Shown: positions 1-64,000 of the stretch, one piece after another
How positions within the stretch are numbered: position 1 is the first letter of the stretch
Layout: every line of letters starts with the position of its first letter
NCBI RefSeq assembly: GCF_002902905.1
Contig: NZ_CP026124.1
Span: 6,572,001 to 6,636,000 of the forward strand
Direction: 5' to 3'
DNA: 64,000 nt
DNA from: Achromobacter sp. AONIH1
GTDB lineage: Bacteria; Pseudomonadota; Gammaproteobacteria; Burkholderiales; Burkholderiaceae_B
Program-made: the position numbers and the translations under genes
Notes under the pieces: generated by a model
What the model was told of the DNA's origin: nothing
The model's input: the letters and a program-made list of their open reading frames with translations, nothing else
Database searches by the model: none

Positions 1-441
1 CATGAGCGCCTGGGTGAACGCGATATTGTGGTTCCACAGCCGTTCGCAGATATCGCGCGGCAGGATCACCACGCGGCTCGGCCGCAGGGCGACCACTTCG
101 TAATCGAAAGGCGCGGCGCGCAGCATGGTGGCCTCGCCGAACCAGCTGCCGGTGCTGAAACCCGCCAGCGACAGGGTCTTGCCGTCGATGCCGGGCGAGG
201 ACCATTTCACCAGCCCGTCGACCACGCCGTACCAGCCGGGCGAGCGCGCGCCCATGCGGAACAGGTACTCGCCCTTGCGCAGCGACACCAGCCGCAGGCC
301 GGCGCGAATCTCGGCGCGCTCCGGCGCCGGCAGGCCGTTGTACCAGGGCACCACGTCCAGCATCCGGTCCACCGCGCCCTGCGCCTGCCGCCCGCGCGCG
401 CTCGACGGTCCTTCCCCTGTACTCGCAGGCGCTGTGCGCAT
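1..441 (-). CDS. Crp/Fnr-family transcriptional regulator, C-terminus cut by window edge
   Basis: The first 147 residues are visible; the C-terminal part, where the helix-turn-helix should lie, is off the left edge. The visible part reads as a cyclic-nucleotide-binding-type beta-roll. It has a PWYNGLPAPERAEI start, a G-E-Y-L-F-R-M-G strand pair, a GWYGVVDGLVKW segment and a GSWFGEATML turn where cAMP-binding members carry the phosphate-binding loop. The start at 441 follows a GAGGA ribosome site. The gene is divergent from the solute-binding-protein operon at 580 and is the natural candidate for its regulator. Family assignment is firm; the ligand is unknown because the canonical cAMP-binding residues are not clearly present. 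Confidence 0.85.
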   Translation of the reverse strand, partial: MRTAPASTGEGPSSARGRQAQGAVDRMLDVVPWYNGLPAPERAEIRAGLRLVSLRKGEYLFRMGARSPGWYGVVDGLVKWSSPGIDGKTLSLAGFSTGSWFGEATMLRAAPFDYEVVALRPSRVVILPRDICERLWNHNIAFTQALM

Positions 442-495
442 GGTGTCCTCATTGCCGGCTGCGTGGCCGCGTCCAGGTAAACCCTAGGATTCTTT

Positions 496-509
496 GTCAC
501 CATGGTGAC
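496..509. promoter_or_regulatory. Perfect palindrome in divergent promoter region (putative operator)
   Basis: GTCACCATGGTGAC is a perfect 14-base palindrome in the 138-base gap between the divergent Crp/Fnr regulator and the solute-binding-protein gene. GTCAC/GTGAC half-sites are compatible with binding by a Crp/Fnr-type dimer, so autoregulation plus control of the operon is plausible. That role is inference from position and symmetry. Confidence 0.4.
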
Positions 510-579
510 TGTCCGCGCGACAGGCCCGGCCACAGAATAAGAGAGCCCATCGGGTCAAAAAACATAAGAGGAGACTGGA

Positions 580-1794
580 ATGTTGTCAATGTCGCGCGCC
601 TTGTCCGCCGCCCTGTGCGGCGCCGCCTTGTCCGTCGGTTCCGGCGCCGCCCAGGCGCAGTTCTCGGACGATGTCATCCGGATCGGTTTCATCACCGACC
701 TGTCGGGCGTGTACTCGGGCCCCGACGGCCCAGGCGGCGTCGAGGCCATCCGCATGGCCATCGAGGAAATGGGCGGCTCGATCGACGGCCGGAAGATCGA
801 GCTGATCACCGCCGACCACCAGAACAAGGCCGACATCGCCTCGGCCAAGGCGCGCGAGTGGTTCGACCAGAAGGGCCTGGACGTGCTGATCGGCGGCACC
901 AACTCCAGCGCCGCGCTGGCCATGTCGCGCGTGGCCGCCGACAAGAAGAAACCGATTATCGTGGTCGGCGCCGGCGCGCCGGCGCTGACCAACGAGCAGT
1001 GCACGCCCTATACGCTGAACTACGCCTACGACACCGTGGCGCTGGCGCGCGGCACCGGCGACGCGGTGGTCAAGGCCGGCGGCAAGACCTGGTACTTCCT
1101 GACGGCCGACTATGCCTTCGGCGCGGCGCTGCAGGCCGACACCACCAGCGTGGTGCAGGCCGGCGGCGGCAAGGTGCTGGGCTCGGTCAAGCATCCGCTG
1201 TCGTCCAGCGACTTCTCCTCTTTCCTTCTGCAGGCGCAAAGCAGCAAGGCCGAGATCCTGGCCCTGGCCAACGCCGGCGCCGACGCCACCAACGCGATCA
1301 AGGCGGCCAATGAATTCGGCCTGACCAAGACCATGAAGCTGGCCGGCCTGATCATGTTCATCAACGACATCCACGCCATGGGCCTGCCGGCCACGCAGGG
1401 CATGTACCTGACCGACAGCTGGTACTGGAACAGCTCGGACGCCGCCCGCGCCTGGAGCCGCGAGTTCTTCAAGCGGCACAAGAGCATGCCCTCGTCGCTG
1501 CAGGCCGCCGACTATTCCGCCGCGCTGCAATACCTGCGCGCCGTCAAGGCCACCGGCACCGACGACGCCGACAAGGTGCTGGCCTATCTGCGCGCCAACA
1601 AGCTCAACGACCTGTACCTGAAGGACGGCGTGGTTCGCCCGGACGGCCGCGTGGTGCACGACATGTACCTGCTGCAGGTCAAGACGCCGGAACAGTCCAA
1701 GGAACCCTGGGACTACTTCAACGTGGTGCAGACCATCGACGGCAACGAAGCCTTCACCAAGCAATCGGAAAGTCGCTGCGCGCTGTGGAAATAA
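580..1794 (+). CDS. ABC transporter substrate-binding protein (Leu/Ile/Val-type, Peripla_BP_6)
   Basis: A 404-residue periplasmic binding protein of the branched-chain amino acid/aromatic-acid receptor class. The signal peptide runs to about residue 27 and ends in AQA. The mature protein opens with the class-typical DDVIRIGFITDLSGVYSGPDGPG and continues through a bi-lobed fold with VLIGGTNSSAAL and YFLTADYAFG segments. A GAGGAGA ribosome site precedes the ATG. No permease or ATPase genes follow, so it must borrow a HAA-type ABC transporter encoded elsewhere or act as a sensor partner. It is the first gene of an operon with a beta-keto acid cleavage enzyme and an SDR dehydrogenase, which suggests a hydroxy- or keto-acid ligand. 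That ligand is inferred from context only. Confidence 0.9.
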   Translation: MLSMSRALSAALCGAALSVGSGAAQAQFSDDVIRIGFITDLSGVYSGPDGPGGVEAIRMAIEEMGGSIDGRKIELITADHQNKADIASAKAREWFDQKGLDVLIGGTNSSAALAMSRVAADKKKPIIVVGAGAPALTNEQCTPYTLNYAYDTVALARGTGDAVVKAGGKTWYFLTADYAFGAALQADTTSVVQAGGGKVLGSVKHPLSSSDFSSFLLQAQSSKAEILALANAGADATNAIKAANEFGLTKTMKLAGLIMFINDIHAMGLPATQGMYLTDSWYWNSSDAARAWSREFFKRHKSMPSSLQAADYSAALQYLRAVKATGTDDADKVLAYLRANKLNDLYLKDGVVRPDGRVVHDMYLLQVKTPEQSKEPWDYFNVVQTIDGNEAFTKQSESRCALWK

Positions 1795-1822
1795 GCCGCG
1801 CCCGACACTCAAGAGACCCGCC

Positions 1823-2737
1823 ATGGCAAAACGCAAAGTGATCGTGACCATCGCCCCCACCGGGGGCATGGCCTTCAAGAGCCAGAACCCCCACCTGCCC
1901 ACCCAGCCGGCCGAAATCGCCGAAGACGTCTACCGCTGCTACAACGCCGGCGCCAGCGTGGTCGCGCTGCATGCGCGCCGGCCCGACGACCAGGCCACCT
2001 GCGACGCGGCCATCTACCGCGACATGAACCAGCGCATCCGCGAGCGCTGCGACATTGTGCTGAACAATTCCACCGGCGGCGGCGTGCATGGCGACATGAT
2101 CCGCGAGACCTCGCCCGGCAACTGGGAGATCGCCTGGGAGGAACGGCTCAAGGGCATGGACGCCGGCGCCGAGATGTGCACGCTGGACGCCACCACGCTG
2201 AACCTGGCCTTCGGCGACCGCGAATACCTGATGAACACGCCGCTGAGCAAGGCGCGCGAGCTGGCCGCCGGCATGAAGGCGCGTGGCATCAAGCCCGAGT
2301 GGGAGGTGTTCAGCCCCACCCACATCATCCAGGACGCCACCACGCTGATCGACGAAGGGCTGGACGACGGCCCGCCCTTCATCAACCTGGTCATGAACGT
2401 GCACCGCAACTTCCAGAACGCCATGCCCTTCTCGCCGCGCCACCTGCAGATGATGGTGGACCTGCTGCCCAAGAACAGCGTGTTCTGCGTCAGCGGCATC
2501 GGCCCGTCGCAGCTGGAGGCCAACATCAGCGCGCTGCTGCTGGGCGGCCACGCCCGCGTCGGCCTGGAAGACAACCTGTACTACCGCCACGGCGAACTGG
2601 CCACCAATGTGCAGCTGACCGAGCGCATCGTGCGCATCATCCGCGAGCTGGACATGGAGCCGGCCACGCCGGCGGAAGCGCGCCAGATCATGGGCCTGCC
2701 GCGCACGGACGGCCCCCGGCCCGAGTTCGCCGCTTGA
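1823..2737 (+). CDS. Beta-keto acid cleavage enzyme (BKACE/DUF849 family)
   Basis: A 304-residue TIM-barrel protein of the BKACE family. Members condense a beta-keto acid with acetyl-CoA and release acetoacetate plus a new acyl-CoA; 3-keto-5-aminohexanoate cleavage enzyme is the prototype. Visible family features are the KVIVTIAPTGG start, NNSTGGG at about residues 80-86, and RVGLEDNLYY at about 250, whose Glu is the known zinc ligand. The usual HxH zinc motif after the GAS turn is here V-A-L-H-A-R, so the first ligand His is Ala and only the second His remains. It starts 28 bases after the solute-binding protein and is followed by an SDR dehydrogenase, a sensible partner for making the keto acid. 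Substrate unknown. Confidence 0.88.
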   Translation: MAKRKVIVTIAPTGGMAFKSQNPHLPTQPAEIAEDVYRCYNAGASVVALHARRPDDQATCDAAIYRDMNQRIRERCDIVLNNSTGGGVHGDMIRETSPGNWEIAWEERLKGMDAGAEMCTLDATTLNLAFGDREYLMNTPLSKARELAAGMKARGIKPEWEVFSPTHIIQDATTLIDEGLDDGPPFINLVMNVHRNFQNAMPFSPRHLQMMVDLLPKNSVFCVSGIGPSQLEANISALLLGGHARVGLEDNLYYRHGELATNVQLTERIVRIIRELDMEPATPAEARQIMGLPRTDGPRPEFAA

Positions 2738-2769
2738 GCGCGCCCCGCCACACGCAACCTGAGATTCCC

Positions 2770-3546
2770 ATGAGCCTATCCCTGCAAGACAAGCACATCC
2801 TCGTCACCGCCGGCGCCAACGGCATCGGCCTGGCGATCGTGCGCAAGTTCCTGGCGTCCGGCGCCCGCGTGCATGCCTGCGACGTGGACGCCGACGCCTG
2901 CCGCGCCCTGGCCGGCAGCCATCCGAACCTGAGCGTGAGCGTGGCCGACGTGTCGTCCGAAGCGCAGGTGCTGGACCTGTACCGCGACCTGGCCGAAAGA
3001 TGGAGCAGGCTCGACGCGCTGGTCAACAACGCCGGCGTGGCCGGCCCCACCAGCCGGCTGGAGGACACCACGCTGGACGCCTGGCGCCAGACGCTGGAAG
3101 TCAACCTGACCGGCGCCTTCCTGTGCGCGCGCGGCGCGGTGCCGCTGCTGCGCGCGGCCGGCGGCGGCGCCATCATCAATATCTCGTCGGTGGCGGGCCG
3201 GCTCGGCTTCTCGCTGCGCACGCCGTACAGCGCCAGCAAGTTCGGGCTGGCCGGCCTGACGCAGACCTGGGCCATGGAGCTGGGCCCGTCCAACATCCGC
3301 GTCAATTCCGTGCTGCCCGGCGTGGTGGCCGGCGAGCGGGTCGAGCGCGTCATCGCCGCGCGCGCCGCCGCCGGCGGCGTCAGCAACGACGCGATGCGCG
3401 CGCAGCTGGTGTCCAGCGTGTCGCTGCGCCGCATGACGCAGCCCGAGGACGTGGCCAACCAGGTCGCCTTCCTGTGTTCGGACGAAGGCGCGATGATCAG
3501 CGGCCAGAGCATCTCGGTCTGCGGCAACGTGGAGCACCTGGGCTAG
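2770..3546 (+). CDS. SDR-family NAD(P)-dependent oxidoreductase
   Basis: A 258-residue classical short-chain dehydrogenase. The nucleotide-binding motif reads T-A-G-A-N-G-I-G near residue 13, NNAG follows near 85, the catalytic Ser lies in IINISSVAG, and the YSASK Tyr/Lys pair is near 155-159. A C-terminal EDVANQVAFLCSD segment leads to the usual SISV strand. An acidic residue in ACDVD after beta-2 favours NAD over NADP. The ATG at 2770 lies 32 bases after the BKACE stop. As third gene of the operon it may oxidise a 3-hydroxy acid to the 3-keto acid cleaved by BKACE; this coupling is inference. Confidence 0.88.
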   Translation: MSLSLQDKHILVTAGANGIGLAIVRKFLASGARVHACDVDADACRALAGSHPNLSVSVADVSSEAQVLDLYRDLAERWSRLDALVNNAGVAGPTSRLEDTTLDAWRQTLEVNLTGAFLCARGAVPLLRAAGGGAIINISSVAGRLGFSLRTPYSASKFGLAGLTQTWAMELGPSNIRVNSVLPGVVAGERVERVIAARAAAGGVSNDAMRAQLVSSVSLRRMTQPEDVANQVAFLCSDEGAMISGQSISVCGNVEHLG

Positions 3547-3642
3547 CGGCTGTCCCGCAGAGACACCCGCACGAAATTCCCCCTGGCCGCCCGGGACGAC
3601 CCATCGACGCCTTGCCCGGCGCCGGCGACGCGCTTCGGTGCG

Positions 3643-6600
3643 TCAGAACCGCCAGCGCAGGTCCAGCGAGCCCGTGTGCTGGCGGCTGCCGCCGCCGAAC
3701 TCGCCGGCGTAGCTCAATCCCGCCGTCAGGTTGCGGACCACCACCAGGTCCGCCCCCAGCTCCACCCGCGCCGCGTCGCGCGCGATCGGCGCGCCCGCCA
3801 CGCTGAACGCCGGCCCCTGGTCGAAGGCCAGCGTGGCCGAGGGCCGCAGGCCGCCAAACGCATGACGCCAGCCCAGCATGCCGCGCAATGCGATGGCCGT
3901 GCCCTCGGGCTGCCACTGGCCGCGCACGCCCGCCAGGCTGGTGGTCAGGCGCTGCTTCTGCGCCTGGCCCGACAGCGCCGCCGAGCCGCCCGATTCATTG
4001 AAGCCGCGCACGCGCAGATCGCTCCAGGCCAGGCCCGCGAAAGGCTCGACCACCACCGCATCGCCCAGCTTCATCGCATAGCCGGTCTCGGCGAAGAGCT
4101 GCGTGGTGCTGGCGTGATAGCCGGCGGTCAGCTTCTGGTCCAGGCTGCCGTAGCGCAGCTGCCGGCGCGAATCGATGTCGTGCCAGCTGTAGGCGCCGCC
4201 GAACGTGACATTCAGCGTGCCCGCGCCCAGCGCGTAGCCCTTGCCGCCGTACAGCGTGGCCGTGTAGCTGCCGATCTTGGCGCTGGCGGCGCGGTCCTGC
4301 GCGCTCAGGCGCGCATCGGTGTAGCCGAACGCGCCGCCCAGGCGCCAGCCGCCGCCCACGGCGGCGTCGCCGCCGATCGTCAGGCTGGTGCTGCTCTGGC
4401 TCAGCCGGGGCGCGTTGCCGTCGCTGGCCAGCCGCCGCCAGTCGCCGCTCAGCTGCGCCCACATGGGCGAAGTCGCGGCGCGCGGCAGCGCCGCCGAAGA
4501 AGCCGGCGCATCGCTCAGACCGGCCGCCGCCGTGGGCGCGCCCGCGACCAGCGGCGCGGACAGATTGCCGCGCAGCGCGGCCAGCCCGTTCTGCGACGCC
4601 GGCGCCAGGCTGGGCGCGGCCAGCGCCGAGGTCACGCCGGCATGCATGTCGCCGGACAGCTGGGTCAGCGCCTGGCGGGCGCCGTCGGCGTCGGTGCTCA
4701 GCATGAACGCGCGCCAGACCTCGTGGGTTTGTGGCAAGGCGTCGATGCTCGCCGCCACGGCCGCCTGATTACCCGTGCTGGCGGGACTGCCGGCTTGCTT
4801 GCTGTTGCGCGCCAGGTTGAGCGTGACGTCGTTGCCGTCGCCGCCCGCGCTGTTGACGCTGGCATCCAGGAACAGCAGCGGATTGCGCACGCTGGCGAAA
4901 CTGCCCTCGACCGCGCCGGCGCCCTGCTTGGAGATCAGCACATAGGGGCCGGCCCGCGGCTGCCAGGCCGCCGCGTCGTCGGGCGACAGGCGCAGGTCCA
5001 GCGTCGCGCCGGCGATATCGACCCGGCCTGCGACGTCCAGGCGGCTCTGCGCCGCCGGCGTGGCGGTGATCAGCAAGGTGCCGCGATTCACGTAGTCGCC
5101 CGCGATCGCCTGCGCGCCCGTCGGATTGCCGGGCGCGTGCGTGGCGCCGGCGTCGATGATGGCCGAACCCAGCTGGCCGGCGCCGCTCAGGGTCGTGCCG
5201 GCCCGCGCGCGCAGGCTGCCGCCCAGCTTCGCGCCGTCGGCCAGCCGCAGCCCGCCGCCGCTGATGACGGCGCTGCCCGTGTAGGCGCCGCTGTCGGCAT
5301 TCAGCGTGAGCGTGCCGCCGCCGGTCTTGATCAGCGCGCCCGCGCCCGAGTAGCGGCTGGCGTTGGCGGCGTCGCCGGCCTGGTCCAGGATCAGCGAGGC
5401 GCCGCTGGCGATGACCGCGTTGCCCGCCATCCGCTCGGCCGACGTGACCAGGCCGCCGGCCTCGATGGACCAGTCCAGCGCAGACATGCCGCCCAGCGTG
5501 AGCGTGCCCGCGCCGCGCTTGACCATCAGGCCGCGCGCGCCGTCCAGCGCGCCGATGTCGCCGCCGAAGCGCGCATCGGCGGCCTGTTCGAATACCACCG
5601 TACCCCCATTGCCGATGCCGCCCGAGATCGAAGCGACATCGCCGATCAGCGTGCCGGCGCGCACCAGGGTGCCGCCATAGGCGTTGCCCGCGCCGGCCAG
5701 CCGCAGCGTGCCGGCGCCGGTCTTGAGCAGGCTGCCCGGCCCGGACAGCCGGCCGCTCATCGCCAGCGTCGTGCCGGCCGCGACGTCCATCCCGGCGGTC
5801 TGCGACAGCGTCGCCGACCGGCTGCTGGCGAAGTCCGCCGTCGTCGCCAGCGAGCCGCCATTGAAGAGCAATGCGCTTGATGCCGCGCCCAGATTGGCAT
5901 CGCGCGACACCTGCAAGGCGCCGGCGCGCAGCTCGGTGCCGCCGCCATAGCTGTTGTCGCCCGCCAGCGTCACGGTGCCCGCGCCGATCTGCCGCAAGCC
6001 GCCGGCGCCGGAGATATTGCCCGCGAGCGTAAGCGCGCCGGCGCGGTTCAGGACCAGCGTGCCGTCGTTGACCACGTCGCCCAGGATCGAGCCAGTCAGG
6101 CCGCCGTCGCCGATCTGCAAGACGCCGGCCGTGTTGCGGGTGCCGCCGGTGTAGCGGTTGTCGCCGGTCAGCACCAGCGTGCCGGCGCCCGCCTTGGTCA
6201 GCGTCTTGCCGTTCCAGGCGCTGCCCGCCGTGACGCTCTGGTCGGTCAGCCCGACGCCGACGGTGAACAGGCCGTCCACGGTGAAGCTGCCATGCGCCAG
6301 GTTGTTGGCCGCCGTCCAGCTCAGGTCGTAGGCGACCCGGTACTCCTTGCCATCCGGTGATTTGCTGGTATTGACCGTCAGATAGTCCGCGGGACCGGCG
6401 ACGCCTCCCACCGAGATGGCGCCGAAGTCGCCGTCTATCCGGTCGCCCGAGGCGATCAGCGTCCGGGGCGTGCCATCCAGGCTGGCGATGCCGGAGAGGT
6501 TGAGCGCGACGTTGTTGCCGATCTTCACCTCGCCGGCCCGCAAGGCCGGATCCTGCGCCTGGGCCGCGAGCGAGAGCCTGGCGCCGTCGGCCAGCGTCAG

Positions 6601-9600
6601 GCGCCCGTCGATCTTGAGCCGCGTGCCGCCGTCCACCGCCAGCTCGCCCGCGTGGACCGTGGCGTTGCCCGGCAGCGCGGCGTTGCCGCCATTGTCACCG
6701 GCGCCGAAGCGCAGGCTGCCGCCGGACACTTCCGTGTCGCCGGCATGGTTGGTCGGCCCGGTCAGCGTCAGCGTCCCCGCGCCGCGTTTGCTCAAGCCGC
6801 CCGAACCGGTGAGGCTGCCGCCATATAGGGTGGCAGCCGCCTGATCAACGGTGAGCGTGGCGCCGTTCAAGGCGACGACACCCGCCGTTCCGCCGAGCCG
6901 CCCCATCGTCAGCGCCTTGCCGTTCAGGTCCAGCGTGCCGCCATTGATGAAATAGGCGCCGTTGGCGACGAAGCTGCCGTTGACGCCAACGCTCAACGCG
7001 CCTGCGTCGACAGTGGTCAGGCCTTGATAGCTGTTGGCCGCGTCCAGCGTCAAGGTACCCGTGCCGGTCTTGGTCAGCCCGCCCTGCCCCGACAGGCTGG
7101 CGACGGTGACGGCGGCGTAGCGCTGCGTGTCGATGCTCAGGCCGTTCGCCCCCAGCCTGATATCGCCGGTCTTGAAGCCGGAGAACAGAGCGGGCTGGCC
7201 GCCGGTCAGGCGCAGCACGCCGCCATCGGCGATGACGGAGCCGGCGCCTGCGGCAGGCGCGGCGACCTGTCCCGTCTCGATCACGGCGCCGGCGCCGATG
7301 CGCAACACGCCCGCGCCATCCGATCCCGGGTTGGCGGGATCACCGCCGACCATGATCGCGCCAGCCTTGACCCGGCTCTGGTTCAGGACCGCCAGTTCGC
7401 CGTTGCCGCCATAGCTGCCCAACACGATGGCGTTCGCGCCCGCGTCCCACTCCGAATCCGCCCCGCTTATGGCCACGCGGCCGGACTCGCCCGGCGTGCT
7501 GACGCCGTACCCGACATTCGCCTCCCTGGTCAGCAGCCGCGCGCCTTGCTCGACGCGCAGCTCGCCGCCCAGGTACAGGCCCACCTCAAAGCGATTGCCG
7601 CCGGCCTGCGCGTCCCAAACGGTCCGGCGGCCGCGCATGATGACCGTGGCGCTTCCCGCCGGGTGGTTCCCTTTGCCGATGATGCTGCCGTTGCTGGTCA
7701 GCCGCCCGCCGTCATCGATGCTCAGCGAGGCGCCGGAGCCGCCCATGCCCAAGAGCAACTGCCCCGTTCCCGTATTCCATTCGGCATCCTGCCCGCTGAT
7801 CGTCACCTCGCCGGATGCGCCCGACGAGGCTTGCCCGACCGTCCCGCCATTGCTCTTCACCTTGCCGCCATTCAGGACGTGCAGCGTCCCGCTGCCCGTG
7901 ACGCCCACGTTTACCGAGGCCGATCTCGCATCCCATTCGGCATCTTTCCCGCTGACCGTTACCGAACCCGTTGTGCCGGTCGGGCCGCCTCCGATTGCCC
8001 CCAGATCGCTCATCACCTTGCCGCCGTCCTTGATGATCAGCGTGCCTGACCCTCCGTAGCCCACCATCAGGCTGCCGCTGCCCAGGCCCCACCTGGCGTT
8101 CGCTCCCGCCACGGTCACCGAGCCCGACGAACCGGTTTGCTCACCAAGGACGGCCGCGCCGCTGGTCACGACACCGCCCTGCGCGATGTTGAGCGCACCG
8201 GCGCCGTACCTGCCCACGGTCAACCTGTTGCCCCCCAGGTCCCAGGCCGCGCCCTGCACCATCACCGTGCCGGACGCTGACGGGTCATTGGCGATCAACG
8301 CGGAACTGCTGCGTACCTTGCCCCCCACCTTGATCGTCAAGATCCCTGCACTGGCGCCGCCTATCACCAGCGAAGCGCCATTCGCATCCCATTCGGACCC
8401 ATATTCGGCCACCGTCACCGTGCTGGGTATATTCCCCGTCGCGCCTGTGTTCCCTGACGCGCCTATGATGCCGCCGCTGGTCTTGACGCTGCCGCCCTGC
8501 GCGATCATCAAATCGCCCTTGCCGGCAACGCCCACGGCGATGGGGTTGGAGCCCGTGTCCCACTTCGCGCCCGCTCCGGTGACCGTTACCGCAGCCTGCG
8601 CGCCCGCGTCCCGCGCCAGACTGCCCGCGCCGCCCGCCAGCGTGACGCCTGGCCCGATGGCCAGCGTGCCGTTCAAGACATTGGTATTGCCGGCGTAGCT
8701 GTTCACGCCGCCGAGCGTCAGCTTGCCCGAACCCGTTTTGGTCAGCCCGCCCACCCCTTGCAGGCCGATGGCCAGGGTCACATCGTGCGTCTGCGTGTCG
8801 AGGGTCGCGCCGCCGGCGCCCAGCAAGACCTTGCCGTCGCTAAATCCTGCGAACAAGCCAGGCTGGTTGCGCGTCAGGCGCAGGATGCCGCCATCGATAT
8901 CGACCGAGGCGCGGGCGCTGTCCCAGGCATCGAGCTGGCCTGTCTCGACCATGCCGCCCGACCTGATCGTCACCGTCGAGTCCGACGCCGCTCCTGGCAG
9001 CAGCAGCACATCCGCCACGCGTATCGAACCCGAAGTCAGTTTGCCTCCCCCGGCGATCGTCAGCATGCCCGTGCCGCTTGCGCCCACGACGATCAGCTGC
9101 GATCCCGTCGTCCATTCGGAACCCGCATCCTCGATGCTCGCCACGCCCAGCGCGCCCAGTTGTCTGCCAAGCAACGCGGCGCCCGTCGTCGCCTTGGCCC
9201 CCTTCGCCAGCGCCAGGGCGCCGACGCCGCGGTCGCCCAGCACCACCGCGGCGGAGCCCGCCCGCCACTCGGTATCCTGGCCAGACAACAGGAAGGTGCC
9301 GAAGCCGCCCGAACGCACCCCGAGCCAGCCGCCTTCGCTCAGCACGCGAGCGCCTGCGGAAACGTCCAGCATCCCGCTCCCGGACTCGCCCAGCGCCAGC
9401 GCGCCCGCGCCCATGCGCCATTCGGTGTTCTGGCCGGAAAGCAGCACCTGGCCGAAGGCCCCCTCGTCAATCCCGACGCGCGCGCCATTGCTCTTGAGGA
9501 TCGCGCCGTCCTTGACTTCCAGCTTCCCGGATTTGTTCTGGTTGATGCCGGCCTGCAATGGCGCCGAACCGTAGTCCCAGGTCGACGGACTCATGCTCGC

Positions 9601-9795
9601 CGGCGCGCTGATTTCACCCGGGTCGCCGGTGTCGGTGATCGACTGCGCACCCGCGCCGCATGGCGCGATCAGCAGCGCGGCCGCCGCGCAGGCGCGCGAG
9701 ACGGCTCCGCCGGGACCGCCGGCGCGCGTGATTTCGGACACGACCGTCCACGCCCCCGATACACGGTGGCGGACGAGCTTGTAGATGTGGTTCAT
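3643..9795 (-). CDS. Giant autotransporter (type Va) with ESPR, T5SS repeats and PATR repeats
   Basis: A 2,050-residue self-secreted surface protein. The N-terminus MNHIYKLVRHRVSGAW is an ESPR extended signal peptide, followed by a hydrophobic core and an AQS-type cleavage site near residue 51. Residues about 85-800 hold about eleven degenerate units built on a G-S-E-W-D-x-G core plus a GSGxLxIxxGGKV strand, matching the T5SS/PEP-CTERM-associated repeat. A second section, interspersed and then continuous to about 1400, has eight autotransporter-associated beta-strand repeats of the GGLTKTGxGTLTL type. The last 275 residues (from MWAQLSGDWRRL) form the autotransporter beta-barrel and end in the expected aromatic F. 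No protease triad is obvious, so an adhesive or structural passenger is likely. It stands alone and converges with the SDR operon. Confidence 0.93.
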   Translation of the reverse strand: MNHIYKLVRHRVSGAWTVVSEITRAGGPGGAVSRACAAAALLIAPCGAGAQSITDTGDPGEISAPASMSPSTWDYGSAPLQAGINQNKSGKLEVKDGAILKSNGARVGIDEGAFGQVLLSGQNTEWRMGAGALALGESGSGMLDVSAGARVLSEGGWLGVRSGGFGTFLLSGQDTEWRAGSAAVVLGDRGVGALALAKGAKATTGAALLGRQLGALGVASIEDAGSEWTTGSQLIVVGASGTGMLTIAGGGKLTSGSIRVADVLLLPGAASDSTVTIRSGGMVETGQLDAWDSARASVDIDGGILRLTRNQPGLFAGFSDGKVLLGAGGATLDTQTHDVTLAIGLQGVGGLTKTGSGKLTLGGVNSYAGNTNVLNGTLAIGPGVTLAGGAGSLARDAGAQAAVTVTGAGAKWDTGSNPIAVGVAGKGDLMIAQGGSVKTSGGIIGASGNTGATGNIPSTVTVAEYGSEWDANGASLVIGGASAGILTIKVGGKVRSSSALIANDPSASGTVMVQGAAWDLGGNRLTVGRYGAGALNIAQGGVVTSGAAVLGEQTGSSGSVTVAGANARWGLGSGSLMVGYGGSGTLIIKDGGKVMSDLGAIGGGPTGTTGSVTVSGKDAEWDARSASVNVGVTGSGTLHVLNGGKVKSNGGTVGQASSGASGEVTISGQDAEWNTGTGQLLLGMGGSGASLSIDDGGRLTSNGSIIGKGNHPAGSATVIMRGRRTVWDAQAGGNRFEVGLYLGGELRVEQGARLLTREANVGYGVSTPGESGRVAISGADSEWDAGANAIVLGSYGGNGELAVLNQSRVKAGAIMVGGDPANPGSDGAGVLRIGAGAVIETGQVAAPAAGAGSVIADGGVLRLTGGQPALFSGFKTGDIRLGANGLSIDTQRYAAVTVASLSGQGGLTKTGTGTLTLDAANSYQGLTTVDAGALSVGVNGSFVANGAYFINGGTLDLNGKALTMGRLGGTAGVVALNGATLTVDQAAATLYGGSLTGSGGLSKRGAGTLTLTGPTNHAGDTEVSGGSLRFGAGDNGGNAALPGNATVHAGELAVDGGTRLKIDGRLTLADGARLSLAAQAQDPALRAGEVKIGNNVALNLSGIASLDGTPRTLIASGDRIDGDFGAISVGGVAGPADYLTVNTSKSPDGKEYRVAYDLSWTAANNLAHGSFTVDGLFTVGVGLTDQSVTAGSAWNGKTLTKAGAGTLVLTGDNRYTGGTRNTAGVLQIGDGGLTGSILGDVVNDGTLVLNRAGALTLAGNISGAGGLRQIGAGTVTLAGDNSYGGGTELRAGALQVSRDANLGAASSALLFNGGSLATTADFASSRSATLSQTAGMDVAAGTTLAMSGRLSGPGSLLKTGAGTLRLAGAGNAYGGTLVRAGTLIGDVASISGGIGNGGTVVFEQAADARFGGDIGALDGARGLMVKRGAGTLTLGGMSALDWSIEAGGLVTSAERMAGNAVIASGASLILDQAGDAANASRYSGAGALIKTGGGTLTLNADSGAYTGSAVISGGGLRLADGAKLGGSLRARAGTTLSGAGQLGSAIIDAGATHAPGNPTGAQAIAGDYVNRGTLLITATPAAQSRLDVAGRVDIAGATLDLRLSPDDAAAWQPRAGPYVLISKQGAGAVEGSFASVRNPLLFLDASVNSAGGDGNDVTLNLARNSKQAGSPASTGNQAAVAASIDALPQTHEVWRAFMLSTDADGARQALTQLSGDMHAGVTSALAAPSLAPASQNGLAALRGNLSAPLVAGAPTAAAGLSDAPASSAALPRAATSPMWAQLSGDWRRLASDGNAPRLSQSSTSLTIGGDAAVGGGWRLGGAFGYTDARLSAQDRAASAKIGSYTATLYGGKGYALGAGTLNVTFGGAYSWHDIDSRRQLRYGSLDQKLTAGYHASTTQLFAETGYAMKLGDAVVVEPFAGLAWSDLRVRGFNESGGSAALSGQAQKQRLTTSLAGVRGQWQPEGTAIALRGMLGWRHAFGGLRPSATLAFDQGPAFSVAGAPIARDAARVELGADLVVVRNLTAGLSYAGEFGGGSRQHTGSLDLRWRF

Positions 9796-9916
9796 ATCGT
9801 GGCTTCTGAAAAGCGTGCCTGGCGCGCGATGAAGGACGCCTTGCCGGATATGGAAACGACGCTTGCCGCGTGACCGGGCGCTCTGGGCACGAGAAGGTGG
9901 GTTGGCCAGAGCTTAG

Positions 9917-9940
9917 CGATGCGCCCGGACGGGCGCATCG
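9917..9940 (-). terminator. Perfect 10-bp hairpin after the RNA-repair genes
   Basis: CGATGCGCCC and GGGCGCATCG are perfect inverted arms around a four-base loop. The hairpin sits 48 bases past the stop of the HD-Pnk gene and about 120 bases before the autotransporter start. There is no clear T-run after it on the minus strand, so it may be a weak terminator or an mRNA-end stabiliser that insulates the autotransporter from the repair operon. Confidence 0.5.
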
Positions 9941-9987
9941 GACTTTAGTCGTAGAACCGCGCGGCCTGGCCGGCGGCCGGCAAGACG

Positions 9988-11139
9988 CTACGCGGCCGCG
10001 CCCTCGACCTCGTAGCGGACCTCGTGCGCCTCGCTGGGAACCGGCAGCTCCCAGCGGTGCAGCATGCCCAGCAGCGCCTTGTTGCTCAGCGTGGTGTCGC
10101 GCTTGCCATTGCGCCGCAGCAGCTCCTCGCGCGGCTGTTCCAGGTACACGATCCGGACCTCGGCGCCGTAGGCGTAGCACAGGTCCAGCGCCTTGGAGCG
10201 CATCTGCCGGCTCAGGTGCGTGGCGTTCCACACGAAGGGCCGGGCCTCGCGCAGCAGCGCCTTCGCCATGTCCGTCGCGTGATGCGCCGCCTTGCCGTCG
10301 TTCTCGCCATGCTTCAGGCCCAGCGCCTCGCGCGCGTCGTCATAGGACACCACGGGCAGGCCCTGGCGATGCTCGCGCACCCAGGAGTCCTTACCCGATG
10401 CCGGCAGGCCGCACATCAGCGTCACCTTCGAGCCGGGCGTCTGGAACAGCGGATAGTCCGGATGCACGTCGGCGCCACGGAAATAGCTCAGCCGCGTGTG
10501 CGCGTCGACGAAGGCCTTGGGTGCGCCATAGCAGCCTTCCTCGCGCGCCAGCTCGCGGAACAGCTCGATGCTGTCCAGCACGCGCGCCTGGTCGGCGCAG
10601 ATGCGGCCGCGCATGTCGGCCTCGGCCAGCGCCGCAAGAAGGCGGATGTCCAGCTGCCACGACAGCTCGTGCACCGTCCAGGCCGGCGACACCGGACGGC
10701 GCGCGTCCTCCAGACAGTAGAACGGCACCTGATGCACCGCGATCAGCCGGCACACGGCCTCGCGCAAGGCGAAGGGCGCGCCGGCCTCCCACAACAGGAT
10801 GCGCGCGTCGACCGCGCCCTTGCGCGAATGGCCGGGCTGGCCGATGCGGCCCGTCACCGGATCCACCACGGTGGTGCGATGCTTGGCCACGTCGTGCAGC
10901 AGCGCGGCGAAGAACAGCACGCCGCGCTCGTCCGGCGTCGCCGCCAGATAGTCGGCCGATTGCAGCAAGGCGTCGACCACCATGCAGGTATGCGTCCACA
11001 CATCGCCCTCGCCGTGATAGCGTGGCTCCTGAGGCGTGGCCTTGGCCTGCTCCAGCACGGGGAAGGCTTCCAGGCAGCGCGCGTAGTCCGGCGCCTGTCC
11101 GGGGGCAGGCACGAGCGCCTGCATCTGATTCCAATTCAT
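9988..11139 (-). CDS. HD-Pnk type end-healing enzyme: N-terminal HD phosphohydrolase, C-terminal polynucleotide kinase
   Basis: A 383-residue two-domain protein. The N-terminal half (about 50-230) is an HD-domain phosphohydrolase with a THTCMVVDALL helix and the metal-binding HDVAKH motif. The C-terminal half (about 240-383) is a P-loop kinase: G-L-P-A-S-G-K-D-S near residue 245, then VVSYDDAREALG, WNATHLSRQMR and a lid helix RRNGKRDTTLSNKAL. The same order is described for bacterial HD-Pnk (Runella slithyformis), where the HD module removes 2',3'-cyclic or 3' phosphates and the kinase phosphorylates 5'-OH ends. The start at 11139 follows a GGGAGAA site. It lies 41 bases downstream of an RNA ligase gene, so the pair could heal and seal cleaved RNA. 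Activity is inferred by family. Confidence 0.85.
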   Translation of the reverse strand: MNWNQMQALVPAPGQAPDYARCLEAFPVLEQAKATPQEPRYHGEGDVWTHTCMVVDALLQSADYLAATPDERGVLFFAALLHDVAKHRTTVVDPVTGRIGQPGHSRKGAVDARILLWEAGAPFALREAVCRLIAVHQVPFYCLEDARRPVSPAWTVHELSWQLDIRLLAALAEADMRGRICADQARVLDSIELFRELAREEGCYGAPKAFVDAHTRLSYFRGADVHPDYPLFQTPGSKVTLMCGLPASGKDSWVREHRQGLPVVSYDDAREALGLKHGENDGKAAHHATDMAKALLREARPFVWNATHLSRQMRSKALDLCYAYGAEVRIVYLEQPREELLRRNGKRDTTLSNKALLGMLHRWELPVPSEAHEVRYEVEGAAA

Positions 11140-11180
11140 GTCGGTTCTCCCGATTCGTTTATTTTGCCCGCCCGCCGCGC

Positions 11181-12071
11181 TCACTTGCGCGGCCTGGCGG
11201 CGGCTTCCAGCGCGTCCAGCCCGAACATCGTGCGCAGCCCCAGCGATTCCCAGGTCACGCAGGGACGCTCGGCATAGAGATCCACGCCCGGCGCCAGCCC
11301 GTTCGGCACGATGGGGCGGCTCGCATGATGCGAGCCGCTGTCCAGAATGGTCTGCACGAAGTCGCGGCGCACGAACTTGTAGCGGGCCAGCACCTGGCGA
11401 TCGTCCTCGATCTTGAGGTACAGCCCCTCCGACAGGTCCGCGCCGTCGGTCTGGCGCCAGCACAGGTCCCAGTCCAGCCCCTCGCGCGCCACGGCCTGCC
11501 GAAGGCTGTCCTTCCAGGCCGCGCTCTTGCCCAGCGACCACCGCAGCAGGGCGCGCAGTTGCGCGGGCCGCGCCGGCATCGGGCCGGCGTACAGCACCGG
11601 CACCGACAGCACGGGCGAACCGCCCAGCAGCGCGTGGCGACGCGGCGTCGACAGGAACACGCCCTCGCGCCGGTCATAGACGTCGAACTCATGGAAATGG
11701 TGCGGCAGGCAGTCGTAGAACACCGAATGCTTGCTGTACGTCCACTCGCCATACATGACGTAGCGGTCTTCGAGCGCGTGCAGCAGCCGCGCCTCGTGCG
11801 CGGCCGCCCATTGCTTGAACAGGTTGAACTGCCGTTCGCGGCCGCCACCCGTCAGGTAGTGGCCGCGCGATTGCAGCAGCAGGTCGGCCGCGCCGCTGAA
11901 CGACAGGCCGGCGTTGGCGCCGTCGAGCTTTTCCTCGATGACGACGTGGCGGCCGGCCAGCGAGGCCAGCGGCGCCTGGTCGGCGGCGCTGTCGCCGGGC
12001 TGCAGCCGCGAGCCTTCGAGATGCGGCGTGCGCGGGTACTTCAGGATGGGATGGATATCGTCGTGATGCAT
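11181..12071 (-). CDS. ATP-dependent RNA ligase family protein
   Basis: A 296-residue nucleotidyltransferase of the RNA_ligase family. Motif I is E-E-K-L-D-G-A-N (about residues 46-53), with the Lys that would take AMP. A FDVYDRREGVFL segment matches motif III, EGLYLKIEDD motif IV, and ARYKFVRRDF motif V. The opening KYPRTPHLEGSRLQPGD is typical of this subgroup. It is the first gene of a two-gene operon whose second gene supplies 3'-end healing and 5' kinase activities, so together they form a complete break-repair route. The substrate, possibly tRNA cut by a nuclease under stress or phage attack, is not visible from the sequence. No RtcR-type regulator is adjacent. Confidence 0.88.
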   Translation of the reverse strand: MHHDDIHPILKYPRTPHLEGSRLQPGDSAADQAPLASLAGRHVVIEEKLDGANAGLSFSGAADLLLQSRGHYLTGGGRERQFNLFKQWAAAHEARLLHALEDRYVMYGEWTYSKHSVFYDCLPHHFHEFDVYDRREGVFLSTPRRHALLGGSPVLSVPVLYAGPMPARPAQLRALLRWSLGKSAAWKDSLRQAVAREGLDWDLCWRQTDGADLSEGLYLKIEDDRQVLARYKFVRRDFVQTILDSGSHHASRPIVPNGLAPGVDLYAERPCVTWESLGLRTMFGLDALEAAARPRK

Positions 12072-12546
12072 GATTCGTCGCCCGCCGCGTTATTGGCGCG
12101 GAAGGGCCTGGGACCAGGAAAGGGCCGACGAACGATGCGGGCGCGTGTCAGGTCGCTGTCCCGCCTGGAACCAGGAGGGAGCAGAGTCGCGGGAAAAAGG
12201 AAGCGGGTGTCGGGTTCCGCGCGCAGCCTCATGGCAGGCTGGGGGAACGCAGGCAGTGCCGCAGCCCATGCAGGCGCAGACCGCGCCGGATCGAGCTGCT
12301 TGCGGCAGTCGTCGGCGATTAGCGAGTGACGAAAGTGCGGGACACGTGTGGCTCCAGGGAAAACACGCTTGATGGAGAGAGCGCGAATTCTAGCGCGCGC
12401 TCATGAACGCGGGCAACACGTCGGGCGCGAAACGTCGCGCATTGCCAACGCATGCGCGTCATGGCGCGTCTGGAATAATGATGGCCGGCCGGCGGCCCGT
12501 TCGCGCCGCGCGCCCTTTTTCTCGCGTTGTTTTCCCAGGAGTTCCC
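12072..12546. other. Intergenic region between RNA ligase and DUF1963-like gene
   Basis: This 475-base gap separates divergent genes and must carry the promoters of both. No open frame in it has convincing coding character. A GAGCGCG/CGCGCTC inverted repeat lies around 12379-12400 next to a short AT-richer GAATTCTAG patch, possibly promoter structure for the gene at 12547. I see no clear sigma-54 site and no tRNA-like fold, but a small RNA cannot be excluded. Confidence 0.4.
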
Positions 12547-13248
12547 ATGCTCAGTCACTACCCCCGGTATCGCGCCGTTGCCGCGCAAGGTCTCGCGCAC
12601 AAGCTGGGCGGCCTGCCCTGGGGCCTGCCCGTCGCGCGCTGGCCGCTGTGCGCGGAATGCGGCCGGCCCATGAGCCATCTGCTGCAGGCGCCCGGGCCAG
12701 CGGCGGACGAGGCCTCGCCCGCGCTGCCCTTGCAGGCCGACGAAGTGCTGTACGCGTTCAAGTGCGAGTGGGACAGCATCTGCAGCTTCTGGGAAGAGGA
12801 CGGCGGCGCCAACGCGGTCTTCACCGTGCCGCGCGCGGAACTGGCGGACGGTCCGACCGCGCCGCCCGCGCATGCCGAGGATGGCGCGCCCGAAATCCTG
12901 CCGGAACTCGTCGTGGCCGACTGGCGCATCGCGGACGATGGCGCGCCCGCCGAGCTGGAGTCCGCGTTCTACGACTACGGCTTGCACGACGGCCTGCCGG
13001 ACGAGATCGCGCATCCGCATGACTGGGCCTCGGAATGGCGCACGAAGTTCGGCGGCGTGCCGTACTGGACCGCCAACGGCGCGCAGGGCGTGCCCGCCGG
13101 AAGGCTGCTGCTGCAGATCGACAACTGGGTGCAACTGGAAGACGGCGGCGGCGCGGAAGTGGCGAACTTCTGCTCGGACGGCACGGCGTACATCTTCGTC
13201 GACCGCTCGCGGAAAGCGCCGGTCTACACGATGATCATCAACCGCTGA
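12547..13248 (+). CDS. DUF1963/YwqG-like hypothetical protein
   Basis: A 233-residue soluble protein without signal peptide. It begins after a CAGGAG ribosome site. The segment HKLGGLPWGLPVARWPLC near residue 18 resembles the start of the DUF1963 (YwqG-like) fold. The protein also carries an early CAECGRP pair, a C-E-W-D-S-I-C-S-F-W stretch, LLLQIDNW near 190 and a terminal DGTAYIFVDRS strand, typical of that family's last strands. Its function is unknown in the family. It is single, with a GntR gene converging from the right. Confidence 0.7.
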   Translation: MLSHYPRYRAVAAQGLAHKLGGLPWGLPVARWPLCAECGRPMSHLLQAPGPAADEASPALPLQADEVLYAFKCEWDSICSFWEEDGGANAVFTVPRAELADGPTAPPAHAEDGAPEILPELVVADWRIADDGAPAELESAFYDYGLHDGLPDEIAHPHDWASEWRTKFGGVPYWTANGAQGVPAGRLLLQIDNWVQLEDGGGAEVANFCSDGTAYIFVDRSRKAPVYTMIINR

Positions 13249-13275
13249 CCGGCAGGCGACGGCGCGCCTGAAACC

Positions 13276-13977
13276 CTAGCGCGCGCCCCATTGCCGCGAC
13301 GCATGCGCCAGCACCAGCTCGGTGGTGCGGCGCAGATGCTCGGCCAGCAGGTCCGAGGCGCGGACCGCGTCGCGCGCCAGCGTGGCCTCCAGCAGCTCGC
13401 GGTGCTCCCGCGCCACGTCGCGTCCGGGCGCCGGCGCGGACCCGGACGCGCCCGCCACCGACAGATGCCGGTAGCGCGCCGTCTGGTCGCGCAGCAGCTC
13501 GGCGATGGCGATCAGTGAATTCGAGCCGCTGCCGCTGATCAGCGCGGAATGAAAGGCCGCGTGCGCCTGTTCCCATTCCGGGTTCAGGCCGCTGTCGTCC
13601 GGCAGCCGCAGCGCCACCCGGCCCAGCCGGTAATGCGCGCCGGCCAGGCGCTCTTCCCAGTCCAACCCGCCCTGCGCGATGGCGCGGCGCAGCGCCTCGC
13701 ACTCCACGTGAATACGCGTGTCGGTGATGTCGGTGAGTTCGGCCGCCGATACGTCGGCCACGCGAAAGCCGCGCTGGTCCTCGGCGACGACGAAACCGCT
13801 GGTGGCCAGCCGCGACAGGGCTTCGCGCAAGGGGATCGCCCCGCTGCCGTAGCGCTCGCACAATTCCTTGATGCGCAGCCGGCCGCCCGGCGGCAGATGC
13901 CCCGAGATGATGTCGGCGCGGATGTCGTTCGCCAGCGCGGACGCGGCGGTGCGAAAGGAAGGCGGGGCGGAAAGCAT
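13276..13977 (-). CDS. GntR-family regulator, FCD (FadR) subfamily
   Basis: A 233-residue repressor-type protein. The winged helix occupies residues about 12-75 (IRADIISGHLPPGGRLRIKELCERYGSGAIPLREALSRLATSGFV), which is the standard GntR motif. The all-helical FCD ligand domain follows from about 90 to 225, with the D-x3-H-type and H-R-E-L-L-E-A metal/ligand helices. It is divergent from an FAH hydrolase, Bug receptor and VOC operon and almost certainly controls it. The ligand is probably a carboxylic acid handled by that operon, as is usual for FCD members. Confidence 0.9.
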   Translation of the reverse strand: MLSAPPSFRTAASALANDIRADIISGHLPPGGRLRIKELCERYGSGAIPLREALSRLATSGFVVAEDQRGFRVADVSAAELTDITDTRIHVECEALRRAIAQGGLDWEERLAGAHYRLGRVALRLPDDSGLNPEWEQAHAAFHSALISGSGSNSLIAIAELLRDQTARYRHLSVAGASGSAPAPGRDVAREHRELLEATLARDAVRASDLLAEHLRRTTELVLAHASRQWGAR

Positions 13978-14091
13978 GCGTGACGATAGCCGTGCCAGCT
14001 ATGAAATTCAATCTGTGCAGGGAAAACCAGAATATATATATTTTTACCTAATACATATTATTTTGGCACCCACGCAGACCCTGGAGATCCC
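13978..14091. promoter_or_regulatory. AT-rich divergent promoter/operator region of the GntR gene and FAH operon
   Basis: In this 114-base gap the base composition changes sharply to AT. Two symmetric elements stand out: AATATATATATT at 14031-14042 and TAATACATATTA at 14049-14060. These are good candidates for the -10 region and for a GntR-FCD dimer operator. Which one the regulator binds is not determined. Confidence 0.5.
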
Positions 14092-14946
14092 GTGAAACTG
14101 GCCACCGTCCAAATCGATGGCGCGCCCTGCGCCGCCGCCCTGCAACAAGACCGCCTGGCCCTGCTGGCCGCCCCCGGGACCGACCTGGGCGCGCTGCTGC
14201 GCCAGGGTCTCGGGCTGGCCGATTTCCAGCGCCTGGCCGCCGCCGCCACGATCCACGTCGATCCGAACCAGGCCGTCTTCCTGTCGCCGTCGATCGAGCC
14301 GCCCAAGATCCTGTGCGTGGGCCTGAACTACGCCGACCACACCAAGGAAAGCCCCTACGAACAGCCCGACTACCCGACGCTGTTCCTGCGCGTGGCGACC
14401 AGCCTGGGCGCCCACAACGCCATCGTCCACCGCCCCGCCCTCAGCGACTCGCTGGACTTCGAGGGCGAGATGGTCGTGGTGCTGGGCAAGGGCGGCCGCG
14501 ACATTCCCAAGGACCGCGCGCTGGAACACGTGTTCGGCTACGCGGCCGGCAACGAGATCTCGGTACGCGAGTACCAGTTCAAGTCGCCGCAATGGACGGT
14601 CGGCAAGAACTTCGACGGCACCGGCGCCTGGGGCCCCTACGTGGTCACGGCCGACGAGCTGCCACCGGGCGGGCGCGGGCTGCGCCTGGAGACCCGGCTG
14701 AACGGCGCCACCGTGCAGTCGGCCAGCACCACAGACATGCTGTTCGACGTGGCCACGGTGATCTCCACCGTCAGCCAGGCCATCACGCTGCAGGCCGGCG
14801 ACATCATCTTCTCCGGCACGCCGGCCGGCGTGGGCTTCGGCCGCACGCCCAAGCTCTACATGAAGGCCGGCGACACGGTCGAAGTCGAGATCGAGCGCAT
14901 CGGCCTGCTGCGCAATCACATCCTGGACCAGCCGAAGGCCGGCTGA
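14092..14946 (+). CDS. Fumarylacetoacetate hydrolase (FAH) family protein
   Basis: A 284-residue FAH-fold hydrolase or decarboxylase that starts at GTG, supported by a GGAG site eight bases upstream and by the KLATVQIDG opening. Family landmarks are KILCVGLNYADHTKES near residue 70, DFEGEMVVVLGKGGRDI with the metal-binding Glu residues near 125, GYAAGNEISVREYQ, and the GDIIFSGTPAGVGFG loop near 230. Family members cleave C-C bonds of acylpyruvates or decarboxylate 2-oxo acids in aromatic-acid degradation. It leads a three-gene unit with a Bug receptor and a VOC dioxygenase-like protein under the divergent GntR regulator. Confidence 0.9.
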   Translation: MKLATVQIDGAPCAAALQQDRLALLAAPGTDLGALLRQGLGLADFQRLAAAATIHVDPNQAVFLSPSIEPPKILCVGLNYADHTKESPYEQPDYPTLFLRVATSLGAHNAIVHRPALSDSLDFEGEMVVVLGKGGRDIPKDRALEHVFGYAAGNEISVREYQFKSPQWTVGKNFDGTGAWGPYVVTADELPPGGRGLRLETRLNGATVQSASTTDMLFDVATVISTVSQAITLQAGDIIFSGTPAGVGFGRTPKLYMKAGDTVEVEIERIGLLRNHILDQPKAG

Positions 14947-15015
14947 ACGTCCCGCGCGCATGACGGTCCGGCGGCGCCGGACCGCGTAGTTCCGATCTCC
15001 CTCTGGAATCCTGGA

Positions 15016-16044
15016 ATGTCCGCCATGCAAACTCCCGCTACCCATCCCGCCGCCGCTGCGCGCAACGCCGTCCGACGCCGCTGGACCCAACTGCTGCTGG
15101 CCGCCGGCCTGGCCTCGTGCCTGGGCCTGGCCCAGGCCGCCGACTGGCCGGCCCGGCCCGTGAAGATCGTGGTGCCCTTCGCCGCCGGCGGCACCACCGA
15201 CCTGATCGCGCGGCTGATCGCCGCGCCCATGTCGCAACAGCTCGGCCAGTCCGTCGTGATCGAGAACCGCCCCGGCGCGGGCGGCCTGCTGGGCGCGGAC
15301 GCGGTCGCAAAATCCGCGCCGGACGGCTACACCGTGCTGATGGCGAATATCTCCTACCCACTGGCCGCGCTGGTGGCACAACGCGCCAAGCGGCTGAACT
15401 TCGATCCCTCGGCCGACCTGCGCAGCGTCAGCGTGGTGGCCAACGTGCCGCTGGTGATCACGTCCACGCCGTCGGTGCCGGCGCGCGACCTGCGCGAGTT
15501 CGCCGCCCTGCTCAAGCTGCAGCCGTCCGCGCACTACGCCTATGGATCGACCGGCCCCGGCTCCTATATCCACGTGTTCGGCGAGTGGTTCCAGCAGCAG
15601 GCCCAGGCCACCATGATCCACGTGCCCTTCAAGGGCGCGGCGCCGCTCAAGAGCGAAATGCTGGCGGGCCGGATCCAGATGGGCGGGGACCAGCTGTCCT
15701 CGTCCTTGAGCGACATCCGCGCCGGCTCGCTGACCGCGCTGGCCGTCACCTCGCCGCAGCGCTCGCCCGCCCTGCCCGACACGCCCACGGCCCGCGAGCT
15801 GGGCTATGCCGGCATCGAGACGGAAGGCTGGAACGGCCTGCTCGCACCCTCCCGCACGCCGGACGAGGTGGTCGCGCGCATCAACGCCGCCGTCGCGCAT
15901 GCGCTGCGCCAGCCCGACGTGCGCCAGCGCCTGGCGGACCTGGGCGCAGAGCCCGGCGGGTCCAGTCCCGGCGCGATGGGTGAGTTGCTGGACCGGCAAT
16001 TCGCGCAGTTCGGCCCCATGGTCGCGCGCCTGCAGCTCGACTGA
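15016..16044 (+). CDS. Bug-family periplasmic receptor (tripartite tricarboxylate transporter substrate-binding)
   Basis: A 342-residue periplasmic solute receptor. The signal peptide (RRRWTQLLLAAGLASCLGLAQAA) is preceded by about 15 extra residues, so the internal Met at 15025 may be the true start. The mature part has WPARPVKIVVPFAAGGTTDLIAR, VIENRPGAGGLLGAD and VPFKGAAPLKSEML, all Bug-family hallmarks; the Asp that contacts ligand carboxylates is near the GGTTD turn. It lacks TctA/TctB membrane partners nearby. Its place in the FAH/VOC operon suggests uptake or sensing of an aromatic or dicarboxylic acid. Confidence 0.9.
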   Translation: MSAMQTPATHPAAAARNAVRRRWTQLLLAAGLASCLGLAQAADWPARPVKIVVPFAAGGTTDLIARLIAAPMSQQLGQSVVIENRPGAGGLLGADAVAKSAPDGYTVLMANISYPLAALVAQRAKRLNFDPSADLRSVSVVANVPLVITSTPSVPARDLREFAALLKLQPSAHYAYGSTGPGSYIHVFGEWFQQQAQATMIHVPFKGAAPLKSEMLAGRIQMGGDQLSSSLSDIRAGSLTALAVTSPQRSPALPDTPTARELGYAGIETEGWNGLLAPSRTPDEVVARINAAVAHALRQPDVRQRLADLGAEPGGSSPGAMGELLDRQFAQFGPMVARLQLD

Positions 16045-16089
16045 GGCCCCGTTCCCATTGCCGCCCCCTCCCGGCCAGGAAGACCCGCC

Positions 16090-16203
16090 ATGAAGAATCC
16101 CGGCCTCCGCATCGCCGCCCGCCTGTCGCTGTCCGCCGGCGCCCGCGCCGACGCGCCGCCCTTGTACCAGGACCAGGCGAAGCAGATCGTCGTCGAGCAG
16201 TGA
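16090..16203 (+). CDS. Possible 37-residue ORF, perhaps the stump of a lost secreted protein
   Basis: An ATG preceded by AGGAAG opens a 37-codon frame. It starts like a signal peptide (MKNPGLRIAARLSLSAG, then ARA) and stops soon after with DQAKQIVVEQ. It sits between the Bug receptor and the VOC gene with ordinary operon spacing. It may be a decayed remnant of a periplasmic protein or a leader peptide. No family is recognised and it may not be a gene. Confidence 0.3.
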   Translation: MKNPGLRIAARLSLSAGARADAPPLYQDQAKQIVVEQ

Positions 16204-16250
16204 CAACCGCGAGCGCCGGCCCATGATGCCGGCCCGCAATGGAGACAGCC

Positions 16251-17201
16251 ATGACCCCAGACGCATCGACCGCAGCCACGGCGCGGCTTGCCGTGCATTC
16301 GGTGGACGAGTTCGTGTTCAGCGTTCCCGACCTGGAAGCCGCGCGGCAGTTCTATGCGAGCTTCGGCCTGGACGTGCGCGACGAGGACGGCGGACTGGCG
16401 CTGTACGCCTTCGGCCATCCGCAGCGCTGGGGCCGCATCCGGCAGGCAGCGGGACGCAAGCGGCTGTTGTGGCTCAGCCTGGGCATCCACGCGGGGGACG
16501 CGCCGCGCTTCGCCGAACGCCTGGATCAGCAGGGCATCGCGCGCATCACCGCGCCCGCCGGCGCGGACGATGGCGGCATCTGGATCTCCGGTCCCGACGG
16601 CCTGCCGCTACAGCTGCGCGCCGCGCCCAAGTCCTCGCCGTCGGCGCCGGCGCCGCAGACCCCGCCACAGCCCTGCGCCAATGCCGGCCGCGCCCCCGCC
16701 CGCAGCCGCGCGCCGCGCGTTCAGCCGCTGTACCTGTCGCACATCCTGCTGTTCAGCGCCGATGTGGCGCGGGCCACGCGCTTCTATGTGGACGTGCTCG
16801 GCCTGCGCGTGTCGGACACGTCCGGCGACGTGATCGCCTTTCTGCACAGCCCGCATGGCAGCGACCATCACCTGATCGCGCTGGCCAAGTCCGGCGGCCT
16901 GGGCCTGCACCACACCAGCTGGTGCGTGGCCTCGCTGGATGACGTGGGCCTGGGCATGGAACAGATGAGCGCGGCGGGCCATGGCGAGGGCTGGGGCGTC
17001 GGCCGCCACGTGCTGGGCTCCAACTACTTCCGCTACGTGCGCGACCCCTGGGGCAGCTACGCCGAGTATTCCTACGACATCGATTTCGTCGCGCCCGGCG
17101 CGCCATGGCCCGCGACCGACCATCCGCCCGAGGACGCGCTGTACGTCTGGGGGCCTGCCCTGCCCCCGGACTTCATCACGAACCACGAACAGGACGGCTG
17201 A
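16251..17201 (+). CDS. Two-domain VOC/extradiol-dioxygenase-like protein
   Basis: A 316-residue protein with tandem vicinal-oxygen-chelate domains joined by a Pro/Ala-rich linker at about residues 130-160. The C-terminal domain keeps the metal triad of type I extradiol dioxygenases: His in LSHILLF, His in GLHHTSW and Glu in SYAEYSYD. In the N-terminal domain the first ligand position reads D-E-F, as expected for the inactive repeat. The start at 16251 is chosen because a GGAG site lies six bases upstream; an ATG at 16239 is possible. With the FAH hydrolase it suggests ring cleavage followed by acylpyruvate hydrolysis of an unidentified catechol-type compound. Confidence 0.82.
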   Translation: MTPDASTAATARLAVHSVDEFVFSVPDLEAARQFYASFGLDVRDEDGGLALYAFGHPQRWGRIRQAAGRKRLLWLSLGIHAGDAPRFAERLDQQGIARITAPAGADDGGIWISGPDGLPLQLRAAPKSSPSAPAPQTPPQPCANAGRAPARSRAPRVQPLYLSHILLFSADVARATRFYVDVLGLRVSDTSGDVIAFLHSPHGSDHHLIALAKSGGLGLHHTSWCVASLDDVGLGMEQMSAAGHGEGWGVGRHVLGSNYFRYVRDPWGSYAEYSYDIDFVAPGAPWPATDHPPEDALYVWGPALPPDFITNHEQDG

Positions 17202-17213
17202 GCGGCGGATGTC

Positions 17214-17807
17214 CTACGCCGACAGGCAACGAGGCTGGCGGGACCCCGCGCCCGCCCGCAGCGCCTGCGGCGCCCCCAGCGTCTGGCGCGCGCGCCGCAC
17301 CTCGCCCATGACGCTGTCCACGGTGATGCCGTAGCGCAGCGCCACTTCGCGCGGCGACAGGTCTTCCACGCTGCGGGCCAGCAGGATGGCCTGGCGGCGG
17401 CTGGGCAGGGCCTGCAGGGCGCGCATGCAGGACAGCAGCTCCGAGCGCGCCTCGGCCACCTGCGCCGGACCCGGCGCGTCGTCGGCCAGCAGGCCGGCGT
17501 CATCGCCGTCCTGGCCGACTTCGCGCCAGCCCTGGCGCAGGCCGTCCACGGCCAGGTTGCAGGCCATGCGGAACACGTAGGCGCCCGGATTGCGCACCTC
17601 GGCCGCCTGGCTGGTGGCCAGGCGCAGCCAGACATCGTGCAGGCTGTCGCCGGCCAGGTCCTCGCTGCCCAGGTAGGCCACCAGCCGGCAACGCAGGTCG
17701 TCATAGTGGCTGGCGATGAAACGCTGCAGCGCCGTCGGCTCGCCCGCGCCGGCGGCGCCCGCCCGGATTTCCGCCGGGCGGGCCTCGGTGATGGCGGCCA
17801 TGGTCAC
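17214..17807 (-). CDS. Second ECF sigma-70 factor, coupled to the end of the giant exoprotein gene
   Basis: A 197-residue FecI-like ECF sigma factor. The sigma2 region (SHYDDLRCRLVAYLGSEDLAGDSLHDVWLRL, then NPGAYVFRMACNLAVDGLR) and sigma4 region (LPSRRQAILLARSVEDLSPREVALRYGITVDSVMGEVRRARQTL) are both intact. A GTG at 17807 overlaps the exoprotein stop in a GTGA junction; an ATG at 17801 is the alternative. It is the last gene of the surface-signalling operon and ends 12 bases from the convergent VOC gene. It has no anti-sigma gene of its own, so the FecR at 30656 may serve both factors, or this factor may be controlled only by coupling to exoprotein translation. Confidence 0.88.
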   Translation of the reverse strand: MTMAAITEARPAEIRAGAAGAGEPTALQRFIASHYDDLRCRLVAYLGSEDLAGDSLHDVWLRLATSQAAEVRNPGAYVFRMACNLAVDGLRQGWREVGQDGDDAGLLADDAPGPAQVAEARSELLSCMRALQALPSRRQAILLARSVEDLSPREVALRYGITVDSVMGEVRRARQTLGAPQALRAGAGSRQPRCLSA

Positions 17808-20800
17808 GGCTGCCAGTTGCGCCGCTCGGCCGGCGTCAGCGCGGCCTGCTGCACCGGCGTCAGCGGGCCGTCGCCGACCATTTGGAACACGCTGTCGGCC
17901 CGATAGATCGGCGCCTGCTTGCCGGCGTCGACGCTGGGGCTGGCCGGCGCGCGGCCGGCCGGCAGCTGCTCGTCGCCATAGCCCAGGATCTGCACCGAGA
18001 TGATCGACGGCAGATTCTGGCGCGAGGCGGCGCGGTCGCGCTGCATCACGTCCTGCGCCGCCGCCGTGGCCGTGGAGGCCGCCGCGCTGGCGCTGGACAG
18101 GGCGCCGGTGTTGACCGAGGCGGTCACCGGGATGCCCTTGCTCTCGCCCTGCACCTGGATGTTGGCCGCGTTCACCACGTGCAGCGCCGCGATGTTGACG
18201 TTGCCCGACACCCGGATGCCGGCCTCGCCGGCGTCGATGGTGCCCAGCGGCGCGATCAGGTCCACGTCGCCCGCCGGCACCTCGGGAATCGGCGCCAGCG
18301 TGCCGATGCCGGCGCCGGTGGACGGCACGGTGGGCGACAGCGTCACGTTGCCGAAGGCGTCGTAGACGCGGCGCGGCGGCGTGTACAGCACCGTGGTCTT
18401 GGCGCCGCGCCCGGCGTTGATGTCGCCGTTCGCGGACCAGGCCTGGATGTGGCCGCCGAAGGTGGTCATGATGCGGCTCTGGCCCAGCAGCACGCTGCCC
18501 TGCGCATAGAGCTGGATGTTGCCCTGGCCCTGCGTCACCACGCCAGCGCTGGCCGGCGGGGCCACGCCTTCCACGCCCAGCACCTGCTGGCCGCCCGGCG
18601 TCAGCAGCTGGATGTTGCCGCCGAAACTGCTGCGCAGTCCCGCGCCGCCGTACATCGTGAAGCTGCCCTCGTAGCGGATCGGACCTCCGGCGGCATCGCT
18701 CTCGGGGAACAGCGCCGCGATGGCGCGGCGTCCGCGCAGGTAGCTGCCGAAGCGCTGGCCGCCTTCCTCGTTGTACTCGCGGCCGCCTTCCTTCAGCTCG
18801 GCGAAGAACAGCTGGCGCGCGTAGATGCCGCGCTCCGCCGGCGCCAGCGCCGCGAAGGCCGCGGCCGCGCCGTCCTGGCCGCCCTCGTAGCCATGCTGCT
18901 TGCGCAGCCAGTTCACCAGGTGCAGCTCGCTTTCCTGGCGATAGTCCTGCGACAGATCACGGCGCTTGCGCGAGGCGTCGGCGGCGGCCTGGGCGTCCAC
19001 CTTCGCCTGCTGCCGCGCCAGCTCGCCCTGCGCGCCCTGCTCGTCGCCCTGATAGCCGAAGTGCAGGCGCAGCCAGTTCGCCAGCGTCATTTCGCCGCCG
19101 TAGGACCGCACCACGCGATCCGGATTCGCGCCCAGCGTTTCGCCGGCGGCCAGCGCGCGGGTCGGATCCAGATAGCGCGCCAGCAGGCCCGCGTAGTCCG
19201 GTCCCGCCGCGCCCACGCCGGCCAGCACAGCGATGTCCGCGCCAAGCCGGTTATCGCCGCGCACGATGGCGCCCAGGCTGCGCACGCTGGCCGCGTCGTC
19301 CTGGCGCACCTGGCGCGCCGCCTGCATCAGCAGCGTGCCGGGGCCCGCCACCTGCGCATTGGCGTAGATGATGTCGCGGCCGGCCTCGATCAGCGACAGG
19401 TCGCGCGCATTGTTGTGCAGCGCGGTGACATCCAGGCGCATGATGTCGCGGCCCGCCCGCACCGATACCGGCACGGCGGCCTCGTACCAGGTGTCCGTGC
19501 TGCGGCCGGTATTGCTCATGTCGACCACCGCGCCGCTCTTCAGGCCGAGGATGTCGCCCGTGACCGCGTAGAACCTGGCGACGGTGTCATCGCCCGCGTG
19601 CAGCGCGCGGTTCGTGGGCGAAGCCGGCCCGAAGACGAACAGCGGCTTGTTGTACCCCAGCGACCCAGGCTGCACGCCATCCTTGCTGGTATTGGTCAGG
19701 ATGGGATTGCCGTTCGAGACCTCGAAGGCGCTGAAGGCCGGACGCCAGGGCGTGGGCAGCGGCGCATCGGCCGCCGACATCGACACGGCATGGGCGCCAT
19801 TGGCCAGGATGGAGCGGCCCGCCAGCATCTCGAGCTGGCCGCCCGCCGACGGCGCCAGCAACAGCACCGGGTTGTCGTAGCCCGCGGCATTGTCGGCCAA
19901 CACGATGTTGCCGCCGGCCGCCACGGCGCGCACGATGGACGGATACACGAAATAGCGTCGGCCGTCCGCCGACACCCGCGTGACATCGGAGGACAGTTCT
20001 TCTCCCAGGAACCGGCTGTTGCTGACGGTCATCGGGGTGAGGTTGCCGCCGGCCGAGAACAGATTGATCGCGGTGGACGGCGTCCACAGCGTGAACCAGC
20101 CGTTGCCGCCGCCGACGACCGGATCCGCCGCGCCGATCATCTGGTAGGGACTGGAATTGACCTGCGTGACGCGGCCGGGGTCGCTGACGCCGCCCAGCAC
20201 CAGGTCGGCGCGCGTGTCGATCCAGGCCACGGCGTCGCCCAGCACCAGGCGCGGCCCGCCCATGACCCGGCCCCCGGCCACGGCATACGGATCCGGAGCG
20301 CGCAATCCCGAGCCGTCGCCGTAGCGCAGGTCCATGCCGCCCATCTGTCCGGCCGACAGGCTGATCCGGCCGCGCAGGTTGCCAAGCACGCCGTTCAGAT
20401 CCAGGTTGTCGGACCCGCCCGTATGCGACGGCCCGATCGCCTGCAGCTGGGTGGCGCTCAGCGTGGGATTGAGGCTGCCACCGACGCGCAGATCCAGATC
20501 GCCGCCGCCGGTCAGCACCAGGTTGCCATCCAGCAGGCGGCCGGTGCTGGCGACCACCGCGGTCAGCCCTTGCGAGCGCGCCGCCATGCCGTTGACATAG
20601 AGCGCCGCGTCGCCGCGCGCGTCGCGCACGCCCGCGTCGCGGCCGGCGGCGATGCTGACGTTGCCGCCGCCCAGCGTGCCGAAGCCGGTGAAACCCACCA
20701 CCCTCGGTTCCTTGTAGCCGGCGCCGTAGGGGGAATCGACCGTGTAGGCGCCGAAATTGATCCACCAGCTGGGCGCGATATCGGCCACGCCCGGCGTGCC

Positions 20801-23800
20801 GATGCTGCCCTGGCGCCACAGCCAGGCGCCGGTCATCGTGCTGGAATAGCGCGCCAGGCTGCTGGTCCAGTCGACCTCGACGCCGCTGTTGGCCGCGGCT
20901 CCCATGGCATCGCCGTATACGTCGCGCGCGGCATCGACCAGCAGGTTGCCGCCGTGGTCGGGATACCAGGCCCGGTAAGACGCCAGGGCGGCGTCGTACT
21001 TGCCGTCCAGCTGCATCAGGCCCAGCACGCCGGTCTTGCCGTCATAGCCGCGCGCCAGGTTGAAGCGCGCGTCGGCCGCGCCCAGCGAGGTGGGCGTGCC
21101 GGCGGTGTACACGCCGTACAGCGAAGCCATGCCCACGTCGCGCCCGGCCAGCAGCGACAGGTCGCCGGCGCCGGTGCGCAGCACGCTGAACAAGGGCGAG
21201 CCGAAGACGTACTTGTAGGTGCGGGTGATGATGGTTTCCGAGGTGCCGCCGCCCTCGCAGTGGGCGGCGTTGGCGCAGATGGCCTCCTCGGTCTTGTTGA
21301 GCGCGGCGGCCATTTCCTGCACCGTCTTGCCGACCCAGCTGGCGTTGCCCGCCCACTGCTGCGATCCGGCGGCCGTCACCCTGCGCGGTTCCGGTTCGCA
21401 ATAGGCGCCCCAGGAACACATCGTTTCCCAGTCCAGCTGCCATTCGTCGGCGATCGGCTTGATCGGCTTGCCAGCCAGCGAGGGATCTCCGATCAGTTCC
21501 TCGGCCCCCAGCGGCGTCAGCACCATCACGCCGACAAAGATGGTCTTGGAGGTCTCGGTTCCCCGGCCCGCCAGGCCATAGTGCGTGTCGGACATCACCA
21601 GATCGCCCTTGCTCAGGACGTTGCGCGTGCGCACGTCGGCCGAGCCCAGGTCGGCGCCGGCCACCGCGGTCAGCGTCCAGGCGCTGGCGCCCGCGCCCAG
21701 CATGGGCGCCAGCGCCCAGTTGCGGCCCTGCTTGCCGTCCGGCCCCTTGGACCGCAGGTCCACCGGCTTGCCGCCCAGCAGCACCAGCTTGGTCTGCGAC
21801 GGGATCAGCGAGCCCTGCGCCAGCGTGATCTGCGCACTGGCCTTCAAGTCGGCCGGCAGCGGCACGCCCTTGGGCCAGGTGAAGGCGCGCACGGCGGCCT
21901 CGCCGCGCAGGACGAAACCGGCGCCCAGTTGCGCGCCCGGCGCGAGCTTGAGCTCGCCGGCCAGCACGGTGCCGGCGCGCAGCACGTGGCCGTCGGCGGC
22001 CGTGACGTCGCCGGTCAGCACCAGCCCGGCCGGCAGCGACAGGGCCGCGTCCAGCGTCATCGCCACGGGCAGCACGGTGCCGGCGGGCAGCGTGACGGGC
22101 GCGACCGGCAGGTCGTAGTTCAGCTTGCTGCCGGTGGGGAACATCGTGCCGGCCTCCAGCTTGACACCGCCGATCGGCACCACCAGGTCGCCGCCAAAAG
22201 CCGTGATGCCCTGCGAGCCGAGACGGCCCTGGACCAGCTGCCAGCCGGCGTCGTCCGGCGACTCCGGCGGCGGCCCGAAGCCGTCGTTGATGCTGCCGTA
22301 GATATTCAGGTTGCCGCCGGCGCGCAGCACCAGCACGCCGGGTTCGCCATAGCCGCGCCGCGCGGGCGTGAGGCGGTCGGCGCCCGGGCCGTAGCGGTAG
22401 TTGGACAGGTCGATGTCGCCGGACACGGTCAGGTCGCCGTCCGGCGTGGCGCTGACGACTTCCACGCCAGGACGCAGCTTGTACGCGCCCAGGCCGGCCA
22501 GGCGCGCGGCCACCGCCGGGTTGGCCAGCGCGGCGTTCATGTAGGCCTGGTTCTCGCCGTCGATGCCGTCCAGATAGCCTTGCGTGATTTCCTGCGGGCG
22601 CTTGCCGGTGACGTCCGGCGCGGCGGCCAGCGGCGCGTCGTCGTAGCGGCGGAAGGCGTTCACCGCCACCGTCTTGGCGCCCTGGATCAGCGGAGTGCCC
22701 GCGACCGACACGGCCACGTCGCTGGCGCCGTTGCCCGAGCCGGCGATCGCGCCGCGCTCGGCGCCGCCGCCCAGGCGGCGCGCGTTCAGGTCCAGCGTGC
22801 CGCGAGCCACGCCGTCGTTGTTCTGCGCGCCGACGCCGGCGCGCAGGTCCACCTGGGCGCCGGCGCCCAGCGACAGCGTGCCGGTGCGCGAGGTCAGGTC
22901 GACGATGGCGCGGTTGGCGCTGTCGATGATCTTGCCGTAGCTGTCCACGCGCAGCGTGGTCGAATGCGCGTCGAGCGCGCCGTTGATGACCAGGTCGCCC
23001 ATGGCCGCCAGGCGGATGCTGCCGACCTGCGGACCGCTGGCGTCGATGCGACCGTTGACGGTGAGGCTGCCGCCGTCGACCACCAGCTCGACGTTGCGGG
23101 CCCGCAGCTCGTCGCCGACCGTCAGGTCGCCGCGCTTGATCTGGAAGCGGCGCGCGCCGAAGAATCCGCCTTCGGTCAGGCGGGCGTTCAGCTCGCCGAA
23201 GTCGGCCAGCGCCTGCGCGCGCAGCACGGCTTCGCCACCTTCATACGGCACCAGCGTGCCGCCCGCGTCATAGCGGCCGGAGGCCGTGGCGCGCAAGGTG
23301 CCGCCCAGGTCGATGCGGCCCGCCGAGACGCCCAGCGCGATGGCCTGCACGCGGCCGGCGCGGTTGTTGCGCGCCGACACGTCGATGAGCGCGCCCTTGG
23401 CCTGCGTGATATCGCCAGCCATGCTCTGCAATTCCAGGTCGCCGCCCCAGCTGTAGCGCAGCTGGTCGAACAGACGCACCTCGCGGCCGGCCAGGTCGAT
23501 GCGCGAACCCGCGCCCAGCGCGATGTTGTCGTCGGCCTTGATCGACAGCTTGCCCGAAGGCAGCGCCACCGTCGTGTCGAGCGAAACGCTGCGGCCGGCC
23601 AGGTTGATGGTAGCGCCCAGCGCGTCGCGCGCGGCCGCGGCCGCGCCGGTGCCGGCGACGGACAGCGCGCCGCCGGCCTTGACCGTCATCACCGAACCGG
23701 CCTCGCCGGTCAGGAGCGGCGTGCGGATCAGCAGGTCGCCGCCGCGATAGCGCCAGCCGTCCTGTGCGTTGTAGCCGTCCTGTTCGTGATAGACCGACAG

Positions 23801-26800
23801 CCCGCCCCGGGCCCGACCCGCGATCATCTTGGCGGCGTCCAGGGTCACGGAGGAAAAGCCCAGCAGCAGGCGCTCGGCCGTCACCAGATCGTTCGGCAGC
23901 TGATACGGCGAGGACTCCAGCCGGATCGTGTCGGCCACGACGTTCAGCTTGCCGTGCCCGAGCTGGTCCAGCATGGCGCCGCCGGGCGCCTGCGGCTTGG
24001 TGGCGCCGACATTGATGCCGTTGCGGTCCGCGGCGATCGCGCCCGCCCAGATGAATTCGCCGGCGGCGATGGTGGCCGTGTCGCCCGCCGCGCCGTAGCC
24101 GTAGATGGCCGGCGCGCCCAGCACCAGCCGCTGCAGCGAGCGTCCGCCCGCGCCGCGCGCGTCCAGCGCCACCGCGCCGTACACGTTGATCGATTCGTTC
24201 GCGTTCAGGATCAGGCTCTCGAGCGCCGGCGCGCCCAGCGCCGTATTGCCACGCAGCAGCGTGGCCAGCACGTCCTGGTTCATCTCCAGGCCCGGCGGCA
24301 GGTGGCCCGCCGCGCCGGCCTGCTGCAAGGCCTGGGCGCTGCCCAGGTTGACGGCCGATACGCTCAGCGCCAGGTTGCGCGTGCCGTACTGCACCGTGTC
24401 GCGCCAGGTGAAGCCGCCGCTGGTGGCCGCGCCGATGGACCCTTCGGACAGCAGCAGGGACGCGCCGCCGCAGGCCGCGACGCAGCCGCCCACGTCGATG
24501 GCGGTGCCGGCGCCGCCCTTGGGCGCCATCAGGTTCACCAGCCCGTTCGATACGGCCAGCAAGGCGCCCGAGGTCAGCGCGTAGTACGTGCCCGTGCGCG
24601 CGTCCAGCGCCGCCGCGCCGCGCCCGAGCGTGGACAGCGTCGCGCCCTGCTCGACCACGATGCCGCGCCCGCCGGAGGCCGCGTACAGGAAAATCTCGGG
24701 TGCCGACAGCACGGCGCCGCTGCGCACCAGCAGTTGCGTGTTCTTGGCGTACACGTCCATCTGGCCCGAGTCGTACACGCCCCGGCCCGGCGTGCCGCCC
24801 AGGAACATCGCGCCGGCGGACAGCGCGTTCAGATCAGAGGCCTGGATCGCCGCGGCCTTGGGCCCGAGGATGGGCGCCTGTCCCGCCGCCAGGATCTCAA
24901 GCCCCTGGGCCGGCCCGTTGACGACCAGGCTGCCTGCGTATCCGCCGCTGTCCTTCGGCACGCCGAAGCGCGCCAGGCCCTTGAACGACAGCGCCGGCTG
25001 CCGGCCCATGCCCGCGCCCTCGTCCAGGGTCAGCTGCAGCGCGCGGGCGTCGACGGTCATCAGGCCGCGCTGGGTGCCCTTGCGCGCCGCGTCCGCCAGG
25101 AGGAAGGCGTTGTAGGAGGTCTCGTTGTATTGCGCATGGCGCCGCAGCACGTCGCCCGGCGTGAACAGCAGGCTGGTCGGCAGCGCCGCCCGCTGCGCGG
25201 TGCCGGCCGTGCCCAGCCAGCCGCTGCCGACCCAGGAACCGCCGCGCGTGCGCGCCACGGCGGACGCGTCATAGGCGCCCTGCGCGCCCAGCTCGACGCG
25301 GAACGCGCCCGGCAACAGCGCATAGGTCGAGGGCAACAGCGTATAGGTGCCGGCCGGCAGGCCCGGCACGCCGGCGCCGATGGTCACCTGCCGGCCCACC
25401 GCCGGACTGCCCGCGCCCGCGTCGGCCGCGATCGGCGCCTGGTTGCCGGCAAAGCCCGGCACGATGGCATAGACGGCGTTGCCCGAACGACTGAAGCCGA
25501 ATCCCGGATTGGCGTCGGCCATGGCGTAGCGCAGCACGTCCACCGAGCCGCCGCGTCCGCGCACGAAGGCGCCGCCGCTCAGTTCGCCGCCGCCGGACAC
25601 ATCCAGCACGGCGCCCTCGGCCACCTCGACCGCCTTGCCCTGGATCTCGATCTTGCGGCCGTCGTAGCCGGAGGAACCGGTGGCGTCCGGCTTCACCTCG
25701 TTGCCGGCGTAGAGGTACTTCACCCCATCCACGGTGCCGCCATAGGGCATGAGCAGCCCCGCGCCGCTGACGGAGGTCAGGCTGCCCGGCAGGAACCGTA
25801 CCGTGCCCGGCGCCTGCGGGTTGCTTTCGAAGACGATGCTGCCCAGCGGCGCGCGCAGCACGCCGCCCTGTTCGATCAGCGGCGCCATGAACGTCAGCCC
25901 GCCGAACGCGGCATACGGCACCGCGGGCAGATCGCCGGAGGCGCGCCGGATCGTCAGGACCGCCTTGGGGTTGTAGCTGTAAATGTCTCCCTGCGGCCCC
26001 TTTGCCACGTACTCGCCCGCGGCGATGATGCCGCCGCCCCGGGTGGTCGGGTAGATCTGCGCGGCGCTCAGCGTCATGCGGTCGGGCGCCGCCAGCTTGG
26101 TGCGGATGCTGCGGTCGACAAAGCCCGGGCTGCCCATGCGCAGGTCGCCCTGGACGTCGAAGCGCACGTCGTCAAAGCCGATCAGGTCGCGCAGGCCGCG
26201 CACATCCACCAGATTCGCCGACACGTTCAGCCGGTTGCCGTTGTGGAAGTACTTCAGCGGCTCGGGTCCGAGTTGCACGAAGAAATCGGCGCCCTGCAGC
26301 CCCACATAGCGCGACTGATTGAACAGCAGGTAGGGCGCGCGCAGGTCCACCACGCTGGCCGCCGGCGCGTCCGCGCGCAGCGTCAGCACCCCCGACAGGC
26401 GCAGGCTCTGGCGCATGGCCAGCGTCACGTTGCCGTCGGCGAACACGCTGGCATCGAGCGCCAGGTTGTCGAAGCCGCCCGCCTCGACGCGGTCCACGCC
26501 CAGGCGGCCCGTGCCGTAGACCAGCTCGGCGCTGGCCTGGCCCGGCCGCAGGCCGGCGGCCAGCCGGCTCTCGCCCTGGCGCTGCGTCAGCACCAGCCGG
26601 CGCTCCTGCAGCACCGCCTGTTCCGGCGACAGGTTGCGCTGGTAGAAGGCACCGCCGAACGCAATGCCCAACGTGCCGCCGGCCGCCTGCGCCGAACCGG
26701 CCGCCGCGCGCAGCGCGCCGTCCAGGTGCAGGCTGTTGGCCGAGGCCAGCACGATGCTGCCGCCGTCCGAGCCGACCAGCGTCGCGCCGCGTCCCGGCAG

Positions 26801-29800
26801 GTCCAGCACGGCCTGCGTGCCGGACGCGTCCAGCAGCGAGCCGGGACGCAGGATGACGTGGCGGTCGATGGGACGGGTGCGCGTATCGACATCGGCCTCC
26901 CAGTTCAGCGTGCCGCCGATCTCGATGGCGCCGCCGGCCTGCACCGTGCCATAGCGCCGACCCCTGGCGTCGGTCGCCACATGGCTGCGGCCGGCGGTGT
27001 CCAGCACCGCCTGCTCGCCGATCCAGACCGAACGGGGATTGGCCTTGGGCACATAGGGCTGCTCGCCCTGGCGCGGCTCCTGGATGGAAATGCGGCCGCC
27101 CCAGGCATCGAGCCGGCCCAGCACGGTGATCTGGTCCGCGCCACGGATCTGGATCGAGCGGCCGGGATCGACGCTGACGCGCGCGCCCTCGCCCACCACG
27201 ATGGGGCCGCCTTGCGCGGCCCGGTCCGAGTACAGCGCCAGGTCGGCGCCGGCGCGTTGCGTCAGCGTGCCGCGCAGCGCGTCCTCGGTGTACAGCGCCG
27301 GCGTCCAGCGCGTCAGGACGTCGGCGGGAGGGGCGCCCGATCCGGGCGCCTGCGCGGCGCCGCCTTCCAGCCGCAGCACCGGCATGAGCACGTCGATCCG
27401 TGCGCCGTCCGCGACGGTCAGGCCCTTGTAGCCGTTGATCTCGTATTTGCCGAAGCCGGTGCTGAACAACGACGGGTCCAGCCGCAGCGTGGTGGCGTCC
27501 TGTGCATCCACGGGGCCGCCCAGCACGATCTTGCCGCCGCTGGCCACGGACAGCGTGCCGCCGCCCGTGACGCCGTAGCCGCGCACCTCGCCCGCGAAGG
27601 ACAGCAGGCCGCCGTTGGAAGGAATCTGGCCCAGCACATGCGAGGCCAGCGTCACGTTGCCGCCCTTGCCGCCTTGCAGCTTGCCATCGGACAACAGCGA
27701 GGCGCCGGCGGTCACGTCCAGCACGCTGCCCGCGTCCACGGCCACGTCACCGGTGCCGCGCAGCGCGATGCGGCCGCCGTCGCGCACCGGCAGGCCGGCC
27801 AGGCCGTCGGCGTCCCGCAGCAGATTGGCCCAGACGCCGCGCGCGTCCAGCATCACGCCGCCCGCGACGTGCAGCCGCGCCTGCTGGTTGGCGGCCGGGG
27901 CCAGCGCCGAGTCCTCGAGCCGCACGGCCAGGAACGACGGTTGATACAGCACGTTGCCGGCCTGGATCAGGCCGCCACGGCTGGTCAGATTGGCCTTGAT
28001 GTCCACATCCGGCGCATACAGCGTGATTTCGCCGCCATCGGCGCCGCGCAAGGCCGCATCGACGGTGATGGAACGTCCGGCCGCGACGCGCAGCCGGCCC
28101 AGCGAGAAGCCGTTGAGCTGGTTCGCGTCCAGGAACAGCTTGCCCTTGTTTTCCTGCGGCAAGGCGGCGCCCAGGTCCAGGCCGTCGGCCACCCGCTCGC
28201 GCCCCGCGCCCAGCACCACTTCGGCCACCGTGTCGCCGGTGGCGCCCAGCTGGGAATAGATCTGGCGCGAGGCCGTGTCGTAGTAGCGCACATCGTTGCC
28301 GACCACCAGGCCGGCGCGGCGCGCGGCGGCGCGCTGCGACTGGCTGTAGCCGTCCAGCCCGGACTGCGGCGCGCGGTCCTGGCGCGTGCCCTGGTAGGTG
28401 TCGCCGACCAGATCGCCTTCCAGCACGGCGCTGCGGGTCGAGATGAGCAGCGTGCCGGCGTCGCGGCCGACCGTGTAGCCGTCCTCGTAGCGGGTGCGCG
28501 GCGCCAGCAGCGGGTTGTAGAAGCGGCGCGTGGCCTTTTCGCCCCAGCGCGCGGAACGCTGTTCGTAGCCTTGGTAGACGCCGGTGTAGAGCACGTCGCC
28601 CGGAGCCTTGTCGGCCACGTACAGGCGACCGTCCGCGCCGCGCAGCCAGGTCTGCTGCAAGGTGCCGGCGCGCACGTCCAGCGTGCCGCCCGACAGGTTG
28701 ATGCTGGAGCCCTTCTGCGTCACCACCTCGGCGCCCTCGAAGCGCACCTGGCCGCCCTGCGCCAGCCAGTGGCTGACCGGCACGCCCATGGTGCCCAGGT
28801 AGCCGCCGACTTCCAGCAGGCCGCCGCCGCTGTACCAGCGGTCGCCGTCATAACCGCCGCTGCCGCTGGCGACGCGGATCAGCTCGCGCCGGTCCAGCCA
28901 GATATCGCCGTTGTTGAGCTTGCCGCTGTCGCGGTTCATCGGCGCGTCGCGCTGCTCGTTGCCCTGGACGTTGATCTTGAGATTGTTCGATTCCATCGAC
29001 ACGGCCACGCCGATGGCGCCGCTCACGTCGATCTGCGCGCCGTCGCGCACCAGCGTGCGCTTGCCGGCCTTGACCCCGACCTGCCCGCCGGTCGCCAGCG
29101 TCAGCGAATCGCCCTGGAAGTCGACCGTGCCGCCGCTCTCCACCTGCACCAGCGACAGGTCGCGGCGGTACGGGTCGGTCTGCCCCAGCGTCTGGCCGGT
29201 GGCCAGGCTGGCGGGCATCAGGGCGTCGCGCTGCCCGTCCAGCGCGGTGGCGCCGTCCAGGTCCACCAGGATGGCGGTGGTCGAGCCGGAACGCAGCGTC
29301 ACCGCGCCGTCGGCGCCGACGCCGTTCAGATGGATGGTGCCGCGCGCGTCCACCGAAGTGGTCGAGGCCAGCACGCCGGCCTGCTCGACCTGGCGCGCGG
29401 CCAGCGTGATGTCGCCCAGCGGCGACAGGATCAGGCCGCTATTGCGCACCGTGCCTACACCCGAGGCCGTCACTTCATTGCCGCGCGTGGTCGAGGCGAC
29501 GTTGCCCTCGGTGCCCTGGCCGCGCTTGATCACGAAATTGTCGCCGGCCGCCAGCGCCGCCTGGCCCTTGGGCGTGGTGATGGTGCCGGCATTGTCGACC
29601 TCGCGGCCCAGCAGCAGGACGTAGCCGCCGGACTGGGTCACGGTCGAAGGACGGCTGGTCTCGATGACCGCGCCCGGACGCAGCTCGATCTTGCCCAGCG
29701 CATCGGTGAAACCGGGCGTCTTGCCGTCCGCGCTGTACAGGCCGTTGTTCTGGAACTGCTCGTCGCTGAGGCGCGTGGCCGCGGCCACCAGGTTGCGCAC

Positions 29801-30529
29801 GTTCACCTGCGCGCCGCCGTCGAACACCACGCCGTTGCGGTTGACGATCATCACCGTGCCGTCGGCCTTGATCTGGCCTTGGATCTGCGAGGGGCGCGCC
29901 TTCGGATCGTTGACGCGGTTCAGCACCGCCCAGTTCGGATCCTGGCGGAATTGCACCGTGGTGTTGCGGCCGACGTTGAAGGTCTCCCAGTTCAGGATGG
30001 CCTTCTCGCCGGTCTGCTCGATGGCGACGTTGACGCGGCCGTTGGCGGCGGTCTGCACCGGCGCCCTGGCGTTGCGCCAGCCGGCGGTCAGGGGATTGGC
30101 GTCCACCTTGAGACCGCCCTCCGCCAGGCCGTCCGGCGCCGCGCCGCCCGTGGCCGGCGCGGCGTCGCGGGCCGCGCGCTGGGCCGCCTGCTGCGCGGCG
30201 ATCGACGCGGCGGTGCGCCCCAGGTTGCCCACCGAGCGTTGCAGCTGCTCGCGCGCGGCCTGCGACTGGCGCGCGCCGTCCGGCAGCCCCAGCGCCGGTT
30301 GCCCGTTGGGCAGGCGGCCCGTGACCGCCGTGTTGGCCTGCGCCGCGCCCTTGGCCGCGAACCAGCCGCTGCTGAACGCGGCGGGCTGGGCATGGGCGGC
30401 GCCCGCGCCGACGAGCGCGAGCGAGGCCAGCGCGGTCGCCAGCGGCGTGCGGCGCGGCGCCAGCCGGCCCTTGAGGCTGGCGGCGGAGCGGTTGCGGATG
30501 CGGGAGGGAGTGCGGATGTGGCCGGGCAT
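17804..30529 (-). CDS. Filamentous haemagglutinin-type TPS exoprotein (TpsA), 4,241 residues
   Basis: A very large two-partner-secretion exoprotein. A long positively charged N-region and signal peptide end near AHA (residue 48). The TPS secretion domain runs from about 145 to 300 (AILNWETFNVGRNTTVQF, AVLNRVND, then NRNGVVFDGGAQVNVRNLVAA, where the usual NPNG reads NRNG). The rest is beta-helix sequence of the filamentous-haemagglutinin/DUF3739 type. An LPAG-rich repeat section lies at about 2810-2910, two W-L-R-x-x-x-G-Y repeats at 3819 and 3874, and three close Cys pairs at 2016/2020, 3038/3044 and 3085/3091. No TpsB pore gene is in the window. Upstream lie STN, ECF sigma and FecR genes. 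Likely role: surface adhesin or secreted filament. Confidence 0.92.
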   Translation of the reverse strand: MPGHIRTPSRIRNRSAASLKGRLAPRRTPLATALASLALVGAGAAHAQPAAFSSGWFAAKGAAQANTAVTGRLPNGQPALGLPDGARQSQAAREQLQRSVGNLGRTAASIAAQQAAQRAARDAAPATGGAAPDGLAEGGLKVDANPLTAGWRNARAPVQTAANGRVNVAIEQTGEKAILNWETFNVGRNTTVQFRQDPNWAVLNRVNDPKARPSQIQGQIKADGTVMIVNRNGVVFDGGAQVNVRNLVAAATRLSDEQFQNNGLYSADGKTPGFTDALGKIELRPGAVIETSRPSTVTQSGGYVLLLGREVDNAGTITTPKGQAALAAGDNFVIKRGQGTEGNVASTTRGNEVTASGVGTVRNSGLILSPLGDITLAARQVEQAGVLASTTSVDARGTIHLNGVGADGAVTLRSGSTTAILVDLDGATALDGQRDALMPASLATGQTLGQTDPYRRDLSLVQVESGGTVDFQGDSLTLATGGQVGVKAGKRTLVRDGAQIDVSGAIGVAVSMESNNLKINVQGNEQRDAPMNRDSGKLNNGDIWLDRRELIRVASGSGGYDGDRWYSGGGLLEVGGYLGTMGVPVSHWLAQGGQVRFEGAEVVTQKGSSINLSGGTLDVRAGTLQQTWLRGADGRLYVADKAPGDVLYTGVYQGYEQRSARWGEKATRRFYNPLLAPRTRYEDGYTVGRDAGTLLISTRSAVLEGDLVGDTYQGTRQDRAPQSGLDGYSQSQRAAARRAGLVVGNDVRYYDTASRQIYSQLGATGDTVAEVVLGAGRERVADGLDLGAALPQENKGKLFLDANQLNGFSLGRLRVAAGRSITVDAALRGADGGEITLYAPDVDIKANLTSRGGLIQAGNVLYQPSFLAVRLEDSALAPAANQQARLHVAGGVMLDARGVWANLLRDADGLAGLPVRDGGRIALRGTGDVAVDAGSVLDVTAGASLLSDGKLQGGKGGNVTLASHVLGQIPSNGGLLSFAGEVRGYGVTGGGTLSVASGGKIVLGGPVDAQDATTLRLDPSLFSTGFGKYEINGYKGLTVADGARIDVLMPVLRLEGGAAQAPGSGAPPADVLTRWTPALYTEDALRGTLTQRAGADLALYSDRAAQGGPIVVGEGARVSVDPGRSIQIRGADQITVLGRLDAWGGRISIQEPRQGEQPYVPKANPRSVWIGEQAVLDTAGRSHVATDARGRRYGTVQAGGAIEIGGTLNWEADVDTRTRPIDRHVILRPGSLLDASGTQAVLDLPGRGATLVGSDGGSIVLASANSLHLDGALRAAAGSAQAAGGTLGIAFGGAFYQRNLSPEQAVLQERRLVLTQRQGESRLAAGLRPGQASAELVYGTGRLGVDRVEAGGFDNLALDASVFADGNVTLAMRQSLRLSGVLTLRADAPAASVVDLRAPYLLFNQSRYVGLQGADFFVQLGPEPLKYFHNGNRLNVSANLVDVRGLRDLIGFDDVRFDVQGDLRMGSPGFVDRSIRTKLAAPDRMTLSAAQIYPTTRGGGIIAAGEYVAKGPQGDIYSYNPKAVLTIRRASGDLPAVPYAAFGGLTFMAPLIEQGGVLRAPLGSIVFESNPQAPGTVRFLPGSLTSVSGAGLLMPYGGTVDGVKYLYAGNEVKPDATGSSGYDGRKIEIQGKAVEVAEGAVLDVSGGGELSGGAFVRGRGGSVDVLRYAMADANPGFGFSRSGNAVYAIVPGFAGNQAPIAADAGAGSPAVGRQVTIGAGVPGLPAGTYTLLPSTYALLPGAFRVELGAQGAYDASAVARTRGGSWVGSGWLGTAGTAQRAALPTSLLFTPGDVLRRHAQYNETSYNAFLLADAARKGTQRGLMTVDARALQLTLDEGAGMGRQPALSFKGLARFGVPKDSGGYAGSLVVNGPAQGLEILAAGQAPILGPKAAAIQASDLNALSAGAMFLGGTPGRGVYDSGQMDVYAKNTQLLVRSGAVLSAPEIFLYAASGGRGIVVEQGATLSTLGRGAAALDARTGTYYALTSGALLAVSNGLVNLMAPKGGAGTAIDVGGCVAACGGASLLLSEGSIGAATSGGFTWRDTVQYGTRNLALSVSAVNLGSAQALQQAGAAGHLPPGLEMNQDVLATLLRGNTALGAPALESLILNANESINVYGAVALDARGAGGRSLQRLVLGAPAIYGYGAAGDTATIAAGEFIWAGAIAADRNGINVGATKPQAPGGAMLDQLGHGKLNVVADTIRLESSPYQLPNDLVTAERLLLGFSSVTLDAAKMIAGRARGGLSVYHEQDGYNAQDGWRYRGGDLLIRTPLLTGEAGSVMTVKAGGALSVAGTGAAAAARDALGATINLAGRSVSLDTTVALPSGKLSIKADDNIALGAGSRIDLAGREVRLFDQLRYSWGGDLELQSMAGDITQAKGALIDVSARNNRAGRVQAIALGVSAGRIDLGGTLRATASGRYDAGGTLVPYEGGEAVLRAQALADFGELNARLTEGGFFGARRFQIKRGDLTVGDELRARNVELVVDGGSLTVNGRIDASGPQVGSIRLAAMGDLVINGALDAHSTTLRVDSYGKIIDSANRAIVDLTSRTGTLSLGAGAQVDLRAGVGAQNNDGVARGTLDLNARRLGGGAERGAIAGSGNGASDVAVSVAGTPLIQGAKTVAVNAFRRYDDAPLAAAPDVTGKRPQEITQGYLDGIDGENQAYMNAALANPAVAARLAGLGAYKLRPGVEVVSATPDGDLTVSGDIDLSNYRYGPGADRLTPARRGYGEPGVLVLRAGGNLNIYGSINDGFGPPPESPDDAGWQLVQGRLGSQGITAFGGDLVVPIGGVKLEAGTMFPTGSKLNYDLPVAPVTLPAGTVLPVAMTLDAALSLPAGLVLTGDVTAADGHVLRAGTVLAGELKLAPGAQLGAGFVLRGEAAVRAFTWPKGVPLPADLKASAQITLAQGSLIPSQTKLVLLGGKPVDLRSKGPDGKQGRNWALAPMLGAGASAWTLTAVAGADLGSADVRTRNVLSKGDLVMSDTHYGLAGRGTETSKTIFVGVMVLTPLGAEELIGDPSLAGKPIKPIADEWQLDWETMCSWGAYCEPEPRRVTAAGSQQWAGNASWVGKTVQEMAAALNKTEEAICANAAHCEGGGTSETIITRTYKYVFGSPLFSVLRTGAGDLSLLAGRDVGMASLYGVYTAGTPTSLGAADARFNLARGYDGKTGVLGLMQLDGKYDAALASYRAWYPDHGGNLLVDAARDVYGDAMGAAANSGVEVDWTSSLARYSSTMTGAWLWRQGSIGTPGVADIAPSWWINFGAYTVDSPYGAGYKEPRVVGFTGFGTLGGGNVSIAAGRDAGVRDARGDAALYVNGMAARSQGLTAVVASTGRLLDGNLVLTGGGDLDLRVGGSLNPTLSATQLQAIGPSHTGGSDNLDLNGVLGNLRGRISLSAGQMGGMDLRYGDGSGLRAPDPYAVAGGRVMGGPRLVLGDAVAWIDTRADLVLGGVSDPGRVTQVNSSPYQMIGAADPVVGGGNGWFTLWTPSTAINLFSAGGNLTPMTVSNSRFLGEELSSDVTRVSADGRRYFVYPSIVRAVAAGGNIVLADNAAGYDNPVLLLAPSAGGQLEMLAGRSILANGAHAVSMSAADAPLPTPWRPAFSAFEVSNGNPILTNTSKDGVQPGSLGYNKPLFVFGPASPTNRALHAGDDTVARFYAVTGDILGLKSGAVVDMSNTGRSTDTWYEAAVPVSVRAGRDIMRLDVTALHNNARDLSLIEAGRDIIYANAQVAGPGTLLMQAARQVRQDDAASVRSLGAIVRGDNRLGADIAVLAGVGAAGPDYAGLLARYLDPTRALAAGETLGANPDRVVRSYGGEMTLANWLRLHFGYQGDEQGAQGELARQQAKVDAQAAADASRKRRDLSQDYRQESELHLVNWLRKQHGYEGGQDGAAAAFAALAPAERGIYARQLFFAELKEGGREYNEEGGQRFGSYLRGRRAIAALFPESDAAGGPIRYEGSFTMYGGAGLRSSFGGNIQLLTPGGQQVLGVEGVAPPASAGVVTQGQGNIQLYAQGSVLLGQSRIMTTFGGHIQAWSANGDINAGRGAKTTVLYTPPRRVYDAFGNVTLSPTVPSTGAGIGTLAPIPEVPAGDVDLIAPLGTIDAGEAGIRVSGNVNIAALHVVNAANIQVQGESKGIPVTASVNTGALSSASAAASTATAAAQDVMQRDRAASRQNLPSIISVQILGYGDEQLPAGRAPASPSVDAGKQAPIYRADSVFQMVGDGPLTPVQQAALTPAERRNWQP

Positions 30530-30655
30530 GGAAACGGACTCAGGTTGGGGACCGGATGACGCGCGCCCGGTGTGACTCGGGCCGCTCGCCTGCGATATCT
30601 CCTGTCGTGTTTGCCCGCCCGGAACCCGAACTGGTTTTTTCGTGAATCTTTTGTG

Positions 30656-31624
30656 TCAGCTCAATAACACGATGCCCTTGGGCAGCTGGCGCACATGCGC
30701 GCCGAAGGCCTCGCGGATCCGGTCGATCGCCAGATCCAGCCGGGCGATCTGGAAGCGCCCGCTGACCCGCCGCGCCGCCAGCGCATCGTCCAGCACCATG
30801 ATGCGGCCGGGCCGGTAGCGGTTGATCTCGGCCACCGCCTCGGCCAGCGGCATGTCGCGGAACACCAGCATGCCCTCGCGCCAGCCCATGGCCTGCTCCA
30901 GGTCGGCGCGCGCCGGCGCCGTCACCGCTACGGCGCCGTAGCGCGCCTGCTGGCCGGCTTCCAGCGCCAGTTCGCGCGAGGGATGGCGGATATCCACGCG
31001 GCCCCGCAGGCAGGTAACCGTGACCTCGTCGCCGCTGCGGCGCAGCCCCACGCTGGCGGCGTCCAGCAGGATCTCGCCGGCGCCGGCCGCGACGGTCAGG
31101 CCCTGGCCCTGCTCGGCGCAGGTGATCGCGGCCTGCCCTTCCAGCAGTTCCAGGCGGCGCGGACCGTCGGCCACGTTCATGCGGGTGCGCGCGTCCAGTT
31201 CGACCACGGCCTGCCCGCCGTCCCAGTCGACGGTGCGCTGCTCGCCCACCGCCGTGCTGTAGTCCGCGCCCAGTCCTTCCAGGCTGGCCCACCAGCCCAA
31301 CGGCGGCAGCGCGGCGGCGGCCGCTGCCGCGCCGGCCCCGGCCAGGCCCGCGCGCAGCAGCACCCGGCGGCCGGGCCGCGCCAGCGCGGCCGCCGCCGCG
31401 CGCGGATGCGCGGCGCGGAACGCCCTGCCGGCCTGTCCGATGTCCACCCAGGCGCGCCGCGCCCGCTCGAACGCCGCCGCGTGCGCGTCGCTGTGCGCGC
31501 ACCATTCCCGCAACGCCAGCGCGTCGCGCCGCGTGGCCTGCCCGGACTGGATGCGCCGCACCCAGGCCTCGGCCTCGCTGTCCAGCGCCTTGGCGCCCGA
31601 TTTGAAGTAGCGGCTGAAAATCAT
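30656..31624 (-). CDS. FecR-type anti-sigma factor / signal-transducing membrane protein
   Basis: A 322-residue FecR-family protein. The cytoplasmic N-terminal sigma-binding segment (about 1-65) has AEAWVRRIQSGQATRRDALALREW, a single hydrophobic span lies near 85-110, the FecR beta-solenoid domain covers 120-230, and a C-terminal STN-like domain (MLVFRDMPLAEAVAEINRY and onward) covers 240-320. The ATG at 31624 overlaps the sigma stop as ATGA, which decides the start and indicates translational coupling. It should hold the sigma factor inactive until a periplasmic signal arrives. The next gene downstream, after 126 bases, is the giant TPS exoprotein rather than a TonB-dependent receptor. Confidence 0.9.
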   Translation of the reverse strand: MIFSRYFKSGAKALDSEAEAWVRRIQSGQATRRDALALREWCAHSDAHAAAFERARRAWVDIGQAGRAFRAAHPRAAAAALARPGRRVLLRAGLAGAGAAAAAAALPPLGWWASLEGLGADYSTAVGEQRTVDWDGGQAVVELDARTRMNVADGPRRLELLEGQAAITCAEQGQGLTVAAGAGEILLDAASVGLRRSGDEVTVTCLRGRVDIRHPSRELALEAGQQARYGAVAVTAPARADLEQAMGWREGMLVFRDMPLAEAVAEINRYRPGRIMVLDDALAARRVSGRFQIARLDLAIDRIREAFGAHVRQLPKGIVLLS

Positions 31625-32160
31625 CGATCCGACCTTGAATACGGCAGGCGCGCGCGGCAATAGGCCTGCGCGTGCTGCAGCTCGCGCTCCACCATGCGTA
31701 CCGAAATGCCATGCCGCGCCGCCAGCTCCTTTTGCGTGACGCCGTCCAGGCGCGCCGCCAGCAGGATCTCGCGCTGGCGCTCCGGCATGCGCTCCAGCGC
31801 CCGCATCAGGGTCTGCAGCGCCTGCCGGTCCTCCGCGATCTGGGCCGGACCGGGCGCGGCGTCGGGCGTCAGCCCCAGGATCTCGTCGGCCTCGGCGCGC
31901 GTCAGCCTTTCATCGCCCGAGCGCGCGTAGTCGGCGGCGATGTGGAAAGCCATGCGGTAGATGTAGGCCTCGGGCTGCCGCACCGCCTCGGGCGCGGCGA
32001 CGCCGTCCAGCTTCAGGTACGCGTCCTGCAACGCGTCGCCCGCCAGCTCGTCATTGCCCAGGCGGGCGGAAAGGCGGCGCTTGAGCCGGTCATAGTGGGT
32101 GACCAGCGACTTGCGCAACGAAGCCAGGCCGCCGTCCTTCATGGGGCCGGTCCCTGGCAT
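31621..32160 (-). CDS. ECF sigma-70 factor (FecI-like)
   Basis: A 179-residue ECF sigma factor. Region 2 is seen in THYDRLKRRLSARLGNDELAGDALQDAYLKL and QPEAYIYRMAFHIAADYAR, and region 4 in LERMPERQREILLAARLDGVTQKELAARHGISVRMVERELQHA. An internal ATG at 32142, preceded by AGGGA, may be the real start. The end overlaps the FecR start by four bases. The neighbours on either side are an STN-domain protein and FecR, so a trans-envelope signalling cascade is well supported. Its promoters are probably those of this operon, including the exoprotein. Confidence 0.9.
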   Translation of the reverse strand: MPGTGPMKDGGLASLRKSLVTHYDRLKRRLSARLGNDELAGDALQDAYLKLDGVAAPEAVRQPEAYIYRMAFHIAADYARSGDERLTRAEADEILGLTPDAAPGPAQIAEDRQALQTLMRALERMPERQREILLAARLDGVTQKELAARHGISVRMVERELQHAQAYCRARLPYSRSDR

Positions 32161-32208
32161 GGCGGACCGGGATGGCGGTCCTGGCGGAACGCGTCCGCGC
32201 TCTTGCCG

Positions 32209-32877
32209 TTATGCAAGACAATCTCCGGTGGCCGCGGCCTGCCCAGGCCGGATCACAAAGGTGATGGGCTGGCCCACGCCCGGCGGCGCGGCCTCGTCCA
32301 GTTTCAATCGTCCCAGCCGCTGCGTCAGCAGCTGATCGCGCTCGGGCGAACCCGTGGAATCCAGCAGGCGCACGCGCCGCACCTGGCCGCTGTCGCCGAA
32401 CCACAGGCTGACCGCCGCGCGGTAGCTGCCCGGGCGCACATCCGGGTCGCCGCAAAGCAGCGCGCGCATGGCGGCCTGCAGCTTGCCGTAGTAGCGCTGC
32501 CGCGCCGCCAGCGTCTCGGCCAGCCCCGGCGCGGCTGTCGCCACGGCGGCGAGCGTGAAGGTGTCCGGCGAGCCGTAGCGCGCCTGCAAGCCCGAATCGC
32601 CCAGCATCAGCCGCAGCGCCGATTCCGCCGTGTAATGCCCCGCCACGCCGCGCGAGCGCCTGCCCGCGACCAGCCCGCTGTCGTACAACCCGGAATGTCC
32701 GGTGCTGGCGGTGAAGCGCTGCAGCGCCTCGGCCAGCGGCAGCGCCGGGATGTCGAAGAAGCGCAGGCCCTGCGCGTCCCCGCCCGGCGCCGCCTGGCCG
32801 CGCGCCGCCAATGCCGCGACGAGCAGGAGGCAACGAGTCAGGAACCGCGCGCCGCGCGCGCCTCGAAAGTGAGCCAT
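32209..32877 (-). CDS. STN-domain periplasmic signalling protein without beta-barrel (VreA-like)
   Basis: A 222-residue exported protein. After a signal peptide (FLTRCLLLVAALAARGQAA) comes an STN signalling domain at about 35-110 (FFDIPALPLAEALQRFTASTGHSGLYDSGLVAGRRSRGVAGHYTAESALRLML). A C-terminal TonB-C-like domain follows at about 125-215 (YYGKLQAAMRALL through VRRVRLLDSTGSPERDQLL). FecA-type receptors carry STN fused to a large barrel, which is absent here. The first gene of the STN-sigma-FecR order matches vreA-vreI-vreR of the P. aeruginosa PUMA3 system. It may pass the surface signal to FecR. The start at 32877 gives a clean signal peptide although the ribosome site is weak. Confidence 0.82.
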   Translation of the reverse strand: MAHFRGARGARFLTRCLLLVAALAARGQAAPGGDAQGLRFFDIPALPLAEALQRFTASTGHSGLYDSGLVAGRRSRGVAGHYTAESALRLMLGDSGLQARYGSPDTFTLAAVATAAPGLAETLAARQRYYGKLQAAMRALLCGDPDVRPGSYRAAVSLWFGDSGQVRRVRLLDSTGSPERDQLLTQRLGRLKLDEAAPPGVGQPITFVIRPGQAAATGDCLA

Positions 32878-33012
32878 GGCAGGAATAGTCGAACATAGCC
32901 GTCGATGCTCACCGCGAGGACGGGAGGCGCCAGTGCTGCCGCAGCATAGTCCGGGCATGTGACCGGTACATGACGCGTCACGGCGCGAGGCCCGCGCCGC
33001 CGGCCGATGACC

Positions 33013-34248
33013 TCAGGAACCGCCGGAGCCCGCCCGCGCCGCGTCGGCGCGCGGCGCGGCCATCGCCCTCGCATAACTGGACGGCGCGGCCCGCAGATAC
33101 AGCGCGGCGACGACGGCGACGCAGGCCAGATGCAGCAGCCAGCCGTCGCGAAAGCCCCCGGTGGCCTCGCGCAACGCCGCCACGATCCAGGGCGGCGCCG
33201 CCGCGATCAGGAAACCGCCGCCCTGCACATAGGAAGACAGCACGCCGGCGCGCAGGGGATCCGGCAGATGGTCCAGCGCCACGATCAGCGACAGGGCGAA
33301 GCAGCCGCCCAGTCCCGCCCCCAGCAGCATGGCCCAGGCGATGGGCGCCGCGTCCGGCCGCCACGCCAGGGCGGCGAAACCCGCCGCCTGCAGGACCAGG
33401 GTCAGCCACAGCCAGGGCCGGCGGTCCTCGTGCTTGCGGGCCAGCACCGGCAGCAGCAACGCCGCGGCCGCCTGGCATACCGTCAGGGCCGCGAGCAGGC
33501 TGCCGCTGGCCGCCGCGCTCCAGCCCCGCTCCTGATAGAACGGCGCCAGCCACGCCACCACCGACGAATAGCCGCCGTTGACCAGGCCGAAGCAGGCCAT
33601 CAGCAGCCAGACGCGCGGCCGCGCCAGATAGGTCGCGGCCGCCATGCGGCCGGAGCGGACGGCCTCGTCGGGCGGCAGGCTGCGCGCCGCCAGCGCCAGC
33701 GCGAGCAGCGCGGGCACGGCCATCCAGGCCAGGCCGATGCGCCAGTCGCCGCTGGCGGCGGCCGCCAGCGGCGACAGCTGCGCGCCCAGCGCGCCGCCCG
33801 CCATCAGCATCGACGAGTACAGCCCCATGACCACGCCGACATGGCGCGGGAACTGCCGCTTGATGATGCCGGGCAACACGGCCTGCACCACCGCAGCGCC
33901 CAGGCCCAGCATGGCGGCGGTGCCGATCAGCTGCCAGCCGGCCGAGGCCCACAGCCGCAGCGATGAGCCGGCCGCCAGCAGCGCCAGCGCCAGCAGCACC
34001 GCGCGCCGGCCGCCAAGGCGCGCCTGCACGGCCGGCCCCGCGAAGGCCACCAGCCCCATCAGCAGCATGGGCACCAGCGTCAGCAGCGACATGCGCTTGA
34101 GATCCAGGCCGGTGTGCGCGCCAATATCGGCGGCCAGCGGGCCGATGCCGGCGATGAAGGGCCGCAGGTTCAGCGCCACCAGGGCGATGGCGGCCAGCAA
34201 CAGGCCGGCGGGCGCGGGGTTCCCGGCCCGGGTTCCTGCACGAGTCAT
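33013..34248 (-). CDS. CynX/NimT-type major facilitator transporter
   Basis: A 411-residue MFS permease with about twelve membrane segments. The opening AAIALVALNLRPFIAGIGPLAADIG, with its N-L-R-P motif, is typical of the CynX/NimT (cyanate, 2-nitroimidazole) subfamily. Loop motifs include LGGRRAVLLAL after TM2 and a central loop near RSLPPDEAVRSGR. Its start lies just four bases past the stop of the nucleoside deaminase, so the two are translationally coupled. That suggests transport of a purine, pyrimidine or related nitrogenous compound. A divergent LysR regulator is beyond the deaminase. Confidence 0.86.
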   Translation of the reverse strand: MTRAGTRAGNPAPAGLLLAAIALVALNLRPFIAGIGPLAADIGAHTGLDLKRMSLLTLVPMLLMGLVAFAGPAVQARLGGRRAVLLALALLAAGSSLRLWASAGWQLIGTAAMLGLGAAVVQAVLPGIIKRQFPRHVGVVMGLYSSMLMAGGALGAQLSPLAAAASGDWRIGLAWMAVPALLALALAARSLPPDEAVRSGRMAAATYLARPRVWLLMACFGLVNGGYSSVVAWLAPFYQERGWSAAASGSLLAALTVCQAAAALLLPVLARKHEDRRPWLWLTLVLQAAGFAALAWRPDAAPIAWAMLLGAGLGGCFALSLIVALDHLPDPLRAGVLSSYVQGGGFLIAAAPPWIVAALREATGGFRDGWLLHLACVAVVAALYLRAAPSSYARAMAAPRADAARAGSGGS

Positions 34249-34252
34249 CGCT

Positions 34253-34726
34253 TCATGCCTGCCGGTGGATGGCCTGCTGCCATTGCGCATACAGCCCGGG
34301 CCCGCCCTGCTCCGGCACCGGCACGTGCCGGATCCGCATGGACTGCTCTTCGAAGGGCTTGGCCAGATCGGCGTAGACCGCCGCCGTGGACAGCCCGTAG
34401 GGCGCGCCGTCGTCGTTCGAATAGGCGTAGGCCACCTCGCGGATGCCCGCCAGCCGCATCGCCGCCATGCACATGGGACAGGGATGGCCGCTGGCATAGA
34501 CCGCGCAGCCGCTCAGGTCAGGCGAGCCAAGCTTGCGGCTGGCGGCGCGCACGGCCATCAGCTCGGCATGCGCGGTGGGGTCGTGCGAGGTCAGGATTTC
34601 ATTGACGCCGGTGGCCAACACCTGGCCGTCGCGCACCAGCACCGCGCCGAAGGGACGCCCGCCGGCGGCGATGTTGGCGCGGGCCAGCTCGATGGCCATG
34701 TTCAGGAAATGCAAGGTATCGCTCAT
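34253..34726 (-). CDS. Zinc-dependent nucleobase/nucleoside deaminase (CDA fold)
   Basis: A 157-residue cytidine-deaminase-fold enzyme. Catalytic motifs are T-A-H-A-E-L-M-A-V near residue 53 (zinc His and proton-shuttling Glu) and P-C-P-M-C-M-A-A near 83 (two zinc Cys). The shape and PFGAVLVRDGQVLATGVNE start place it among guanine/cytosine deaminase-type members rather than tRNA TadA. The start at 34726 has a GGAG site seven bases upstream. It is co-transcribed with the CynX-type permease and divergent from a LysR gene, forming a compact uptake-and-deamination unit. The exact substrate is open. Confidence 0.88.
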   Translation of the reverse strand: MSDTLHFLNMAIELARANIAAGGRPFGAVLVRDGQVLATGVNEILTSHDPTAHAELMAVRAASRKLGSPDLSGCAVYASGHPCPMCMAAMRLAGIREVAYAYSNDDGAPYGLSTAAVYADLAKPFEEQSMRIRHVPVPEQGGPGLYAQWQQAIHRQA

Positions 34727-34816
34727 GTTTCTGCTCCGGGTTCGCGCGGCGACGGGCAAGCGGCGTCCGCGCCGTCGTCCGTGCTGTGGTCCGTGCTGAC
34801 TATAGCGAGCGGGAGT

Positions 34817-34837
34817 AATATTTAAAAATTAAATATT
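34817..34837. promoter_or_regulatory. Perfect inverted repeat, probable LysR operator
   Basis: AATATTTA and TAAATATT are perfect 8-base arms around a five-base spacer, in an AT-rich island inside the 169-base gap between the deaminase/CynX pair and the divergent LysR gene. Spacing and symmetry fit a LysR-type T-N11-A recognition site. Binding by the adjacent LysR protein is inference. Confidence 0.6.
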
Positions 34838-34895
34838 CAGATAGACCATATCCATTTTTTGCATGCCATGGCATGTGGAAGGTCATCACGCCGCC

Positions 34896-35783
34896 ATGCT
34901 AGATCCGCGACTGTTGCGTTCCTTCGTCGGCATCATCGACGCGCAGAGCTTCACCGCCGCCGCCGACCGCCTGAGCATGACCCAGTCCACCATCAGCCAG
35001 CAGCTCGCGCGGCTGGAGGAACAGGTCGGCTCCGCCCTGGTCGACCGGACCGCGCGGCCGATCGTGGCCACGGCCGCCGGCGAACGGCTGCTGGGCTATG
35101 CCCGCAGGATCCTCGCCCTGCAGCAGGAGGCGCAGGCGGCGCTGGGCGATCCGGCCGGCACCGCGCCGCTGCGCATCGGCGTGCCCGAGGACCTGGTCAA
35201 CGCGGCGATGGCCGCGACCTTCCGCGATTTTTCACGACGCCATCGGGAAATCCATCTGGACGTGACGGACGGCCTGAGCCGCGATCTCACCCAGCGCTAC
35301 CGGGACGGGGAATTCGATATCGTCATCGTCAAGGAAGCCGCCGCCGGCCCCGACTGCCGGTCCTCGTTCCCGGAACCCATGGCCTGGTTCGAAAGCCTGA
35401 ACGCGCCGCGCGCCTGGCCCTCCCCCGTGCCGCTGGTGACGTTTCCGCCCGGCGGGCTGTATCGCGACGCCATGTTCGAGCGCCTGGAGCGCGAGCGGCT
35501 GCGCTGGTACAACGCGTTTTCCGGCAGCAGCCTGCACAACGTGCTGATCGCGGTCGAGGCGGGCATCGGGCTGTCGCTGCTGCCCCGCAACGCCGTGACC
35601 GGCTATCGCGTCCGGCCCTATGCGCGCTTCCCCGCCGAGGCGCCGATCGTGGTATCGATCTACGCCAGGGAACGCGAGGGCATCGTGGGCGAGCTGGTGG
35701 AGCTGCTGCAAACCGTATTGGAGCGCAGACAGGGCGGCGCGCCCGGCGCGAAGGCACGCCGCCCCGCGCTCAGTCGGCGTTGA
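34896..35783 (+). CDS. LysR-family transcriptional regulator
   Basis: A 295-residue LTTR. The N-terminal helix-turn-helix reads LRSFVGIIDAQSFTAAADRLSMTQSTISQQLARLEEQVGSALVDR, followed by the effector domain from about residue 90 (PLRIGVPEDLV). The start at 34896 begins the standard MLDPRLL helix. It is divergent from the deaminase and CynX-type transporter, which it likely regulates through the inverted repeat between them. The last 14 bases overlap the convergent Bug-receptor gene. Confidence 0.92.
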   Translation: MLDPRLLRSFVGIIDAQSFTAAADRLSMTQSTISQQLARLEEQVGSALVDRTARPIVATAAGERLLGYARRILALQQEAQAALGDPAGTAPLRIGVPEDLVNAAMAATFRDFSRRHREIHLDVTDGLSRDLTQRYRDGEFDIVIVKEAAAGPDCRSSFPEPMAWFESLNAPRAWPSPVPLVTFPPGGLYRDAMFERLERERLRWYNAFSGSSLHNVLIAVEAGIGLSLLPRNAVTGYRVRPYARFPAEAPIVVSIYAREREGIVGELVELLQTVLERRQGGAPGAKARRPALSRR

Positions 35784-36735
35784 CGCCCAGCGCCGGGATG
35801 GCCTGGTCGTAGAACGCGAGGTCGGCGTCCAGCTTCTTCTTGAACGCGGCAGGCTCGCTGCCGACCGCCACGCCACCGACCAGGGCCAACCGCTCCTGCA
35901 TCTCCGGGCTGCGCAGGATCTGCATCACCGCCTGCGCCAGCCGCGCCGAGATCTCGGACGGCAGCGCCGCTGGCCCAAGCAATCCGTACCAGGCGGACAC
36001 TTCATAGCCCGGCAGCTGCTCGGCGATCGCCGGCGTGTCCTTCAGGAACGGCGAGCGGCTGGCCGTCGTCACGCCGATGGGACGCAGCTGTCCCGCACGG
36101 ATATAGGACAGCGCCTCGCTTTGGAACACCAGCGACGCCGTGCCGCCGATGACGTCCGAGATCGCCTGCGTACCGCCCTGATACGGCACGCTGACGATCC
36201 GCACCTGGGCCATCTTCTTGAAAAGCTCGCAGGCCACGAAGGGCGAAGCACCGATGCCGGAATGGGCGCAGCTGAGCTGGTCCGGATGCGCGCGCGCGTA
36301 GCGAATCAGTTCAGCCAGCGTATCGATGGGCAGCTTGGGATTGACCGCGAGAAAGTTGGGGATTTCCACCAGCTGGCTGATTGGAGTCAGGTCGCGTTGC
36401 AGGTCGTACAGGGGCTTCTTGTAGAAATACTTGTTGAAGACGTTGGCGGTCGTGCCGAGCAGCAGCGTGTAGCCATCCGGCTTGGCGCCGGCGACCTCGC
36501 GGGTGCCCAGCATGCTGCCGGCGCCGGGCTTGTTCTCGACGATGATGGTCTGCCCCAGCTCCTTGGCGAGCTGCTGGGCCAGGCTGCGGCCCAATGCGTC
36601 GGCGGTGCCGCCGGCGGTGAAGGGCACCACCAGCCGGATGGGCTTGTCCTCCGGCCACGCGGCCTGCGCCAGCGTCGAGAGGCTGGCCGCGCAAGCGAGC
36701 CCGATCAGTTTCAGCAATAGGATTGCCGGTTTCAT
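35770..36735 (-). CDS. Bug-family periplasmic receptor
   Basis: A 321-residue TctC/Bug protein. The signal peptide ends at AQA (about residue 25), and the mature part has WPEDKPIRLVVPFTAGGTADALGRSLAQQL, IIVENKPGAGSMLGTREVAG and VSVPYQGGTQAISDVIGG. The ATG at 36735 follows AGGGGAAA. It is the last gene of a unit with a mandelate racemase/enolase-superfamily enzyme and a carboxymuconolactone-decarboxylase-like protein, so a sugar acid or other hydroxy acid ligand is plausible. Confidence 0.9.
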   Translation of the reverse strand: MKPAILLLKLIGLACAASLSTLAQAAWPEDKPIRLVVPFTAGGTADALGRSLAQQLAKELGQTIIVENKPGAGSMLGTREVAGAKPDGYTLLLGTTANVFNKYFYKKPLYDLQRDLTPISQLVEIPNFLAVNPKLPIDTLAELIRYARAHPDQLSCAHSGIGASPFVACELFKKMAQVRIVSVPYQGGTQAISDVIGGTASLVFQSEALSYIRAGQLRPIGVTTASRSPFLKDTPAIAEQLPGYEVSAWYGLLGPAALPSEISARLAQAVMQILRSPEMQERLALVGGVAVGSEPAAFKKKLDADLAFYDQAIPALGVNAD

Positions 36736-36796
36736 GTCTTTCCCCTTGTTGTGCCTGGGCGCGCGACCCCGCCGCGCCGCCATTGCCGATGCCGGT

Positions 36797-37141
36797 CTAC
36801 GCCTGCTCGAACTGGTTGTAGGCCTCCAGCGCGCGGGCCGAATACACATAGGCCGCGCCCGCGTTCAACGCGATGGCCGTGCCCAGCGCCTCGGCGACCT
36901 CCTGCTGACTGGCGCCGGCCTGCCTCGCGGCCGCGGCATGCGAGGAAATGCAACCGTCGCAGCGGGTCGTCACCGCGACGGCCAGGGCAATAAGCTCCCG
37001 GGTCTTGGCGTCCAGGGCCTGGCCCTCGCCCAGCGCCCGGTTGAGCCCGGCGTAGGCCTGGACCACGGCGGGGTTGGCCTGCGCCAGCGCTTTGGCGCCT
37101 GTCCGCAAGTTGGCCAGTTGATCCGTCCAGTTGTTCATCAT
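36797..37141 (-). CDS. Carboxymuconolactone decarboxylase / AhpD-like protein
   Basis: A 114-residue small helical protein. The C-D-G-C-I-S-S-H motif near residue 55 is the redox/proton-relay signature of AhpD-like CMD proteins, preceded by DAKTRELIALAVAVTTR. Two adjacent ATG codons start the gene; the first, at 37141, has AGGAG eight bases upstream. It lies between an enolase-superfamily gene and a Bug receptor. The Cys pair favours a peroxidase-like rather than decarboxylase role. Confidence 0.85.
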   Translation of the reverse strand: MMNNWTDQLANLRTGAKALAQANPAVVQAYAGLNRALGEGQALDAKTRELIALAVAVTTRCDGCISSHAAAARQAGASQQEVAEALGTAIALNAGAAYVYSARALEAYNQFEQA

Positions 37142-37239
37142 GGTGCTTGCTCCTGGTAGAGGGAGGATGAGCGCGGAGCATGGACACCGCATGGCCGCGC
37201 CCCGGGAAAAAAGCGGAAACAGGAATCCGGCAAGCCGGG

Positions 37240-38436
37240 TCAGTGCTTGCGCGCGTAGATCAGCCCATGCGGCTTCGGCGGATGCGCGCGCAATGCGGCC
37301 TCATCGGGTTCGGTGCCCCACCCCGGCCGGTCGGGCACGATCAGGTGTCCATCGCGGTACTGCGGCGCGTGCGTGAACAACGCGTCGTCCCAGGCCAGGC
37401 GATCGATATCGGTTTCCATGATGCGGAAGTTCGGCACCGCCGCCGCGAAGTGCGCGTTCATGAACGTGCACAAGTGCCCATAGAAGTTGTGGGGCGCGAC
37501 GTTGACTTCGTGGATATCGCACAGGTCGGCCATCTTCATCGCTTGCCAGGCCCCGTTCCAGACGGTGTCGATGATGGCGACGTCCACGGCCTGCCGCCGC
37601 AGGAAGGGCAGCAGCTCGCGTCCGCCGAACAGCGTCTCGCAGGAACTGATGGGAAAGCGACTCTGCCCGCGAATGAACGCCAGCGCGTCCGGGCTGTAGC
37701 TGTCCAGCTCGACCCAGAACAGATCGAAATCCTGGATCGCGCGCAGGATCTTCAGATAGCCCTCGGTCTTGGCGTGGAAGTTCAGGTCGACGAGGATGTC
37801 GATGTCATCACCGGCGCCGCGCCGCAGCGCTTCCAGCGTGGCGCGCAGATTGCGGATCACGCGGCGGTCCACGTTCAGCTCGGGCGAGAACGGTGAGGAA
37901 AACCCGGGCCGCCAGGCGAAGGACGGGCCTTCGTCGTGGATGAACAGGTTTGTTTTCAATGCAGAGAAGCCGCGCTCGCGCACCTGGGCCGCTGCCGCCT
38001 CGACGCCGGCCAGGTCCGTGATGGCGGGGCCATAGTGCTGCGGATGGTTGATGCGCCATGCCGGACAGTGCGACCAGTACACGCGCAACGCATCGCGCAC
38101 CTTGCCGCCCAGCACCTCGTAGCACGGCACGCCCAGGCGCTTGGCATGGGCGTCGAGCAGCGCGTTTTCCAACGCGCCGATGCCTTCGCCCACGACCCCG
38201 CCCGCTGCTGGCCGGGTGCGGGCGTAGACATCCGCGTGGAAGCGCTGCGGCCCGACATAGGACTGCCCGACGATGGCGCCCGCCAACTGCGCGATCACCG
38301 CCGACACGCCGGGTGATCCAAAGCCCTCGTCGTATTCGCTCCAGCCGGTCACGCCTGCATCCGTGCTGACCTTCACGAAGTGGTAATTGCGCCAGCCGGC
38401 ATCGCAGGCCAGCGTTTCGACAGCGGTGATCTTCAT
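37240..38436 (-). CDS. Mandelate racemase/muconate lactonizing enzyme (enolase superfamily)
   Basis: A 398-residue two-domain enzyme. The capping domain covers about 1-120 and the barrel follows. Visible active-site groups are a Lys in SALKTNLF, metal ligands Asp in DLNFHAK, Glu in WVELDSYS and Glu in SCETLFG, and the His of VNVAPHNFYG. This D-E-E plus His arrangement suggests an acid-sugar or related hydroxy-acid dehydratase. It is the first gene of the unit with CMD and Bug genes. Substrate unknown. Confidence 0.88.
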   Translation of the reverse strand: MKITAVETLACDAGWRNYHFVKVSTDAGVTGWSEYDEGFGSPGVSAVIAQLAGAIVGQSYVGPQRFHADVYARTRPAAGGVVGEGIGALENALLDAHAKRLGVPCYEVLGGKVRDALRVYWSHCPAWRINHPQHYGPAITDLAGVEAAAAQVRERGFSALKTNLFIHDEGPSFAWRPGFSSPFSPELNVDRRVIRNLRATLEALRRGAGDDIDILVDLNFHAKTEGYLKILRAIQDFDLFWVELDSYSPDALAFIRGQSRFPISSCETLFGGRELLPFLRRQAVDVAIIDTVWNGAWQAMKMADLCDIHEVNVAPHNFYGHLCTFMNAHFAAAVPNFRIMETDIDRLAWDDALFTHAPQYRDGHLIVPDRPGWGTEPDEAALRAHPPKPHGLIYARKH

Positions 38437-38608
38437 CCTCTTCCCCTTTGCATGCGTCCCGTGCGTCAGGATCTTGATTCCCTATTTCTTCCAGCCATTC
38501 TCAGCGCCTTTCCCGGGCAGCGAAACTGACACTTTGAACAGGGTGCGAACCGTGCGCGGGCGCGCGGCGACGCCGGCGATGGCGCACGGGGCTTGCCCGC
38601 CGCGCGCC

Positions 38609-39199
38609 TCAGTCCAGGCGCGCGAACCCGGCCGCCGCCGCGTCGGCGTTGGCGTATCCCGAAACGAAGGCGCGCCGCGCGCCGGTATCAACGTCGTAGA
38701 CGTGGCGCGGGATGCGGCCGATATTGCCGCCGTAGATGTGGATGCTGATCGAGACCCGGTCATCGCAGGCATTGCTCACGCGATGGATATCGCCCAGTCG
38801 CGGCGACACGCGGTCGACATCGCCCGGCAGCAGCACGGACTCGCCCAGCAGCCGCATGGGCGCCGCGCGTTCATAGCGCTCCGCGCGCTCGGCGCCGCGC
38901 AACATGGCGATGACGCCCCAGGTCATGTGATCGTGAATCGGCGTGCGCTGGCCGATCCCCCAGACGAAGCTCACCACCGAGTAGCGTTCGCGCGGATCGC
39001 AATAGAGCAGGTATTGCCGGTAGTGGACGGGATGCGGCCGGGCGGCCGTCTCGGGCAGCCAGTCATCGCGGGACACGAGCCGCCGCGCCCCGTCTTCTAC
39101 CCGGTCTAGCAATGCCGGCGGGTCGAGCCGCGCGCGGAGCGCGGCATCGACCGCGCCGAGGAACTGGTTGAAAGCCGGCTGTTGCGCAAGCGTCGTCAT
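38609..39199 (-). CDS. Cysteine dioxygenase-family (thiol dioxygenase) cupin
   Basis: A 196-residue single-domain cupin. The iron ligands are visible as H-x-H in TPIHDHMTWG and a later His in GDIHRVSNA. The ERYSVVSFVWGIGQ lead-in is typical of bacterial cysteine or 3-mercaptopropionate dioxygenases. It would oxidise a thiol to a sulfinic acid using O2. The start is set at 39199 (MTTLAQQPAF); six more residues are possible from 39217. It stands alone, with 172 bases before the enolase gene. Confidence 0.86.
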   Translation of the reverse strand: MTTLAQQPAFNQFLGAVDAALRARLDPPALLDRVEDGARRLVSRDDWLPETAARPHPVHYRQYLLYCDPRERYSVVSFVWGIGQRTPIHDHMTWGVIAMLRGAERAERYERAAPMRLLGESVLLPGDVDRVSPRLGDIHRVSNACDDRVSISIHIYGGNIGRIPRHVYDVDTGARRAFVSGYANADAAAAGFARLD

Positions 39200-39348
39200 G
39201 GCTGGTGCCCCCGTCATCGCCGATGCGGGCGCGCCGCCGCGCCCTGATCAAGCGAGGCCAGAATATCACCGGAAGCCGGCCATCAACCCACTATTCGGGA
39301 TCTATATCCTATTTTTTGAGACTCAATTACGTATCCCGCCAGCGTCCC

Positions 39349-40401
39349 TTACTTCCCCTTGCCCAGCGACAGCGGCACGCCCCAGATCGGATCTTCCATG
39401 CCCTGCCTGCCCAGCGGCGTGATCTGCATGGGCTGCATTCCGGACAGCATCTCGCGGTGCTTGTCGCTGACGTTCACGCGCCGCGCGATCAGCTGCTGCG
39501 CGAACTCCATCGGCGCCGGGCGGGTGTAGACGGTCAGGTCTTCCAGCGGGCATTCGATCATCTTGGGATCGACCGCGCGGCAGGCCGGCTGGCGGAACTT
39601 GTAGCTCGGCGTCTTCAGGTGCATGCGCTGGCTCAGCACCAGTTGGCCACCCTTCAGCGTGAAGCTGGCCAATGCCTGCGCCGGCGGGATGCGCGCCTGC
39701 ACCTTGATCGCGGGAATGTCGCGCGAATCGGTCTGTTCGTAGTAGCCCGCCGGCATGCCCGCCGAGGTCTCGTTGTATTGCTGCTCGCCCCAGCTCACGC
39801 AGGCGCCCGAGGCCGCGTGCACGGCGGTGCAGACCTGGCGCGTCTTGGTCTGGGTATGCGTGGTGGCGTCGCGCCACGCGGCTTCCCGGTAGAACTGGCG
39901 ATACAGCTCGGGCGACAGATAGGCGGTGCCGTTGGCGCCCCGGCCCGATCCGACCGGCCCGCTGCGCGCGCCGACCTGATCCAGCAGGGCGTTGAGCTTG
40001 TAGTCGTCGCCGCCGGTCAGCAAGTACTTCCCGGGCGGCAGGATGTGCACCTCGAACGCGCCGAACAGATAGGTTTCCTTGGGATCGCGCTTCAACGAGT
40101 TGGTCTGGAACTTGCGGCTGAAGGTCACCCTGGGCTCCTTCTCGTGCATCCAGATCACGGTCGGGGTCCATTGCGTCATGGTCAGCGCGTCCTTCAGCGA
40201 CGCGTGCGGCATGATGTCGGCCACCAGCACCACGGCCATGTCGTCCTTCAGCGCCTCGCCGATCAGGTCGAGCAGCTGCGCGTAGCGTGGGTCGTCCATG
40301 GTGCCTTCCTTGCTCGTCATGAATGACGGGCTGACGCAGCCCGTCAGGGTCAGCGTGAGCGTCAGGGCGGTCAAGGCGTGGCGCGGTCGCGGCAGGGTCA
40401 T
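39349..40401 (-). CDS. Hypothetical outer-envelope lipoprotein, 350 residues
   Basis: A signal peptide with a lipobox L-T-G-C near residue 22 marks a lipoprotein. The mature part is mixed alpha/beta, with GTMDDPRYAQLLDLIGEALKDD, PPGKYLLTGGDDYKLNALLDQVG near 130, and a Cys-containing VCTAVHAASGACVSWGEQQYN segment near 195. I recognise no family. The AAGGA site supports the start. It is monocistronic between the thiol dioxygenase and the nrtR region. Confidence 0.8.
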   Translation of the reverse strand: MTLPRPRHALTALTLTLTLTGCVSPSFMTSKEGTMDDPRYAQLLDLIGEALKDDMAVVLVADIMPHASLKDALTMTQWTPTVIWMHEKEPRVTFSRKFQTNSLKRDPKETYLFGAFEVHILPPGKYLLTGGDDYKLNALLDQVGARSGPVGSGRGANGTAYLSPELYRQFYREAAWRDATTHTQTKTRQVCTAVHAASGACVSWGEQQYNETSAGMPAGYYEQTDSRDIPAIKVQARIPPAQALASFTLKGGQLVLSQRMHLKTPSYKFRQPACRAVDPKMIECPLEDLTVYTRPAPMEFAQQLIARRVNVSDKHREMLSGMQPMQITPLGRQGMEDPIWGVPLSLGKGK

Positions 40402-40496
40402 GGATCGGTCCTTGGTGGCAATGCGTGATGGAATCGTCGAGCGCGCATCCTAATGGCCGGGGTCCGGATCACAAAGCGTGCGCTGCGCGCTGAAAC

Positions 40497-40826
40497 ATGG
40501 CCCGTCGCGCCTGCCTGGCGCCGCGCTGCTGCGCGCGGCCTGCCGTGGATGCGAGGCATCGCCAGCGCTGGCAAGGGCCAGGACGGCTTCGCGCCGGGCG
40601 GCTGGCGGCCCGAGACCCGCGCGCTGACGCGAAAGATATTGTTGCGATTGTTTCTCGTCTGGCACCCGCGACGTGCCTCGCGCGCGACGCGGAACCGCGC
40701 TTCCAGCCCAGCGCAAGGCCCGCCTGCCCGTGCTGCCGCCGGCACATGCCATCGCTGTCGGACGATGCCGGCCTGTGCGAACGTTGCGACGAGGTGCGGG
40801 CGCCGGCCGGCAAGACCCTGGCCTGA
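40497..40826 (+). CDS. Possible small double-CxxC zinc-ribbon protein
   Basis: In a 510-base gap, a 109-codon frame ends with C-P-C-C-R-R-H-M-P, then D-A-G-L-C-E-R-C-D-E-V. That pair of CxxC knuckles about 15 residues apart looks like a genuine zinc ribbon. The N-terminal two-thirds are low-complexity and Arg/Ala-rich and may not be real coding; no better start codon is visible. Either a diverged small gene or the end of a decayed one. Confidence 0.3.
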   Translation: MARRACLAPRCCARPAVDARHRQRWQGPGRLRAGRLAARDPRADAKDIVAIVSRLAPATCLARDAEPRFQPSARPACPCCRRHMPSLSDDAGLCERCDEVRAPAGKTLA

Positions 40827-40911
40827 GCGCGCGGCCGCGCCGGCGGCGGGCGCGGCGCGGGCCCTGGCGCTGGCGTAGCGCCGTCCGATCCCGCGCTACG
40901 GCGACGCCCGT

Positions 40912-41586
40912 TCAGCGCGCCAGATTCTGGCCGAAGTCCGTCAGGGGCTCGGCCAACCGATAGGCCTGCGCCGGCCGGTAGGCCGCCGGCACGATGCGGG
41001 TTTCCCTGAGCGCGCCCGTTTCCAGGATCTTGCGGCGGAAGTTGGCGGCATTCATGCGATGCCCGGTCACGGCCTCGAAGGCCGCCTGGACCTGGGGAAT
41101 GGTGAATTCGTCGTGCAGCAGATGCGCGACGATGGACGTATAGGCCGACTTCGCGCGCAGGCGCTGCGCGGCCAGCGCGATCAGGCGGTTGTGGTCGAAC
41201 GCCAGCGCCGGCAGCGCCTCGATATCGTGCAGCGTGATGCGGCCGTCGTCCGCCAGCGGTTGCAGCGCGTCGGCGGCATGCAGCGCCAGGTACACCACCG
41301 ACGCGGACCAGCCGCGCGGATCGCGCGCGGGGCCGGACTCGGTGCAGGCCTGCTCCAGATGGGCCGGCTCGAAGCCCAGCTTCTCGCGCAGCACGCGGCG
41401 GGCGGTCTGGTCCGTATCGGCGTCTGCGTCGACGCGCACATAGCCGCCCGGCAAGGCCAACTGGCCCTTGAACGGGGCCGCCGCGCGCGGCGCCAGGGCC
41501 ACGTGCAGGCGCTGATCGATCAGGGCAAGCAGCGCCACGTCCACGGTCAGGATGGGGCGTTCATGGGCGGTGGCGGTCTTGGTCAT
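40912..41586 (-). CDS. nrtR: NrtR-type Nudix-related regulator of NAD metabolism
   Basis: A 224-residue protein with an N-terminal Nudix-like domain and a C-terminal winged helix. The Nudix box region (GGYVRVDADADTDQTARRVLREKLGF) lacks the full set of catalytic Glu residues, as expected of NrtR, which senses ADP-ribose and does not hydrolyse it. The C-terminal part (FTIPQVQAAFEAVTGHRMNAANFRRKILETG) is the DNA-binding domain. It is next to nadV and prs, the classic target genes, and likely represses them. The start at 41586 gives the normal MTKT opening. Confidence 0.88.
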   Translation of the reverse strand: MTKTATAHERPILTVDVALLALIDQRLHVALAPRAAAPFKGQLALPGGYVRVDADADTDQTARRVLREKLGFEPAHLEQACTESGPARDPRGWSASVVYLALHAADALQPLADDGRITLHDIEALPALAFDHNRLIALAAQRLRAKSAYTSIVAHLLHDEFTIPQVQAAFEAVTGHRMNAANFRRKILETGALRETRIVPAAYRPAQAYRLAEPLTDFGQNLAR

Positions 41587-41678
41587 CCCGGAACTCTGGA
41601 GAGGTCGAGGGACGGAACCGCATGCGCCGATTCCGCCGCCTCTGTTTGCGCGGATGTCTCGTCGCGCAAGTATGACAG

Positions 41679-41695
41679 GCTTGTTTTCAACAAGC
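41679..41695. promoter_or_regulatory. Inverted repeat upstream of nrtR
   Basis: GCTTGTT and AACAAGC are perfect 7-base arms around TTC, 93 bases before the nrtR start, in the 163-base nadV-nrtR gap. The position suits an autoregulatory NrtR operator. I did not find an equally good copy upstream of prs, so the assignment is tentative. Confidence 0.45.
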
Positions 41696-41749
41696 GACAA
41701 GGTCGCGCGCCGGCCCGCCAGCGGGCGGCGCCAGGGCGCGCGGCGCCGC

Positions 41750-43321
41750 TCAGCCGCCGTTGCGCAGGCGGGCGCGGATCTCGGCCAGCGTGTGCTCGCG
41801 CACCAGCTTGCCGTCGACGAACACGTCTTGCAGCAGGCCGCCGGCCTCCTGCTCGGGCGTCTGGCGATCATGCAGCACGTAGTCGTCGCCCTCGCGCTCG
41901 ACGCGCAGCAGGCCCACCGCCGACTTCTTGGTGCCGCTGTCGGTCTTGGGATCCTTGGACAGCTCGCGCGCCTCGCCATTGACCATGCCCCAGGTGGCCT
42001 TCATGGCCATGCCGAAGCTGTCGCGGGTCAGGTACTGATAGCTGTAGGAGCCGACGCCGAACACGCAATTGGTCGAGGCGTAGCCCTTGATCCGCAGGCG
42101 TTCCAGGATCCGCTCGGCGCGGCTCAGCGTGATCGAATCGCCGTAGATCAGGCCCACGCGCGGGTGCAGCACGCGAAAGCCCTTGGCGGTCAGGTCGCCG
42201 CCGAAGAGGTCCCACAGGCATTCCACGGCGCCCTTGCGCTCGGCCTCGGTGATCTTGCCGCCCGTGTCCTTGACGGTGTACATGCCGTCCGCGTCGGCAT
42301 CGCCCGCCAGCTCGTCCGGCAGATAGCCCGTCAGGATCTTGACCGGATCGCCGGAATCCGGGCGGAACACCACCTTGGCCTGGCCCAGCGCATTGGGCGC
42401 GCGTGCCAGGATCTCGTCCTTCAGCGTGGCGGCGTACTCGGTGATGACCTGCCAGAAGTCCCAGGTGTCGGACACGATGGACACGATGCCCGAGGGATAG
42501 ACCTCGGTGATCAGCCGGCGGAAGGTGCCGATCTCGTCCAGCTTGCCGCCCATGCTCATCACGCTGTGCTCGGTCGCCGGCACGCTGCCGCCCACCAGTT
42601 CGCGGTCGGAATCGGCGCCGTAGTACTGCTCGGCGTAGTCGATGGCCGCCACGGTGTCGGTGCCCGTGAACGAACACAGGTGGGCGAAGCCGGCGCGCAT
42701 GGAATCCTCGGGGCCGGACAGGCCGCGCGCCGAGAAATCGTGCGCCTGCCAGTCGATGAAGGCGGCATCGGCGCCGGTCAGGTCGGCATAGGCTTCCAGC
42801 AGGCGTCGATATTCATGGGCGATGGTGGCCACCGTGATCGGCTTCCAGTTGAAATTGGACAGCACGGTTTCCAGGTAGTTGGTCAGCCAGGCGAATTCCT
42901 TGCGGGTTTCTCGCACCGTGAACAGCGGCACCTTGATGTTGACGCGCGACCCTTCGGGCAGCGCCTTGATGCGCACGGGCAGGTAGCCCAGGTCGTGCAG
43001 GGCCGCGATGTGGTCGACCGGCACGGCGCCCGGGCCCAGGGCGTTGTCCATGCGGCGCCGGTACTGGCGCACGGCCTGCGCCTTGGGCAGGCGGAAGAAG
43101 CCGGCGTCGAAGGCCTGGATCAGGAACTCCTTGACGAAGCCCTGCAGGCCCACGAACACCACCTTGCCTTCGAACGGCGCCAGGCCCGAGCGCAGCACCG
43201 GCGCCAGCCGGTCGGAACGCGCCGTGAAGTTCGAGTAGACGCTCTCGGTGCCGGCCGGGTACTGGAAGATGTGGCCGCTCTTGTAGAAGTCGATCTGGGT
43301 CAGGGGATTCAGGGTGGACAT
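41750..43321 (-). CDS. nadV: Nicotinamide phosphoribosyltransferase
   Basis: A 523-residue NAMPT/NadV enzyme converting nicotinamide and PRPP to NMN for NAD salvage. It opens PLTQIDFYKSGHIFQYP. Family landmarks include GTDTVAAIDYAEQYY, VPATEHSVMSMGGKLDE near residue 250, IVSDTWDFWQVI, VFRPDSGDPVKIL and YGDSITLSRA. Length is normal. It is 43 bases downstream of prs and followed by nrtR, so substrate PRPP, transferase and regulator are grouped. Confidence 0.95.
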   Translation of the reverse strand: MSTLNPLTQIDFYKSGHIFQYPAGTESVYSNFTARSDRLAPVLRSGLAPFEGKVVFVGLQGFVKEFLIQAFDAGFFRLPKAQAVRQYRRRMDNALGPGAVPVDHIAALHDLGYLPVRIKALPEGSRVNIKVPLFTVRETRKEFAWLTNYLETVLSNFNWKPITVATIAHEYRRLLEAYADLTGADAAFIDWQAHDFSARGLSGPEDSMRAGFAHLCSFTGTDTVAAIDYAEQYYGADSDRELVGGSVPATEHSVMSMGGKLDEIGTFRRLITEVYPSGIVSIVSDTWDFWQVITEYAATLKDEILARAPNALGQAKVVFRPDSGDPVKILTGYLPDELAGDADADGMYTVKDTGGKITEAERKGAVECLWDLFGGDLTAKGFRVLHPRVGLIYGDSITLSRAERILERLRIKGYASTNCVFGVGSYSYQYLTRDSFGMAMKATWGMVNGEARELSKDPKTDSGTKKSAVGLLRVEREGDDYVLHDRQTPEQEAGGLLQDVFVDGKLVREHTLAEIRARLRNGG

Positions 43322-43364
43322 GGTTCTGCTCGACTGGGTGGGGTTGTTCAGTGTGGATTCGGAT

Positions 43365-44240
43365 TCACGCCGCGATGGCCGCCTGCGGCGCCGCGTCGAT
43401 GGCCTGGAAGATGTCGCCGCGCGGCGTCCAGAGCGCGGGGTCGCGCGGATAGGCCGTGTACAGCCTTGCGTAGTCCCGCAGCGGCGCCACGCCCTTGGTG
43501 CACAGGCCGTGCGTCACGTACAGGCCCAGCGGCCGGTCGCTGTGCCGGCGCAGCAGCGCGGCCAGCGCGACGAAGGTGCCGCCGCCGTCGCAGATGTCGT
43601 CCACCACCAGCAGCGGCAGGTCCGGCACCTCGTCCAGCACGCGCGCGCCGCTAAGCTTGCCGGTGGCGGTATTGCGCAGCTTGGCGCAGCACACCACCGG
43701 CGCGCCGAAGCGTTCGCCCAGGGCCAGCACGCGCTTGTGCGCGCCGGCATCCGGCGCCACCAGCGCCACGCCGCCCGCGAATTCAGGCAGGGCCAGCACC
43801 TGGCCCAGGAAGCCCTCGGCCGATTCGATCTCGACGCGGTCCAGCAGCGCCGGCGCGACCGTGCTGTGCGGATCGGCCACCACCACGCGGTCGAACTTCA
43901 TGGCGTTGATCAAAGTGCAGAACACCTTGACCGACAGCGGCTCGCCCGCGACCGTGACACGGTCCTGGCGCGCATAGGGCAGATAGGGCAGCCGCAGCGT
44001 CACGGCCGCGCCCTCGCCCGCCACGCGGCGCAGCGCGTCGTTCAGCAGCAGCAGGTCCATGACCGCATCCGAGGAATAGATGCGGGCGTCGATGGTGTAG
44101 GCGCGCCCGGCTCCGCCCGCGCCCTCGCCGATCCAGACATGGCGCTCGCCGCCGGGAAAGCCGAGGAAGCGGACCGGATGCGCGACGGCCTGGCCATCGC
44201 CGCCGGCGTAGGAAAGTTCGATGCGGGAGAAGTCGGACAT
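43365..44240 (-). CDS. prs: Ribose-phosphate pyrophosphokinase (PRPP synthase), NAD-salvage associated
   Basis: A 291-residue PRPP synthase-family enzyme. It shows LPYLPYARQDR (catalytic flexible loop), VADPHSTVAP (metal/ATP site) and VVDDICDGGGTF (PRPP-binding loop). It is shorter than the essential housekeeping Prs and diverges from it, as is usual for the paralog found beside nadV. It feeds PRPP to NadV. An AT-rich stretch at 44241-44280 probably holds the promoter. Confidence 0.92.
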   Translation of the reverse strand: MSDFSRIELSYAGGDGQAVAHPVRFLGFPGGERHVWIGEGAGGAGRAYTIDARIYSSDAVMDLLLLNDALRRVAGEGAAVTLRLPYLPYARQDRVTVAGEPLSVKVFCTLINAMKFDRVVVADPHSTVAPALLDRVEIESAEGFLGQVLALPEFAGGVALVAPDAGAHKRVLALGERFGAPVVCCAKLRNTATGKLSGARVLDEVPDLPLLVVDDICDGGGTFVALAALLRRHSDRPLGLYVTHGLCTKGVAPLRDYARLYTAYPRDPALWTPRGDIFQAIDAAPQAAIAA

Positions 44241-44331
44241 GATGTTTAGTGTTTATTGCGATTTACGATTAAGTATAGCGATGCGCGCGCAGATGTCAAA
44301 TCCCGTCCCGGTCACGACCGGCTCAATGCAA

Positions 44332-44368
44332 ATGCCCCGCGCCTCGTCTGCGACGAGGCGCGGGGCAT
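44332..44368 (-). terminator. Strong hairpin ending the P450 operon
   Basis: A perfect 17-base stem (ATGCCCCGCGCCTCGTC paired with its complement) around a TGC loop lies 20 bases past the stop of the outer-membrane transporter gene. On the minus strand it is followed by a weak T-rich ATTTGCATT. It separates the P450 operon from prs. Confidence 0.75.
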
Positions 44369-44388
44369 GACGTGATCCGGGCGGATCG

Positions 44389-45315
44389 CTAGTTGAACGC
44401 CTTGTTGAAGAACAGATAGGCGGCGTTGGGCGCCAGCGAGTTGCGCGTGAACACGGAGAACTGCGCCTTGAACTTGACGCTGCATTTGCAGTCGGGAATG
44501 TTGTACGCGACCACCGGCCCGACCGCCGCGCTGGCGAAGCGATTGCCAGGTACACGCTGCCCGTTCAGCCGGTCATCGGCGATCTGGCGCGCGTAATAGC
44601 CCGCCACGCCCAGCTGCCAGCGGCCGACGACCTCGCTGACCGCCATGTCCACGTCCAGCACCATGCCGTTCCTGTAGCCGGTCGCCGAGTTCTTGCGGGC
44701 GATGTCCAGGAAATAGCTCATGCTGAATTCGGTGCCGTCGCCCAGGAAGTTCGGTCCGGTCAGATAGGTGAAGGCGCCGTTCGGAATGTAGTAGAGCGTA
44801 TTGCGTCCCGTGGTGTACAGATCGCTGGTGTTGTACTTCCCGGTGGGCAGCACCATCGAATAACCCAGCTTCATCGTCAGGCCGCGCGGCCGGCCGCCCT
44901 CGACCTCGCCCAGATGCCTGCTCCACATGAGGACGTCGGTGTAGATGTCGTTCATGCCCTTGAAGCTCTGGTGCTTGCCGTTGACCTTGATGCTGCCCCA
45001 GCCGTAGCCGGTGGCCACGGAACTGCCCAGCGTGCCGCCAAACAGCTGCCCCGGATAGACGTAGAGCAGGCCGAATTCCGCGATTCCGCCCGGCAGCCTG
45101 ACCGAGGTCGTGGGGCTGCGCCCGTCGTTGTCGTAGAACTTTTCCCCCAGCGCGCCGACGGCGATGACCGAACCGTACAGGCCCGGATGCGGCGGCAGGT
45201 AGGCGCTCTGTATGTCCGTGCCGCCGACCGGACCGCCATAGGTCACGCCCTGCGCCGCCAGCGCGCCGCGCGCGCAGGCCCAGAGCAGCATGCCGATGAA
45301 AATGAAATGCCTCAT
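44389..45315 (-). CDS. Outer-membrane transporter, phenol-degradation MetA-like family
   Basis: A 308-residue beta-barrel-type protein with a signal peptide ending near ALAA (residue 21). The sequence has alternating amphipathic strands, glycine/tyrosine turns (YGWGSIKVNGKH, KLGYSMVLPTGKYN) and ends in an aromatic/asparagine strand. This matches the Phenol_MetA_deg channel family. A GGGAGA site precedes the ATG. As last gene of the P450 operon it likely admits the hydrophobic substrate. Confidence 0.82.
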   Translation of the reverse strand: MRHFIFIGMLLWACARGALAAQGVTYGGPVGGTDIQSAYLPPHPGLYGSVIAVGALGEKFYDNDGRSPTTSVRLPGGIAEFGLLYVYPGQLFGGTLGSSVATGYGWGSIKVNGKHQSFKGMNDIYTDVLMWSRHLGEVEGGRPRGLTMKLGYSMVLPTGKYNTSDLYTTGRNTLYYIPNGAFTYLTGPNFLGDGTEFSMSYFLDIARKNSATGYRNGMVLDVDMAVSEVVGRWQLGVAGYYARQIADDRLNGQRVPGNRFASAAVGPVVAYNIPDCKCSVKFKAQFSVFTRNSLAPNAAYLFFNKAFN

Positions 45316-45419
45316 GGTTTGTCTCCCTTGTATGTGTGTTTTGTGTGTGGCAACTGCTTGAATGGCGAGGACCGCGATGCCTGCCGCCCTCGCCGACGAA
45401 CGGACGAAGCCGTCCGAAA

Positions 45420-46238
45420 TCAGTCCGTGGGCGCCCGGGCGCCTATCGACTGCGTCGCGGCATCTCTCGCCAGCGCAAAGCGCGACGCCCCGAAGTCGGC
45501 GACAAGACGCCGCATGAAATCCTCGAAACCGAACCAGGCCCGGTTCCCGGACGTGAACGGATGCACGACCAACACCCAGGGCTCTTCGGGACGCGTGGTT
45601 TCGTGCGCGACGGCTGCCCGATACAAGCGGTCATAGCCGGCGGCCGCGTCCAGCGTGCCGAAGATCCCGCCGAAGCGCGGATGGATGACAGCGCCGTCGA
45701 TCAGCGCGGGATCGGTGGGCAGCACCACCACCCGCGCCGGCGATGTTGCCGTGACGCCGGACGCGATCGCCTCATCGGTCGCGCCGGACAGCGCCCGCGA
45801 CACGTAGCGGATGCCGTGCGCCGCCAGCACCTCGTCGGTCCAGGGATTGATACCCAGCCCCGGCGGCCGGAATCCCGCCGGCGTCTGCCCCGTCAACCCG
45901 CGGATGCTCGACACGGCCAGCTGGATCAGGCGCTCTTCTTCGTCGCGCGAGGCGATGCCCGTCCACATTTCGTGTTTCCAGCCGTGCACGGCGATCTCGT
46001 GCCCGGCCGCATGCCAGGCCAGCAGCTCGTCCGGATGCAGCACCGCCGCATAGCCTTCCGCGAAGTAAGTGCAGCGGATCCGCAACTCATCCAGCAGCTT
46101 CAGGATGCGTGGATGCCCCAGCTCCAGGCCGATCCGGTTGTAGGCGGCCCACTCGGCGGCGGGAATGCCAGCGGGACAGGGCCAGGGCAGCAGGTCGCCG
46201 GCCGCGCCGCCGAAATTGTCGAAGGTGATGCACAGCAT
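45420..46238 (-). CDS. Polysaccharide deacetylase-family (NodB-fold) hydrolase
   Basis: A 272-residue cytoplasmic protein; no signal peptide. The NodB fold is seen in CITFDNFGG (first motif, Asp), HEIAVHGWKHEMW (metal His pair) and GFRPPGLGINPW (Arg motif). Intracellular members often hydrolyse amide or imide bonds of small molecules rather than glycans. The operon context (P450, FAH hydrolase) supports that reading. Start 46238 is chosen because the homologous part begins with MLCITFD. Confidence 0.82.
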   Translation of the reverse strand: MLCITFDNFGGAAGDLLPWPCPAGIPAAEWAAYNRIGLELGHPRILKLLDELRIRCTYFAEGYAAVLHPDELLAWHAAGHEIAVHGWKHEMWTGIASRDEEERLIQLAVSSIRGLTGQTPAGFRPPGLGINPWTDEVLAAHGIRYVSRALSGATDEAIASGVTATSPARVVVLPTDPALIDGAVIHPRFGGIFGTLDAAAGYDRLYRAAVAHETTRPEEPWVLVVHPFTSGNRAWFGFEDFMRRLVADFGASRFALARDAATQSIGARAPTD

Positions 46239-46309
46239 GATTGAAGGTCCAGGTTGAGATGAACAAGCGCCGCCCCGCGTAGTGGCGGCGCGCAATGCGC
46301 CGAGACAGC

Positions 46310-47188
46310 TCAGGCGCCGGCGGACTGCGCCGCCACCACGCGGTTCTCGATATCGCCAATGCCTTCGATCCGCATGCGCACGACGTCGCCCGGCGCCAGG
46401 AACAGCGGCGGCTGGCGCGCGGCGCCGATGCCGGCCGGCGTGCCGGTGGCCAGCACATCGCCGGGCTCCAACGTCATGGCGCTGCTCAGCTCCTCGATCT
46501 GCTCGAAGATGTTGAAGCGCATCTCCGCCGTATTGCCGTCCTGCCGCAGCTCGCCGTTGACCCAGGTGCGGACTCGCAGCGCGTGCGGATCGGCGATCTC
46601 GTCGGCCGTGACCAGCCACGGCCCCAAGGGCCCCAGAGAATCGAATGATTTCGCCAGCGTGATGGTCGGGCTGCGGTGATGGCGCTCGCGGATGCTGGCG
46701 TCATTGCAGATGGTGTATCCGGCGATGTAATCGATGGCGTCGCGCGCCCGCACGTTGCGGCAGCGCCGGCCGATGACCACCGCCAGTTCCACCTCGTAAT
46801 CCAGCGTCGACATGCCCGGGGGAATGACCAGCTCATCGAACGGTCCGGTGATGCAGGATGCCTGCTTGTTGAACCAGATCTGGTGTTCGCCGGCGCTGAC
46901 GTTCAGATGGGCGATCTCCCGCAGATGCGAGGCATAGTTGCCGCCGATGGCCAGGAACGCCGACGGCCGCCGCAGCGGCGGCAGCAGCCGCACGGCGGAC
47001 AGCGGCAGGCGCGCCGTGGCTTCTCGCGCCAACAGCGCCAGCATGCGCCACGAGGTCCCCTGCCCCGGCAGCCAGTCCGCCAGATCGGCCGACAAGGCCG
47101 GCAGGCCCGCGGTGACGTCGATCACCGTGTCCGCCTCGACCACGCCCAGGCGGTCCCGGCCGCCCTCTCGAAACATGGCAAGTTTCAT
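46310..47188 (-). CDS. Fumarylacetoacetate hydrolase (FAH) family protein
   Basis: A 292-residue FAH-fold enzyme with FLAIGGNYASHLRE, STLDYEVELAVVIGRRCRNV (metal Glu residues), GYTICNDASIRERHH and GDVLATGTPAGIG. A GGGGAGATAGG site precedes the ATG. It is only distantly similar to the FAH protein at 14092, so it is not a recent duplicate. Fourth gene of the P450 operon; a C-C hydrolase step downstream of oxidation is likely. Confidence 0.9.
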   Translation of the reverse strand: MKLAMFREGGRDRLGVVEADTVIDVTAGLPALSADLADWLPGQGTSWRMLALLAREATARLPLSAVRLLPPLRRPSAFLAIGGNYASHLREIAHLNVSAGEHQIWFNKQASCITGPFDELVIPPGMSTLDYEVELAVVIGRRCRNVRARDAIDYIAGYTICNDASIRERHHRSPTITLAKSFDSLGPLGPWLVTADEIADPHALRVRTWVNGELRQDGNTAEMRFNIFEQIEELSSAMTLEPGDVLATGTPAGIGAARQPPLFLAPGDVVRMRIEGIGDIENRVVAAQSAGA

Positions 47189-47272
47189 CCTATCTCCCCA
47201 GCATGTGATGGCGTGCGCCCGGCGGCAGGCCGGCGCGCGAACGCCCTGATGTTCAAAGCCACGGCCGCCGCC

Positions 47273-48262
47273 TCATAGATCCAGCGTGAGCAAGGCCGAT
47301 TTCGCCCGCGAGACGCAGGGCAGGATGACGCCGTTGGATGCGCGTTCCGCCTCCGACAGCACGTCGTCGCGATGATCGGGAATGCCGTCGATGACCCGCG
47401 TCATGCACATGCCACAGACGCCCTGCTCGCAGGACAGCGGCACATCCACGCCGGCGCGGACGAGCGCGGCGGCGATCGAGCAATCCGGCGGCACCTCGAC
47501 GCGCCGGCCGCTGCGCGCCGCCAGCACTTCGAATGCGCCCGCCGCCACGAAAGGCGCCGCCGGCGGACGGCTCGCGCCGAAACGTTCGTAGTGCAGACGG
47601 CCGGCCAGCGCATGCCGCTCGGCCAGCGTCACGGCATCGGCCAGCATCGCGTTCGGACCGCACAGATAGACGTGCTGGTCCGCGTCCAGGCCGGCGAACA
47701 GCCTGCCCAGGTCCAGCCGGCCGGCTGCCGGATCGTCGTCGAAGTGGTAGCGCACACGATGCCGGCAGGCGCCGGCGTCGAGCCGGTCCAGGAACGCGGC
47801 GGCGGCGCGGCTGCGCGCGCAGTAGTGCATCTGGAAATCCAGGTCGCGCCGCGCCAGGTGCTCCGCCATGGCGATGATGGGCGTGATGCCGATGCCGCCC
47901 GCGATCAGCACCACGCGCCGATGCTCGGGCGACAGGGCGAACAGATTGCGCGGGCCGCGCACCCGCAGGGGCGACCCGACGGCAAGCGTCTCGCACAGAT
48001 AATGCGCGCCGCCATGCGCGGACGAGCGGTGGATGGCCAGCTGATACCCCTCCCGCGCGTCGGGCGGATTGCATAGCGAATAGGCGCGCACGCCGCCCGG
48101 CACCTGCACTTCGATGTGATCGCCCGGCGCGATCTCGGGCAGCGGCGCGTCCTGCTCGCAGGTCAGCGTCACCGCGTAGATGTCGTCGGCGATCCGATCG
48201 CGCCGCGCCAGCCGCATCGGCCGCCAATCCGCCGTCGCGCGGCCAGGAACGCGCTCAGCCAT
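47273..48262 (-). CDS. Ferredoxin-type oxidoreductase (PDR/VanB-like) with C-terminal [2Fe-2S] domain
   Basis: A 329-residue flavin reductase. A flavin domain with R-A-Y-S-L-C-N near residue 80, a NAD-binding domain (LIAGGIGITPIIAMAEHL near 120, YLCGPNAML near 205), and a plant-type [2Fe-2S] domain with C-E-Q-G-V-C-G-M-C plus a later Cys in ILPCVSRAK. This is the class Ia reductase layout of phthalate/vanillate systems. The start overlaps the ferredoxin end by eight bases. Here it should feed electrons from NAD(P)H to the neighbouring ferredoxin and P450. Confidence 0.9.
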   Translation of the reverse strand: MAERVPGRATADWRPMRLARRDRIADDIYAVTLTCEQDAPLPEIAPGDHIEVQVPGGVRAYSLCNPPDAREGYQLAIHRSSAHGGAHYLCETLAVGSPLRVRGPRNLFALSPEHRRVVLIAGGIGITPIIAMAEHLARRDLDFQMHYCARSRAAAAFLDRLDAGACRHRVRYHFDDDPAAGRLDLGRLFAGLDADQHVYLCGPNAMLADAVTLAERHALAGRLHYERFGASRPPAAPFVAAGAFEVLAARSGRRVEVPPDCSIAAALVRAGVDVPLSCEQGVCGMCMTRVIDGIPDHRDDVLSEAERASNGVILPCVSRAKSALLTLDL

Positions 48263-48488
48263 GCGATGCCCGCGCCTGGTCTTCGAAAGCGACTACGTGG
48301 ATGGCCTGTGTCGGACACTCGCTGGCGGCCTGCGCGATCTCGGCCGCGTAGTCCTCCAGCGGCGCGCCGGGCACGATCCGGGTCCGGTTGCTGTCGTAGT
48401 CAAGCGCGAAGACTTGGGGGCACAGGGCCGCGCAGTTGCCGAAGCCGCAGCACATGCCGCTCAGGATTTGGACAGTGAGTTGACTCAT
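48255..48488 (-). CDS. P450-associated small ferredoxin
   Basis: A 77-residue ferredoxin. Cysteines occur as M-C-C-G-F-G-N-C-A-A-L-C-P and later E-C-P-T-Q-A-I. The spacing resembles the [3Fe-4S] ferredoxins that serve bacterial P450s, but an extra Cys in A-L-C-P could permit a [4Fe-4S] cluster. The gene lies seven bases after the P450 stop and overlaps the reductase. The start is taken at 48488; a GTG at 48494 is possible. Confidence 0.85.
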   Translation of the reverse strand: MSQLTVQILSGMCCGFGNCAALCPQVFALDYDSNRTRIVPGAPLEDYAAEIAQAASECPTQAIHVVAFEDQARASHG

Positions 48489-48494
48489 GGCCAC

Positions 48495-49715
48495 TCAACC
48501 TTGCGGCGCGCGCAGCGCGACCGTCATGCGCAACAGCATCGGGAAGGTCAGGTCCGGCACGCGCTCGAAGCGCGTCTCCGTCAGGCGCATGCCGGGAAAG
48601 CGCTGGAAGATCGTGCGCAGCAGCACATCGCCTTCCAGCCGGGACAACTGCGAGCCCAGGCAGAAATGGCCGCCGCCCGCGAAGGCCAGATGGCGGTTGT
48701 CGGGCCGGTCGATCTGGTAACGGTCGGCCTGCGGGAAGCGGGCCTCGTCCCGGCTCGCCGCATGCAGTCCCAGCAGCAGCCGCTTGCCCCGCGCGATGTC
48801 ACGGCCGCCGACCGTAAGGGTCTCGGACGCATAGCGATGGATGAAATGCACGGGCGAGTCATAGCGCAGCGACTCCTCCCAGGCGTTGCGGGCCAGGTCG
48901 GGCTGCGCCATCAGGCGCGCCCGCTCGCCGTCATGGCTCAGCAGGGCCAGCACCGCGTTGGTCATCGCCACCTTGGTAGTGTGATAGCTGGCGACCAAAA
49001 AGCCGATCAGCGTGGTGACCAGCTCGGAGCGGGTCAGGCCGTTGTCGCCGCCTTCGGCGGCCATCAGCGCGCCGACGAAATCGTCCTCGGGCAGCTTGCC
49101 CCTGAGCGTGTCCAGCACATCATCCATGTACTCGTAATAGAAGGCCGCCGAGGCATCCGCCTCGGCCAGCCGTTCCGGCGTGATGTCCGATACGCTCAAT
49201 ACCGCGTTCAGGCCGTGCTGCCGCGCGAACAGCTCGCGGGCGTCGGACAGCGGCACGTGCAGCAGCCGACAGGCGATTTCCGCCGGCACCGGGTCGGCGA
49301 AGGCGGACACGAAGTCGATCTCGTCCTGCCCTTCCAGCCGGTCCAGGTGCTCGACGATGACCTTTTCCACCCAGCCGCGCATGTTGGCAACGGTCCTGGG
49401 ATTGAACGCCGGGGTCACGATGCGGCGAATGCGCGTGTGATCCGGCGCGTCGATGTTCGGCAGCGACTCGCGGTAAAAGCGCGCGCCCGCGCCATTGCCG
49501 ATACGCTCGGGAAACACGCCGGGCGCCTGCTGCACGGTCGCCAGCGGATTGCGCAGCACCTCGTCCACATCGCTGTAGCGCGTCAGGACGATGCAGTCCT
49601 CGCCATTGATGTCGATCTCGAAATGGGGAAAGTCGCTTTGCAGGCGACGGTAGGTCGGGTATCGGTCGGCAAGAAAAGCCGCGGACTTGAGGTCGGGGAT
49701 GTCGGTAGGGCGCAT
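48495..49715 (-). CDS. Cytochrome P450
   Basis: A 406-residue soluble P450. The heme loop is F-A-G-G-G-H-F-C-L-G near residue 350, and the ExxR pair is in EESLR near 280. The I-helix reads V-A-S-Y-H-T-T near 240, with His where an acidic residue usually precedes Thr. NIDAPDHTRIRRIVTPAFNP is typical of CYP199-like and related aromatic-acid P450s, but the subfamily is unassigned. First gene of a six-gene operon with its own electron chain; divergent from an AraC regulator. Confidence 0.93.
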   Translation of the reverse strand: MRPTDIPDLKSAAFLADRYPTYRRLQSDFPHFEIDINGEDCIVLTRYSDVDEVLRNPLATVQQAPGVFPERIGNGAGARFYRESLPNIDAPDHTRIRRIVTPAFNPRTVANMRGWVEKVIVEHLDRLEGQDEIDFVSAFADPVPAEIACRLLHVPLSDARELFARQHGLNAVLSVSDITPERLAEADASAAFYYEYMDDVLDTLRGKLPEDDFVGALMAAEGGDNGLTRSELVTTLIGFLVASYHTTKVAMTNAVLALLSHDGERARLMAQPDLARNAWEESLRYDSPVHFIHRYASETLTVGGRDIARGKRLLLGLHAASRDEARFPQADRYQIDRPDNRHLAFAGGGHFCLGSQLSRLEGDVLLRTIFQRFPGMRLTETRFERVPDLTFPMLLRMTVALRAPQG

Positions 49716-50004
49716 CGCATTCTTCTTGAAATGGGTGAACGATCCGCCGTGCGCCTTGAGTCCCAGCCTGGTGTCTCCTGTGCTCGAAACGTCCGCACGT
49801 CGGTCTGGCGGGAGTATGGTTTCGCGCCCCCATGCGAAGGACTCGTTTCCTTGCGCGAAAGCACCACCGGGCGGATGCCGCCGGGGCGGCTGGGGGATAC
49901 ACGGATTGCGCGCGGCGGCCGGCGGTGTTTTCCTTCCCGCAGGGCGCCGCGAGTGGATATCGGTGCCGGATGACCCCGCCAGGCGGGATGGATGGAAGAC
50001 CCGG

Positions 50005-50934
50005 ATGGACCCGATAAGCGCCGCGCTGGACACTTGCCGCTTCGCCGAGATCGAGGCGGGCCAGGCGCAGTCAAGCAGCCCGTGGGCCGTGCACATGCCC
50101 GGCGGCGTCTGGCCGGTCTCGCTGTACGTGTTCACCGGCGCCGGCTGCAACCTGTACATGACCCGTTCGGGCCAGCAGAACACATTGCGCGACAAAAGCG
50201 TGTGCCTGATCCTGCGCGCCCAGGAACATATCGTCCAGGACGCGCTGCGCACCGCCCCCAACCAGCCGGTCGATCTGCGCAACCCGGCCAATGCCGACCG
50301 CTTCCGCACGCTCGCCTTCGGCGAGTCGCCCGATGCGGGCGTCACGTCCACGTTCTACGTCGGCATGGCGCCGGCCAAGGGCGCGGGCGCCGCGCTGTTC
50401 GACGCGCTGCCCGACGTGCTGCAGCTGGACTTCGACGAGCTGCCCGCCTGGCTGTGCCGCGCGACCGAGGCCATCCGCGACGAGCTGACGCTGCGACGTC
50501 CGGGCTTCCGGTCCGTGGCGCTGCGCCAGGCCGAGCTGATCGTGATCCAGCTGATCCGGCATTACATCGCCGCGCACACGCCGCGCCTGCCGGCGTGGAT
50601 CTCGCTGCCCGAGGATTCACGCGTGGCGCTGGCCTTGCGCGAATTCCATCGCGACATCTCCCGGCCATGGACGCTGGACATGCTGGCCAGCGCCGCCGGC
50701 ACCTCGCGCTCGCGCCTGATCGCCGCGGCGCAGCGCGAGCTGGGCGCGGGCATCTTCCACTACATGACCCGCATACGCATGCAGGAAGCCTCGCGGCTGC
50801 TGACCGACACCTCGATGGCGGTGGGCAGGATTGCCTGGCAGGTGGGCTACCAGTCCGAAGCGGCGTTCTCGATCGCGTTCAAGCGCTACAGCGGCGAGCC
50901 GCCCCGGCGGTTCCGCGAGGGCGCCAGGGCCTGA
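50005..50934 (+). CDS. AraC-family regulator of the P450 operon
   Basis: A 309-residue regulator: an N-terminal cupin-type sensor (WAVHMPGGVWPVSLYVFTGAGC) and a C-terminal double helix-turn-helix (WTLDMLASAAGTSRSRLIAAAQRELGAGIFHYMTRIRMQEASRLL, then VGRIAWQVGYQSEAAFSIAFKRYSGEPPRRFR). The start at 50005 follows a GGAAG site. The 289-base gap to the divergent P450 gene must hold both promoters. Control of the P450 operon is a strong contextual inference. Confidence 0.9.
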   Translation: MDPISAALDTCRFAEIEAGQAQSSSPWAVHMPGGVWPVSLYVFTGAGCNLYMTRSGQQNTLRDKSVCLILRAQEHIVQDALRTAPNQPVDLRNPANADRFRTLAFGESPDAGVTSTFYVGMAPAKGAGAALFDALPDVLQLDFDELPAWLCRATEAIRDELTLRRPGFRSVALRQAELIVIQLIRHYIAAHTPRLPAWISLPEDSRVALALREFHRDISRPWTLDMLASAAGTSRSRLIAAAQRELGAGIFHYMTRIRMQEASRLLTDTSMAVGRIAWQVGYQSEAAFSIAFKRYSGEPPRRFREGARA

Positions 50935-51253
50935 TGTCCGCGACCGCCTTGAAATGATTTGTGCCATGCCTACCGCCAACGCGCGGTTCCGTGGTAGGGT
51001 CCGGCACAGCAGCGTCGGTCACGACGCGCTCGGCGCGTGCAGGGATCCGCGGGTGTTGGCGGAGGCGTCCATTTCCAACGGACGCCATCCATCCGGCGAT
51101 AACGCGGTGCTGACCGTGCCGGCCGGCAACCATCCGGTACTTCAGCGCCTCGGCAATAACTCGCAGCAACTAGCAATCGGAGATGCGAAATCTTCCGATG
51201 AAGCAGGCCGTGGCGACGCCAGCCCCCCCACACTCTCTGATTCCTCCGAGACC
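50935..51253. other. Intergenic region upstream of the SapC-family gene
   Basis: This 319-base stretch has no convincing gene on either strand. Open frames here are short or extensions of neighbours. It presumably contains the promoter of the gene at 51254; no clear operator or hairpin was seen. Confidence 0.4.
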
Positions 51254-52012
51254 ATGACTACGCAGACTTCGCTCCCCCTGTTCTACGAACAACCCCGGCC
51301 CCTGGCCCCCGGCGCGCACGCCAACCTGTCGCTGGCCGGCAATACCGGCTTCGGCTACGCCGCCAAGACCAACGCCGTGCCGCTGGTGGCCACCGAGCTG
51401 CCGACCGCCTGCCGCCATTTCCCCATCGTCTTCACCGATGGCGACCAGCCCACTCCTGTCGCGGTGCTGGGCGTGCGCGGCCAGGAAAACCTGTTCGTGG
51501 ACGCGCAGGGCCAATGGCGCGCCGGCGCCTACATCCCGGCCTACGTGCGCCGCTATCCCTTCATCTTCATGGAGAACGAGGACCGCAGCCAGTTCACGCT
51601 GTGCGTGGACGAGAAGGCCGCCTCGGTGGTCGAGGGCCGCGACAACCCGTTCTTCGACGAAGCCGGCGAGCCCACCGACCTGGCGCGCAGCGCGCTGGAA
51701 TTCTGCCGCGACTACCAGAACCAGCATGCCTACACGATGGAGTTCGCGCGCGCCCTGGCCGAGGCCGACCTGCTGGTCGAGAACCGCGCCGACATCACCC
51801 TGCCCGACGGCCAGCGCCTGGCCATGTCCGGCTTCAAGGTGATCGACGAAGCCAAATTCAACAAGCTGCCGGACGAGGAATTCCTGCGCTGGCGCGCCAA
51901 TGGCTGGCTGCCGCTGGTGTATTGCCACCTGCTGTCGATCAATACCTGGCCGGCGCTGATCAACCAGCTGCAACCCGCGGCCCAGGCCGAGGAAGCCGCC
52001 GCCGAGGCGTGA
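51254..52012 (+). CDS. SapC-family protein
   Basis: A 252-residue protein with the SapC signature. It has AKTNAVPLVATELPTACRHFPIVFT near residue 35, YIPAYVRRYPFIFM near 95, CVDEKAASV and a DEAKFNKLPDEEFLRWRANGWLPLVYCHLLSI end. SapC was named from a Campylobacter S-layer-associated gene; its function in other bacteria is unknown. It is monocistronic, with a strong terminator 18 bases after the stop. Confidence 0.85.
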   Translation: MTTQTSLPLFYEQPRPLAPGAHANLSLAGNTGFGYAAKTNAVPLVATELPTACRHFPIVFTDGDQPTPVAVLGVRGQENLFVDAQGQWRAGAYIPAYVRRYPFIFMENEDRSQFTLCVDEKAASVVEGRDNPFFDEAGEPTDLARSALEFCRDYQNQHAYTMEFARALAEADLLVENRADITLPDGQRLAMSGFKVIDEAKFNKLPDEEFLRWRANGWLPLVYCHLLSINTWPALINQLQPAAQAEEAAAEA

Positions 52013-52030
52013 CAGGCGAATCAGGACAAG

Positions 52031-52057
52031 GGCCGGCGATCATGCCGGCCTTTTTTT
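52031..52057 (+). terminator. Rho-independent terminator of the SapC-family gene
   Basis: GGCCGGC and GCCGGCC form a perfect seven-base stem with a GATCAT loop, followed directly by seven T residues. Textbook intrinsic terminator. Confidence 0.92.
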
Positions 52058-52130
52058 CATGTGCACAACGTGAACGAGCCAGCCCCGGCCCGAGCCTGCG
52101 AGACCGGCCGGGTCCTGGCCTGCGCGCGCG

Positions 52131-52547
52131 TCACCCCCGGCGCTCGATGATCTGTCCGCCGCAGTTGGTGAAGCACTGGTCATAGGTCGAGCTGCATTGC
52201 AGCTCGCCGATGGGCTGGGAATGTTGCTGCGTATTGAGCAGCACGCCATTGTTCGCGCCGCGCTGGCATGCCTTGCGGTCATCGGCCGAGGTCGCGCCCG
52301 CCAGGCAGGTGGCGAGCTGATTGCTGCGCGCCAGCTCCGTCGTGGCCGCCTGCTGCGCGCCGGTCTGGCTGACGCCGGCGCGGCAGGTCTGCCGGGCGAC
52401 CTCGCAGGTGGCCAGGCACTGCCGGCCGGCCTCGCTGGCGGGCGGAACGTAATCGTAGGTGGTACAGCCGGCCAGCGCGATCGCCAGCAGCGCCGCGCAA
52501 CACCGCGCGGCGGGGATGAGGAAGGGCGGGAAAGAGAGGGATGTCAT
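52131..52547 (-). CDS. Small Cys-rich lipoprotein, hypothetical
   Basis: A 138-residue lipoprotein with lipobox L-A-G-C near residue 28. The mature region has a regular set of cysteines (CLATCEVARQTC, ATCLAGA, ACQRGA, CSSTYDQCFTNC) that probably form disulfides in the periplasm. No family recognised. Monocistronic; 220 bases separate it from the sigma-54 activator upstream. Confidence 0.75.
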   Translation of the reverse strand: MTSLSFPPFLIPAARCCAALLAIALAGCTTYDYVPPASEAGRQCLATCEVARQTCRAGVSQTGAQQAATTELARSNQLATCLAGATSADDRKACQRGANNGVLLNTQQHSQPIGELQCSSTYDQCFTNCGGQIIERRG

Positions 52548-52767
52548 GCAGCGGTGATTTCACGAAAATGGTGTGGAGTCACAATCGTGCAGGCGCGCAT
52601 CGCGGTCCGGGGCGGATCCGCTTCCCGTCACGCGGGCGCAGGCACGGGCGTACTTGCCCGCGTATCACAGCATGGCGTGCGCCACGGCCTTGCGCTGCCG
52701 GGTAATGCATTGTGAAGACTTGTCCCGCCGCCGGCCACGATCTTCACGAACGCGGCGGGGCCCGCCC

Positions 52768-54297
52768 TCAAGCCGCCGGCTGCGTGGGAATCTGCAGCGC
52801 GGCCAGCTTCCGGTACAGGGTCGCCCGGCCAATGCCCAGCGCCCGAGCGGCGGCGCTCACCTGCCCTTGCGCGGCATCGAGCGCGTCCAGCAGGAGCTGC
52901 CGCTCGAACGTCCTCATGGCCTCGTCATAGCTCATGGAACCACCGGCCGGCGCCGTCGCGGACACGGCGCTTGCCGTTGCGACGGCTCCCGCCGGCGTTG
53001 AAGCCGCCGTCGACGCTCGCCCCTCGCCCAGGAATCGCGCGAGCGCGCGGGCGTCGATGCGCGGCCCGTCCGAGAACATCACGGTACGCTCCAGCGTGTT
53101 GTGCAATTCCCGCACGTTGCCCGGCCAGCCATGCGCCTTGAGCAGGCGCAAGGCGGCCTCGTCCAGCTCCAGGTGGCCGGTATGGTGCTGGGCGCACAGC
53201 TTGTCCAACACGCTGTAGCTCAGCGTTTCGATGTCGGACAGCCGCTCGCGCAGCGCTGGCACCGGAATCGTCAGCACATTGAGCCGGTAGTACAGGTCGG
53301 CGCGGAACCGGCCCTGCGCCACCATGGCCGGCAGATCCATCGAGGTAGCCGCGATGATGCGCACATCGGCGTGCACCACCCGGTTCGAGCCCAGCGGCTC
53401 GAATTCCTTTTCCTGCAACGCGCGCAGCAGCTTGCCCTGCAGCGGCAATTGCAGGTCGCCGATTTCGTCCAGGAACAGCGTGCCGCCATGCGCCAGCTCG
53501 AACTTGCCGACGCGGCCCTTGCGGTCGGCGCCGGTGTAGGCGCCGGCCGCCGCGCCGAAGAACTCGACCTCCAGCAGGGTGTCCGGAATGGCGGCGACGT
53601 TAACGGTGACCAGCGGCTTGTCGGCGCGGCCGGAGGCGCCGTGGATCGCATGCGCCAGCAACTCCTTGCCCGTGCCGGTCTCGCCGAGCAGCAGCACCGG
53701 CGCGTCCAGCGGCGCCGCGCGGCGCGCCAGGCGCTTGACCTCCAGGCTGGCCGGACTGTTGCCGACGAAGCTGGAAAAGTTGTACTTGGCGCGGCGCGCC
53801 TGCGCCTGCGCCAGCGACTGGCGCGTGGCGATCAGTTCGGCCTGCAGGCGCGAATAATGGCTGAAGAGCGGCGTCAGCGCCTTGAGCTCGTCGAACAACG
53901 CGAAGCCCACCGCCCCGATCACATTGCCCCGCAGGTCGCTGATCGGCAGGCGCGTGACCACCAGCGGGTCGCGCTCCGTCTCCATGATGTCGAGCAGGAT
54001 GGGCTCGCCGGACGTGACGACCTCGCGCAGCAGGCTGTTGGGGATGACTTCCTCGCAGTCCCTGCCGATGGCGTCCTGCGGGTCGGAGAAACCGAAGCGC
54101 GCCGCGTAGTGCTGGTTCATCCAGACGATGCGCGCGTCACGGTCGACCACCACCGTGCCTTCGCTCGACCGGTCCAGCATGTCGAACAGCGACCGCATGG
54201 TAAGCGCCCGCACGGATTCGTAGTCGGTCAGCAACTCATTGCCGGCGCGGGGCTCCACGCTGGATTCCATTTCGGCACGCATCGCGCTGTCAGGCAC
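52768..54297 (-). CDS. hbcR: Sigma-54 activator with PAS sensor, probably of 3-hydroxybutyrate use
   Basis: A 509-residue enhancer-binding protein. A PAS domain (about 35-140), an AAA+ domain (about 170-400) with [18 protein letters not shown]alker A, G-A-Y-T-G-A as the sigma-54 contact loop and FLDEIGDLQ Walker B, and a C-terminal Fis-type helix ([19 protein letters not shown]). It starts with GTG at 54297 behind GGGAGA. It is divergent from the 3-hydroxybutyrate operon, which has a perfect sigma-54 promoter. The arrangement matches HbcR of Pseudomonas aeruginosa; the symbol rests on that context. Confidence 0.88.
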
Positions 54298-54322
54298 CGC
54301 TGTCTCCCGGTTTCTCTATATC

Positions 54323-54337
54323 GAGACGATCAGTCTC
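54323..54337. promoter_or_regulatory. Inverted repeat near the activator start, possible upstream activator site
   Basis: GAGAC-GATCA-GTCTC is a perfect five-base inverted repeat within TATCGAGAC at 54319, about 190 bases upstream of the sigma-54 promoter and 25 bases from the activator start. The distance suits an enhancer site. A related TATCGAGAC occurs at 56843-56851 in the opposite orientation. Confidence 0.4.
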
Positions 54338-54524
54338 ATTATTGATACAGCCTTGCGCGCCCGTGTCGCTCTCTGGTGAACAGCGAACAGGCACATTTTC
54401 GGGCATGGAGCTTGCGTCCACGTCCCGATATTGGGACGGATTGTACCCAGCGGCGCACGCGGAACCGGGCCTGCCACGCGCCAGGTCCTGGATTTACCGC
54501 AAGAAACCTCGCTTTTTCCCAAGC

Positions 54525-54540
54525 TGGCACGGCTTTTGCT
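54525..54540 (+). promoter_or_regulatory. Sigma-54 promoter of the 3-hydroxybutyrate operon
   Basis: TGGCACG, four bases, then TTGCT gives an exact -24/-12 element with GG at 54526 and GC at 54538. It lies 70 bases before the permease ATG and is divergent from a sigma-54 activator, which makes the call strong. Confidence 0.92.
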
Positions 54541-54609
54541 ACACGATGTAATCCGCCCCGCGCGGACGCTACACACAACAACGAGCTACACGGAACCATA
54601 GGAGACAGT

Positions 54610-56010
54610 ATGTCGTTCCTCATCGTGATCGCCGCCCTGGCGTTCCTGATGCTGGTCGCCTATCGCGGCTACAGCGTCATTCTCTTCGCGCCGGTCGCCG
54701 CCCTGGGCGCCGTCCTGCTGATCGATCCCAGCGCGGTCGCGCCGATCTTCTCCGGCATCTACATGGAAAAGCTGGTCGGCTTCGTCAAGCTGTACTTTCC
54801 CGTGTTCCTGCTGGGCGCCGTCTTCGGCAAGGTCATCGAACTGTCCGGCTTCTCGGAATCGATCGTGGCCGCCGCGATCAAGTACATCGGCCGCTCGCGC
54901 GCCAACGCGGTGATCGTCGCCGTGTGCGCCCTGCTGACCTACGGCGGCGTCTCGCTGTTCGTGGTCGTGTTCGCGGTCTATCCCTTCGCCGCCGAACTGT
55001 ACCGGCAGAGCAACATCCCGAAGCGGTTGATGCCCGGCGCGATCGCCCTGGGCGCATTCAGCTTCACCATGGACGCGCTGCCCGGCACGCCGCAGATCCA
55101 GAACATCATCCCCACCACGTTCTTCAAGACCACCGCCTGGGCCGCGCCGGCGCTGGGCGTGATCGGCGCGATCTTCATCATCGTCGTGGGCCTGACCTAC
55201 CTGGAATGGCGCCGCAAGACCGCCGCGGCCCGTGGCGAGGGCTACGGCACCTCGCTGCTGAACGAGCCCGAGCGCGTCGACACCACCGACCTGCCCAACC
55301 CGATCCTGGCGATCTCGCCGCTGATCCTGGTCGGCGTGGCCAACTTCGCGCTGACCCGGCTGATCCCGCAATGGTACGGCGCCCAGTACACGGTCGACCC
55401 GCAGGTGATCCCCGGCGCGCAGGCCGCGCTGAGCGTCGCCACCAAGGGCGTCGTGGCGATCTGGGCCGTGCAGGGCGCGCTGCTGCTGGGCATCCTGCTG
55501 GTGTTGCTCACGGCCTTCCGTCGCGTCTATGAGCGCTTCGCCGCCGGCACCAAGACCGCCGTATCCGGCGCGCTGCTGGCCACGCTGAACACCGCGTCCG
55601 AATACGGCTTCGGCGGCGTCATCGCCGCCCTGCCCGGCTTCATCGTCGTCAGCGACGCGCTCAAGAGCATTCCCAACCCGCTGGTCAATGCCGCCGTCTC
55701 GGTCTCGACGCTGGCCGGCATCACCGGCTCGGCCTCCGGCGGCATGAGCATCGCGCTGGCCGCCATGTCCGACACCTTCATCCAGGCGGCCCAGCACATG
55801 CAGATTCCGCTGGAAGTCCTGCACCGCGTGGTCGCCATGGCCAGCGGCGGCATGGACACGCTGCCGCACAACGGCGCGGTCATCACGCTGCTGGCCGTCA
55901 CCGGCCTGTCGCACCGCGAGTCCTATCGCGACATCTTCGCCGTGACCCTGATCAAGACGCTGGCCGTGTTCGTGGTCATCGGCGTCTTCTACCTGACCGG
56001 CCTGGTCTAG
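54610..56010 (+). CDS. GntP-family permease, probable 3-hydroxybutyrate transporter
   Basis: A 466-residue integral membrane protein with about twelve hydrophobic segments. GntP-family features include FLLGAVFGKVIELSGFSESI near residue 70, YGGVSLFVVVFAVYPFA near 118, DALPGTPQIQN near 160 and a SGGMSIALAAMSD segment near 380. AGGAGA precedes the ATG. Being in one operon with 3-hydroxybutyrate dehydrogenase and a CoA-transferase points to hydroxybutyrate uptake. Confidence 0.88.
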   Translation: MSFLIVIAALAFLMLVAYRGYSVILFAPVAALGAVLLIDPSAVAPIFSGIYMEKLVGFVKLYFPVFLLGAVFGKVIELSGFSESIVAAAIKYIGRSRANAVIVAVCALLTYGGVSLFVVVFAVYPFAAELYRQSNIPKRLMPGAIALGAFSFTMDALPGTPQIQNIIPTTFFKTTAWAAPALGVIGAIFIIVVGLTYLEWRRKTAAARGEGYGTSLLNEPERVDTTDLPNPILAISPLILVGVANFALTRLIPQWYGAQYTVDPQVIPGAQAALSVATKGVVAIWAVQGALLLGILLVLLTAFRRVYERFAAGTKTAVSGALLATLNTASEYGFGGVIAALPGFIVVSDALKSIPNPLVNAAVSVSTLAGITGSASGGMSIALAAMSDTFIQAAQHMQIPLEVLHRVVAMASGGMDTLPHNGAVITLLAVTGLSHRESYRDIFAVTLIKTLAVFVVIGVFYLTGLV

Positions 56011-56032
56011 GCCTGAGCGGAGCATCCCCATC

Positions 56033-56824
56033 ATGACCGACATCACCACCAAGCCCCTGACGGGCAAGACCGCCCTGGTCACGGGCTCGACCAGCGGCAT
56101 CGGCCTGGGCATCGCCCAGACGCTGGCCAACGCCGGCGCCAACATCGTGCTCAACGGCTTCGGCGACGCCCAGGCGGCCGTCCGGCAGATCGAAGCGGCG
56201 GGCGTGCGCGCCCTGCACCACGGCGCGGACATGAGCCGTCCGGCCGAGATCGAAGACATGGTCGGCGCCGCCATCAAGCACTTCGGCGCCGTGGACATCC
56301 TGGTCAACAACGCCGGCATCCAGCACGTCTCGCCGATCGAGGCCTTTCCCGTGGACCGCTGGGACGCCATCATCGCCATCAACCTGAGCGCGGTCTTCCA
56401 CGCCATGCGCGCCGCGCTGCCGGCCATGCGCGAACGCGGCTGGGGTCGCATCATCAACATCGCGTCGGTGCACGGCGTGGTCGGCTCGGCCGGCAAGTCG
56501 GCCTATGTGGCGGCCAAGCACGGCGTCATCGGCCTGACCAAGGTCGGCGCGCTGGAAACGGCGGACAGCAACATCACCGTCAACGCCATCTGCCCCGGCT
56601 GGGTGCTGACGCCGCTGGTCCAGCAGCAGATCGACGCGCTGGCCGCGCGCGAGGGCCTGAGCGCCGAAGACGCCAAGCGCCGCCTGCTGGGCGAGAAACA
56701 ACCGTCGGGCCAGTTCGTCACCCCGCAGCAGATCGGCGAGCTGGCGCAATTCCTGTGCTCCGGCGCGGCGGACAATATGCGCGGCGCCGAGCTGAAGATC
56801 GACGGCGGCTGGACCGCGCAGTAA
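56033..56824 (+). CDS. bdhA: 3-hydroxybutyrate dehydrogenase
   Basis: A 263-residue SDR enzyme. T-G-S-T-S-G-I-G near residue 17, NNAGIQHVSPIE near 92, the catalytic Ser in NIASVHG and the S-A-Y-V-A-A-K Tyr/Lys motif are present. The IQHVSPIEAFP and CPGWVLTPLVQ segments are characteristic of D-3-hydroxybutyrate dehydrogenases. It yields acetoacetate, the substrate of the following CoA-transferase. It starts 22 bases after the permease. Confidence 0.93.
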   Translation: MTDITTKPLTGKTALVTGSTSGIGLGIAQTLANAGANIVLNGFGDAQAAVRQIEAAGVRALHHGADMSRPAEIEDMVGAAIKHFGAVDILVNNAGIQHVSPIEAFPVDRWDAIIAINLSAVFHAMRAALPAMRERGWGRIINIASVHGVVGSAGKSAYVAAKHGVIGLTKVGALETADSNITVNAICPGWVLTPLVQQQIDALAAREGLSAEDAKRRLLGEKQPSGQFVTPQQIGELAQFLCSGAADNMRGAELKIDGGWTAQ

Positions 56825-56842
56825 AGCGTTTGACCATCATTA

Positions 56843-56857
56843 GTCTCGATACCGAGA
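56843..56857. promoter_or_regulatory. Inverted repeat between bdhA and the CoA-transferase genes
   Basis: TCTCG-ATAC-CGAGA is a perfect short inverted repeat in the 49-base gap, within GTCTCGATA, the reverse complement of a nine-base word near the activator start. It could be a second activator site or chance. Confidence 0.3.
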
Positions 56858-56873
56858 ACGAGGAGATAAGGGT

Positions 56874-57572
56874 ATGGACAAGGTTTATGCAAGCGCCCGG
56901 GAGGCGCTGGCAGGCATCGTCAAGGACGGCCAGATGATCGCCGTGGGCGGCTTCGGCCTTTGCGGCATTCCGGAAGCGCTGATCGCGGCGCTGCGCGATT
57001 CGGGCGTGAAGGACCTGACCTGCGTGAGCAACAACGCCGGCGTGGACGGTTTCGGCCTGGGCCAGCTGCTGAACACGCGGCAGGTGCGCAAGATGATCGC
57101 GTCCTACGTGGGCGAGAACAAGGAATTCGAGCGCCAGTACCTGTCGGGCGAGCTGGAGCTGGAATTCACGCCGCAGGGCACGCTGGCCGAGAAGCTGCGC
57201 GCCGGCGGCGCCGGCATCCCGGCGTTCTTCACCCGCACGGGCGTGGGCACCATCGTGGCCGACGGCAAGGAGATCCGCGAGTTCGACGGCCAGCAGTACG
57301 TGATGGAGCGTTCGCTGACGCCGGACGTGTCGCTGGTCAAGGCGCACATCGCCGACCGCAGCGGCAACCTGGTGTTCCGCAAGACCGCGCGCAACTTCAA
57401 CCCGAACGTGGCGATGGCCGGCAAGATCACCGTGGTGGAAGTCGAGCAGATCGTCGAGACCGGCAGCCTGGACCCCGATCAGGTCCACCTGCCCGGCATC
57501 TACGTGCAACGGATCGTGCTGAACGCCACGCCGGAAAAGCGCATCGAACAACGCACCACCCGCCCGGCCTGA
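56874..57572 (+). CDS. scoA: 3-oxoacid CoA-transferase subunit A
   Basis: A 232-residue alpha subunit. G-G-F-G-L-C-G-I-P-E near residue 25 is the CoA-binding signature, and LTPDVSLVKAHIADRSGNLVFR is a conserved core segment. GGAGATAAGG lies before the ATG. It partners with the next gene to activate acetoacetate with succinyl-CoA. Confidence 0.94.
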   Translation: MDKVYASAREALAGIVKDGQMIAVGGFGLCGIPEALIAALRDSGVKDLTCVSNNAGVDGFGLGQLLNTRQVRKMIASYVGENKEFERQYLSGELELEFTPQGTLAEKLRAGGAGIPAFFTRTGVGTIVADGKEIREFDGQQYVMERSLTPDVSLVKAHIADRSGNLVFRKTARNFNPNVAMAGKITVVEVEQIVETGSLDPDQVHLPGIYVQRIVLNATPEKRIEQRTTRPA

Positions 57573-57584
57573 GGAGACGACGAC

Positions 57585-58238
57585 ATGGCATGGACCCGCG
57601 ATGAAATGGCGGCGCGCGCCGCGCGCGAGCTGCAAGACGGCTTTTATGTGAACCTGGGCATCGGCCTGCCCACCCTGGTGGCCAACCACGTGCCGGCCGG
57701 CATGGAAGTGTGGCTGCAATCGGAGAACGGCCTGCTGGGCATTGGTCCCTTCCCGACCGAGGCCGAGGTCGACGCCGACCTGATCAACGCCGGCAAGCAG
57801 ACGGTCACGACGCTGCCGGGCTCGTCGATCTTCTCGTCGGCCGATTCCTTCGCGATGATCCGCGGCGGCAAGATCAACCTGGCGATCCTGGGCGCGATGC
57901 AGGTGTCCGAGCAGGGCGACCTGGCCAACTGGATGATTCCGGGCAAGATGGTCAAGGGCATGGGCGGCGCGATGGACCTGGTGGCCGGCGTGGGCCGCGT
58001 GGTGGTCCTGATGGAGCACGTGGCCAAGAAGAAGGACGGCACCGAGGACATCAAGCTGCTGCCGGCCTGCAACCTGCCGCTGACCGGCGTGGGCGTGGTC
58101 AACCTGATCATCACCGACCTGGGCGTGATGGAAGTCACCGAGGGCGGCCTGAAGCTGCTGGAAGTGGCGCCGGGCGTGACGGTGGACGAGATCCAGTCCA
58201 AGACGCTGGCCAGGCTGGATGTGTCGGCGGTGAAGTAA
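57585..58238 (+). CDS. scoB: 3-oxoacid CoA-transferase subunit B
   Basis: A 217-residue beta subunit. The active-site Glu lies in [10 protein letters not shown] near residue 47, preceded by [31 protein letters not shown] precedes the ATG, 12 bases after scoA. A strong terminator follows 20 bases after the stop, so the operon ends here. Confidence 0.94.
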
Positions 58239-58257
58239 GCGCCGTTTAACCTTGGAG

Positions 58258-58287
58258 GAAGAAAGCCCGCGCGAGCGGGCTTTCTTC
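58258..58287 (+). terminator. Terminator of the 3-hydroxybutyrate operon
   Basis: A 13-base perfect stem (GAAGAAAGCCCGC with its complement) closes on a GCGA loop; the 3' arm itself ends in TTTCTTC. This symmetric form could also end the convergent AraC gene, whose stop is at 58323. Confidence 0.88.
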
Positions 58288-58322
58288 ATTGCCAGGCCAA
58301 GCCATGGCCCTTGAAGCGGCGC

Positions 58323-59210
58323 CTAGAGCGCGAGCCGGTTTCCCCATGCCGTCGGGCTCCCCCCCGAGAAGCGGTTGAAATCCCGGACCAGATGCGCCTG
58401 GTCGGCATACCCGCACAGGCCCGCAAGCTCGGCCCAGCCGCAGGTCTGGCGACGCGCATGCGCCAGCGCGTGGTTGAAGCGCATCATCTGCGCGACCGTC
58501 TTCGGCGACAGGCCGATCTCGTCACGGAACCGGGCCGCCAGGTGCTTGCGGCTCCAGCCCAGCTGGCTCGCGATGGCCTCGATTCGTTCCATGCCGTGCG
58601 ACTGCCACAGTCTCTCGTAGGCCCAGGTGGCGGGCGTGCCTGTCCTGGCCATGGCCAACAGGCGGCTCGCGAGAAAAGCCTCAACGATGTCAAGGCGCCG
58701 CTCCCAATCCCGTTCGGCGCCCAACCGCTCGCGCAACGCCGCGACCGCGTTCCCGAGCAGGTCCTCGGCCCTGACCATGCCGCCCGCGATCTCGGACATC
58801 GGCAGATCGAAGAACCGGCGCGCGCCGGACGGCGTGAAGCTGACGCTGATGCATGCGCCCCCGCCCCCCGATTCGATCAGTGCGGGGCCGGCGACCAGGC
58901 CGGCGACGAAGCTGCCGCCCATGATGGCGGGGCGCGAGGCCTCGCCGATCCTGATCGCGAACGGCTCACCGAAACTGATGATCCAGGGGATTTCCAGGCG
59001 CGCGGGCTGCAGTTGCCGGATGCGCTCGATCACGTTTTCCTGATAGCCGGAAATATCGACCACGTCGTGCCGCAGCATGGCCTGCGGCGCCCTGCGCCGC
59101 AAGGTGACGCCTTGCATGCTTGGCGGCAGCGGGCCCGCCGACGTCTCGATCCAATCCCGCATGGCTATGACCGGCAGACGCCCGGGATGCCCGGGCGGGT
59201 CGATGACCAT
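58323..59210 (-). CDS. AraC-family transcriptional regulator
   Basis: A 295-residue regulator. The C-terminal AraC domain reads IEAIASQLGWSRKHLAARFRDEIGLSPKTVAQMMRFNHALAHAR, then WAELAGLCGYADQAHLVRDFNRFSGGSPTAW. The N-terminal part (VVDISGYQENVIERIRQLQPARLEIPWIISFGEPF) is a cupin-like sensor. It is divergent from the cupin gene at 59342 with 131 bases between them. Confidence 0.88.
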   Translation of the reverse strand: MVIDPPGHPGRLPVIAMRDWIETSAGPLPPSMQGVTLRRRAPQAMLRHDVVDISGYQENVIERIRQLQPARLEIPWIISFGEPFAIRIGEASRPAIMGGSFVAGLVAGPALIESGGGGACISVSFTPSGARRFFDLPMSEIAGGMVRAEDLLGNAVAALRERLGAERDWERRLDIVEAFLASRLLAMARTGTPATWAYERLWQSHGMERIEAIASQLGWSRKHLAARFRDEIGLSPKTVAQMMRFNHALAHARRQTCGWAELAGLCGYADQAHLVRDFNRFSGGSPTAWGNRLAL

Positions 59211-59341
59211 CGGTACAGGCGAATTCCAGCCATGGGACGCTCCTTCCCGGGCCGTGCGTCACGCGGCCAGGTAACTTTTCTTCAAGACGCGACCGGCCTT
59301 GCCGTCCAGAATGTCCTTCCCGATCATTTCAGGAATGCGGC

Positions 59342-59767
59342 ATGGATCAGAAACCCTTGCGTATCTTCAACGTCAATGAAATCCTCGCCGGCCTGCCGCT
59401 GGCCGACCTCAGCCGTGGCGTGGAGCAGGAGGACGACGCCGATGCCTTTCCGATGCAGGCGGCCTTCGGCAGCGGCGGCCTGTTCATCGGCGGCTTTGTC
59501 GGACTGGCGCCCTGGGAAAACCATCCCGATACCGATGAGCTTCTTTATGCCGTCGAAGGCGAGGTCGAGATCACGATCTTGACTGACGCGGGAGCACAAA
59601 CGGAAATGCTGCGGCAGGGATGCGTCTGTATCGTACCCAAAGGACTGTGGCATCGCCAGCACGCCCATGCGCCGGTCAGGCTGATGACGATCTCCGGCCC
59701 AAGCCTGTCGTCGCGGGGCGACGATCCGCGCCCCGTTGACTCGCCGCAGCCTGTGGCGCCAGCATGA
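59342..59767 (+). CDS. Single-domain cupin protein
   Basis: A 141-residue cupin. Metal-ligand positions appear in NHPDTDELLYAVEGEVEI and the later PKGLWHRQHAH. The ATG follows GGAATGCGGC. The last codons coincide with an IS3-transposase-like scrap, so the C-terminus may be altered. Role unknown; likely controlled by the divergent AraC gene. Confidence 0.82.
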   Translation: MDQKPLRIFNVNEILAGLPLADLSRGVEQEDDADAFPMQAAFGSGGLFIGGFVGLAPWENHPDTDELLYAVEGEVEITILTDAGAQTEMLRQGCVCIVPKGLWHRQHAHAPVRLMTISGPSLSSRGDDPRPVDSPQPVAPA

Positions 59768-59811
59768 GCCGCAAGGGCCACTGCCGCGACAACGCGGCAG
59801 CCGAAGCCGAG
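59755..59811 (+). pseudogene. Scrap of an IS3-family transposase
   Basis: In a frame offset from the cupin, the bases read A-S-M-S-R-K-G-H-C-R-D-N-A-A-A-E-A. This matches the conserved S-M-S-R-K-G-N-C-x-D-N-A-x-x-E-S segment near the catalytic Glu of IS3-type OrfB. Nothing else of the element is recognisable. It overlaps the cupin stop and lies before a Bug receptor gene, marking an old insertion or recombination joint. Confidence 0.55.
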
Positions 59812-59851
59812 GGCATGCGGGTCGCTGGCGCAGCCTTTATTGTTGTTCTGT

Positions 59852-60835
59852 CTACGGTTCCTTCAGCCCCAACGCATTCACCAACGGGGCGAACAATTTC
59901 TTTTCGTCGCGCACGCGCGCGGCATAGTCGGCCACGCTCAGCGGTAGCGCCTCGGCGCCCGCATCCAGAAAGCGCGCCTGGATCTCCGGCCGCGCAAGCA
60001 CTTTGTTAATTTCGGCGTTCATGCGATCGACCACATCATCGCGGGTGCCAGCGGCGGCATACACGCCGAACAGGCTGTCCGCGAAAACCCCATCGATACC
60101 GGCCTCGGAGAAGGTTCGTATGTCGGGCACAACGGCGGCGCGTTGCCGGCTCGCCACCGCCAGTACCTTCAGCTTGCCCGCCTGCACCATGGGAAAGACC
60201 GTGGCGGGTCCAAACGCGAAGTCGATCTGGCCTGCCGCCAGATCTTGTATCGCCGGCGCCACGCCGCGATACGGTGCATGGGTAGCCGGGATGCCAGTCG
60301 CCTGCTTGAGCAGCTCGCCCGCCAGATGCGGCGTCGTGCCGTTTCCGGCCGAACCGTAATTGAGCGGATCGGGCCGCTTGCGCGCGTACTCCACGAACGC
60401 TTCGAGCGTATCGACGCCAAGCGAAGACCGGACAAACAGGAACAACTGGCTGTTGGCCAGCAACGCAACCGGCCGCAGGTCCCGCTGCGGATTGAACGGC
60501 ATGCTGGCGAACATCAGTGGATTGACCGATTCGGTCGTCGACGGATTGAGCAGGAAGCTATGGTTGTCCCCGCCGTTGCGCGCAACTTCGGCTCCCGCCA
60601 CGTTGCCGCCCGCACCGCCCCGATTCTCCACGATAACGGTCTGCTTCAAGGCCTCGGCCAGGTGCGGCTGCACGGTGCGCGCCAGCACGTCGACCAGCCC
60701 TCCGGGCGCCAGCCCCACGACCAGGCGCACGGGCTTGACAGGCCAGGGCTGAGACGGTGTTTGCGCATGGCTGCCCGTTGCCCAGCCAGTCAGCGCCAGC
60801 ATCATCATGGCCAGACAGCGTCTACGCAGCAGCAT
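59852..60835 (-). CDS. Bug-family periplasmic receptor
   Basis: A 327-residue TctC/Bug protein. The signal peptide ends at SHA near residue 24. The mature part has WPVKPVRLVVGLAPGGLVDVLARTVQPHL, VIVENRGGAGGNVAGAEVA and APYRGVAPAIQDLAAGQIDFAF. The GGLVD turn differs from the more usual GGxTD. AAGGAG stands before the ATG at 60835. Single gene with no enzyme or membrane partner in the window. Confidence 0.9.
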   Translation of the reverse strand: MLLRRRCLAMMMLALTGWATGSHAQTPSQPWPVKPVRLVVGLAPGGLVDVLARTVQPHLAEALKQTVIVENRGGAGGNVAGAEVARNGGDNHSFLLNPSTTESVNPLMFASMPFNPQRDLRPVALLANSQLFLFVRSSLGVDTLEAFVEYARKRPDPLNYGSAGNGTTPHLAGELLKQATGIPATHAPYRGVAPAIQDLAAGQIDFAFGPATVFPMVQAGKLKVLAVASRQRAAVVPDIRTFSEAGIDGVFADSLFGVYAAAGTRDDVVDRMNAEINKVLARPEIQARFLDAGAEALPLSVADYAARVRDEKKLFAPLVNALGLKEP

Positions 60836-61432
60836 GCGATTCTCCTTATGGGGGGCCACCCCGCGATCCCGTGCACGATGCGCCACGCACCGCGCCACGG
60901 TGAACCGCCTTGATGCCTCATCGCGGCGGCGGTCCTGCATTGGTTGCTCATTCTTCACAAAAGTTTAAGCATAAAGAATCCCGAATAACCCTATGAATTT
61001 CCGGCGACACGCGCAGCTTATCGACACGGCTGTCGTGCAAACAAAAAATGGGATGGCTCCCATGCAAGCCTCCCGGTCTCATGCCACGCCGCCGCCATCG
61101 CTTCCGCCCGGATTCGCGCAGCCATGCGAAGCGCGTTGTCCGGGGGAATCAGCTTGCACGGTGGAACCATTGATGGATATCTGGGAATTGCCTTGCCGGC
61201 GACTTGGATGAACAAGAACGCCTCCTTCATGGAATGTCGATGCATGGCCTCCTGCTTGCCGAATTTTGATGCCCGCCGTCCAAAAGTCTGGCCACAAGCC
61301 GCATGAACAGGCCATCGACACCGCGTTCAGGACGCCAACGTGGGCGAGCCCAGTCCCAAGTCGAACGAATGTCGATAGAAAATTAGGGTCAGAGCAATCC
61401 GCATCGAATATGTAACAGCCCCCCTCCCCCCC
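60836..61432. other. Gene-poor region between the Bug receptor and groES
   Basis: About 600 bases with lower GC than the surroundings and only short frames. A 75-codon minus-strand frame (61018-61245) has fairly protein-like composition (MKEAFLFIQVAGKAIPRYP) but no recognised family. An ATTAGGGTCAGAGC word near 61383 resembles repeat-type ends seen near IS200-like elements, again unproven. Probably worn mobile DNA. Confidence 0.4.
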
Positions 61433-61460
61433 TTGAAGCCCAAAACTTCATCCCTATAAT
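61433..61460 (+). promoter_or_regulatory. Sigma-70-type promoter of groESL
   Basis: TTGAAG at 61433-61438 and a perfect TATAAT at 61455-61460, 16 bases apart, fit a vegetative promoter. The CIRCE operator begins at the end of the -10 box, so HrcA binding would block it. The TTGAAG box also fits a sigma-32-type -35, but the -10 is of sigma-70 form. Confidence 0.85.
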
Positions 61461-61486
61461 TAGCACTCGACACCGGTGAGTGCTAA
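61460..61486. promoter_or_regulatory. CIRCE operator for HrcA
   Basis: TTAGCACTC, nine bases, GAGTGCTAA is an exact CIRCE inverted repeat, 58 bases before the groES start. It indicates HrcA repression of groESL. Confidence 0.97.
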
Positions 61487-61544
61487 CAACGCTCCCGGGG
61501 CACCCCGAACCATTTCAAATCTCTTCTAGAAACAGGAGTTCCTC

Positions 61545-61832
61545 ATGGCCCTGCGTCCCCTGCACGATCGCGTGATCGTCAAACGCCTGGACAACGAGCG
61601 CAAGACCGCCTCGGGCATCGTCATCCCGGACAGCGCCGCTGAAAAGCCGGACCAAGGCGAAGTCGTCGCCGTTGGCCCGGGCAAGAAGACCGAAGACGGC
61701 AAGATCCTGCCGGTCGACCTGAAGGCTGGCGACAAGGTGCTGTTCGGCAAGTATGCCGGCCAGTCGGTGAAGGTTGATGGCGAAGAGCTGCTCGTCATCC
61801 GCGAGGACGAAATCCTCGCCGTGATCCAGTAA
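61545..61832 (+). CDS. groES: Co-chaperonin GroES
   Basis: A 95-residue GroES with [27 protein letters not shown], the mobile-loop region, and the terminal [15 protein letters not shown] precedes the ATG. First gene of the groESL operon, 39 bases before groEL. It caps the GroEL chamber during protein folding. Confidence 0.98.
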
Positions 61833-61844
61833 ATCCCCGCCTAA

Positions 61845-63512
<1,668 letters not shown>

Positions 63513-63569
63513 GTCCCGCTGTCACTGCCTTGCCCGCCCCGGGGACGCCCGGGGCAAGCAAATCCTGAG

Positions 63570-63605
63570 AACCCCCGGGTCCTTCGCCCCCGGGGGTTTT
63601 CTTTT
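63570..63605 (+). terminator. Terminator of groESL
   Basis: AACCCCCGGG and CCCGGGGGTT form a ten-base stem with a nine-base loop, followed by TTCTTTT. It is 58 bases past the groEL stop. Confidence 0.9.
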
Positions 63606-63777
63606 GCGCACGCGGATCGCAGCGCGCCGCGCACCGTCCGCCCGCCGCTTCCGCCGCCCGGACGGACCTGGCCAATGCGCCCGCCACGGCGGCGCGGGAA
63701 CGTTTGCGCACAAACGGAAGGTTTCGTCGCGCTGCATCCGTCCCTACAATGAGGGCTTCCCAGCCCGAGCCCGTCCC

Positions 63778-64000
63778 ATGCGCCTGCCTCCCAGCCTGCG
63801 ACTCCTGCGTCCCTCCGAGATCGGCGGATTGCTGATGGATTCCATCAACCAGTGGTCCGATCGCCGCGCGTCCAGCAAGGGCGCGGCGCTGGCGCTGTAC
63901 ATGGTGTTCTCGCTCGCGCCCATGCTGATCCTGGTGATCGCGGTGGCGGGCGCGTTCTTCGGCGAGGACGCGGTGCGCTCGGAGCTGTTCGCGCAGCTGC
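63778..64000 (+). CDS. YihY/virulence factor BrkB-family membrane protein, cut by window edge
   Basis: The first 74 residues are visible: a basic N-terminus, then SINQWSDRRASSKGAALALYMVFSLAPMLILVIAVAGAFFGEDAVRSEL. The S-K-G-A-A-L-A-L-Y-x-x-F-S-L-A-P-M sequence is the hallmark of the YihY (formerly RNase BN) family. A TACAAT -10-like box at 63745 lies 28 bases upstream of the start. The rest of the gene is off the right edge. Confidence 0.88.
   Translation, partial: MRLPPSLRLLRPSEIGGLLMDSINQWSDRRASSKGAALALYMVFSLAPMLILVIAVAGAFFGEDAVRSELFAQL

Follow-up and report, generated by a model that had tools for sequence, protein, structure and literature searches.

Cell-surface signalling usually couples an outer-membrane sensor to a sigma factor through an anti-sigma factor. 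What, then, does such a system control when its sensor is a small protein, a giant exoprotein gene follows it directly, and a second sigma factor gene closes the row? This arrangement occurs in the 64,000-nt window (the whole stretch of Achromobacter DNA analysed here), where five genes, all on the minus strand, lie in the order STN sensor, ECF1, FecR, TpsA and ECF2. We consider it probable that they form a cell-surface-signalling block of the PUMA3 type that serves a single giant exoprotein of the two-partner secretion (TPS) kind.

Gene layout and domain content

The order STN protein, ECF sigma, FecR, 4,241-residue TpsA and second ECF sigma, as proposed in an earlier note on this DNA, is borne out by the open reading frames and their domain matches. 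ECF1 (31621..32160, minus strand) occupies the VreI position and encodes a 179 aa ECF sigma factor with Sigma70_r4_2 and Sigma70_ECF matches. The FecR gene (30656..31624, minus strand), whose ATG overlaps the ECF1 stop, encodes a FecR/VreR-like anti-sigma factor of 322 aa with PF04773 and PF16220 above cut-off; its periplasmic part is PupR-like and matches PDB chain 6ovk_R with an E value of 4.8e-17. TpsA (17804..30529, minus strand) is a TPS exoprotein of 4,241 aa matching PF05860, PF12545 and TIGR01901. Its N-terminal TPS secretion domain (PF05860, residues 150–399, 29333..30082, minus strand) scores 110 bits against a cut-off of 33.5, and DUF3739 (PF12545, residues 4025–4135, 18125..18457, minus strand) lies far above cut-off. 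An antisense ORF of 4,225 codons was rejected as a codon-usage artefact. ECF2 (17214..17807, minus strand) encodes a second ECF sigma factor of 197 aa with a Sigma70_r4_2 match; its GTG start overlaps the TpsA stop, and an in-frame ATG lies at 17801.

The remaining gaps are 48 nt between STN and ECF1 and 126 nt between FecR and TpsA, and this spacing suggests that the block is a single operon. Scans of 30400–33400 and 16500–18500 revealed no consensus match for a sigma-70-type promoter or an intrinsic terminator. An MFS transporter gene adjoins the STN gene.

A VreA-like sensor

The STN gene (32209..32877, minus strand) encodes 222 aa from the ATG at 32877. Its product is VreA-like, with an STN domain (PF07660) and a TolA/TonB-like C-terminal domain. 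Domain searches find no TonB-dependent barrel, in agreement with the earlier description of a small sensor lacking one. The STN part matches the signalling domains of PupB, FecA and FpvA. The C-terminal part gives a weak match to the TonB C-terminal domain, below cut-off; in a predicted model built from four sequences (mean pLDDT 58, with the STN half at low confidence) it superposes on TolA/TonB domains. A Foldseek search returned no match at an E value of 0.001 or better, and the TolA match rests on a second superposition. The role of the sensor is itself doubtful, because loss of VreA in P. aeruginosa left VreI-dependent expression under phosphate starvation unchanged.

Conservation of the block

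The genome carries five such blocks, including this one. We retrieved 40 blocks from further genera of the family; in 32 of these TpsA comes immediately after the trio, and 11 show the full five-gene order. The synteny comparison that had been proposed for the block thus finds it conserved in relatives: some members of the genus carry it, and so do further genera within the family.

Pho-box-like sites at the two putative promoters

Candidate pho-box-like sites occur at both putative promoters. One precedes the STN gene by about 100 bp (32959..32976, minus strand; score 12), and two overlapping sites scoring 12 each (30670–30653 and 30659–30642, together 30642..30670, minus strand) lie upstream of tpsA and overlap the FecR stop. 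These scores are sequence matches to a pho-box consensus. Over both strands of the whole window six sites score 12, and three of them are the STN site and the two tpsA sites. A candidate −10-like element, CGACAGG (30601..30607, minus strand), is 52 bp from the pho-box start.

The first pho-box tests were not blind, because the threshold of 12 was chosen after the window's site had been seen; it was then applied unchanged to 34 loci fetched later. In these 34 loci, which lie outside the first test, the upstream regions of STN genes hold 16 positions scoring at least 12 among 10,560, those of TpsA genes 11 among 5,780, and the remaining sequence 43 among 1,318,784, a density at the two promoters about 50 times that elsewhere. 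The threshold is reached in 16 of the 34 loci on the STN side and in only 10 on the tpsA side. When a profile derived from 10 loci outside the genus is applied, site 30659 ranks first of 127,800 positions through the pho half, and the −35/−10 half scores −4.5 at the tpsA region of the block. A CGWC element is found 49–50 bp from the box start in half of the boxes from other genera (13/26), a spacing close to the 52 bp of the candidate element here. The composite score was matched in 1 of 300 shuffles of the single upstream region, with a −10 part read off the same loci; at several related loci it was no better than chance in such shuffles.

These sites bear on whether an ordinary iron-type FecI/FecR system could lie beside a TpsA gene by chance. 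The block shares a FecI-like sigma, a FecR anti-sigma factor and an STN signalling domain with FecI/FecR/FecA, and both the ECF and the FecR families are common to iron systems. However, it differs in having an exoprotein as target and a sensor without a TonB-dependent barrel, and its sites are phosphate-type, not iron-type, and enriched at both promoters. The recurrence of the trio directly before TpsA also speaks against a chance neighbourhood, and PUMA3 of P. aeruginosa is published as not iron-regulated. We judge the iron-type explanation very improbable, chiefly on the missing barrel and the pho-type sites.

A distant candidate export pore

No TpsB is encoded in the 64,000-nt window. The genome carries four ShlB-type genes, all outside it, of which one (contig positions 5894361–5895977, about 0.69 Mb away) is of the PdtB type that matches this TpsA. 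Of 43 congeneric genomes, 25 carry both TpsA and one TpsB and none carries just one of the two; this co-occurrence suggests that TpsA pairs with the PdtB-type TpsB. One genome holds 13 TpsAs and one such TpsB, and a single pore may be common to several exoproteins. In Bordetella bronchiseptica, as a review of these proteins describes, one TpsB (FhaC) serves more than one TpsA (FhaB and FhaS). A pore common to more than one exoprotein would be the likeness; the difference is that in the genomes compared here as many as 13 TpsA genes, the majority accompanied by sigma and anti-sigma genes of their own, would share each matching TpsB.

The second sigma factor

ECF2 is a recurrent second sigma factor of a separate lineage. 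In our tree, 25 of 26 second sigmas lie outside the branch that contains all 56 first sigmas. ECF1 of the block groups with the 55 other first sigmas, and ECF2 lies outside that branch, although the large tree joins it to the remaining ECF2s with weak support (72). The in-frame ECF2 start lies at most 25 nt from the TpsA stop in 13 of 19 loci. Outside the family, no ECF gene followed DUF3739 in 28 loci from a survey of the order, a limited sample with 1.5-kb flanks where the contig allowed. We did not find this lineage described in the open PMC literature searched.

The distribution of ECF2 is patchy. It is missing from 21 of 32 trio–TpsA family blocks and changes presence eight times on the TpsA tree, and is therefore dispensable in many loci; close orthologs (75%) occur in only 1 other of 42 genomes of the genus. 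Such a pattern might be expected of a duplicated copy carried by chance, with no function of its own. Against this, the lineage is found in four genera and is no recent duplicate of the adjacent ECF1, its sigma regions are conserved, and its dN/dS of 0.36, similar to that of ECF1 and FecR, indicates purifying selection. On separate lineage, selection and recurrence, we regard a functionless copy as quite unlikely. An association of ECF2 with low-scoring pho boxes at tpsA (Fisher 0.007, rank test 0.0008) is not claimed, because it rests on only three independent pairs on supported branches.

No anti-sigma gene lies beside ECF2, and ECF2 is a distant relative of ECF1 (about 42–43% identity). Both observations would suit an arrangement in which the FecR of the block restrains the two sigmas together, so that a single sensor would act through both side by side and not through a relay; yet ECF2 is missing beside many FecR genes, and we consider joint restraint improbable. 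A possible, if doubtful, role for ECF2 is to direct another regulon instead of acting back on its own block. The tpsB–exbB locus or genes for pseudopilin-type secretion would be examples, and the production of one exoprotein would then switch on export functions at other loci. Elsewhere in the genome, and in named Achromobacter records, a sigma of the ECF2 lineage (ECF2′) is immediately followed by pseudopilin genes, and VreI of P. aeruginosa controls the Hxc secretion genes and pdtB. However, the downstream neighbours of ECF2 vary between loci: listed neighbours, compared by eye, revealed no shared target gene.

Comparison with PUMA3 and related systems

The likeness to vreA-vreI-vreR of P. 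aeruginosa, a virulence-control system, that the earlier note drew has been strengthened. Both systems have the same sensor–sigma–anti-sigma order, a giant TPS exoprotein (PdtA in P. aeruginosa) as linked target, and, compared by architecture, a bilobal, barrel-less sensor that combines an STN with a TolA/TonB-like domain. Putative phosphate-regulator sites lie 5′ of the trio and 5′ of tpsA, where they are also published for PUMA3; in P. aeruginosa, vreAIR and pdtA are published as PhoB- and VreI-dependent. By analogy, the block probably controls tpsA.

The contrast that had been drawn with PUMA3 holds in part. The exoprotein gene of P. aeruginosa is indeed a unit separate from the trio, whereas in the present block tpsA comes straight after the trio and precedes a second sigma that belongs to a different lineage; tpsB is encoded at a distant site, and there are five blocks per genome against one. 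Direct linkage of PUMA3 to tpsA, in contrast, was already published. Llamas 2009 describes a cluster repeated four times in Rhodopseudomonas palustris and Janthinobacterium; three copies lead straight into a tpsA homologue, and after the fourth come tpsB and exbBD. The five blocks here, one with tpsB, exbB and tonB, resemble these systems; they differ in the second sigma, which the passages of Llamas 2009 on these clusters do not mention, and in that other genomes here reach 13 TpsAs.

A working model

The regulatory steps, co-transcription, use of the distant TpsB and ECF2 role that we infer would run as follows. Under low phosphate, PhoB would turn on STN-ECF1-FecR via the site at 32976–32959 and would also bind just upstream of tpsA (30670–30642). 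FecR would hold ECF1 back, and an event in the periplasm, in which the VreA-like sensor may take part, would then free it. ECF1 and PhoB together would then drive transcription of tpsA and of the ECF2 gene at its end, and TpsA would be exported by the single PdtB-type TpsB.

Among the roles considered for ECF2 we tentatively favour that of a late sigma factor in a completion-coupled positive loop, since no anti-sigma gene adjoins it and its gene sits where a 12.7-kb gene ends. It would be made only once tpsA has been transcribed to its end, and may reinforce the promoters of this block or linked ones. A bolder and rather unlikely extension makes ECF2 a completion-coupled switch that locks one block on. 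ECF2 would appear only after full-length tpsA transcription, because its gene overlaps the end of the exoprotein gene and no gene for an inhibitor adjoins it. Rival blocks, with up to 13 TpsA genes, would share one TpsB pore, giving a choose-one surface-coat switch under phosphate starvation.

These observations suggest that PUMA3 of P. aeruginosa is one simple case of an amplified design, in which several giant exoproteins are accompanied by one matching pore gene and by sites like those of the phosphate regulator, and most of them have sigma, anti-sigma and sensor genes of their own. To this is added a recurrent second sigma lineage, of which we found no description in the open papers searched. 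The design makes testable the role of VreA-type sensors, whether exoproteins compete for one pore, and the reason why a sigma factor gene ends a 12.7-kb message.

Organization of the block in the window

The earlier note had described an STN sensor, an ECF sigma factor, FecR, a giant TPS exoprotein and a second ECF sigma factor in that order, and this arrangement holds. All five genes lie on the minus strand and each has domain support: STN (32877–32209), ECF1 (31621–32160), FecR (31624–30656), TpsA (30529–17804), and ECF2 (17807–17214). The FecR start lies inside the ECF1 stop and the ECF2 start inside the TpsA stop, with 126 nt separating FecR from TpsA. Consensus scans of 30400–33400 and 16500–18500 found neither a sigma-70-type promoter nor a terminator. 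The window contains no gene for the TpsB export pore; the four ShlB-type genes of this genome (6.65 Mb, one contig) all lie outside it. Antisense to TpsA, an ORF of 4,225 codons is open (17882–30559, plus strand). We rejected it as a gene and regard it as a codon-usage artefact, since the TpsA frame has no TTA, CTA, or TCA codons and the antisense frame carries 3 to 31 stops in all six relatives compared. The window also encodes a 2,050-residue autotransporter (3643–9795, minus strand) with an ESPR, PATR repeats, and an autotransporter beta-domain.

Distribution and ancestry of the second sigma factor

The conservation of trio-TpsA blocks in relatives, which the earlier note had proposed as a check, is borne out: the STN-ECF-FecR trio directly precedes TpsA in 32 of 40 blocks from other genera of the family. 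Among 20 loci from other families, the trio is present in two, 17 carry TpsB-TpsA in its place, and one shows neither. A lone sigma gene follows TpsA in 11 of the 32 family blocks; these are spread over four genomes in three genera, with near-copies among them (L178/L195 and L170/L190). Two more of the 40 blocks have a second sigma and no same-strand trio upstream; in one of these, L176, the sigma match is only weak and incomplete, at the edge of the locus. Of six loci recovered from the collection of named records with the second sigma, the four best belong to Achromobacter, the most likely genus of this genome. Within the genus, a close ECF2 ortholog (75%) exists in one other genome out of 42, and five further genomes have more distant relatives after TpsA (one of these loci is split over contigs). 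In 13 of 19 loci, a candidate in-frame ECF2 start (ATG/GTG/TTG) lies no more than 25 nt from the TpsA stop; in the other six the distance is greater. The presence of ECF2 requires eight changes on the TpsA tree, at least five of them forced; ECF2 has therefore been gained, lost or exchanged repeatedly. At loci L098–L101, the TpsA ends are 74–78% identical to the window TpsA and their STN, ECF1, FecR, and ECF2 only 30–42%; the exoprotein has been conserved and the regulators around it have changed, by divergence or by exchange. No description of such a second sigma was found in the available portions of open PMC papers, PMC5422565 among them.

A tree of 82 sigma sequences built by a quick method (56 first sigmas, 20 second sigmas, and six ECF2', the sigma encoded before pseudopilin-like genes) places all first sigmas on one branch (support 97), together with a single second sigma, that of L171, which has a long branch and comes from a rearranged block. 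On this tree, two changes suffice for the first-sigma label, versus 22.3 in shuffles. In smaller trees of Achromobacter sigmas, the 13 second sigmas all cluster as a single group (96/91; 94/89 without long rows). Because the window ECF2 joins the other second sigmas weakly in the large tree (support 72), we consider their single origin likely and no more. In an alignment excluding L171 and L176, blocks that we take to be the core- and DNA-binding regions are strongly conserved in both first and second groups. Comparison with genome G012 gives dN/dS values of 0.27 (STN), 0.33 (ECF1), 0.40 (FecR), 0.49 (TpsA), and 0.36 (ECF2).

Pho-box-like sites and promoter elements

According to the accessible part of PMC4971064, P. 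aeruginosa vreAIR and pdtA are both PhoB-dependent, and the mapped pdtA promoter combines a pho box with essential −10 and −35 elements. We scored all positions against a pho-box consensus. Three of the six window sites that score 12 lie at this block, one ∼100 bp upstream of the STN gene and an overlapping pair between FecR and TpsA. Across 12 Achromobacter loci, scores of at least 12 occur at 7 of 3,840 positions on the STN side, 6 of 1,800 on the TpsA side, and 20 of 383,350 elsewhere. We then applied the unchanged rule to loci of other genera and families. Of 60 fetched, the 34 with FecR immediately before TpsA in the same orientation were used, near-copies among them. The corresponding counts are 16 of 10,560, 11 of 5,780, and 43 of 1,318,784, with such a site in 16 loci on the STN side and 10 on the TpsA side.

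Among 26 TpsA-side sites scoring 11 or more (near-copies included), a CGWC lies 49–50 bp from the box start in 13; the remaining offsets between 30 and 74 add up to seven. With a promoter profile derived from 10 of these loci, all from outside the genus, site 30659 ranks first of 127,800 window positions, owing to its pho half (22.3); its −35/−10 half scores −4.5. The predicted pho box at the window tpsA thus has good support, and the ECF promoter element is no more than a candidate. Strong matches to the −35/−10 half lacking a pho box also occur between ECF1 and FecR at L024 (near 2553, minus strand), L110 (near 15716, minus strand), and L112 (near 2101, plus strand), and could allow separate anti-sigma expression.

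The TpsB pore and amplification of TpsA

The genome encodes five DUF3739 TpsAs (open frames of 4,113–4,283 codons), each adjoined by a trio of its own. Downstream of TpsA, one of these loci has TpsB, an ExbB carrying additional domains, an ORF that by eye resembles ExbD, TonB, and a porin. At L023, the gene after TpsB (3914–5821, minus strand) encodes an ExbB-type protein that begins with DUF2341 and laminin-G-like domains. At another, TpsA is followed by the trio, two Phd-like genes, ECF2', and pseudopilin-like genes. The same order occurs in three named records, and the pseudopilins of the A. deleyi record have domain support. Two Phd-like genes between FecR and ECF2', then pseudopilin-like genes, are seen at L021 (1445–4505) and L026 (8524–10971). 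One of these Phd-like proteins matches the Pfam DUF772 transposase domain; P. aeruginosa PA0691/phdA is also given as similar to transposase. In L110, TpsA (2108–14553, minus strand) is split over two frames, as is FecR in L112 (2180–3153, plus strand); both have intact relatives and reflect either a sequencing fault or a disrupted copy.

DUF3739 TpsAs occur in 25 of 43 genomes of the genus (58 matches), and a search for PdtB-like TpsBs at E 1e-20 or better gave 26 matches, all in these same 25 genomes, one of which has two. The remaining 18, two of them clearly incomplete, have neither. Of 250 genomes surveyed across the family, 17 of them from the genus, 38 have DUF3739 matches, with a maximum of 13 in one genome; another of its genus has 11 open genes. 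Nine TpsA-rich genomes, picked for three or more DUF3739 matches (some being fragments in G473 and G487), each have exactly one TpsB of the PdtB-like kind, the kind counted here. We infer that a single TpsB is used by all TpsAs of a genome.

Proposed circuit and comparison with PUMA3

In our best reading, PhoB and ECF1 together would drive tpsA, with FecR acting as a brake. A VreA-like sensor would belong to this circuit, its role unproven because loss of VreA in P. aeruginosa left VreI-dependent expression under phosphate starvation, and virulence in the model used, unchanged (PMC7035377, accessible part). ECF2 is the last gene of the block, overlaps tpsA, and has no adjoining anti-sigma gene, and thus suits a late sigma that reports completion. 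A tpsA pho box scoring at least 12 is present at 1 of 17 loci with ECF2 versus 13 of 29 without it. ECF2 could therefore take over part of the job of PhoB, although shared descent can also explain the weaker boxes.

The earlier note had also set this block apart from PUMA3 (VreA-VreI-VreR of P. aeruginosa). Direct linkage of trio and tpsA was already known, since Llamas 2009, in the part available, describes a cluster repeated four-fold in R. palustris and Janthinobacterium, with three repeats followed by tpsA; the second sigma after TpsA is a real difference and recurs in the family blocks. By architecture, the block belongs to the PUMA3 type, as a variant that has a second sigma and whose genes are strongly amplified.
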